Assembly: GCA_020434565.1 (NCBI GenBank)
Contig: JAGRAO010000008.1
Location: 1-33,886 of the forward strand
From: Bdellovibrionales bacterium
Lineage (GTDB): Bacteria > Bdellovibrionota_C > UBA2361 > RFPC01
Direction of reading: 5' to 3'
Length of the DNA stretch: 33,886 nucleotides
In this document: positions 1 through 33,886 of the stretch, one piece after another
How positions within the stretch are numbered: position 1 is the first letter of the stretch
Layout: each line of letters opens with the position of its first letter
Position numbers and translations under genes: made by a program
Notes under the pieces: model-generated
Told to the model about the DNA's origin: nothing
Database searches by the model: none
What the model saw: only the letters and a program-made list of their open reading frames with translations

Positions 1-1105
1 AAACAAGCTCTGAGTAATCCACGAACGCACGCCATTCATCAGGCTCAACACTTTCAGAAGCCGCAAATAAACTCGCTCCGCTGATGAGATAATCAACATA
101 GAGCCGCATACGATCAACAATTCGATCTTCGACCTCATGAATAAGTGCGCTATAGTGCTGTTCGTCAAACGCTGCATCCTGCTCAGTGAACGTATAGTAA
201 AGTACTCCACTAAAGAACCATCCAACGAGGAGCACAATACTTGCTGCGGTGAGCTCTTTGATGCTCTTAAAACTCAAAATCGCAATCGAGGTGAGCGACA
301 CCCCGAGCATGAAAAGCTGTAAGTACATGAGGTCGTGAGCCACAACCCCGCTCGCAAATGGCCCCATGTCGTTGATCGTGGCTAAAACTGAACAGACCGC
401 GATCAATACCACTGAGAGCCGCATGGTGTAAGGACCACCAACCGATGCAACGACAAGAAGAACAGGAAAGAGCAAAAGAGGAAAATGTGTCCCTTCAGGC
501 GCTATGAATATCCCTCCCAGGGAAACGAGTATGAGCCCAATGGAGCCAAGCGAAGTGACTCGGCGAATCTCTCGAAAGTTCTTCTGCCAAGAGGGAGTGT
601 CAAATGCAAAGAGCGGGGTGATTATGAGCGCTCCGAGGAGATCACCTGTAAGCCAAGTTCCAAAGAGCCCAACAAATTGCGACTTTGAAATCGAACCAAA
701 GAGAGCGAGACTCGACACTCCAATTATCGCGCTCGTGAAGGAGGCAACGACTGACCCGAGGATGAAAAGAATACTTCGAAAATAGAGGTGATCGTATGCG
801 TCAGAAGTGCGGTTCTTCGAGATAATGACATAGCCGATTACCGCTTCTAAGGTGTTTCCAATCGCGATACAAGTCGTGGCACCAAGTGGACTATTCGATG
901 AAAAGTTTGCAAGAAAAGCTCCGACAGCAATCGCAGGCCAAAATTTTCCCTGCGTGAGAAGCAGTAATGAGATCGCAAATCCCGTCGGCGGCCATACCGG
1001 CGACACACTCGCATGTTCAAACGCAAGCAGGAGCCCAAGCTTCGCCAACGCCAAATACATTGCGACCGAGAGCGCCATCAGTGTGTACCGCGAGAGATTC
1101 TTCAT
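1..1105 (-). CDS. MASE1-CHASE membrane sensor protein, N-terminal part (cut by left edge)
   Basis: The reading frame is open from an ATG at 1105 to the left edge, giving 368 residues. Residues 1-300 hold about eight to ten hydrophobic segments with MASE1 hallmarks: SPVWPPTGFA (residues 35-44), WPAIAVGAFLAN (56-67) and WLTGDLLGALIITPLF (151-166). After the last membrane segment (about 290-306), the stretch RLYVDYLISGASLFAASESV (334-353) followed by a WRAFV sequence resembles the start of a CHASE extracytoplasmic ligand-binding domain. Such proteins usually end in a histidine kinase, hybrid kinase or GGDEF/EAL output. That part lies outside the window, so the output cannot be stated. An AAGG sequence lies about 6 bases before the ATG. 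MASE1 is confident and CHASE is likely. Confidence 0.85.
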   Translation of the reverse strand, partial: MKNLSRYTLMALSVAMYLALAKLGLLLAFEHASVSPVWPPTGFAISLLLLTQGKFWPAIAVGAFLANFSSNSPLGATTCIAIGNTLEAVIGYVIISKNRTSDAYDHLYFRSILFILGSVVASFTSAIIGVSSLALFGSISKSQFVGLFGTWLTGDLLGALIITPLFAFDTPSWQKNFREIRRVTSLGSIGLILVSLGGIFIAPEGTHFPLLLFPVLLVVASVGGPYTMRLSVVLIAVCSVLATINDMGPFASGVVAHDLMYLQLFMLGVSLTSIAILSFKSIKELTAASIVLLVGWFFSGVLYYTFTEQDAAFDEQHYSALIHEVEDRIVDRMRLYVDYLISGASLFAASESVEPDEWRAFVDYSELV

Positions 1106-1481
1106 CAGAGCCTTTTTGCTTAACCCCTTAGAATCTATCGACAATCGACAGCCACTCCTGGATCGCTTTTCAGGAGCGAATAGCCTTTGCTAACTAGTTG
1201 TTTTTAGTAATCTTTCCGAGAGCTCCGATGAACAAAGTGCAGAGAGCGCGAAAGACCAAACGGGACAGAAAGTAAAGAAGACTCCAGGGAGATCCTCAGG
1301 TGCAAATTCGCCTCCTGTGTCGACCCGTCAAAAACAGAGAAAATTTCGCCCCTGACTTTTCTCTAAACGCAGTCCACGGAGCATTCGAGATCTGACCGGA
1401 AACACGTGAACGTGCAAAACCGCTCCTTCTATTGCAGTATCCACTAATCAATCCTGAACTTCCGGCAAGGAGCCCGGCGGC
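1106..1481. other. Intergenic region between divergent sensor and tatD genes
   Basis: No convincing coding sequence is seen in these 376 bases, which should hold promoters for the divergent sensor gene and tatD. Two small inverted repeats are visible: CTCCTG at 1155-1160 pairing with 1171-1176, and AGAGAAAA at 1336-1343 pairing with TTTTCTCT at 1357-1364. Neither has the make-up of a clear terminator. I could not assign promoter boxes reliably. Confidence 0.5.
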
Positions 1482-2306
1482 ATGCAGTCTTACCTCATTG
1501 ATACGCACACCCATCTCGACTCCAAGGAATTCGATCCGGACCGAGAAGAATGCCTTGTCCGAGCAAGAGACGCTGGTGTTTGGCAGATTGTTGATATTGG
1601 AGCAACCGATGGATTCGAAGGAGCTCGCAGAGCGCAATCGCTTTCGGAGAGCTATACGCAGATCTTTCATTCAATCGGTATCCATCCACACGACGCGGAT
1701 CGCCCACTCGATATAGTACGGTTGAAAGGTATGTTGTCACACCCAAAAGCTGTGGCAGTTGGTGAAACTGGCCTCGATTTTTTTCGAGATTGGTCTCCAA
1801 AAGAAAAACAGTACGAGTGGTTTCGAGCGCAGGTGTCTCTTGCGCTTGAGGTTCAAAAACCAATTATCATCCACTGCCGAGACGCTTCTTCAGAGTGCCT
1901 TGCGGTTCTGCAAGAGATGGAAGCTCACCTTGTTGGAGGGGTTTTTCACTGCTATCCAGAGAGCGCCGAGTTCGCCCGAAAACTTCAAGAGATAAACTTT
2001 CGCGTATCATTCCCAGGACCCGTAACGTTCCCAAAATCTCAGGCTCTCCGTGAAACAGTCAAAGAGATTCCCCTCGAACAGATGATGGTTGAAACTGATG
2101 CGCCGTATATGGCTCCAGTGCCGCATAGGGGAAAGCGGTGTGAGAGTGCATTTGTAAGAGACACGGCCTCTGTCATTGCAGAGGTCAAGGAGATCTCTCT
2201 TGAGGAACTCGCTGCTTCGACGACGGTTACGGCCCAGAAACTTTTTGGACTTCCACCGGTAGAGTCAATCAAGGACGTTTATCAGAAAACTGCGGGGGCA
2301 CAATGA
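1482..2306 (+). CDS. tatD: TatD family metal-dependent deoxyribonuclease/hydrolase
   Basis: This is a 274-residue protein of normal TatD length. The metal-site residues of the TIM-barrel fold are in place: DTHTHLD (His9, His11), VGETGLD (Glu95), IIHCRD (His131), FHCY (His156) and ETDAPYM (Asp206). Family members are 3'-5' exonucleases on DNA or RNA, linked to DNA repair and RNA quality control; some have other hydrolase roles. The ATG at 1482 follows an AAGGAG box with a 9-base gap. The stop overlaps the start of the next gene (ATGA), so the two are translationally coupled. Family assignment is secure; the physiological substrate is not known from sequence. Confidence 0.95.
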   Translation: MQSYLIDTHTHLDSKEFDPDREECLVRARDAGVWQIVDIGATDGFEGARRAQSLSESYTQIFHSIGIHPHDADRPLDIVRLKGMLSHPKAVAVGETGLDFFRDWSPKEKQYEWFRAQVSLALEVQKPIIIHCRDASSECLAVLQEMEAHLVGGVFHCYPESAEFARKLQEINFRVSFPGPVTFPKSQALRETVKEIPLEQMMVETDAPYMAPVPHRGKRCESAFVRDTASVIAEVKEISLEELAASTTVTAQKLFGLPPVESIKDVYQKTAGAQ

Positions 2307-3130
2307 AAGCTGGCAGGTACACAGTATCACTCCACGTACTCGGATGGTTTCGTTTGGATGGCGGAGCGATGTTTGGCTCGGTTCCAAAGAATTTGTGGTC
2401 AAAGCTCATGCCAGTCGATGAGGAAAATTGCATAAGACTCGCTACCCGCTCACTCCTCCTCGAAGATAACAAACGGAAGATTCTTGTTGATGTTGGAAAC
2501 GGCGAGAAATGGAACGACAAACTTCGCACTATCTTCGCTATAGAAAACACCCCTCAAGAGAGACTCGGTTTTTCTCGAGAAGAGATTTCCGATGTACTCC
2601 TTACCCATCTCCATTTTGATCACGCTGGAGGGATTTCAGAGTTTTCACCCGAAGGTACTCTCCAGAGGGCTTATCCGAACGCCAAGATCCATGTTCAGCG
2701 AGCAAATTTTGACAATGCCCGTGCTCCAGGACTTCGCGAACGCGCAAGCTACCTCCCAGAAAACGTTGATATCCTCCTTGGAAATGAGACGAATTTTCTT
2801 GATGGCGACGTGGAACCTTTTCCCGAGGTGCGCGTCAAGCGGGTCGATGGTCACACCGTAGGCCAACAGTACATCGAGGTCTTTGGAGGCCCTCAGCCGA
2901 TTCTCTTTCCAACCGATCTCATTCCGACCTCGCGCCATCTCCCATTGCCGTACAACATGGGTTACGACATCTGCGCGAACACACTCCTTGAGGAAAAGAA
3001 GCAATTTCTAGAATACGCAATTGAGCACGACGCAATCGTTGTTTTTGAACACGATCCAGATGTGGCGGCTGCTCGAATTCACGTGAATCAAAAAGGACAC
3101 TACGCGGTCAAGGAAGTAGTGGAGTTCTGA
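2303..3130 (+). CDS. Metallo-beta-lactamase-fold hydrolase
   Basis: This is a 275-residue soluble protein. The zinc-binding signature HLHFDHAGG lies at residues 102-110 (His102, His104, Asp106, His107). Further likely ligands are His184 (DGHTVGQQ), Asp205 (FPTDLIP) and His250 (VVFEHDPD). The layout resembles the AHL-lactonase/MBL hydrolase group, in which DGHTPG and a later Asp and His complete a dinuclear site. Substrates in this group vary (lactones, thioesters, phosphoesters), so no specific reaction is assigned. The ATG overlaps the tatD stop by four bases, indicating an operon. The gene ends 14 bases from the convergent membrane-protein gene with no visible terminator. Confidence 0.88.
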   Translation: MKAGRYTVSLHVLGWFRLDGGAMFGSVPKNLWSKLMPVDEENCIRLATRSLLLEDNKRKILVDVGNGEKWNDKLRTIFAIENTPQERLGFSREEISDVLLTHLHFDHAGGISEFSPEGTLQRAYPNAKIHVQRANFDNARAPGLRERASYLPENVDILLGNETNFLDGDVEPFPEVRVKRVDGHTVGQQYIEVFGGPQPILFPTDLIPTSRHLPLPYNMGYDICANTLLEEKKQFLEYAIEHDAIVVFEHDPDVAAARIHVNQKGHYAVKEVVEF

Positions 3131-3144
3131 CCTCAAAGCTCCGT

Positions 3145-3618
3145 CTATTGAATTTGCTCGGCTGGAGGGAGATACGCGTTGACGCGACTCTTGGTCGGGA
3201 AACTCAAGATATTCACTGCCATGGTAACCCCTCCCATAATGACGACAAAAATCGGATCCCCCGTGAGCATGCTTACGACAAACCCCATAATCGCAGCTGA
3301 TTCTCGAAGCGCAAAACTCACAGTAATGCTCGGTAAAAACCCCTGAAGGAGAGCCGAGAGCGTTCGATTTTCCTTTGAAACACTTTCTACACGGTGCTTC
3401 ACAAATATTTTCTCAAGGAGAAAAGATGATACCAACGTCATCACCCCCACCCCAAGAATGGCTCCGTGGAGCGCTGGGTCGTAAGCACTCTTTTCACCTG
3501 CAAAAGGAATGAAATACGCGACAACAATCAGGAGAGCGACAGAACCCGTAAGGGCTGCGGCAATAATCTGCAAGGTAAAAAGGTTCATCGGCTGAGACGA
3601 CTTCTGCTGTAACGTCAT
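3145..3618 (-). CDS. Hypothetical small integral membrane protein
   Basis: I do not recognise the family. The product has 157 residues with about four hydrophobic segments: FTLQIIAAALTGSVALLIVV, a segment after HGAILGVGVMTLVSSFLL, a middle one around SITVSFALRESAAIMGFV, and a final one around IFVVIMGGVTMAVNIL. A basic loop (EKIFVKHRVE) follows the second segment. The ATG at 3618 has an AGGA box 7 bases upstream. The frame is open to an earlier ATG at 3648 with a weaker GGGAG sequence, which would add ten residues. It stands alone on the minus strand, convergent with the hydrolase gene. Confidence 0.7.
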   Translation of the reverse strand: MTLQQKSSQPMNLFTLQIIAAALTGSVALLIVVAYFIPFAGEKSAYDPALHGAILGVGVMTLVSSFLLEKIFVKHRVESVSKENRTLSALLQGFLPSITVSFALRESAAIMGFVVSMLTGDPIFVVIMGGVTMAVNILSFPTKSRVNAYLPPAEQIQ

Positions 3619-3858
3619 AGAATCTTCCTCGCTTTCTCTGCCCACCAACCATGCTCTAACACTCCCGACAGGGCGTCAATTCTCTTGGCCCCCTCAAGCC
3701 TTGCGCTTTTCCTTCATTTCATTAACTATTTAGGGCGGAGCGTAGAGTCTTTCGAACATGGCCCTTGCTCTTGAGGAGAGCGTTACAGAGAAAACGTCAT
3801 CGCCCTCAAGAGGTGGACTCTCGCTGCCTGCTCTCAGTTAGCTCAAAGGATTCTTCAC

Positions 3859-4425
3859 ATGAAACCAATTCCACCTCAGGGAGAGACTTCTGCTTTTCTT
3901 CACACAAAGCTAGACGATGCTATCGGTTGGTTTCGAAAATATTCGCTCTTTCCATATCCTTTCGTAACGGCGTGTTGCGGGATGGAGTTTATGGCCGTCA
4001 GTTGCTCCCACTATGATACCGATCGATTCGGAGCAGCTCTTCCCCGTTTTACCCCGAGACAATCAGACCTGCTCATGGTTGTAGGAACAATTACCCATAA
4101 ACTCGCTCCTGTTCTCGTTCGGGTGTATGAGCAGATGGCGGAGCCAAAATATGTCGTCGCTTTTGGGGCGTGCGCATCATCTGGTGGTTTTTACGATAAC
4201 TACACCACGGTTGCTGGAATCGACAAGCTCATACCAGTGGATGCTTATATCCCCGGTTGTCCTCCTCGCCCGGAAACAGTGCTCGACGGATTGATTCGAC
4301 TTCAGGCTCAGATCCAAAATAGCAGGCAGCCACTCTTTCCGTCTCACGGAGGAAAGCAGCCGCACCCATCTCTTCCGACCCTCCTGGGCGATGAGATCGA
4401 TACTGGTCTCAACAAATCAGCTTAG
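3859..4425 (+). CDS. nuoB: NADH-quinone oxidoreductase subunit B (NuoB/Nqo6 family)
   Basis: This is a 188-residue protein carrying the complete cluster-N2 signature. CCGMEFMA gives Cys39 and Cys40, GACASSGGFYDNY gives Cys105, and YIPGCPPRPE gives Cys134; these four ligate the 4Fe-4S cluster that passes electrons to quinone. MVVGTITHKLAPVL (residues 73-86) is also typical. An AAGGA box lies 8 bases before the ATG. It normally works in the peripheral arm of complex I next to NuoC and NuoD, but no other nuo gene is present here and the neighbours are unrelated. A formate- or hydrogen-linked relative is possible, but the motifs fit NuoB better. Confidence 0.93.
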   Translation: MKPIPPQGETSAFLHTKLDDAIGWFRKYSLFPYPFVTACCGMEFMAVSCSHYDTDRFGAALPRFTPRQSDLLMVVGTITHKLAPVLVRVYEQMAEPKYVVAFGACASSGGFYDNYTTVAGIDKLIPVDAYIPGCPPRPETVLDGLIRLQAQIQNSRQPLFPSHGGKQPHPSLPTLLGDEIDTGLNKSA

Positions 4426-4432
4426 ATGTGGG

Positions 4433-4465
4433 TTCAAGAAAAACGACCTGCTCGTTTTTCTTGAA
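4433..4465. terminator. Perfect 14-bp inverted repeat, probable bidirectional terminator
   Basis: TTCAAGAAAAACGA at 4433-4446 is the exact reverse complement of 4452-4465, with a 5-base loop. It lies between the convergent nuoB and HAD genes, 8 bases past the nuoB stop. The stem contains A- and T-runs, so each strand carries a short hairpin next to a T-rich stretch. There is no long T-run after the outer stem, so strength is uncertain. Confidence 0.6.
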
Positions 4466-4520
4466 CGAGTGATTCCGGACTCAGGGTAAGGAGCTCGAAG
4501 AGGAAAGATTCGGACTGCGG

Positions 4521-5393
4521 CTACTCCCAAGCGCTTTTGCTGTATCTCTCAAGAAAAGCGAGATCACCTTTCTGAATTGCGACGAGGACATGAGGCAGCT
4601 CTCGCATGTTCTCTAAAACGTAAGAAGCTCCTCGATCAAAGAGAACTTTGGCCCGATCCAAACGCTTTCCTTCCTCAAGAGAGCCAACATATCCAATCAC
4701 CATCATCCCGGCGGCATGGGCAGACGAAACTCCTGACGGCGAATCTTCAACCGCTACAGAATCTTCTGGTGAAGATCTTCGCTCTCTCATGGCGTGCTGA
4801 TAAATATCAGGACGAGGTTTTGGCTGGGGCGGGGTCAGAGAAGACTGCGCGCTATATACGTGCTCATGCTGGATAAATTCATTCTGTCGAGTAGCTTCAA
4901 GGCAAACGCGAAGCCGCGGCAGCGCGCTACTCGAGACGACCGACGGAACGATGCCGGCCATCTGAAACACCTCAAGCACCTCCATCATCCCATCCGTTGG
5001 CTGAAGAGTCGTTCGGAGTGCCTCAATAACAGTATCCATTTCGACTTGAGCGAGCCTTGAGATTTCATCAGGGTCAACGGAAAATCCCCTCCGTTTTGCG
5101 ACCTCGGGAACAATTGTACTAAAAGTCCACCCGGCAAATTCATCGATAAACGCTGAGAGCGGATAGGGATCCTCATCACGCGGCTCAAGGACTTCTCCAT
5201 TGAGCACGCCACACGCCGCCGTAAGAGCGACCCGCTCAGTGAGCGCCATCAGATCGTCATAGTCGAGAAACACCCCAACCCGCGCACCAAAAAGCTCCAA
5301 GGCTCCGAGATCAAGCTCTGTCTCAACTGATTGGGCAGATGAAGCATCAAGCGGCTGATCCGCACGATCGCTTGGAAGCGAGTGATTGGCCAT
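4521..5393 (-). CDS. HAD-superfamily sugar-phosphate phosphatase / phosphoglucomutase-like
   Basis: This is a 290-residue protein with the four HAD motifs: FLDYDD (nucleophile Asp44, acid/base Asp46), VVSSSALP (Ser154-156), KPRPDIY (Lys192) and VAVEDSPSGVSSAHAAGM (Glu216, Asp217). The helical cap between motifs I and II and the EDSxxGVxAAxAAGM form match the beta-phosphoglucomutase/2-deoxyglucose-6-phosphatase subfamily. The usual Gly after the second Asp is Asp47. A leader of about 38 residues precedes the fold. It starts 15 bases after the mannitol dehydrogenase stop, so the two form an operon. A role on a hexitol- or ketose-phosphate is inferred from context only. Confidence 0.85.
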   Translation of the reverse strand: MANHSLPSDRADQPLDASSAQSVETELDLGALELFGARVGVFLDYDDLMALTERVALTAACGVLNGEVLEPRDEDPYPLSAFIDEFAGWTFSTIVPEVAKRRGFSVDPDEISRLAQVEMDTVIEALRTTLQPTDGMMEVLEVFQMAGIVPSVVSSSALPRLRVCLEATRQNEFIQHEHVYSAQSSLTPPQPKPRPDIYQHAMRERRSSPEDSVAVEDSPSGVSSAHAAGMMVIGYVGSLEEGKRLDRAKVLFDRGASYVLENMRELPHVLVAIQKGDLAFLERYSKSAWE

Positions 5394-5408
5394 AAACTAC
5401 AAGCCTTC

Positions 5409-6920
5409 TTAGGAGTTTTCCTGCAACACGTTTTGCAAGGTTTTTCGAGCTCCCTGAGTATAAAGGCTGATCAGGGCCTTCTCAACTTTATCGATAAACT
5501 CCTCATTCGACGAAAGATCTCCGAAAAGCTCGCTCTTTGAGAGGAGCGACCTCGGATCCATTCCACCCTTCTTGGCGAGACGACTCAGTTCCTCAGCCAT
5601 CGGATCCTCGATTGGATACTGCTCACCGTTTTCGTCCTCGCCGGTTAAATATCGAAACCACGCAGCAACACACAATGCTCCTCGAGAGATTTCACCCCCT
5701 CTCGCGAGCTGATCTCTCATTGTTGGGAGGACAAAAGTGGGCATCTTTCCGGAACCGTCCAAACAGATTCGAGCAGCCTCATCTTTGATCTTCGAATTCG
5801 CAAATCTCACCATGAGAGTCTGCTGATAATCGTTCAAATCAATGCCCGGCACCGGATCAAGCGTAGGCTCAGCTTCGCGCTTCATAAAAGCTCGGACATA
5901 CTGAGAGAACTCAGGATCTCTTGCAACATCATCGATATACCGGAACCCCGCGAGGTACCCGAGATAACCCATAAGCGAATGGCTCGCATTTAAGAGTCGA
6001 AGCTTCATCTTTTCGTAAGGACTCACATCAGAAACCATCTGCACTCCGACCGACTCCCAATTTGGTCGCCCAGCAGAAAAGTGATCTTCGATCACCCATT
6101 GGCGAAACGGCTCAGCAACAACCGGCCACTGATCAGAAATTCCAAATTCCCGCTCTATCGCGTTCCGTTCGGTGTCGGTCGTTCGCGGCGTGATCCGATC
6201 AACCATACTATTTGGAAAAGCAACTTCCTCTTCTATCCGCTTCCCAAGCTCTGGTGAGATCGCTTTTGCAAACGAAACGATCATCCGCTGAGCGACATCG
6301 CCGTTCCCTTGAATATTATCGCAAGAAAGAACAGTGAACGGAGCAATTCCCTTGTCGAATCGCTGACGGAGTGCCTCCACGATATATCCAAATGCTCCCT
6401 TCGGTGCGTGTGGATTTTTAAGATCGGAAGCGATAGTCGGGTGAGTCGTGTCGAGCATTCCCGTCGATGGATGGAAACAGTATCCGGCCTCAGTAATGGT
6501 TAAAGAGACGATTCTCGTGCTCTCACTCGTCAGAGCATCAAGCACTGCCTGCGGATCCTCTGGCGCAAGGAGAAAACCAGTGTGAGAGCCAACAATTCGA
6601 GCAACTTCCTCATCAGTACTCCGCTCAACAACGGTAAAGAGGTAATCCTGAGATGATAGCGCTTGCTGCATCCGCTTGTCAGAATCGAGCAACCCAAGAC
6701 CGAGAATTCCCCAGTCGGTTTCTCCAGATTTCGCTATGTAGTCATCGATATACACAGCCTCATGGGAGCGGTGAAATCCCCCGACTCCAATATGAATAAT
6801 CCCAGGCCGTATCTTTGTGCGATCATATGCCGGCACAGCAGCCTTTGCTGAAAGTGAAGAGAGCGCCGAATTTGAGAGTGGGAGGCTCTTGCCTTCTCCA
6901 TCTGTTGCAGTGTTTGACAC
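5409..6920 (-). CDS. Mannitol 2-dehydrogenase family NAD-dependent polyol dehydrogenase
   Basis: This 503-residue protein is typical of the long-chain mannitol dehydrogenase family, which oxidises mannitol, and often arabinitol or sorbitol, to the ketose. The N-terminal Rossmann motif is HIGVGGFHRSHEAVYID (residues 43-59). Catalytic residues align with Pseudomonas mannitol 2-dehydrogenase: Asn202 (CDNIQGNG) and Lys306, Asn311, His314 in KLRLLNASH. The GTG at 6920 is chosen because an AGGAGA box lies 7 bases upstream. The frame stays open for 41 more codons, but that extension has no family match or good ribosome site. The HAD gene follows after 15 bases. Confidence 0.94.
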   Translation of the reverse strand: MSNTATDGEGKSLPLSNSALSSLSAKAAVPAYDRTKIRPGIIHIGVGGFHRSHEAVYIDDYIAKSGETDWGILGLGLLDSDKRMQQALSSQDYLFTVVERSTDEEVARIVGSHTGFLLAPEDPQAVLDALTSESTRIVSLTITEAGYCFHPSTGMLDTTHPTIASDLKNPHAPKGAFGYIVEALRQRFDKGIAPFTVLSCDNIQGNGDVAQRMIVSFAKAISPELGKRIEEEVAFPNSMVDRITPRTTDTERNAIEREFGISDQWPVVAEPFRQWVIEDHFSAGRPNWESVGVQMVSDVSPYEKMKLRLLNASHSLMGYLGYLAGFRYIDDVARDPEFSQYVRAFMKREAEPTLDPVPGIDLNDYQQTLMVRFANSKIKDEAARICLDGSGKMPTFVLPTMRDQLARGGEISRGALCVAAWFRYLTGEDENGEQYPIEDPMAEELSRLAKKGGMDPRSLLSKSELFGDLSSNEEFIDKVEKALISLYTQGARKTLQNVLQENS

Positions 6921-7092
6921 GGTATATTCTCCTAAAGCGATCCTCAAAAAGAGGGAAAACACATACTGGCCGCCGAAAATGGCAAAACTGATCAGGCTTT
7001 GGCCACCTTGAATCCGGGAATTCCATTGGCGGTCAGTATACAAGCGACCGACAGCTAAGAAAGTTGTTTACAAGCCAGATTCGGTTCAGCCC

Positions 7093-9006
7093 TCAATTGT
7101 CCTCGGGAAGGCCATTTCGGCACATCTCGAGATACTTGGTTACTCCGGGCTCTTTTAGTTTGTGTTCCAAAAGAAAGTCAATTGCCCGCTCGACTGAACC
7201 AATAAATTGTTCGTTTACAGGGAGAAAATCCCCAAAGAGATCTCTGCATCTCAACATCTCGTACGGATCCGACAACCTCTCCAGAGATGGAAAGTATGCT
7301 GCTTCACTATTTTCTACCGGGGTTGGAATTGGAGAGTGGTCCTCATCAAAATACTGCAACTGTGCGCCTTCGCCTGACTCTCTCTTCACCGGTATCCACT
7401 CACGAGAACAATGCGTTACTAGCCAAGAGGCAACCGCGAGCGACAACCCAGGGAAAGCCCTCCCCTGAGCAATACAATCGTTAATGGAAGGGATAACCCT
7501 CTCTCGAAACTTTCGAACTGCGTCGTTATTCAACCGGGTCACAGGATCGGGGAGTTCGGGGTTATTAAAACGATCGGTAAGGATACTTTCGATAGTGTTC
7601 CCAATCTCTCGGCTCGGGAAAGGATCAACGTGTGGAGCGATCTCTTCGTGGAGCATATCCCTCAAGAGGCTTGACATGCCGGGCAAGTGCAAAACTTCGT
7701 ACGAATAGTGGCACCCCGTTCGGGATCCCAACCACCCAAGCGCTACATGGAGACCATTTACAAGACGGATCTTTGTGTCAACGGCAGGACTCGTGTGTGG
7801 CGTGAGAATGACCCCATCAATACTCGCCCATCCTGGTGTTCCCCGTGGAAAGAACGCCCGCTCAAGATGGTCGCGATCTTGAATAAATTGAATACCGAAT
7901 TTCTCAGAAAAGATAGCGTGCTGATCTCTTGCTCCGAGACTCCTCCAGGCGCGCTCCATCTCAGCAGGTCCCATCCCTGGAACAATTCGATCAATCACCG
8001 TGTCCGGGAAGTAGTCGTTCTTATCCTTAATCCAATTGTAGAGACTGCCATCAACCATCTGAGCGAAACCGAGAACACTCCGCCTCACCATTCCTCCGTT
8101 ATGCCGAGCGTTCTCAAACGACAAAACGGTGAGCGGCTCTGTGTGTGTATCTCGTCGACGCCCGAGGCCTTCAACAATAAAGGCTGTCGGTGTCCTCAGC
8201 GGCCGTTCTGCGAGAGACCGGTTCGTGCACTTCGTCGGCGAAAAACCCAAAACACTAACCGAGAGATCCTCACTCTCTGGATGAAGTTCATTGGCTGCCT
8301 CGGGCCGATTCTCAATTAACCGTCGTGCACGAAGAGTGAGGATGTCGTTTTGGATCTCTGGGTTCTTAAGATCAAGCTCGCGACGTTCGTTCAAGTGGTA
8401 ACCAGGCAAACTCACAACGATCTTCAGAAATCGAGTACTCTCACGAGATAGAGCTTCAAGAACTTGGGACTCTTGTTCCGGGGCAAAGTACGCTTCCTTA
8501 ATAGCGCCAACGACCCGGGTTTTCATCCCACGCCCGTTAAGCGTGTGGTGAGAATACAAACAGTCCTGCGCAACGAGGTCTTCGCAGGGATGCATAAAAG
8601 TAACAACCGCCACCCCACTCGCTCGAGCCTGGTCAAAATTCTCTCTCATCGCAAGATCGTGTCCAGCGACAACAAGCCCCTTACTCAGCCGACCGAAACC
8701 AAACACGACGGTATCGACTTCTACGAGATCACGATCGTACGGAAATACCTCAACAGATGGATGAAGATCCGAAAGAGCAGACATTGAGAGAGGTTGAAAA
8801 TCAATTGAAGGGAGAGAGCCATTAAGGCCGTGCTCAGTAGGACGCTCGCGATAAGAGTGAGAGAGCGCGGCATTCCTACTCGCTTGATCCAAACCCGACT
8901 GATCCAAGAGAGATTGCCCCAAAAGCTCTGGGGGGATCACATCTCCCTCGGGTACCGGGACTGAATTTGGATCGTGTGGACCACTCACTGACACCACGTG
9001 CGACAT
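7093..9006 (-). CDS. Divergent mannitol-dehydrogenase family paralogue with N-terminal extension
   Basis: This is a 637-residue protein, well over the roughly 490 usual for the family. Residues 1-95 are a Pro/Ser/Gln-rich extension without a recognised domain. The Rossmann motif is altered to VFGFGRLSKGLVVAGHD (101-117). The catalytic core is kept: FENARHNG (Asn299), FPDTVIDRIVPGM (333-345) and KIRLVNGLH (Lys412, Asn417, His420) have the same spacing as the neighbouring enzyme. The kept residues argue for an active oxidoreductase with a different substrate or cofactor. An AAGGG sequence abuts the ATG at 9006 with no gap, so a GTG at residue 4 may be the true start. It sits between fructokinase and mannitol dehydrogenase. 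Confidence 0.85.
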   Translation of the reverse strand: MSHVVSVSGPHDPNSVPVPEGDVIPPELLGQSLLDQSGLDQASRNAALSHSYRERPTEHGLNGSLPSIDFQPLSMSALSDLHPSVEVFPYDRDLVEVDTVVFGFGRLSKGLVVAGHDLAMRENFDQARASGVAVVTFMHPCEDLVAQDCLYSHHTLNGRGMKTRVVGAIKEAYFAPEQESQVLEALSRESTRFLKIVVSLPGYHLNERRELDLKNPEIQNDILTLRARRLIENRPEAANELHPESEDLSVSVLGFSPTKCTNRSLAERPLRTPTAFIVEGLGRRRDTHTEPLTVLSFENARHNGGMVRRSVLGFAQMVDGSLYNWIKDKNDYFPDTVIDRIVPGMGPAEMERAWRSLGARDQHAIFSEKFGIQFIQDRDHLERAFFPRGTPGWASIDGVILTPHTSPAVDTKIRLVNGLHVALGWLGSRTGCHYSYEVLHLPGMSSLLRDMLHEEIAPHVDPFPSREIGNTIESILTDRFNNPELPDPVTRLNNDAVRKFRERVIPSINDCIAQGRAFPGLSLAVASWLVTHCSREWIPVKRESGEGAQLQYFDEDHSPIPTPVENSEAAYFPSLERLSDPYEMLRCRDLFGDFLPVNEQFIGSVERAIDFLLEHKLKEPGVTKYLEMCRNGLPEDN

Positions 9007-9083
9007 CCCTTAATGCAGTGTGTCTGGCGCAGAGGCGCAACCCCTCGGCCAGAAGAGATAAACTACCGGAAGGTTAGATTTGA

Positions 9084-9127
9084 AACAACTTTTCGTAAGA
9101 GTTTGAAAGACGGGAGAACAACTTTTC
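9084..9127. repeat. Two direct copies of AACAACTTTTC, possible operator
   Basis: AACAACTTTTC occurs at 9084-9094 and 9117-9127, 33 bases apart (about three helical turns). Both lie in the 169-base gap upstream of the divergent dehydrogenase gene. A related GAAAGTTGTTT in the opposite orientation lies at 7059-7069, upstream of the canonical dehydrogenase. A regulator-binding role is inferred, not shown. Confidence 0.35.
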
Positions 9128-9175
9128 ATTTCTATAAGGATTTCAAGTGCTTCCTCGAGCTTGCCGGTTTGAAGT

Positions 9176-10198
9176 TCATGCCTGTGGATATCTATCGGCG
9201 TCGCGCCCCTTCGAGCGAGACTCACTCTCCTTCCAAGAATCAAGATCGAGTTTTGATCGCGCCATCTCTGCTTCGAGCGCTTCATCTCGCGATCGGACAC
9301 AGCTCCCTGCTTGAATTGTTCTCAATTCGTCCGCAGTTACCCGAGACATACCACCGGTTTTTGACGAAACGAGAGCTCCAAGTGCATTTCCAAGTTCACC
9401 CGCCGCCCTCAATTCTCCAGATCGAAGGTACTCAACGGCAAATCCGGCGCTGCATGCGTCTCCCGCTCCGATAGAATCCGTCACACTCACCTGAAATCCG
9501 GGGACATAAACGACTTGCCCGCTCTTCGAACCAGCTATCAGCCCTCGGTGCCCGAGAGTCACTAAACACGCATTTAACGAGAATCGCTCAATTGCATCTC
9601 GGAGAAAGGCGATTGGCTCCATCGCTGATAATCCCAACAGTTCACAAACGACTGGGACCTCTTCGTCGTTGAGTTTAAAAATTGAGCTATATTTAAGAGA
9701 ATTTCGAACAGTGTCGGCAGAGAAACAATCCTTGCGCAAATTTACGTCATAAAACTTCTCTGCATCTGGTTGAGCTGCTTCAAGAAGCGAATAGAGCGTT
9801 TCTCGGGTTTTTTGGCTTCTCTGAACGAGAGTTCCATAACAAATAAGGTTTGCCTGCGTGGCGAAACGAACAAGTTCATCCGTCAATTCGATTTCATCGT
9901 AGGCGACACCCCGATTGATCGTGTAACTCGGCGTCCCTGTCTGGGAAAGTGTAACATCGACCGTCCCGGTTGGAGTCGAAGGATCCTTTTGAACGAGATC
10001 ATCTGAGAGTCCGAGCTCTCTTAGAAGCGAGAGCGCTTCTTTTCCCAGAGCATCATCTCCGACGCGCGAACAAACCCGAACGACTTCACCGAGCTCGCTT
10101 ACCCGAAGAGCAAAGTTTGCCGGAGCACCGCCGAGAACCTTGCCACTCGGCAACATGTCCCAAAGGAGCTCTCCGAAAGAAAGTACCGAGTAAGCCAT
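9176..10198 (-). CDS. PfkB-family carbohydrate kinase, probable fructokinase
   Basis: This is a 340-residue ribokinase-fold sugar kinase. The N-terminal substrate motif GGAPANFA (residues 23-30) and the ATP/anion-hole signature DSIGAGDACSAGF (241-253, catalytic Asp247) are intact. FGELLWD near the start is typical of bacterial fructokinases. It would phosphorylate the fructose made by the dehydrogenases encoded just downstream. A charged tail of about 35 residues after residue 300 is longer than usual. A GGAG box lies 8 bases before the ATG. It is the first gene of the minus-strand polyol cassette and is divergent from the peptidoglycan hydrolase. Other ketose or polyol substrates are possible. 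Confidence 0.88.
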   Translation of the reverse strand: MAYSVLSFGELLWDMLPSGKVLGGAPANFALRVSELGEVVRVCSRVGDDALGKEALSLLRELGLSDDLVQKDPSTPTGTVDVTLSQTGTPSYTINRGVAYDEIELTDELVRFATQANLICYGTLVQRSQKTRETLYSLLEAAQPDAEKFYDVNLRKDCFSADTVRNSLKYSSIFKLNDEEVPVVCELLGLSAMEPIAFLRDAIERFSLNACLVTLGHRGLIAGSKSGQVVYVPGFQVSVTDSIGAGDACSAGFAVEYLRSGELRAAGELGNALGALVSSKTGGMSRVTADELRTIQAGSCVRSRDEALEAEMARSKLDLDSWKESESRSKGRDADRYPQA

Positions 10199-10455
10199 AA
10201 CGTGCTCTCCTTACCGACCAGACAGGGCAACCTGCTGAGTATGTCGAATAGAGAGGGGAGATTCAAACCCTCACTGTTTCTTTTGAGGAGAGAACGCTCA
10301 GAGCGGGGCTCAAGCAGCGTGCGTCCCACACTCAAAGTGAGAGATGGGCGCTCGCAAGAGTTTGGATATTCAGGACAAATCTCACCGATCTCTGTCCCCA
10401 CGAAACTCACCTCGGGCACGATATTCAGAGGCAAAATCACCCCATAACTCTCTCA

Positions 10456-11883
10456 ATGCTCGAGGGTACAAAACAGAAACTCGCTTCGCTTTGCGAGAGC
10501 GCCTCAGTTGCGCTCGCGAGCGCGTCGATCGGGATTGCGTCGGCAGGTTTGCCATCTGCGGCAGATGCCCACACCGATGACTCATCCGGCATTCTTGAGA
10601 CTCTCTCAAACGAAACTCCACCCGAACGGGCCTCACCTTGGAACTTTGAGAATTCACTTCCAGAAATTCTCAAACGAGAAGGAGGAATAACATCTGATCG
10701 AGCTGACCGTGGCAATCGCTCAATTACCATTCGAGATTTTGGTCTGAATCAAGATTCGTACGACAAGTTCAGAGAGCAGTCGAAACTTCTCCCGAGAAAT
10801 ATCCTTGAAATTTCTCGAGAGGAACTTCGCCACTTTTATCAAAGCGACTTCTATGAGGAAGCGCATGCTGCTGAGGTCACCGACCCACGGCTCAGGCTCT
10901 TCCTCATAGATACGGCCGCAAACGTTGGAGAAGAACACACCGTACGCCTCCTCCAAAAAGCACTCGGTGGACTCAAGGTCGATGGGGATTTTGGCCCTGC
11001 AACCCGAGCAGCCCTCGGGCAGGTCAAAGATTTTCCTGCTCTCGTTGAGAGGGTTGAAACTCTCCGAACAGAACTCTACCGGGGTATCAACGAGAGAAAC
11101 GCCCTTGGAGTAGCAACAAATTCAGGAATTACCCAAGAAACATATGACCGCTACCGAACAGACCACCAACTCCCGATTCAAGATGTTCGAAAGATCGATC
11201 CGCAAGAACTCAAAGCGATATATCGCACATATTGGGATGCCGTTCGGTGTGACGAGATAAACGATTCAGCACTCCGTCTGCTTATGTTTGACTGTGCAGT
11301 GCTCCACGGGCCGGCAAACGCAGTAAAGCTCTTACAACGCGCTCTTGGGACAGTCACTGTTGATGGAAAATTTGGGGAAAAGACACGAGAAGCGCTTAAC
11401 GGTGTCCCCGATCCTCAAGAACTCCGAGCTCGCCTCCTCGACCTACGCGAACGGTTCTTTGATGCAATAGCTAAGCGAGATCCCAGCCAAGAACGATTTT
11501 TAAAGGGCTGGAAAGCCAACAGGGTCGATAGTCTTCGCGAGCTAACGCAGTCGTTTCATGCCCTTTCCCACACGGTCGCACCAGGAGATACCCTTCAGGG
11601 ACTGGCTTTCAGGTATTTTGGCAATGCCAATTCTTGGGAACAGATAGCAACAACGAACAACATCTCTCTTGAGCAGCCTCGACTGCGGGTTGGGCAGCAA
11701 CTCTCGATTCCAGTGGAGTTCTCGCGCTACACTATTCAACCAGGAGACACTCTCTACAAGATCGCGCGGCAAGAGCTCAATGGCAAAGGAAAGTGGGAAG
11801 ACATCGCCCGTTTTAACGGCATGACAAACGCTCAAGCACTTCAACTCCAAGTCGGCCAAGAGATACTCCTTCCAAAGCCTTAA
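10456..11883 (+). CDS. Tandem GH108-like peptidoglycan hydrolase with two C-terminal LysM domains
   Basis: This is a 475-residue protein. The weakly hydrophobic Ala/Ser-rich stretch at residues 17-38 may be an export signal. Residues 66-190 resemble a GH108 lysozyme-like domain (FENSLPEILKREGG, with candidate catalytic Glu75) running into a predicted peptidoglycan-binding region ending VDGDFGPATRAAL. Residues 218-350 repeat the module (ATNSGITQETYDRY, YWDAV, VDGKFGEKTREAL, DPSQERFLKGW) but lack the EGG segment. Two LysM domains follow: HTVAPGDTL to LSIPVE (372-421) and YTIQPGDTL to ILLPK (425-474). It should cut or bind cell-wall glycan in the periplasm. No clear ribosome site precedes the ATG. 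Its stop is 4 bases from the convergent PAP2 gene. Confidence 0.85.
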   Translation: MLEGTKQKLASLCESASVALASASIGIASAGLPSAADAHTDDSSGILETLSNETPPERASPWNFENSLPEILKREGGITSDRADRGNRSITIRDFGLNQDSYDKFREQSKLLPRNILEISREELRHFYQSDFYEEAHAAEVTDPRLRLFLIDTAANVGEEHTVRLLQKALGGLKVDGDFGPATRAALGQVKDFPALVERVETLRTELYRGINERNALGVATNSGITQETYDRYRTDHQLPIQDVRKIDPQELKAIYRTYWDAVRCDEINDSALRLLMFDCAVLHGPANAVKLLQRALGTVTVDGKFGEKTREALNGVPDPQELRARLLDLRERFFDAIAKRDPSQERFLKGWKANRVDSLRELTQSFHALSHTVAPGDTLQGLAFRYFGNANSWEQIATTNNISLEQPRLRVGQQLSIPVEFSRYTIQPGDTLYKIARQELNGKGKWEDIARFNGMTNAQALQLQVGQEILLPKP

Positions 11884-11887
11884 CCTC

Positions 11888-12742
11888 TTACTGAGCCTGA
11901 GCTAAAGGCGCATGTTGCAGCGCGAGAATCTCAGCTCGAGATTCTTCAACAAGCTGAGCAAAAGTGGGCGTTACAAGAAGTTGGTCGGCTATCTGCCGCG
12001 CAAGGAGTACTCCGTTCGAGAGATCACTCGGATAGTGAATCCCTGCGAGTTCCCGCAACCAACCATAAACAAACGCCCGGCGTTCAAGTTCATTGGCCTT
12101 TTCTGGAACTATTTCTTCGAGGAGAAAAGCCACTACAAACGACATTGAGCCGTGTCCTGAAGGGTAGGAAGAAGAATCAGGCACAGGAACTACCGTTGTG
12201 AGAGATGACTCAAGCACAGTCGGACGCGTTCGCTTATAATAATCCTTCAACTGAGTAACCACCTGCAACATCTCAAGTCGTGCTGCCTCAATCATCGTAC
12301 CCGTCTTTGGAGCAAGGTTATCTCCCAATACCGGAAGAGCGATGAGCCTCCAATCAAACTGCTTTGTCTGGTCAATAGCAGCGAGGTACTCGGGGTTTCT
12401 GCGTTTTGCGATGGCGAGAAGATAGAGCAGCTCTTTCCTCGTTCTCTCGGAGCTATCAGCAGGCGGAACAGGGATTGCTGCCGCCATGAACCACCGACTC
12501 AAGAGTCGATTTCCACCGAGGTCCAATCTCGCCCTGTCGCAAAATTCGGAAGAAAATGGATTTGAGTAGACAAGGCCCTTTATCGTTCCGACTCTCGGAG
12601 CTGAAGAAGTGCTCCAAAACGGATCATTCATAGAACGAAGCGGTTTCACGGCGAGTGGATCACATGCTCCGTCAAACAAAACACCAAAAAATAACAGGAA
12701 ACTCGCAACAATCCAGAGCGGAACTCTTGCCCCCTTGTTCTC
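11888..12742 (-). CDS. PAP2-family acid phosphatase, exported
   Basis: The product has 284 residues from the ATG at 12742, chosen for a GGAGG box just upstream; an ATG at 12784 with no ribosome site would add 14 residues. PLWIVASFLLFFGVLFDGAC near the start is a signal peptide or anchor, and the Cys does not sit in a good lipobox. The three PAP2 motifs are present: KDYYKRTRP, SYPSGHGSM and GIHYPSDLSNG. They resemble class A non-specific acid phosphatases (PhoN type) more than membrane lipid phosphatases, since only one hydrophobic segment is seen. It likely hydrolyses phosphomonoesters in the periplasm. Confidence 0.9.
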   Translation of the reverse strand, partial: ENKGARVPLWIVASFLLFFGVLFDGACDPLAVKPLRSMNDPFWSTSSAPRVGTIKGLVYSNPFSSEFCDRARLDLGGNRLLSRWFMAAAIPVPPADSSERTRKELLYLLAIAKRRNPEYLAAIDQTKQFDWRLIALPVLGDNLAPKTGTMIEAARLEMLQVVTQLKDYYKRTRPTVLESSLTTVVPVPDSSSYPSGHGSMSFVVAFLLEEIVPEKANELERRAFVYGWLRELAGIHYPSDLSNGVLLARQIADQLLVTPTFAQLVEESRAEILALQHAPLAQAQ

Positions 12743-13051
12743 CATCGTTCCCCCTCCGAACAGCGCGACCCTTGGCCGCTTCATTTTGAGTACTATGTAT
12801 CACTCAAAACGGATTCGCTCGAGTACTTCTCTCTGTAACCTCAAAGAATCACGTTCATTCTTTGTCTACAACTCAATATATCCGCCAGTTTGTATTCAGA
12901 AATGTGAACAAAACCTGATGCGCAGCACCTTCCTCCGAGCCCCTACTCCACCAATGGCGTGGACTAGCTTAGCTCCGGGCCTGTGTTACCCTGTTTCACC
13001 CCGAAGTGGTACCCTTTAGAAGAACCACTCGTCACATGGACTAGGAAAACT

Positions 13052-13954
13052 TTGGCGTATCAAAACTCATCAAACGGGAGGGCGCTCCGCGCCCAGGACT
13101 CGTCCGATCCGGCCGACGGAAGAGGTAGCCGTGCTCCGAGTGCAGAAGATTCGCTCAGTCGAGCGTCACTCACTCGAGATCGTGCGGTGCCGTTTATCGT
13201 CGCCATTGATGGCCCAGGTGGAAGTGGCAAGAGTTCGATCGCCCGTCGGATCGCCCGTGAGCTCAATCTTCATGTTCTTGATTCTGGAGCGGTGTATCGG
13301 TGTGTGGCCTTGCAAGCACAACGAGAGGGGTTCACCGCCAAGCACGTCCAACGACTCCTGGAGGGAAAGCTTCCTGAGACGCGCCCAGACCACTGGGGAA
13401 CCAAGGGATCAATTGAACACCTGATCCGCATCGCCCGAGAAATTGACGTTCGATTTGAGTACGATCTGAAAAACGACCACCAAACAGTATTTCTCGGAGA
13501 GGAAGTTGTCACCAAGGATATTCGCCACCAAGATATCTCAACGTTGACATCTTTCATTGCACAAGTTTCCGAGGTTCGCCAAGCGCTGGTGCAAAAACAG
13601 ATTGATCTCGCAGGAACAGGGTGTGTGGCCGAGGGACGAGATATGGCAAAAATCTTTCCCCAAGCTCAGGTAAAAATCTTTCTCGAAGCTGATCTCGTTG
13701 AGACTGCCAAGAGAAGGGTAGCTCAAGACGCTCATATTCCGTTAGAACTCGTTGATAAAAAATCTCCTCTTTTTCGCCAAACCCTCAAGCTCCTCAGAGA
13801 GCGGAACAAGCGTGACAGCAAACAGATGTCGAAAAGCGGATATGACAAACGCATCAACACAACCGGAAAAACTCTCGATGGTTCTACCAGAAAGATTGTT
13901 CCACTTGTGGTGGCGGCTCTTGACCACTACCTCTCTGGCTCTGAAGAAGATTAA
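13052..13954 (+). CDS. cmk: Cytidylate kinase
   Basis: The kinase core is clear: AIDGPGGSGKSS (P-loop), DSGAVYR, VAEGRDM and the C-terminal RRVAQD, RNKRDS and KTLDGS stretches. It transfers phosphate from ATP to CMP or dCMP. The start is uncertain. I chose the TTG at 13052 because AGGA lies 5 bases upstream, giving a 300-residue protein with a disordered leader of about 48 residues. A GTG at 12983 would lengthen it and a GTG at 13187 would remove the leader, giving a more usual CMK N-terminus; neither has a good ribosome site. The usual neighbours (aroA, rpsA) are absent. Confidence 0.9.
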   Translation: MAYQNSSNGRALRAQDSSDPADGRGSRAPSAEDSLSRASLTRDRAVPFIVAIDGPGGSGKSSIARRIARELNLHVLDSGAVYRCVALQAQREGFTAKHVQRLLEGKLPETRPDHWGTKGSIEHLIRIAREIDVRFEYDLKNDHQTVFLGEEVVTKDIRHQDISTLTSFIAQVSEVRQALVQKQIDLAGTGCVAEGRDMAKIFPQAQVKIFLEADLVETAKRRVAQDAHIPLELVDKKSPLFRQTLKLLRERNKRDSKQMSKSGYDKRINTTGKTLDGSTRKIVPLVVAALDHYLSGSEED

Positions 13955-14428
13955 CCTGCTTTTTGACCGTAAATTTCAGCGCGGCGCCCTTCCCCGTTCC
14001 TGCTGCTCTTGCTTGTCTCTTCCTCTCCGTGACGACAGCAATTTCCGCGCCAACTACGGCATTTCCGTACCCCGGTCGAACACCATTCACTCACACAGAT
14101 GTGGATGAGTGAATTAGACTCCCGAACTTTCGCTTCTTTCATCGCCCAGCACTTCTTACACAAAATTCGCGCCACAAAACACTTCGAAACTGGTACAAGT
14201 TAGTGCCCCAAAAAGAGCGAATACGAACAGAACATTGGGCCGAACCGCGTTGAGCGCAACATCAGATTTCAAAGGGAAAGAACTTCTTTTTTCCCTCTGA
14301 TGGAATCCACCCGGTGCGCCGCCACTTCCGCCCGGCGAAGAGGGCGAGAGGGTTTCGGTCAATTGCGTGACCAAAGGTTTTACGAAAGCTCATCCGCGCA
14401 ACGTTTCTCACCCACCTGCGGAGGCTTG
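13955..14428. other. Intergenic region without convincing genes, with one hairpin
   Basis: Short open frames exist on both strands but lack ribosome sites and family signs. ATTCACTCA at 14085-14093 pairs exactly with 14106-14114, and an inner CAC/GTG pair extends it. It is a possible terminator or RNA structure some 130 bases after cmk, but there is no T-run. Nothing else is recognised. Confidence 0.5.
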
Positions 14429-14935
14429 ATGCACTGGCTGGTAGAACTGTACGAAAAGTTTGGAAATCAAAAAGATCAAGAGGGAGTCTCGTTGAGCGAG
14501 CGAGCACTTCGATCTGCGATGCTTGCCGAAAGGGAAGGCCACGATAGTGCCCTTATTACTGCGTGCCTTCTGCAAGACCTTGGGAAGATCCTCCGACTTG
14601 CAGAGAAAGCTCATCTTCGTCAATGGGAAGAAGATGATACGGATTCCATTCCAGACGAGCTTCGCGCATCCCAGGCGCTCTCAAAACTGTTTGGACTCCA
14701 GATAACCGAGCCGATTCGCCTGCAAGCAAAAGCAGCCGACTACTTTTGGAACCTTGATAACGGAAGTGATACCTGGCCACCTTCACCAGAGGAAGAGCGA
14801 TTTGTACGACACCCCTATTTTGAGCGCGCTCTCATGGTTGTTCACTACCGAGAACGCTCAACTGAAGAAAAGCAAACCGTGCCTTCGTTTCGCTCCTTTC
14901 TTCCTCATCTTGAAATTTCCCGTAGGAACTCCTAG
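14429..14935 (+). CDS. PhnZ-like HD-domain protein with substituted metal ligands
   Basis: The 168-residue protein starts at an ATG preceded by GGAGG with a 4-base gap; the frame extends further upstream without homology. LYEKFG, SERALRSAMLAEREG, ACLLQDLGK and TEPIRLQAKAADYFW follow the order of the HD oxygenase PhnZ and related small HD proteins. In those the segments read roughly ELYxxxG, LEHALQxAxLAExxG, ALLHDIGH and TEPVRLHxxAKRYL. Each expected His is replaced: EHAL is ERAL, LLHD is LLQD and RLH is RLQ. The Asp is kept. The protein therefore looks like a member that no longer binds the two metals, perhaps a binding or regulatory protein. The residue comparison is from memory of the family. 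Confidence 0.7.
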   Translation: MHWLVELYEKFGNQKDQEGVSLSERALRSAMLAEREGHDSALITACLLQDLGKILRLAEKAHLRQWEEDDTDSIPDELRASQALSKLFGLQITEPIRLQAKAADYFWNLDNGSDTWPPSPEEERFVRHPYFERALMVVHYRERSTEEKQTVPSFRSFLPHLEISRRNS

Positions 14936-15055
14936 AGATTGCGCCAGCATAAAATCTCATCGCCCTTCTCTTAACTATCTACGAACACTCTCTTTTTATT
15001 GAAACTTTCTCCTTTTTCCCTGAAGCAACCAATTGATTTCCTCTGATAAGGTCAT

Positions 15056-15523
15056 ATGCGCCGCATTTTTCTGATCACCTTTCTCGCCGGAATCACAGGA
15101 GTAACGCTCGGTCTCTACAACGTAGAACACCTTGAGAAACTCTTTGAATCCAATCTGCCGGTCCAATCAGAACAAGCCAAAGAGACTGCGCCGAGCAGTT
15201 CTTTCTTCTCGATAAAAAAGAACGACTCGTACGCAAAGTTTTCAGTCGATGGAGGAGAAGATCTTGAAGCGTTGAACGATTCGGTTGGGGAAACCTTTTC
15301 AAAGGCAGACTACAAGCCGTATCCAAAGCACAAGCGTTCCTCAAATCGATACACGGCGAAACCAACAAAGAAATTTCCAGAGAAAACTCCGACCAACCAG
15401 AAAGCATGGTCTTCCGTTCGCTACTATGACGGTGGAGTAAAGAAGAACAATCGAACACGAGAGCTTCAGGTCAACAGGACTGGAATCGGTTTCAATCGGT
15501 GTCGAGCAAAGACTTGCGGATAA
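15056..15523 (+). CDS. Hypothetical small basic exported or membrane-anchored protein
   Basis: I do not recognise this 155-residue protein. Residues 1-20 are a hydrophobic segment after two arginines (MRRIFLITFLAGITG), a signal peptide or anchor. The rest is polar, Lys/Ser/Thr-rich and probably disordered, with a basic region (KPYPKHKRSSNRY) and two closely spaced Cys near the end (NRCRAKTCG) that could form a disulfide. AAGG lies 4 bases before the ATG. The gene is convergent with the potassium channel gene. The low-complexity make-up leaves some doubt about expression. Confidence 0.55.
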   Translation: MRRIFLITFLAGITGVTLGLYNVEHLEKLFESNLPVQSEQAKETAPSSSFFSIKKNDSYAKFSVDGGEDLEALNDSVGETFSKADYKPYPKHKRSSNRYTAKPTKKFPEKTPTNQKAWSSVRYYDGGVKKNNRTRELQVNRTGIGFNRCRAKTCG

Positions 15524-15551
15524 TTGGCTCTCATTCCAATGAGCGTACATG

Positions 15552-15587
15552 TTCCTTGTCTTTGTCCTTGTCCTTTTCCTCGTCTTT
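15552..15587. repeat. Short TTGTCC/TTGTCT-type low-complexity repeat
   Basis: A pyrimidine-rich stretch of degenerate six-base units (TTGTCT, TTGTCC, TTTTCC) lies between two convergent genes. On the minus strand it directly follows the potassium channel stop. In a shifted frame it would encode a run of alternating Lys and Asp/Glu. Confidence 0.6.
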
Positions 15588-15592
15588 AAGTT

Positions 15593-16648
15593 CTATCCAA
15601 TATCCGCTGGCCGAACGATCTGTTCCAATTTTTCGATTGAATCCTCTGTCCCAAGCGCTATCAAGGTTGAGCCAGCGTCGAGCACTGTCTGAGCATTCGG
15701 GTTCAAATTGAGGATTCCATCTCTTCCAATGAGAGCCGCTATGAGAATTCCTGTCTGGGGGCGTATTGCCGATTCCTGAATGGTCTTTCCGACGACACCT
15801 GCACCATCTGAAACCACTATCTGTTCCAGCATGAGATGATTTCCCTCCTGGTCTGAAGCGATCTCAAGGAAATCGTTTGCTCCCGGGTGTAAGAGTTGTT
15901 GAATAATTCGACTACTTCCGGCCCGATACGGGGACAGCACCTGGTTTGCTCCAGCCTGATAGAGTTTCTTCTCCACATTTACCCTCTCTGTACGGGCAAG
16001 AATTGTGAGATCAGGATTGAGCCCTCGAGCACTCAACGTAATAAAAACGTTGTGGGCGTCATCTGAGAGGAGCGCCAAGAGTGTTCGTGCTCGAGTCACC
16101 CCTGCTCTCTGCAGGACATCGTCGTCATAAGCGTTTCCCTCGATGAAAAGTACCTGCGACGCCAAGAGCTGCTGCACTCTATCCGAGGCTTCTTCCACTA
16201 CGACAACATTTTCGCCGCGCTCAATAAGTTCAGGAACAACAAACTGCGCTAGGCGTCCATACCCACAAACGATCACATGATCTTTGAGCTGTCCAATTCG
16301 CTTTTCCATTCGAAAGACCTTTCCGAAATATTGGAGTTCGCCCTGGAGAAAGGTTCTTCCGAGCGTTCCAAAACAGTAGGCAAAAACAGTTACTCCGAGA
16401 ATGATAAGGACCATGCAGAAAACCCGGCCCTCTTGAGAGAGCGGATGCACTTCTTCGAATCCGACAGTTGAGAGCGTAATTGCAGTCATGTAGAGGCTGT
16501 CGAGGAGCGACCAACCCTCAATCAGCACAAACCCAAGCGCACCGTACGAAAAGAGGATCAGAACGAGCAAAACGGCGATAACGAGCTCCTGCACATACTC
16601 GATGTACCATCTCGTGACCAGACTGCTTTGTGGGGGACCCTCTCTCAT
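15593..16648 (-). CDS. Two-TM potassium channel with cytoplasmic RCK (TrkA-N/TrkA-C) domain
   Basis: This is a 351-residue protein. TM1 lies at about residues 20-43, the pore helix and filter at 50-66, TM2 at 77-97, the RCK Rossmann domain from 124 (VIVCGYGRLA) and a TrkA-C-like domain from about 265. The architecture is that of MthK or YugO ligand-gated K+ channels. The filter reads TVGFEEV (61-67), so the second Gly of GYG is replaced by Glu. The ATG at 16648 has a GAGG box 6 bases upstream; a TTG at 16723 would add 25 residues without such a box. It is divergent from the 193-residue gene. The ligand cannot be read from sequence. Confidence 0.9.
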   Translation of the reverse strand: MREGPPQSSLVTRWYIEYVQELVIAVLLVLILFSYGALGFVLIEGWSLLDSLYMTAITLSTVGFEEVHPLSQEGRVFCMVLIILGVTVFAYCFGTLGRTFLQGELQYFGKVFRMEKRIGQLKDHVIVCGYGRLAQFVVPELIERGENVVVVEEASDRVQQLLASQVLFIEGNAYDDDVLQRAGVTRARTLLALLSDDAHNVFITLSARGLNPDLTILARTERVNVEKKLYQAGANQVLSPYRAGSSRIIQQLLHPGANDFLEIASDQEGNHLMLEQIVVSDGAGVVGKTIQESAIRPQTGILIAALIGRDGILNLNPNAQTVLDAGSTLIALGTEDSIEKLEQIVRPADIG

Positions 16649-16823
16649 GGAATTCCTCTGAGAGATTTGATGCGAGTCCAAAAAAGAAAGTACTGAAAAA
16701 ACGGGGGGATAACGTCGTTCCAAAGGCCCAAACTCACCGAACCGAGAGGGACCCTCGTAAAGTTTCTTAAGACGAGGATATCAGGTAGCTTTCTCCCTCT
16801 GATAAGCGCTTGGGGACCGCTCT

Positions 16824-17405
16824 ATGACAGTACAACACAACCCAACACCTTCCGCTTCGTCTCAACCAGGTTCTGGTTCTTTGGTCGGGAACGCCTTTAG
16901 ACGGCTGCTTGCTCCGCCGCCACATTTAACGGCGATGATGCTCGTTGCCGAGGCTCAGGGCGGAAGCTACTCACCCCCAACACTTGGAGAGATTTCTCGC
17001 CTCGTACTCCCTTTCGATGACCGAAAACTTTCCGTTTCGGCTCAAGTTTATGTGGCACCGCAAGCGGTTTCGCGATTTGAACAAACCACTTTCTCTGTGG
17101 CCCTCGACCAACAAAGCACAATCGAAGAGTTCCGTTTCGAGAGAAGACCCCGTATGACCCTCTTCCGAAAGCCAGCTGGCGAAAAAGTCGTGCTTCGAGC
17201 AACAAACCCAGGGGGAGTTCTCTCTCGTTTGACCGAATCAGGCCTCGTCGATCTCTTTCAGGGAGAATCCATCGATGCCTCTGTTTGCAAAAACGATACG
17301 GGGCACTCCATTCTCAACGTGACCGCGTTTAAAACCTTTGAAACCAGGGATTCGCTTTCTCGCGCGATTAGCGCTTTCCGCGACGTATTCAACAACCTCA
17401 CCTAG
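16824..17405 (+). CDS. Hypothetical protein, 193 residues
   Basis: I do not recognise the family. Residues 1-20 are Pro/Ser/Gly-rich and probably disordered. The rest looks like a mixed alpha/beta soluble domain, with RFERRPRMTLFRKPAGEKV in the middle and an amphipathic C-terminal helix (SLSRAISAFRDVFNNL). No signal peptide or membrane segment is evident; the short hydrophobic run at TAMMLVAEA is too weak. A GGGGA box lies about 7 bases before the ATG. It is transcribed away from the potassium channel gene from a shared intergenic region of 175 bases. Terminator-like hairpins lie downstream. Confidence 0.65.
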   Translation: MTVQHNPTPSASSQPGSGSLVGNAFRRLLAPPPHLTAMMLVAEAQGGSYSPPTLGEISRLVLPFDDRKLSVSAQVYVAPQAVSRFEQTTFSVALDQQSTIEEFRFERRPRMTLFRKPAGEKVVLRATNPGGVLSRLTESGLVDLFQGESIDASVCKNDTGHSILNVTAFKTFETRDSLSRAISAFRDVFNNLT

Positions 17406-17532
17406 TGTGAGAGGGGCCGCATCTCTTTTTTCATTCAATGGAACACCAGCAATCAGTGGGTTAGCCAAGGCATAAAAAATTTGGTCGCTCACTTGCTTTG
17501 GCTTCATTTTGCTGCTAGTATTACTTTCATAG

Positions 17533-17564
17533 ACAGTAGAAATACTAAAAAGCTACTGTTTTTG
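17533..17564 (+). terminator. Candidate intrinsic terminator
   Basis: ACAGTAG at 17533-17539 pairs with CTACTGT at 17553-17559 and is followed directly by TTTTG. The stem is short and the 13-base loop is large, so it is a moderate candidate for ending the 193-residue gene's transcript. Confidence 0.4.
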
Positions 17565-17594
17565 ATTTCGACTAACCTTCTGCTTCACTCACTG

Positions 17595-17630
17595 AAGGGA
17601 GAAACCCCCAAACCTCAGGGTTTCTCCCTT
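17595..17630. terminator. Perfect 13-bp inverted repeat, probable bidirectional terminator
   Basis: AAGGGAGAAACCC at 17595-17607 is exactly repeated in inverted form at 17618-17630, with a 10-base loop. It lies between convergent genes. The tail on the plus strand is pyrimidine-rich but not a pure T-run. Confidence 0.6.
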
Positions 17631-17809
17631 CGCCCTTTCTTCCGGTATCTCTTCAACGAAATGGACCCCTCTCCTTGAACCTCTCGTTGCTCCTTCTCTT
17701 GCTCCCAAAAAGCACAGCTCACTTCCTCTGAGAGAATTTGGAAAACGCTATGAACAGAAATCGGCGTGGGGGCTGCCCACTCCCACCAGCGGAGCAAGTG
17801 ACGAAGGAT

Positions 17810-19201
17810 CTAATCTTTGAAAATTCGAGCGGTAATGGCTTCAGCCGAACTGTCGATGAGATTCCAAAGTGGATCGCCGGATTCGTTTGATAAACGTTGT
17901 AAGTGGACAAGTCCTCGTCCTGAGCCAATTGACTTGAGAGATTCAAGTGCCGCTCGTCGCACCGATTCAGCATAGGCTCTCGAACTGAACTGGATCAGAT
18001 CTTCTTCCACTTCGCTGGCAAACTTTGGGAGACACCCGAAGAATCGAAGCACGTTCTCCGAGAGTCCACGAAGTTCCAAATGGAGTTCAGCCTGGAGCTT
18101 TGCAACTTCGTGAGGCCCTATCCGCCTCCCTAACGCACCTAAACACCCGATACAAACATCGCCGAGTTTTTCACTCCCGTTGTATTTTCCAAAATTGAGG
18201 CCATCAACAAGATCATCAAAGAGCCCATCCTTCCACCACGCGGCGACTATCTCTCTGAGAGTAAATTGAGGTTCACCCTTTCGCCTCGAAAGAGTAAAGA
18301 CATGCTCCATCGCTTCGGCAAGATGAAACCGTACTTCAGGACACGCTGAATTACGAAAGCACTCAAGCACAACGTAGGCAGCCTCAGCATCTCCGCGTGA
18401 GAGCATCCGACACAGTCCCCCGAATGCCGATTGGCGCACAAGTTGATTCGAAGCAGACAGCAGATGGACAAGCTTTTGAGCAGCTCCCCTTCCCCCAAAC
18501 TGGCCGAGCGCGTCAGTGGCATACCACCGGACATGCTTTGAAAATGCCAGTTCCGCCATATTCTCAAGCTTGAATCGCCCCTTTTCAATCGCCTTATCGA
18601 GCTTTGGCTCCGCTGTTGTTGAAGGGACATGGAGCACTTCCGCCAGTGCGGATGCTGCATAGCGGCGCTTCATTTTATTTCGAAAAGAGGGGAGATTTAA
18701 CATTACGCGAAACTGCCGAGCCGCCCACGACCGGTCATACTCAGCAAGGATTTCACACGCGAGCGCTCGAACATCGGGGTTGTCGGCTCGCACAGCAAGT
18801 TGAGTCAGTTGCTTCGCTTCTTTTCGTACGAGCTCATCGGCATCACACAGCCTTACGAGCTTTCGAAAAAGCACTTGGCTTGCACCTCGATTAACAGGAA
18901 AACGCTCAAGAAGTTCTGGGAGATATCGCGCCGGGATTTCGTGCTTTGGCTCTCCCACGAGCGCCTCAAGCGCAGCTCGAGCCACGAGCGGCTGAGGTCT
19001 CTCCGTATCCAAGAGCACGTGAAGCAAAGTTGAGGTGACACCCTCGCTCGGAGACTGCGCGAGAATTTGTATCGATGTGATTCGTTGCTCAGCGCTCTCT
19101 CCTCGCAGAGCCAATTCGATGTGCCTCAGATCAGGAGAGAATTTTTCGGAGGATGGTTCCCCGAAGCGCTCATGAGAAGGAGAAGATTCAAAGGTAGTCA
19201 T
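17810..19201 (-). CDS. HEAT-repeat protein
   Basis: This is a 463-residue alpha-helical protein with repeated helix pairs of HEAT/PBS type: VARAALEALVGE, VRALACEILAEY, VRWYATDALGQFGG, VRQSAFGGLCRML, VRFHLAEAMEHV and VRRAALESLKSIGSG, each with the typical hydrophobic spacing and VR start. No enzyme motif, signal peptide or membrane segment is seen, so it is probably a cytoplasmic scaffold or partner protein. The first ATG of the frame is at 19201 with only a weak GTGGA sequence upstream; a TTG at 19234 is the alternative. It lies 183 bases after the Ser/Thr kinase gene on the same strand, so a functional link is possible but unproven. Confidence 0.82.
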   Translation of the reverse strand: MTTFESSPSHERFGEPSSEKFSPDLRHIELALRGESAEQRITSIQILAQSPSEGVTSTLLHVLLDTERPQPLVARAALEALVGEPKHEIPARYLPELLERFPVNRGASQVLFRKLVRLCDADELVRKEAKQLTQLAVRADNPDVRALACEILAEYDRSWAARQFRVMLNLPSFRNKMKRRYAASALAEVLHVPSTTAEPKLDKAIEKGRFKLENMAELAFSKHVRWYATDALGQFGGRGAAQKLVHLLSASNQLVRQSAFGGLCRMLSRGDAEAAYVVLECFRNSACPEVRFHLAEAMEHVFTLSRRKGEPQFTLREIVAAWWKDGLFDDLVDGLNFGKYNGSEKLGDVCIGCLGALGRRIGPHEVAKLQAELHLELRGLSENVLRFFGCLPKFASEVEEDLIQFSSRAYAESVRRAALESLKSIGSGRGLVHLQRLSNESGDPLWNLIDSSAEAITARIFKD

Positions 19202-19253
19202 ACATCCACTAGCGTGTCTTAAGAGACGATACAACTCTGTGCAGTGGGAAGTT

Positions 19254-19297
19254 CGATAAAAGCTCTGCGAGGGACTGCCTCTCCCAGCTTTTTATCG
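19254..19297. repeat. Hairpin between Ser/Thr kinase and HEAT-repeat genes
   Basis: CGATAAAAGCT at 19254-19264 pairs with AGCTTTTTATCG at 19286-19297 with one bulged base, and a smaller GAGG/CCTC pair lies inside. It sits in the gap between the kinase stop and the HEAT gene start, so it could be an attenuator, terminator or processing site. Confidence 0.5.
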
Positions 19298-19384
19298 GTG
19301 ATGGGTACATACCTGCCGGAGAAACTAGCAAAAAGCCATGCATTTTTGACCGTTCTGAGTCAGGCATTTCCATTAGCGGCTCGC

Positions 19385-20599
19385 CTAAGGATACAGCGGA
19401 TTGCCGCCTAGTCCAGCATAGAGAATTGCGCCGATAAGCAGAGCGAGGATAAACGTCCGTAAGGGTATGGGATATATCAGCTTTTCGATAAAATAGAGCA
19501 CACTATCGACGAGCTGAACGATCGGCGAAAAAAGCCCTACGACCGGTTTGATAAGGGGGTGACGAGCTGTCCGTACCGAGGCCTCATACAGCCGATCCGA
19601 GAGATTGTGATCGGCGTGCTCCGTCTGATCCCTTCGGTTTCGCTCGTCCAGAATCGGAGAATCTTCCACAAGTGGCATCGAGAGCATCCCCCTGTGAAGC
19701 GCTTCAGCAAAGTTAAGAGCTGATTGCGGTCGCAAATTTGGATTGCGTGATAAGCTGTGAACACACAGATCTTCGAGCCAATCTGGGCAGTCCAGTCTTT
19801 TCTCTTTTGGAGACGGTGCATCTTCTTCAACTTTCTTCTTCGCCAAATCCCGAATATCTTCGTATTCAAACACGTAAGAGCTCGTGAGAAGTTCGTACAA
19901 CAATACGCCGAGAGCATAGATATCTGTTCGCGTGTCATAGCCCCCACCAACAAGATACTCAGGACCCATATAATGAACAGTCCCAACGACCAGCCCCTCG
20001 CCCGTCACCCGCTCACCCATGCGACTCTCCTGGCCGATCTCTTTTCGTCTCTGCCCAAGCCCCTGAACCGCGCCGCTTGTCTCAAGCGATGAAAGGCCGA
20101 AATCTGTGATCTTTACTTCTCCCGTCTCTGCCAGTAACACGTTTTCAAGTTTGATATCACGGTGAACGATTCCTTCTTGATGAATCGCATCGAGCCCGAG
20201 CGCGACTTGACGCAAAATATTGCAGATCAACCGAATTGAGAGAACTTTCTGCTGATCAAAGAGATTTTTGAGCGATTTTCCAGCGATATATTCGATGACT
20301 AACGCGACGTATCGATCGGTCGTTATACAATCGTAGCACGTTGTAACATACGGACTCCGCACCCGATTGATTGCGCGGATCTCCCGATGGAGGCGTTGCG
20401 ATCGGGTAGCATCGTGCTTTACATCAATCGCTATAATTTTTGCGGCAACTTCAAATTGCGCTCTCCGGTCGTAGCAAAGGTACACCGCTCCCGAGGCGCC
20501 TCTTCCGATATAGCGTCGAACTTCGTACCGGTTACCGATTACGTGCCCCCGACTTAACTCAATAATCGGAAGCCTCTTACTCTGTCTTCGTCTCGACAT
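19385..20599 (-). CDS. Membrane-anchored eukaryotic-type Ser/Thr protein kinase
   Basis: This is a 404-residue protein. The kinase domain shows GRGASGAVY (glycine loop), VAAKII (ATP Lys), HRDIKLEN (catalytic loop), DFG and DIYALGVLLYELL. The activation segment is long, with 43 residues between DFG and GPE, where GPE replaces APE. It contains a charged, Gly-rich insert. After the kinase, a linker of about 80 residues leads to a hydrophobic segment at the end (LRTFILALLIGAILYAGLG), so the kinase faces the cytoplasm as a tail-anchored protein. No extracytoplasmic sensor domain is present. The ATG at 20599 lacks a ribosome site; a TTG at 20653 has AAGGAG only 2 bases away and could be the real start. 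Confidence 0.9.
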   Translation of the reverse strand: MSRRRQSKRLPIIELSRGHVIGNRYEVRRYIGRGASGAVYLCYDRRAQFEVAAKIIAIDVKHDATRSQRLHREIRAINRVRSPYVTTCYDCITTDRYVALVIEYIAGKSLKNLFDQQKVLSIRLICNILRQVALGLDAIHQEGIVHRDIKLENVLLAETGEVKITDFGLSSLETSGAVQGLGQRRKEIGQESRMGERVTGEGLVVGTVHYMGPEYLVGGGYDTRTDIYALGVLLYELLTSSYVFEYEDIRDLAKKKVEEDAPSPKEKRLDCPDWLEDLCVHSLSRNPNLRPQSALNFAEALHRGMLSMPLVEDSPILDERNRRDQTEHADHNLSDRLYEASVRTARHPLIKPVVGLFSPIVQLVDSVLYFIEKLIYPIPLRTFILALLIGAILYAGLGGNPLYP

Positions 20600-20776
20600 A
20601 TTTGCGCGAAGGAAAGGCTCTCTTGGTTCTGGTATTCCCGCCTTGAGAGTCAATGCTCCTTAAATGGGAAGGAGAGCCACGTTGTTTCTATCGGCCATAT
20701 TCGGTTGAGCAGGAGATCGGAACAATACAGCGAGTCATATTTCGTAAAAGAAACAGGCCCTTACCTCATCTTTCGG

Positions 20777-22708
20777 CTATGAGAAAGATCTCTCACCAAC
20801 CCGGAGAGCCAGCTCTGTTCTGCGCTCCTCGCAGGCATCTGTGACCGGCACTGCTCTCAGGATCTCCGCCGCGAGTGCTTCAGGACTGACAGGTTTTGTG
20901 AGCACCACATCGGCGCCGAGAGAGAGAAAGGAAGCTCGAGCCGGCGCATCTGATGAACCCGTTACCACGATTACCGGAGGTTTCACATGAAAGGTCGAGA
21001 TTCCATCGAGCACCCGACGAGCACCGCCGCCAGGCATGGCTCCATCGGTAACTATTACATCCGGAGATTCAAAATTGCAGATTGCGAGCGCTTCTGATTC
21101 CTTTATGGCAGTGAGCACTTCAAAGCCATAAGCTCCAAGCGAACGCTTTGTCGTCTCGAGGACATCCGCAGAATCATCAACGAGGAGTACCTTCAGAGAT
21201 CTCGCAGAGACACGCTTCTCTCGCTCCTCTTCGAATGGTAAAGTTGAAACAGTTTCGTGCGAAAGAAATGTGCGCTTCTCTCGAGGGATACGGAGCGTAA
21301 AAGTCGAGCCAGTGCCGGGACTCGAGACCGCAGTCAATTCTGAGCCGTTGAGCTCCGCAAGAATTTTACTCAAAGCAAGTCCGAGCCCTACTCCTTCGCA
21401 AGGCGTCGTCCCAAATCGAGCGAACGGAACAAAGAGTTTCTGTACTTGCTCGGCACTCATCCCGATTCCTGTATCACGCACCGAAAAGAGCAATCTACCA
21501 CTTTCATCTTCTGTTAGCCGAACCCCTACCCGCCCCCTCTCGGTGTACTTGACTGCGTTGCTTAAGAGATTCGTGAGGATTCTTCTCAATTGACGCTTGT
21601 CTGCTTCAATATCTCCTGAGACATCACACTCACAATTGGATTCTATCCCTTTAAGACGCAATGTGATCCGAAACTCTTCCAGAACCGAGAGCACGAGCTC
21701 ACGAAGAGAAAATGCCTCTGGGCGAACAACGAGTTGACCCGCTCGATGTCTTGTATAGTCAAGGATACTCTCAACTATCTCTCCGAGGCTCTTACAGTTC
21801 GCGAGAGCCGTTTGAATGAGTTCAAGCTGCTCATCCGAGCCTTCATTTTCGAGCTCAAGGAGATGAAGAATAGATTGGACATTATTGAGCGGTGAACGAA
21901 TGTCGTGGGACACATGAGCAAGAAACTCCGAGCGCTGGTCAACTCGTGATTCGGCATCCTCTACTCGCTCAGCCAAAGTTCGAAGCTGTAAAAAAGACGG
22001 GAGCTTCTCACGAGCAATCCGTGCGACTTCCTTGAGCAGCGCACGATCAGCCGGACTCGGCTCAAAGCGCTGACTGTAACCAAGGAGAAACAAAACTGAT
22101 TTCGCTTCAACGCCGCTCCCGAACGTAAACGACTCTTTCAACACCTTCTTGATTCCAAACGGAGCAAAGCCGCAAACAACGCTGCGATCAATTTCAGGTT
22201 CGAGAAGGAGCGGAAAGAGTCGTCGGAGAATCTGCTCAAGGCGAACCCCTTTTGCTGGCTCCGATGCAACAGCGATATCTGCATCGTGGGGATTTCCAAG
22301 AGCAACGGCCACAAGCTTTCCCTGAAATTTCGACTGGAGAAAGCGAGCTATCCGGTGAGGGATTTCATTTTCATACACCGAGCCTAAGAGCACCCTCTCG
22401 TCAAACTCTTGCCGAAGGAGATCCTCGGGGAGTTCTCCTTGAGCGGCTTGAACGCAATCCAGCTGCCAGGCGAGCCTTTCTATGTGAGCATCAATCTCAT
22501 ACGCAGTCTCTCTCGGTGTTTTTCCACGAACGGCGCGCTTATTGGCGAGATATCTAAGTCCCTTTGCTTCGCGCTCATGCCGGAGACCAAGAAGAGCAAG
22601 CAGCACAAACGAGAGCCCGCACACTCGAACGAGTAGGTACGTGTCTCCCAGGGACCAAGCGAGAATTCCCCCGAGCGCTGTAAGAACAAGAACTCCGATC
22701 TGAATCAC
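20777..22708 (-). CDS. Hybrid sensor histidine kinase with C-terminal receiver domain
   Basis: This is a 643-residue protein. Two N-terminal membrane segments (residues 3-20 and 24-41) have almost no periplasmic loop. A GAF-like region (about 105-240) comes next. Then come the H-box HVSHDIRSPL (His268), N-box NLLSNAVKY, RDTGIGMS and GVGLGLALSK, and a receiver domain (506-625) with LLVDDS, phospho-acceptor Asp555 (VTDGAMP) and Lys605. The GTG start has GGAGG 5 bases upstream and overlaps the stop of the receiver-protein gene (GTGA), so the two are co-translated. It is the last gene of the Tad operon and would relay phosphate internally and perhaps to the preceding gene's receiver. Confidence 0.93.
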   Translation of the reverse strand: MIQIGVLVLTALGGILAWSLGDTYLLVRVCGLSFVLLALLGLRHEREAKGLRYLANKRAVRGKTPRETAYEIDAHIERLAWQLDCVQAAQGELPEDLLRQEFDERVLLGSVYENEIPHRIARFLQSKFQGKLVAVALGNPHDADIAVASEPAKGVRLEQILRRLFPLLLEPEIDRSVVCGFAPFGIKKVLKESFTFGSGVEAKSVLFLLGYSQRFEPSPADRALLKEVARIAREKLPSFLQLRTLAERVEDAESRVDQRSEFLAHVSHDIRSPLNNVQSILHLLELENEGSDEQLELIQTALANCKSLGEIVESILDYTRHRAGQLVVRPEAFSLRELVLSVLEEFRITLRLKGIESNCECDVSGDIEADKRQLRRILTNLLSNAVKYTERGRVGVRLTEDESGRLLFSVRDTGIGMSAEQVQKLFVPFARFGTTPCEGVGLGLALSKILAELNGSELTAVSSPGTGSTFTLRIPREKRTFLSHETVSTLPFEEEREKRVSARSLKVLLVDDSADVLETTKRSLGAYGFEVLTAIKESEALAICNFESPDVIVTDGAMPGGGARRVLDGISTFHVKPPVIVVTGSSDAPARASFLSLGADVVLTKPVSPEALAAEILRAVPVTDACEERRTELALRVGERSFS

Positions 22709-24015
22709 GCTGCCCTCCTCTTTTCGACGAGTCGGTGAACATACGCCGAAAGAAGCCTTGGATCCTGATTCTTTCGTAAATACGCATCTGCCCCAGCACC
22801 AATCACTTCTACTTCGGTCTCGATGTTGTCATCTGAGGTGAGCATAACTATCGGTACATCTCGCACGACATCAATCGCCCGCAGTCGCTTCACGAACTCA
22901 ATTCCGTTCATATGTGGCATATGAATGTCGCAGATAATCGCAGCTGGAGGTTCAGGGAGCTGCTGAATAAGCGCCATAGCTTCTTTTCCATGCGAAGCCA
23001 TGACAGAAACAAGTCCGAGCCTCTCGAGAAAGCGATGAAGAACGCAACGAAACACCTCATTATCATCAATTACCAATACCTTCGGACCGATCTCCGCCTT
23101 CGAAAAAACGACCTCCTCTTGGACCGAAAAATTGAGTGGCTCCTCGATTTCAGCTTCTTCAGCTTCTCCCTTGGAGACGATAGACAGATGGCCCACTTTC
23201 ATCGGCTGCGATTGCGTTGATTCTTGTTGAACTGCTTTTGGCCCTTCAAAGGTAAGCTCTACCTCTCTCTCTGACGGCCGGATCGTGAAACCACGAAAAC
23301 CGGGCAACGTTTTGAGAAACGTTTCACTTTCAATCTCTTCAAAAAGAAAATCTTCTACTGAATCTTGAACCTTTGGATGAACGGTCCCGAGTGCGCGTCG
23401 ACCATCTGCACTCTTAAAATGGTACTGAAGACGTTCTCCGACTCGGGAGATTCCTATGGCAGTGGCTCCGTGGCCTTTCGCTTCTTGAGCGATAAGTTGG
23501 AGCGTTCGAAGCACCATCCGACGAGACTCACGCCTTTCACTCAGCTCGCGTTCGAGCTCAAGTGTTTGGAGCCGTTGTTCCGAGATCTCAAGCGCTTCAC
23601 GAATGACACGCCACTCTGCGAGCCAATATCGCCCTCGAAATCCCTCTCTCGAAGATAAGAGCCCAGGATCAGCACAGGCATATCCAACACGAACTTTCTC
23701 AAGCACAATCGGAATAGCTCCTGCCTCTCGATAACTCTCCAAACTCGCCCGTGGACTCGATGAAAGCTCTTCTATCTCTATTGGCGCTATCCTATTGAGG
23801 TATGGAATTCCAAGCTGTTCGGCAACGATCTTTACGATCTCCCCGTTCGGCTCACCGGTGAGACTCGCTACTGTCGCTAACAACTCGCGAGGATCGGCAC
23901 ACTGTCCCAACACTACTTCGAGATCAGACTGAGAGAAGAGTCGGCCGAGCGCCTCTTGCACCGATGTAGGCTTCTTCGACAGAAGCAGCAATCGGGTCAG
24001 CAACTTACTCTTCAT
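22705..24015 (-). CDS. Response-regulator protein with PilB/MshE-like N-terminal region
   Basis: This is a 436-residue protein. Residues 20-120 resemble the N-terminal domain of type II secretion/pilus ATPases (MshEN type): IVKIVAEQLGIPYLN, then AGAIPIVLEKVRVGYACADP. A helical linker follows. Residues 168-215 recall the second PilB-like domain (LRTLQLIAQEAKGHGATAIGIS, then VGERLQYHF), but no Walker motifs follow. An acidic linker leads to a receiver domain (312-430) with VIDDNE, Asp363 (ICDIHMP) and Lys415. The ATG at 24015 has AGGAGAG 8 bases upstream and overlaps the TadE-like stop by 11 bases. A link between signalling and the pilus motor is inferred. The receiver is certain; the N-terminal match is tentative. 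Confidence 0.85.
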   Translation of the reverse strand: MKSKLLTRLLLLSKKPTSVQEALGRLFSQSDLEVVLGQCADPRELLATVASLTGEPNGEIVKIVAEQLGIPYLNRIAPIEIEELSSSPRASLESYREAGAIPIVLEKVRVGYACADPGLLSSREGFRGRYWLAEWRVIREALEISEQRLQTLELERELSERRESRRMVLRTLQLIAQEAKGHGATAIGISRVGERLQYHFKSADGRRALGTVHPKVQDSVEDFLFEEIESETFLKTLPGFRGFTIRPSEREVELTFEGPKAVQQESTQSQPMKVGHLSIVSKGEAEEAEIEEPLNFSVQEEVVFSKAEIGPKVLVIDDNEVFRCVLHRFLERLGLVSVMASHGKEAMALIQQLPEPPAAIICDIHMPHMNGIEFVKRLRAIDVVRDVPIVMLTSDDNIETEVEVIGAGADAYLRKNQDPRLLSAYVHRLVEKRRAA

Positions 24016-24730
24016 GGCCAAGCTCTCCTCTGAGGGCGACAACTCTTGCGTGATACACAAATGGATCACCGCCTACCTGTTCGTACGCCTCACCCGAAAA
24101 GGTTCCATCAAGCGACAAAATAATTCGTAGGCCAAACAGAATGACTGTCGGAAAGTATTGTTTCCTCTGAGTACCATCCCCAAAAAAGACAGAAGGAGTG
24201 GCATACACCGACCGGCTTCCCGGCTCATCTGAGATGGTTGTTCCAGCGAGACGGCTAAAGGCGTCACCGAGATCTGTTGCTGAATTCACCTCTGCTGGAA
24301 CAAAAAGTCCACCGGCGGAGCGAGAAAAGGTAGAGGGCTCTCTCACGAGACCGAGAGGCTCGCCAGTTTCCTGATCGATCCTGAGTTCGGCGTACGCGGC
24401 TTCAAGAAAATACTCGCCCGAAAGATTTGGATCTTCACCACGTGCTTCAATTTCACTCTCAGCAGCCTCTACTGTATTTCGAACTGCCTCTTCGATGCCG
24501 GAGTGGTTTGTCGAAAGAGTGAGCGGTCCATCCTGCGAAGAGAACGAATAGATACTTACCTGGGGTCGAGACACATAGCGCTCGACAATCTTTCGGACCT
24601 GACTTGCCTCACGCATATACGCGACAGTAGCGAACGCTCCGAGCAATGCAGGAATCAACACCACAAAAGAAAGCGCTGCTTCCAAAAAAGCAATGCCCCT
24701 TTCGCTCTCAAACCAAGACCTCTTCGCCAT
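24005..24730 (-). CDS. TadE-like pilus assembly protein
   Basis: This is a 241-residue protein. A short basic/acidic leader is followed by ERGIAFLEAALSFVVLIPALLG, the N-terminal pseudopilin-like helix of TadE/TadF proteins with Glu after the processing region. The long C-terminal part is periplasmic and shows no known domain. Known TadE proteins are minor pseudopilins needed for Flp pilus assembly. It lies 9 bases after the TadG-like gene and overlaps the receiver-protein gene, well inside the Tad operon. Sequence outside the first 35 residues is poorly conserved, so assignment rests on the helix and context. Confidence 0.75.
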   Translation of the reverse strand: MAKRSWFESERGIAFLEAALSFVVLIPALLGAFATVAYMREASQVRKIVERYVSRPQVSIYSFSSQDGPLTLSTNHSGIEEAVRNTVEAAESEIEARGEDPNLSGEYFLEAAYAELRIDQETGEPLGLVREPSTFSRSAGGLFVPAEVNSATDLGDAFSRLAGTTISDEPGSRSVYATPSVFFGDGTQRKQYFPTVILFGLRIILSLDGTFSGEAYEQVGGDPFVYHARVVALRGELGHEE

Positions 24731-24739
24731 ACCGTTTCC

Positions 24740-26221
24740 CTACCTCGAGACCATCGCGTTTCTTCGATCACGTGCTAAAACCGCTGTGACCGTTTCCAAA
24801 AAGGCTTCTGGAGTCGCCGTATCGAGCACTCGAAACGATACCCCGGTAGCCAAAGAATCACCTTGTGACTCGGCTTCGTGAAAAACTTGTTTCAGAAGCG
24901 CAACTCCCTCTGCATAAGAGTTGCTGTTTCCCTCATGAGGGAAGATTCCGTAGTACACCCGAAGAGGTATCTTATAGGTGTCAGCGTAGGTGCGGAGCTG
25001 AACCAGAGACTGGAGTACTGCACTCCGCACGGCGTCGTTTATTGCTCCATCGACGACCAGGCGCTGATTTCCCTCCCACGGAAGGTCCCCAGCGAGAATC
25101 ACAGCGATCTTGTTCGCCGTAGTCGCAAGATTTCCCCGCGATGCAACCGCTGGGGCAGCCACAAGTTTTGTTGCAACATGATCCAAGAGATAGCGAATGC
25201 TCGGCCTATTTCCACTATTCCCTTTGGCGACTTGCGACCAGAGAGACTCTCGCGTTGTGAGATAGCCATTCATCTCGGGCTCGTAGATGTAGTCGTTATT
25301 GCCATCTGGATGTGTAATAAAAGCTGGTCGATTATGATCCGGACGCCAAACGGAGAGTGAGTTTCTCAAAGATGGAAACTTGTACGCATCGTGCGAAATC
25401 TCACGCTCGGCAGCAGCCGCACACAGATCGTTGGAGACATACCCTCCTTCATAAACGATCCACTGCGCGTCGCTTTCATCTTCAAGGGCTGGCTCCGGGG
25501 TCAGCGGGGTCACTTCATTTGCAAACGTTCCTATCCCTGGATAAACCGCGACAGACACCGCATTCTCTCGAGAGGCGGCAAGAAACTCATATGTTCGAAT
25601 CGCAGACAATTTAAGCGCGGAAAATGCCCGGTTGAAACACTGCTGCGTTACAAGCTCTCTGTTAATCTGCTCGGGAATTCCATCGCCATCAGCGTCGTGA
25701 TACAGCGTCACATTTGAAGAGAAAAGATCGGCTACTCCATCGCTTCCGCTCCAGATACTCCCGAGCGGCATACTCGGAGAGAGGTAGCTGCTCGAATCAA
25801 GAAGTACGAGATAATCGTTCGGCGAACTCTGACTCTCTGCATACGCGAACACAGGAACCGCTGAGCCAATCCCAAAGTACTGAGCAAAAGGGAGAGAGAT
25901 CGTGCTCTCAAACCTGAGCGCTATCCGCTCAGGAGTAACCACTGTTGTTACACCGTCTCGCACTGCTCTATCGTGTTCTGAGAGAAACGCTCCTACAGCT
26001 GCTTCCGCAGCTTCAGTGTAGGGGAGATAGTGAGCCCCATACCCGACTGCCTTGTCGAGAACTCCCTGCACCCCGCGGCTAAACGCATAATAACGAGCAA
26101 TATCAAGAGAGAGGCTAAACAGGAAAAAGAGAACTGGCACGACAACTGCTGCCACAAAGATCATGGTAGAGCCACACTCTCGCTGTATTCTTCGCTCGAA
26201 TTTCAATTTCGACGCAATCAT
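24740..26221 (-). CDS. TadG-like pilus assembly protein with EF-hand-like loop
   Basis: This is a 493-residue protein. Residues 16-62 form the TadE/TadG N-terminal signature: CGSTMIFVAAVVVPVLFF, then LDIARYYAFSRGVQGVLDKAVGYGA. The large periplasmic part begins with a von Willebrand-like first strand, YLVLLDSSSY (Asp142), whose metal motif is imperfect. HDADGDGIPEQIN (residues 175-187) fits a calcium-binding EF-hand-like loop (DxDxDG). TadG proteins are thought to anchor or control Flp pili. The ATG overlaps the tadC stop by four bases. Length fits TadG. The calcium loop is a sequence-level inference. Confidence 0.82.
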   Translation of the reverse strand: MIASKLKFERRIQRECGSTMIFVAAVVVPVLFFLFSLSLDIARYYAFSRGVQGVLDKAVGYGAHYLPYTEAAEAAVGAFLSEHDRAVRDGVTTVVTPERIALRFESTISLPFAQYFGIGSAVPVFAYAESQSSPNDYLVLLDSSSYLSPSMPLGSIWSGSDGVADLFSSNVTLYHDADGDGIPEQINRELVTQQCFNRAFSALKLSAIRTYEFLAASRENAVSVAVYPGIGTFANEVTPLTPEPALEDESDAQWIVYEGGYVSNDLCAAAAEREISHDAYKFPSLRNSLSVWRPDHNRPAFITHPDGNNDYIYEPEMNGYLTTRESLWSQVAKGNSGNRPSIRYLLDHVATKLVAAPAVASRGNLATTANKIAVILAGDLPWEGNQRLVVDGAINDAVRSAVLQSLVQLRTYADTYKIPLRVYYGIFPHEGNSNSYAEGVALLKQVFHEAESQGDSLATGVSFRVLDTATPEAFLETVTAVLARDRRNAMVSR

Positions 26222-27117
26222 TTCGGCCCCGCCTGTGCAAGGAAATCGAGCACCTGAAGCATCGGCGCCGTAACAAACAGAATGAGCAGACCAACGAAAG
26301 TAACAAGGAGTGGAAGGGTTGCTTTGACCGGGAGCTTGGCGATCTCCTCTTCTACAGTCTCTTGAAAGTAGAGCTGAGTCGCGTCGCTTAGTTCACGAAG
26401 CGGATATATCAGCTCACCACCCTCGCGGTGCGCGACACCGAGGTGCAAAAACGCGTGTCTCAGTGCTGGCGACGGAATTCGAGAGGCGACTTCCTGAAGC
26501 GCGTCCTCAAAACCGAGTCCCTTCTCTGTGAGGTGCACCACATCTCGAAGTAACTCGGTTACTGGGTCAAGTTTCGTGGCTTCCTCTTGCTTCGGTTGAG
26601 CATGACTTTCAAGCTCGAGGAGAGCTTTAAGGGTTGCAAAGACATCGAGCCCTGCTTGAACACCCATGACAAGGCGCTCCATCACTATCGGGAGAAAAAA
26701 ATCGATCCTTCGGTGATACAAAAACTTTCTCTTTGCAAGTGAACGGCGAAAAAAGAGGTATCCAAGAGAAACGCCAAAAACCAAGGCTACGAAAAGGTTG
26801 AGGGGAGTTCCCTTTCCAATCGCGAGTACCCCGAAAAGAGCAAACGCTGCCCCAATTACGGGAAACAATTTTTCTCGTAACGAAACTCTCTTTCTCTCTT
26901 CAAGAGTAAAGATCCCGGCTTCTCGGAGTTCAAGCTCTCTCTTTCTCCGAGCAGCTACTTTCGAAGACCCTTCGAGACTATCTTGAGCTTCTTCTCTAAC
27001 TTCTTCCGGCTCAAGATCAACTAGAACATCAAGCGCGCTTCGACGAGATCGAAAGAAAAGCACCCCTACAAGCGAAGAGATAAAGGCAAGAAAAAGAACA
27101 GAAGAGACTGCGTTCAT
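26218..27117 (-). CDS. tadC: TadC-like inner-membrane platform protein (T2SSF domain)
   Basis: This is a 299-residue protein with an N-terminal membrane segment, two more at about residues 86-125, and one at the C-terminus (LPLLVTFVGLLILFVTAPML). Between them is a T2SSF domain: FFLPIVMERLVMGVQAGLDVF, GFEDALQEVASRI, LRHAFLHLG and EGGELIYPLREL. In Tad systems TadB and TadC form the platform that couples the ATPase to pilin extrusion. It begins 7 bases after the tadB stop and overlaps the TadG-like gene (ATGA). Confidence 0.9.
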   Translation of the reverse strand: MNAVSSVLFLAFISSLVGVLFFRSRRSALDVLVDLEPEEVREEAQDSLEGSSKVAARRKRELELREAGIFTLEERKRVSLREKLFPVIGAAFALFGVLAIGKGTPLNLFVALVFGVSLGYLFFRRSLAKRKFLYHRRIDFFLPIVMERLVMGVQAGLDVFATLKALLELESHAQPKQEEATKLDPVTELLRDVVHLTEKGLGFEDALQEVASRIPSPALRHAFLHLGVAHREGGELIYPLRELSDATQLYFQETVEEEIAKLPVKATLPLLVTFVGLLILFVTAPMLQVLDFLAQAGPK

Positions 27118-27123
27118 AGCTTC

Positions 27124-27996
27124 CTATCGCTCCTCAATTGAAGAGGATGACATCCTCATCATCCAAACAATTCCGCTTAGGATGAGAATCAACCCGAAAA
27201 TGAGGAGTTTGATGCCGAGCGGATGACCAACTGCAACTTTTATCGCTTGGGGGTTCCCGAGAAACTGGATACAGCCGATTACCCCGGCACATCCACCAAT
27301 TCCAAACGCCGACAGTTTTTGCATCGCTACCGCCGAACGGATCTTTCGTCTAAACGACTGCCTTTGGCGCGTAACACGTGCGAGCCTTCGGAGGCACTCA
27401 CTCAGAGAAGAGCCCTCGCGGCGAGCAAGGAGAAATGCCAGGTGAAAGAGTCTTAAGTCTGGATGGCGAACCGTTTTTCCAAAGCGGGTGATCGCCTCCT
27501 CTTCGCTCGCTCCTTCGTTGATGGCTTCTCCGAGCTGCTCAAGTTCCTTTCGCATGACCGAATCACTCTGAAAGAGCTCACTTGAGCGAACGAGAGCCAC
27601 CAGTGGATCAAGTCCTGTTTTCACCCCTGAAGAGAGTGAAAGAAGCAACGCGGCGTAATCTTTATCGAAAGCCTCTGTCCGCTTTCGAGCGCGAATCCCA
27701 AGCGCGGCAGACTTCCACAAGAGAAAAACAGGAAAGAGAAGGAGAAACACGACCTGTTGAGAAACGGCACTCAATCCAAACGTTATCAGCAGAGCCACGA
27801 GAACGTGTCGACCGAGACCATCTCCTTCTTCTTGGGAGAGCCCGGCAAAGTTGAGCTTCTCCTCTCCAAACAGCGAGGCCCAAGAGCGATTTCGGGCTGA
27901 AGCTCTTGTCCGAAGGGCTTTCGGAGTCTGCCGCTCTTCACTTTTTGCGAGAAGCACTCTCGTTCGCTTTAATTCAGATGAAGCATGGAGGAACAT
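27124..27996 (-). CDS. tadB: TadB-like inner-membrane platform protein (T2SSF domain)
   Basis: The product has 290 residues. A charged N-terminal region of about 60 residues is followed by two membrane segments (LVALLITFGLSAVSQQVVFL, then LLFPVFLLW). Then come a T2SSF cytoplasmic domain (ALLLSLSSGVKTGLDPL, EAINEGASEEEAITRFG, FHLAFLLARREGSSL) and two C-terminal membrane segments. It pairs with TadC as the pilus platform. A GTG immediately before the ATG is an alternative start; an AGGAG box lies 8 bases before the ATG. The gene begins about 11 bases after the cpaF stop. Confidence 0.9.
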   Translation of the reverse strand: MFLHASSELKRTRVLLAKSEERQTPKALRTRASARNRSWASLFGEEKLNFAGLSQEEGDGLGRHVLVALLITFGLSAVSQQVVFLLLFPVFLLWKSAALGIRARKRTEAFDKDYAALLLSLSSGVKTGLDPLVALVRSSELFQSDSVMRKELEQLGEAINEGASEEEAITRFGKTVRHPDLRLFHLAFLLARREGSSLSECLRRLARVTRQRQSFRRKIRSAVAMQKLSAFGIGGCAGVIGCIQFLGNPQAIKVAVGHPLGIKLLIFGLILILSGIVWMMRMSSSSIEER

Positions 27997-28007
27997 CACA
28001 CACGCTC

Positions 28008-29387
28008 CTAACGGCTCACAGACTCACGAAAGCTACTGTGCGAATCGAGCTCAAGCGAAGCCGGCATCTGGTGGAGATACACCGGATTCTCGAGCGCTTC
28101 GAGCGACTCACGATACAGACTCGCTTTGCTCTTTACCTGCCACACCGGCATTCGATTTCGACATTCGTAGCGAAAGATTTCGCGGTGGCGCACCGCTCCA
28201 TCAGCAACCGCTCCCAGTTCAACGACCTCTTGAATTCGCCGCTTTCCGGTCTGATTGCAGATGCCAATAAACACCAAGACCTGGACAGCGGTGCCGATCT
28301 GCTGGCTCAACACCTCTCGTCCAACTCCCCGTTGCGCCCTTCCAAGAAAAAGCTCTAAGCGAGTGATAGCATCGATCGCACTCTTTGCATGGATAGTTGA
28401 AAGCCCAGGGTGTCCCGAAGCACATACGTCGATAAAGGCTTCTGCCGCTTCAGCATCCCGAATCTCACCAAAGATGATTCGGTTCATCGCCATCCTCATT
28501 CCAGCTCGGATACATTCACTTGGAGCGATCCTTCCGGCTCCATCGGTGTTTGATTCACGGGTAGTGATGTATCGCGTCTGGGAATGCTCAAGGCGAATTT
28601 CGGGAGTATCTTCAATCACGAGAATCGAGTCTTCCTGTGGAATAGCACCAGCGATCGCTCGAGCGAGGGTCGTTTTTCCAGTTCCAACCTCACCCACAAT
28701 CATCAAAGTGTGCCCGGCCTGACAGATCCCACAGAGATATTCAAAGAGCGACATTGGCGCAGCGCCGTAGTGCACGAGGTCATCGATAGCGACCCGTCCG
28801 AACCGATTCAACCGAATAGTGAGATACGGTCCCGAATCACAAATTGATTTGTGTACGGCATGAACTCTGGCAAAGCCATCGATCATTCCATCTGCAACGG
28901 GTTTCTTCGTAGAATAGGTGCTCCCAGCTCGCTGCAAGAGCCGCTCAACAAACGCTTCATAACTCTCTTGGTTTGGAAACTGGACATCGGTTGTAAACGT
29001 TCGGCGACTTTTCTGTACCGAAACATGCGAATAGTCGTGCACGATTACATCAGATACTTCCGAGTCATCGACAAGTTCCTGCAGCACTGCAAAAGGACGC
29101 TGCTCACGCTCGACCTGCGACTGCACTTCATCGCGCTCAAAACTTGTAAGTTCAAGCCCCATCCGATCAGCGACTTCGTCGATAAGCTCTCGGAGAGCAC
29201 GCTCTCCTACCGGAGCTCCATCGTCACTCGAAATCGATGAGCCGAGTTCTCGCTGTACCTCACGGAGAATATTGGAAAGTGCAGGACTCAAAGAAGGACT
29301 TGAGCCGCGCCGATACGGCATCGTTGGAGCAGGAAGTGCTGGAACAACCTGCAAGCCGGTGATCTCTTCGAAGTTCACCCGCTTCAT
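28008..29387 (-). CDS. cpaF: Tad/Flp pilus ATPase CpaF (TadA)
   Basis: This is a 459-residue secretion ATPase. Walker A is GEVGTGKT (residues 232-239), the Asp box is LVIEDTPEIRL (Glu259), Walker B is RIIFGEIRD (303-311), and the His-box region is GLSTIHAKSAIDAITRLE (328-345). The N-terminal region (VSDVIVHDYSHV, with later RVHAVHKSI) matches the CpaF N2 domain. It powers Flp pilin assembly as a cytoplasmic hexamer. GGAG lies 7 bases before the ATG, which overlaps the cpaB stop by four bases. The C-terminal 50 residues after the motor domain are not recognised. Confidence 0.95.
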   Translation of the reverse strand: MKRVNFEEITGLQVVPALPAPTMPYRRGSSPSLSPALSNILREVQRELGSSISSDDGAPVGERALRELIDEVADRMGLELTSFERDEVQSQVEREQRPFAVLQELVDDSEVSDVIVHDYSHVSVQKSRRTFTTDVQFPNQESYEAFVERLLQRAGSTYSTKKPVADGMIDGFARVHAVHKSICDSGPYLTIRLNRFGRVAIDDLVHYGAAPMSLFEYLCGICQAGHTLMIVGEVGTGKTTLARAIAGAIPQEDSILVIEDTPEIRLEHSQTRYITTRESNTDGAGRIAPSECIRAGMRMAMNRIIFGEIRDAEAAEAFIDVCASGHPGLSTIHAKSAIDAITRLELFLGRAQRGVGREVLSQQIGTAVQVLVFIGICNQTGKRRIQEVVELGAVADGAVRHREIFRYECRNRMPVWQVKSKASLYRESLEALENPVYLHQMPASLELDSHSSFRESVSR

Positions 29388-30292
29388 TTTGCGGCTCCAG
29401 CTTCTGGTTGAACGAGACGATCAAACCCCTCAGGAACGACATTTGTTTTCGTCCACGTTCCATTTGAAAGAGCAAATCGCTGCCCCGGTTCGTCACTAAA
29501 TTCGACATAGCCGTCCACTCTTTCATAACGCAACGTGTCATCTCCTTCGCGGAGTGCTTCGGAGCTCAAGTGGCGACTTCCCCACTTCCCTTCATCTTTC
29601 ATACTCCGGAGAGCAAAAGCGATCTTTCCTTGGGGAATGGCGGTATTGATTGCGAGACACTGCTCTTGTGTGACAAGCAAGGTCACGGTTGAGGGGACAC
29701 TCGGACCTGAAATAGCTTGGACAGGATTAACCGAACGCTCAGCCGAGAGGATCTGAACTTTTTCAGCAATCACTCTCGTTTCATTTTTGTCGACGAGCAA
29801 AACATCAACAAGGGAACCCGTACCAGCCCACCCTTCTACCGAAGTCGTTGCATCAACCCGTACCGTCATAGCGCGCATACCTGGAGGGATACGTTCAATG
29901 ACAGGATTTGAGAGATCTGACGCAAGCGAGATATTTTCTGGAAAAAGAGGGAGATTCGCGGGAAGAGCCGCGATTGCTACCCCTTCAAGGTACGGAGTGA
30001 GATTCGTTATCGCTCCCTTTGGAACCTGGTGAGACGGAAAGCTCACCTGTCGAAACGAAATCTCTCTCATTTTGGTTCCGGCAGTGACCGGCTCCGATGG
30101 AACCGGTACTGACACGGTATCAAATTGCCCAACCACAGGAGCGACATTCACGACCGGAGCGGTTGCCTGAACTGGACGATTTGAGGAGATAAAATATGCG
30201 GCACAAACGATAGCGAACCCGAGAATGACAAACCCGAGAGTATTCTGCCTCCCGGCGCGTCTCTTTCGTGGTGATGTTTTTCGTTGAGCCAT
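29384..30292 (-). CDS. cpaB: Flp pilus assembly protein CpaB (RcpC)
   Basis: The product has 302 residues. A basic start (RKTSPRKRRAGRQ) precedes a membrane anchor at about residues 19-36. A periplasmic SAF-like region follows (SEPVTAGTKMREISFR, VPKGAITNL), then the RcpC/CpaB domain (RAMTVRVD, GTGSLVDVLLVD). CpaB proteins are thought to bind peptidoglycan and stabilise the secretin. A GAGGAGG box lies just before the ATG, and a stem-loop lies just upstream of that. The stop overlaps cpaF. The secretin gene that usually follows cpaB is missing. Confidence 0.9.
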   Translation of the reverse strand: MAQRKTSPRKRRAGRQNTLGFVILGFAIVCAAYFISSNRPVQATAPVVNVAPVVGQFDTVSVPVPSEPVTAGTKMREISFRQVSFPSHQVPKGAITNLTPYLEGVAIAALPANLPLFPENISLASDLSNPVIERIPPGMRAMTVRVDATTSVEGWAGTGSLVDVLLVDKNETRVIAEKVQILSAERSVNPVQAISGPSVPSTVTLLVTQEQCLAINTAIPQGKIAFALRSMKDEGKWGSRHLSSEALREGDDTLRYERVDGYVEFSDEPGQRFALSNGTWTKTNVVPEGFDRLVQPEAGAAK

Positions 30293-30304
30293 TCCACCTC
30301 CTCA

Positions 30305-30323
30305 AGAGCGAAGAGCTCGCTCT
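30305..30323. repeat. Stem-loop between pilin and cpaB
   Basis: AGAGCGA at 30305-30311 pairs exactly with TCGCTCT at 30317-30323 around a 5-base loop. On the transcript it follows the pilin stop and ends immediately before the cpaB ribosome site. It could stop, slow or process transcripts so that pilin exceeds the downstream proteins. Confidence 0.5.
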
Positions 30324-30345
30324 AAATTCGCTTCCGAATTGGATA

Positions 30346-30558
30346 CTAAAGCCCGTCAATCTGAGTTGATTGCCGTCCAGCCCAGCCGCCCAAACTTTCA
30401 AAAACGCCACCGAGTCCGTTTCCAAATGCTTGAAGCCCAACCATAACCAACACCAACAACACGGCTGCCCCAGCGGTGTACTCGAGAAGGGTAAATCCCT
30501 CTTCACCACCTTTCTCACCGCGCTTTCGAAGTTGTACGAGTGCCTGCTTCTTTTTCAT
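30346..30558 (-). CDS. flp: Flp-type major prepilin
   Basis: This is a 70-residue prepilin. The 21-residue leader is rich in Lys, Arg and Glu and ends in Gly. The predicted cut is Gly21/Phe22, giving a 49-residue mature pilin beginning FTLLEYTAG, with Glu and Tyr at mature positions 5 and 6. Hydrophobic AAVLLVLVMVGLQAF follows, then a Gly-rich end. The Glu-Tyr pair and size are of Flp type, while GFTLLE matches classical type IVa pilins. The ATG at 30558 has AAGGAG 7 bases upstream; an upstream ATG at 30582 is less likely. It lies between tadZ and cpaB. Confidence 0.9.
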   Translation of the reverse strand: MKKKQALVQLRKRGEKGGEEGFTLLEYTAGAAVLLVLVMVGLQAFGNGLGGVFESLGGWAGRQSTQIDGL

Positions 30559-30584
30559 TTTCGATCTCCTTAACATGTTCACGA

Positions 30585-30720
30585 GAGCGCTTTTCGAAAG
30601 TCATTGCCGCAAGAGCGGCGATGACTTTAAGCGCTCGTCCGCCGGAGGCGGACCCCCCCGGAGGGATAATACAGAGCAGTTCTTTGAGAAAATTACTGCC
30701 TCCGCGGCAATTACTTTTCG
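30585..30720. repeat. Cluster of three stem-loops between tadZ and pilin
   Basis: First, 30585-30636 folds as GAGCGCTT/AAGCGCTC (outer), a 4-base bulge, and a 14-pair inner stem with one wobble around the loop AAGA at 30611-30614. Second, GTCCGCC at 30637-30643 pairs with GGCGGAC at 30647-30653. Third, about 30688-30718 forms an imperfect stem around CCGCGG. The cluster resembles repetitive extragenic palindromes, or a terminator plus an mRNA-stabilising structure upstream of the pilin. Confidence 0.65.
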
Positions 30721-30739
30721 AGATCTGCTCTCACGATAC

Positions 30740-32203
30740 TCAGTGCAGTGAAGCCCCCGAGATGAGGTCATCAAAGTCGCGGTCTTTCTGCTTTTCAGCC
30801 GTTGGATCGGTTTCAGCGTTTACTACCTTTCCTTCTGGCTTTTCCTGAGACTGAGAGACATAGAGCGGTGCGGAATCCTCGCTTGTCTCTGTGGTTGGTG
30901 TCGGCAGCGTCAAGCGTGCCTTTCCGGTGAGCAGCTGCTCAGCTTTTTCAGATTTTTGAACTTGGAGTCGCGATGCTTTGAGCTTTGCGGCAAACTTTGT
31001 AACAACCCCGTACACATCAGGGAGCTTTCGCTCGCTTGGGGCAATCTCAGGAAAGAGCTTTACAGCGAGCGATTCGATACTCGAGGAGAAATCACTCTTT
31101 CCGAGAGTAAATGGCGAGGCTCCCGATCCGGGCCAACGACGAACATCTTTTGAATAGGGAATCGAATCACGAATAAACCGCTCAGGCTCAATTCGAGCGG
31201 CCCGACAAAATTCATCACGAAGAAGCGAACGCGAGAGCGCAAGTGGCGCTGTCACGTCAGCTACAATCAACTCACCACCGTGAGCGAGCGACTCTTGGAG
31301 ACTCTTCATCCGAGCAGCAGAGGCGTACAGTGCCGCTGGATCATTACTGAGCACAAAAAGGTGAGTATCAGCAAGGCGGTGGATCGCTTTCTCTAAAGGA
31401 CCACGAACCCCAGCGAGATCGATCAGTATGCAATCAAAGGCTTCATCGAGAAATTGAAAGACACTAATAAACGAACGAATCACCGAAGAGGCTGGGTTAT
31501 AAAACGCCTCGCGGTCAGGAATCGGTGAAAGACAAAAGAGATTCTCTTCATCTTCCCACACCTGAGTGACACACTGATCGACAAACTCAGCGGTGATGGG
31601 GCGACTTCCATCAAGGAGAAACTGTAGGTTTTCGTTCACAAAAGGTCGAACTTGCAGAAAGCGGGTGAGATCCTGGCTCTCACCATCAAAATCGACCAGA
31701 AGAGTTCGCTTTCCTTCTCGCGCGAGACACTCTCCAAGTGCCGCAACTGTCGAAGTAACTCCGACTCCTCCCTTGCCGCTATCAACCACGACAAGTGTTC
31801 CAGAGGCATGGCTTGAAACGCGTTTTGCGAGCAGCACTATCTTTTGCAGGAACTCAGCCGCGCTTGTTCGCTCAGACAACGTATCATCTGCTCCCTGCCG
31901 CGCTATCTGTTCAATCGAGGAAAGATTCTCAAGCCTCGACGTTGTGCACACGAGAAATGCTGAATTCGGATAGATCTTCTTGAGCTTTGCAATATCAGTG
32001 ATCTCTTGGTCGGCAACTCCCGGCCCAAGCACACAGATATCCGGTGCTCCGTGAAACCGTACCTCTTCCAGCGACAGCGGCTTCACCTGAACTCGTGGCA
32101 TCACTTCGATGTCTTTAATAGCCGACTCAAGATATGAGTGGATCCTATCGACAACTCGGTTTCTCGATTCAGCAGAGCGGTCAACGACGTAGAGGTGAAG
32201 CAT
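30740..32203 (-). CDS. tadZ: TadZ/CpaE-type MinD-like ATPase with pseudo-receiver domain
   Basis: This is a 487-residue protein. Residues 1-125 fold like a receiver, but the usual phospho-acceptor position is missing (DICVLGPG) and the acidic pocket is reduced (VVDRS). Residues 136-400 are a ParA/MinD ATPase with DSGKGGVGVTS (141-151): the signature Lys144 is present but the second P-loop Lys is Val. TLLVDFDGES and DCILIDLAG follow. A Pro/Thr/Glu-rich tail of about 70 residues ends the protein. TadZ/CpaE places the pilus machine at the cell pole. GAGGG lies 9 bases before the ATG. It is the first gene of the operon. Confidence 0.92.
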   Translation of the reverse strand: MLHLYVVDRSAESRNRVVDRIHSYLESAIKDIEVMPRVQVKPLSLEEVRFHGAPDICVLGPGVADQEITDIAKLKKIYPNSAFLVCTTSRLENLSSIEQIARQGADDTLSERTSAAEFLQKIVLLAKRVSSHASGTLVVVDSGKGGVGVTSTVAALGECLAREGKRTLLVDFDGESQDLTRFLQVRPFVNENLQFLLDGSRPITAEFVDQCVTQVWEDEENLFCLSPIPDREAFYNPASSVIRSFISVFQFLDEAFDCILIDLAGVRGPLEKAIHRLADTHLFVLSNDPAALYASAARMKSLQESLAHGGELIVADVTAPLALSRSLLRDEFCRAARIEPERFIRDSIPYSKDVRRWPGSGASPFTLGKSDFSSSIESLAVKLFPEIAPSERKLPDVYGVVTKFAAKLKASRLQVQKSEKAEQLLTGKARLTLPTPTTETSEDSAPLYVSQSQEKPEGKVVNAETDPTAEKQKDRDFDDLISGASLH

Positions 32204-32369
32204 TCGGAAAATCCCTCGAATGTGGGACCCGCGATGCGGTCACACCATTCCCTCCCTATCGTGCACCTGTGGAAAAAGTTTCCTGGAGATTTAACCGACG
32301 TAACTCACTGTTCTTGCATAATTTTTTTAGTTCTCCGATCGAACGATCTCTTTTTTGGGGGGCTCTCCG
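32204..32369. promoter_or_regulatory. Divergent promoter region of the Tad operon with 12-base palindrome
   Basis: This 166-base gap lies between divergent tadZ and the 239-residue gene, so it should hold both promoters. GATCGAACGATC at 32337-32348 is an inverted repeat of GATCG around AA, a plausible operator. For the plus strand, TTAACC near 32291 and GCATAAT near 32316 have roughly promoter-like spacing. Box assignment is weak. Confidence 0.4.
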
Positions 32370-33092
32370 ATGCTATACCGACCCCACATGAACGCAGATA
32401 AAAGAACGAACTCTCGAGCCTCGATCTCTCGAAATCTCCTCAACCGCTTCTACACCCTCACCTTCGAAGCTGAATTGCAACTCAGCGGCGTTCCCCTCTC
32501 GCCGCTTGCTGACCTGTGTGCGCGCTCACTCCTTCCGAAATCGTATTTTTCTGGCATCTCGATTGAAGACATAAAAGGTCGAGATCCAGTCGATCTCTCT
32601 CTTGAAACCACTGGAGCCGAAAAACCAAAAGCCCATGAACTTCTCTACATCGGAGCAACTACTTACGAGGACAAAGAAGCGTTCCAGGATGGCGAACCGA
32701 GCCCCTTCCATCTCCACCTCTACTCGGATTTTGAGAGTTATCCGAACGAGCTGCACATAGCGCACCGAACTCGACTCGAGTGCTCACGAGAACTCCCTTA
32801 CCCACCCTACCTTGCAGCCTTTGTTTGTCCCGGTTCACTCTTTGCCCTTCGATTTGGCTTTGAGCGGTATGAACCCGTTCGACCAATTGCGTTTTTCGGA
32901 CCAAGTCCTACCGTGGTTGAACAGATCTGTATCGATGGAGACACCGAATCAGTTCAGATTCGGATCACCTCAGAGCGTATTCCTCGCAAAGGAGAGCTCC
33001 CGTTTCAGGGGCTGGAACTCATTCAAAAGCTCCACGCACTCCTCTCCTCGAAGTATTCGTTCGACTTCATAAAATCTCTGACAACGTACTGA
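32370..33092 (+). CDS. Hypothetical protein divergent from the Tad operon
   Basis: I do not recognise this 240-residue protein. It looks soluble, with no signal peptide or membrane segment, and has mixed alpha/beta character with several aromatic and acidic clusters (HLHLYSDFESYPNE, FGFERYEPV). The C-terminus is an amphipathic helix (LELIQKLHALLSS). The start is uncertain: ATG codons at 32370 and 32388 are both possible, with only a G-rich stretch upstream of the first. It is transcribed away from tadZ across a shared promoter region. A chaperone- or effector-like partner for the pilus is only a guess from position. Confidence 0.65.
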   Translation: MLYRPHMNADKRTNSRASISRNLLNRFYTLTFEAELQLSGVPLSPLADLCARSLLPKSYFSGISIEDIKGRDPVDLSLETTGAEKPKAHELLYIGATTYEDKEAFQDGEPSPFHLHLYSDFESYPNELHIAHRTRLECSRELPYPPYLAAFVCPGSLFALRFGFERYEPVRPIAFFGPSPTVVEQICIDGDTESVQIRITSERIPRKGELPFQGLELIQKLHALLSSKYSFDFIKSLTTY

Positions 33093-33377
33093 AGCAGGAA
33101 AGGACGTCCTGGCGGGAATAGACAAAGATCTTGAGCACATAGAGGTTCTCCTTACACCGAATTCGGGTAAGAGACCTTTTCCGAAGACCAGACCATAACT
33201 CCAAGGAAGAGGGTGTCTCTGTTGAGACGACCAGAGGCCCCCTCAAGATTGGGTGTATTTTCGGGGTGCAGAAGGGAAGGTGACGGACTCTCACATTATC
33301 GCGCGCTATGATTTCGACAATGGGGTTGTCTGATCGAGCGCACATTCCTTCCTTCACACAACGGCTAGGGTTAGTTG

Positions 33378-33886
33378 ATGCTCGGTTCTTCCTCTGTTTC
33401 AGATACTGCGCGCTCTCCTGCGGCAAAGATTGAGAAACTCCTTCTCTCGCAAACCATTCGGAAGAAACTTACTGAGCTGTTTATTGACTACGCCGCTGTA
33501 TTTTCCCAGTGGTCCGAACAAGATGAGCGGGGCGATTATCTCGTTTCAGATAAAGAAATTGGTCGAGCCCTCAACGAGCTCCGTACTATTCTTGGACACC
33601 AAGAAAATTCTTCCTTTGGTATCAAAGTTCACGACAAACGGTCGGGACTCTTTGTATCCGTGACTCTCAACGGAACGAGCGAAGCCTTTGCCGCTCAGAT
33701 GCTCGGAAGCAAAGATGACATCATCATTGGAAATCCAGACGAGGTGAGACTCCTTTCTGGAAGCGAGCTTCGAAGAATAAAATTCGACGAATTTCTTGAA
33801 GAGTCTCACTCGACTCTTAACGAATGGAAAAACGGTAAAAGCTCGCTTAAACAACAACAGTTCCTCCAGCTCCTTCGAGATGTTCT
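33378..33886 (+). CDS. Hypothetical protein, N-terminal part (cut by right edge)
   Basis: An open frame starts at an ATG at 33378, with AGGG about 8 bases upstream, and runs to the right edge (at least 169 residues). It is soluble and charged: an N-terminal helix (AAKIEKLLLSQTIRKKLTEL), a middle region (GIKVHDKRSGLFVSVTL) and a C-terminal Lys/Gln-rich helix (KSSLKQQQFLQLLRDV). No family is recognised. The upstream 285 bases hold nothing convincing. Confidence 0.6.
   Translation, partial: MLGSSSVSDTARSPAAKIEKLLLSQTIRKKLTELFIDYAAVFSQWSEQDERGDYLVSDKEIGRALNELRTILGHQENSSFGIKVHDKRSGLFVSVTLNGTSEAFAAQMLGSKDDIIIGNPDEVRLLSGSELRRIKFDEFLEESHSTLNEWKNGKSSLKQQQFLQLLRDV

Follow-up and report, generated by a model that had tools for sequence, protein, structure and literature searches.

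A response regulator with the N1-N2 front of PilB/GspE-type ATPases lies with its partner kinase at the end of a Tad pilus operon

Introduction

Surface sensing is among the roles of Tad pili (PMC13170226), and a single motor, CpaF/TadA, both extends and retracts them; the switch between both activities is not known, phosphorylation having been named as one possibility (PMC11300603). The motor is ringed by CpaE, a protein with an atypical receiver domain (PMC13170226). The N1 domain of PilB/GspE motors is believed to touch the stator, and N2 lies against the motor core of the neighboring subunit (PMC11656802). For MshEN domains, a 24-residue c-di-GMP motif and a relaxed form of it have been published, with indications that imperfect motifs may still bind the second messenger and that the MshEN-type domain of XpsE loses binding once the motif decays; MshEN-REC proteins that bind c-di-GMP were reported in the same work (PMC5013675). 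A receiver protein of another kind, the PATAN-REC regulator PixE, has been proposed to bind the PilB1 motor in cyanobacteria (PMC7690835), and two-component systems encoded next to tad genes have been found elsewhere to activate tad transcription (PMC3767616). Here we analyze a hybrid histidine kinase (HK) and a response regulator (RR) encoded by the last genes of a Tad operon in a Bdellovibrionales bacterium, and their relatives across this poorly studied phylum.

Results

Gene layout of the Tad operon

The window under study is a stretch of 33,886 nucleotides (contig JAGRAO010000008.1 of assembly GCA_020434565.1). On its minus strand, genes follow the order CpaE-flp-CpaB-TadA-TadB-TadC-TadG-like-TadE-like, then the RR and then the HK, so that the Tad/Flp operon set of TadA, TadB, TadC, CpaB, CpaE and Flp prepilin is present, the prepilin by motif. 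The CpaE/TadZ-like ATPase (30740..32203) has an N-terminal receiver-like region without the acceptor Asp ('CVLGP'), a trait conserved in relatives; the operon has its canonical receiver in the RR. Between CpaE and CpaB, a candidate Flp-type prepilin (30346..30582, start codon uncertain) was recognized by inspection from its G|FTLLEY processing motif. CpaB/RcpC (29384..30292; NCBIfam pilus_cpaB, 1.6e-32, above cut-off) is followed by the TadA/CpaF motor ATPase (28008..29387; Pfam T2SSE, 3.9e-29; NCBIfam TadA family, 7e-53), the TadB-type and TadC-type platform proteins (27124..27999 and 26218..27117; T2SSF, E 1.6e-11 and 1.9e-6, respectively), a TadG-like protein with a weak Pfam Tad match (24740..26221; E 0.044) and a TadE-like pseudopilin gene, assigned by position and sequence and without Pfam match (24005..24730).

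The first-pass annotation had placed a two-component pair at the end of this operon, joined to it by overlaps, and its coordinates proved right. The RR gene (22705..24015, encoding 436 aa) starts with an ATG at 24015 and so overlaps by 11 bases with the TadE-like gene, the end of which is at 24005; its stop at 22705 leads into the HK gene (20777..22708, encoding 643 aa), whose GTG start at 22708 lies in a 4-bp GTGA overlap with the RR gene and which ends at 20777. Promoter and terminator scans were uninformative (three promoter-like sites against 7.4 expected). No gene for the secretin (CpaC/RcpA) was recognized within the window, and two secretins are encoded elsewhere in the draft genome, on different contigs.

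Some neighboring genes may be recorded. A protein without Pfam match is encoded divergently upstream of CpaE (32355-33092, plus strand), in the same place in most relatives, and the gene next after that of the hybrid kinase encodes a Ser/Thr protein kinase (19385-20653, minus strand). Farther away, two adjacent genes of the mannitol dehydrogenase family, of unequal length, occupy 5409-9006 (minus strand), the longer one (637 aa) having the weaker score.

The N-terminus of the RR is homologous to N1-N2 of PilB/GspE

The RR was found to consist of an MshEN/GSPII (N1)-like domain (residues 14-150, 23566..23976), an N2-like domain (residues 160-262, 23230..23538), a linker and a C-terminal REC, all encoded on the minus strand. 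The N1-like domain combines a four-helix subdomain with an alpha/beta MshEN_C subdomain and has the conserved 'DP' (D116-P117), and the N2-like domain has 'GATAIGISRVGERLQYHFKSADG' in the region of the GspE/PilB 'ASDIHIEP..VRFRIDG'. The first 215 residues had previously been read as MshEN/T2SSE_N-like domains without the motor; the type of module held in profile and fold comparisons, and its length had to be revised, since the ATPase-like part extends to about residue 257 and includes the N2-type domain. The C-terminal ATPase core with its Walker A motif is absent, with REC in its place and no T2SSE match in Pfam.

Searches with single sequences were insufficient to reveal this homology. Pfam MshEN (PF05157) matched the window RR with E 0.12-0.13 and 12.5-12.8 bits, below the curated cut-off of 23.1 bits, and missed it in the search of the genome; the member from G012 reached 21.7 bits, also below that cut-off. 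A phmmer search of the window RR against PDB returned REC only, and a contig scan with it as single query detected no relative. The family was matched at E<1 in 6 of 34 relatives, with best E values of 1.5e-4 to 6e-4, and MshEN was the most recurrent family besides REC, both in 3 of 23 members and in those 6 of 34, where it was the sole recurrent one among the matches listed. The MshEN match of the window RR was established by family profile and fold searches.

When the profile of 38 RR N-termini was compared with that of 34 PilB/GspE-type proteins by hhalign, 200 columns aligned collinearly (Prob 96.9, E 1.3e-10) with a score of 82.8, against a maximum of 24.1 in 60 column shuffles, none of which was as good. 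Compared separately, the MshEN part gave E 6e-9, while for the N2 part the score was 29.8 and the highest shuffle reached 17.6; 0/200 shuffles were as good in either case. Profiles of TadA, TadB, TadC, TadG, CpaB, CpaE and HK scored 22.3 at most. Against PDB sequences, a profile of 34 RR N-termini retrieved the GSPII/MshEN domain of PilF first (E 8.6e-5) and PilB next, and in unrelated genomes its matches were mostly ORFs of PilB/GspE size (~530-660 aa).

Structure prediction gave a consistent result. The AlphaFold model of residues 1-262 (pLDDT 88.4) matched the PilB/EpsE core and XpsE-N in Foldseek with probabilities of 0.97-1.00 for most top matches, none of them with E <0.001, for which reason the MshEN part was folded by itself. 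The resulting model of residues 14-150 (pLDDT 93.6) had MshEN-type structures as all of its top 16 PDB matches (TM 0.41-0.55, probability 0.75-1.00), after which E leapt from 0.17 to 1.5. MshEN, PilF-GSPIIB and XpsE-N structures and the PilB core headed the Foldseek results of these two models. A viral fold library used as control gave scattered matches. The profile search and structure prediction against MshEN/T2SSE_N proposed in the first-pass annotation thus both yielded a match, by hhalign and Foldseek. From the family profiles, hhalign comparisons and AlphaFold and Foldseek matches taken together, the RR is the N1-N2 portion of a PilB/GspE-type ATPase without its motor, fused to REC. The N-terminus of TadA itself is FlaI-like and without MshEN; a likeness of N2 to it was tested by profile comparison and was not found.

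The receiver domain and the partner kinase

The REC of the RR (residues 313-427, 22735..23079) was matched by Pfam Response_reg over residues 313-426 with E 6.4e-24, and it has an intact acid pair (D317/D318), the phosphoacceptor D363, T393 and K415, the motifs that had been noticed from the sequence. Acceptor and switch residues are retained in 35 of the 38 relatives compared, the exceptions being L119 (truncated contig), L120 (degenerate REC) and L121 (no REC). Pfam detected no DNA-binding domain in the window RR, the 23 order-level RRs or the 34 relatives. In the order-level set, only Response_reg and MshEN were matched, apart from TetR_C_46 (E 0.038) in two members, a weak stray match to a C-terminal domain that does not bind DNA. 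An output of the RR as transcription factor was hence rejected.

The HK of the window has HisKA (2e-14), HATPase_c (3e-25) and a C-terminal REC (2e-18) according to Pfam, preceded by a hydrophobic N-terminus with two transmembrane segments predicted by eye and by a cytoplasmic input region of ~200 aa in which Pfam matched nothing. The H, N and G boxes and the C-terminal REC are retained in the HK family, that REC being absent from three members (L052, L116, L117). The existence of three partner kinases without a REC of their own makes direct transfer from HK to RR plausible and indicates that a phosphorelay through the kinase REC is not obligatory. Judging from these sequences, the RR is probably phosphorylated by the adjacent kinase, and probably directly.

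The pair is linked to Tad operons across the phylum

A protein query detected RR relatives in 24 genomes, counting that of the window, and profiles combined with inspection of Tad loci brought the total to 41 loci, distributed over 39 of the phylum's 46 genomes (26/29 in the order and 13/17 in the rest of the class). In all 38 loci with visible flanks, tad genes adjoin the RR; the other three (L047, L169, L170) are cut by contig ends. The kinase is directly downstream of the RR wherever the contig reaches, and measurement of 22 loci gave gaps between both genes of -19 to +9 bp. That the pair recurs throughout the phylum in the same position, as the last genes of Tad operons, excludes chance. 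Neither of the outcomes that would have spoken against the first-pass annotation, namely an N-terminus without T2SSE_N/MshEN profile or fold match and homologues located mostly away from tad genes, was found, given the profile and fold match and the linkage in 38/38 loci.

Seven genomes were counted as lacking the RR. The Tad locus is cut by a contig end in G006, G026 and G044, no TadA match was obtained in G021 at the threshold used, the Tad operon is followed by another kinase in G029 and G031, and G045 is the seventh. Outside the phylum, no full-length RR relative was seen in ~337 genomes. TadA is present in every genus of the phylum, usually in two versions. The genome of the window has a second, divergent Tad locus (L132, G000:C99) with a TadA ~37% identical and without the RR/HK pair, in which the gene upstream of CpaE has a Ser/Thr-kinase-like start; a second TadA of this sort is found in nearly every genome of the phylum.

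The composition of the RR varies among loci. MshEN has been lost and N2-REC kept in L056, L169 and L171, the acceptor of the REC being gone in the latter by inspection, while L170 has MshEN-N2 without REC. The part of the protein that varies least is thus N2, as deduced from the three loci with N2-REC only and from L170 with MshEN-N2 only. With MshEN missing from L056, L169 and L171, REC missing from L121 and L170, and REC degenerate in L120 and L171, not all parts are needed everywhere. L056 is in G011 (G011:C390), which harbors two Tad operons of the window type, each with its own RR-HK, and corresponds to the second of them. In G038, the operon is split, with CpaE-CpaB-TadA-TadB-TadC on one contig, and the RR and HK genes elsewhere together with the TadG-like gene and a short TadE-like one (L143, L171), which shows that RR-HK stays with TadG/TadE.

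The c-di-GMP motif is missing from the family

The earlier suggestion of a c-di-GMP-type domain fared worse. The tandem 24-residue MshEN motif, including its relaxed form (PMC5013675), was found in no member of the RR family. Since most PilBs of the order likewise escape both the strict and the relaxed pattern, a count of key positions is the fairer comparison: the best RR 24-mers have 4-7 of 11 (5 in the window RR), and same-order PilBs mostly 8-11. With these motifs missing family-wide, the c-di-GMP reading is not supported, and control of the RR by c-di-GMP appears unlikely from its sequence.

Discussion

The output of the RR is most likely protein binding, through which, once phosphorylated by its partner kinase, it would act on the Tad inner-membrane machine. 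We propose a dedicated two-component system in which the hybrid kinase would sense a cue via its cytoplasmic input region near the membrane and phosphorylate the REC of the RR, probably directly, and in which phosphorylation would change the docking of the N1-N2 module on the Tad inner-membrane complex, an account that we hold to be evenly balanced between right and wrong. Likely contacts of the module would be the TadA hexamer, the TadB/TadC platform or the CpaE ring, and pilus extension or retraction might consequently be engaged, braked or reversed. We infer a changed contact with one of these components from the contacts of N1 and N2 in PilB, the two-way activity of CpaF, the ring of CpaE around it and the PATAN-REC precedent, and the earlier proposal that phosphorylation controls how the RR interacts with the pilus motor or platform fits the anatomy of the protein as well as those precedents. 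The lack of MshEN in TadA, with its FlaI-like N-terminus, means that docking of the PilB type is not directly transferable. A more specific version, in which the RR would be a phosphorylation-controlled Tad subunit that supplies in trans the N1-N2 absent from TadA and sets extension versus retraction by this motor, is in our opinion unlikely.

The RR could instead only tether the kinase, or its target could be a type IVa pilus or type II system whose genes lie elsewhere in the genome. In the former case, N1-N2 would serve for localization, anchoring RR and kinase at the base of the Tad apparatus, where the state of the machine (load, assembly) would be sensed and the signal passed on elsewhere, the motor itself not being directly controlled. 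Anatomy and tad linkage are equally compatible with such a scaffold, L121 and L170 keep N1-N2 without REC as would be expected of a tether, and Tad pili have a role in surface sensing (PMC13170226); however, the operon has no conserved gene for an onward output, and conservation of the REC acceptor residues in 35/38 points to the RR itself as the effector that is phosphorylated, so that we see the scaffold as a possible, rather doubtful alternative. Action on another machine, with N1-N2 as a decoy through which a type IVa PilB or a type II secretion ATPase would be coordinated with the Tad pilus, draws on the fact that the module is closest to PilB/GspE, which are also encoded in these genomes, and not to TadA, but the strict linkage is to tad genes rather than to pil or gsp genes, and this makes it quite improbable.

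Two further explanations deserve still less credit. That the RR integrates c-di-GMP and phosphorylation, its MshEN binding the nucleotide as in MshE or Bdellovibrio Bd2402, would be in keeping with the presence of the fold, with the c-di-GMP-binding MshEN-REC proteins on record and with the possible activity of imperfect motifs (PMC5013675), yet no RR has even a relaxed motif, the 4-7 of 11 key positions fall short of the 8-11 in most PilBs of the order, and XpsE provides a precedent of binding lost on motif decay (PMC5013675); we regard it as very improbable. A transcriptional system for tad genes, like PprAB or ECA0785/ECA0786 of Pectobacterium, could be supposed from the linked position and from the activation of tad transcription by adjacent systems elsewhere (PMC3767616), but it is hardly credible for an RR family without DNA-binding domain whose N-terminus is a PilB/GspE N1-N2 module.

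To return to control of the Tad machine by docking, the RR/HK pair constitutes a concrete candidate for the switch between extension and retraction (PMC11300603), with specific residues and surfaces to test, D363 and those of N1-N2. In nearly all of the phylum, the Tad operon includes genes for a kinase and for a receiver with a pilus-motor-like front, a placement that suggests a phosphorylation switch acting directly on the pilus machine.

Comparison with known systems

In the literature searched, we found no description of the N1-N2-REC build, of the missing c-di-GMP motif or of a location behind the other Tad genes throughout a phylum. Pilus-linked two-component genes beside tad clusters are represented by PprAB in P. 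aeruginosa and ECA0785/ECA0786 in Pectobacterium (PMC3767616), whose regulators act on transcription, ECA0785 being of the OmpR type, whereas the RR has no DNA-binding domain. A receiver-like fold already exists in the Tad cytoplasmic ring, in CpaE/TadZ (PMC13170226), but in the operon studied here that region lacks the acceptor Asp, and the canonical REC belongs to a distinct protein, the RR. PixE, PixG and LsiR, the PATAN-REC proteins of cyanobacterial phototaxis (PMC7690835), resemble the RR in having an N-terminal protein-binding domain and a C-terminal REC and in being linked to pili; PATAN is nevertheless another domain family, and these proteins act on type IVa pili and are encoded outside the pilus operon. 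With PilB/GspE-type ATPases (PilF-GSPIIB 8pdk, MshE 5htl, XpsE-N 2d27/2d28, PilB 5tsh) the RR shares the order, folds and sequence homology of N1-N2, and differs by the REC that takes the place of the C-terminal ATPase core. The MshEN-REC regulators, such as Bd2402 of Bdellovibrio (Wang et al., 2016; PMC5013675), likewise combine an MshEN-type domain and a receiver in one protein, and the fusion itself is therefore not new; in contrast to them, the RR lacks the c-di-GMP motif, has an additional N2-like domain and is encoded at a fixed position, at the end of the Tad operon and beside its kinase. The new elements are the N1-N2-REC architecture and its constant position within the Tad operon.
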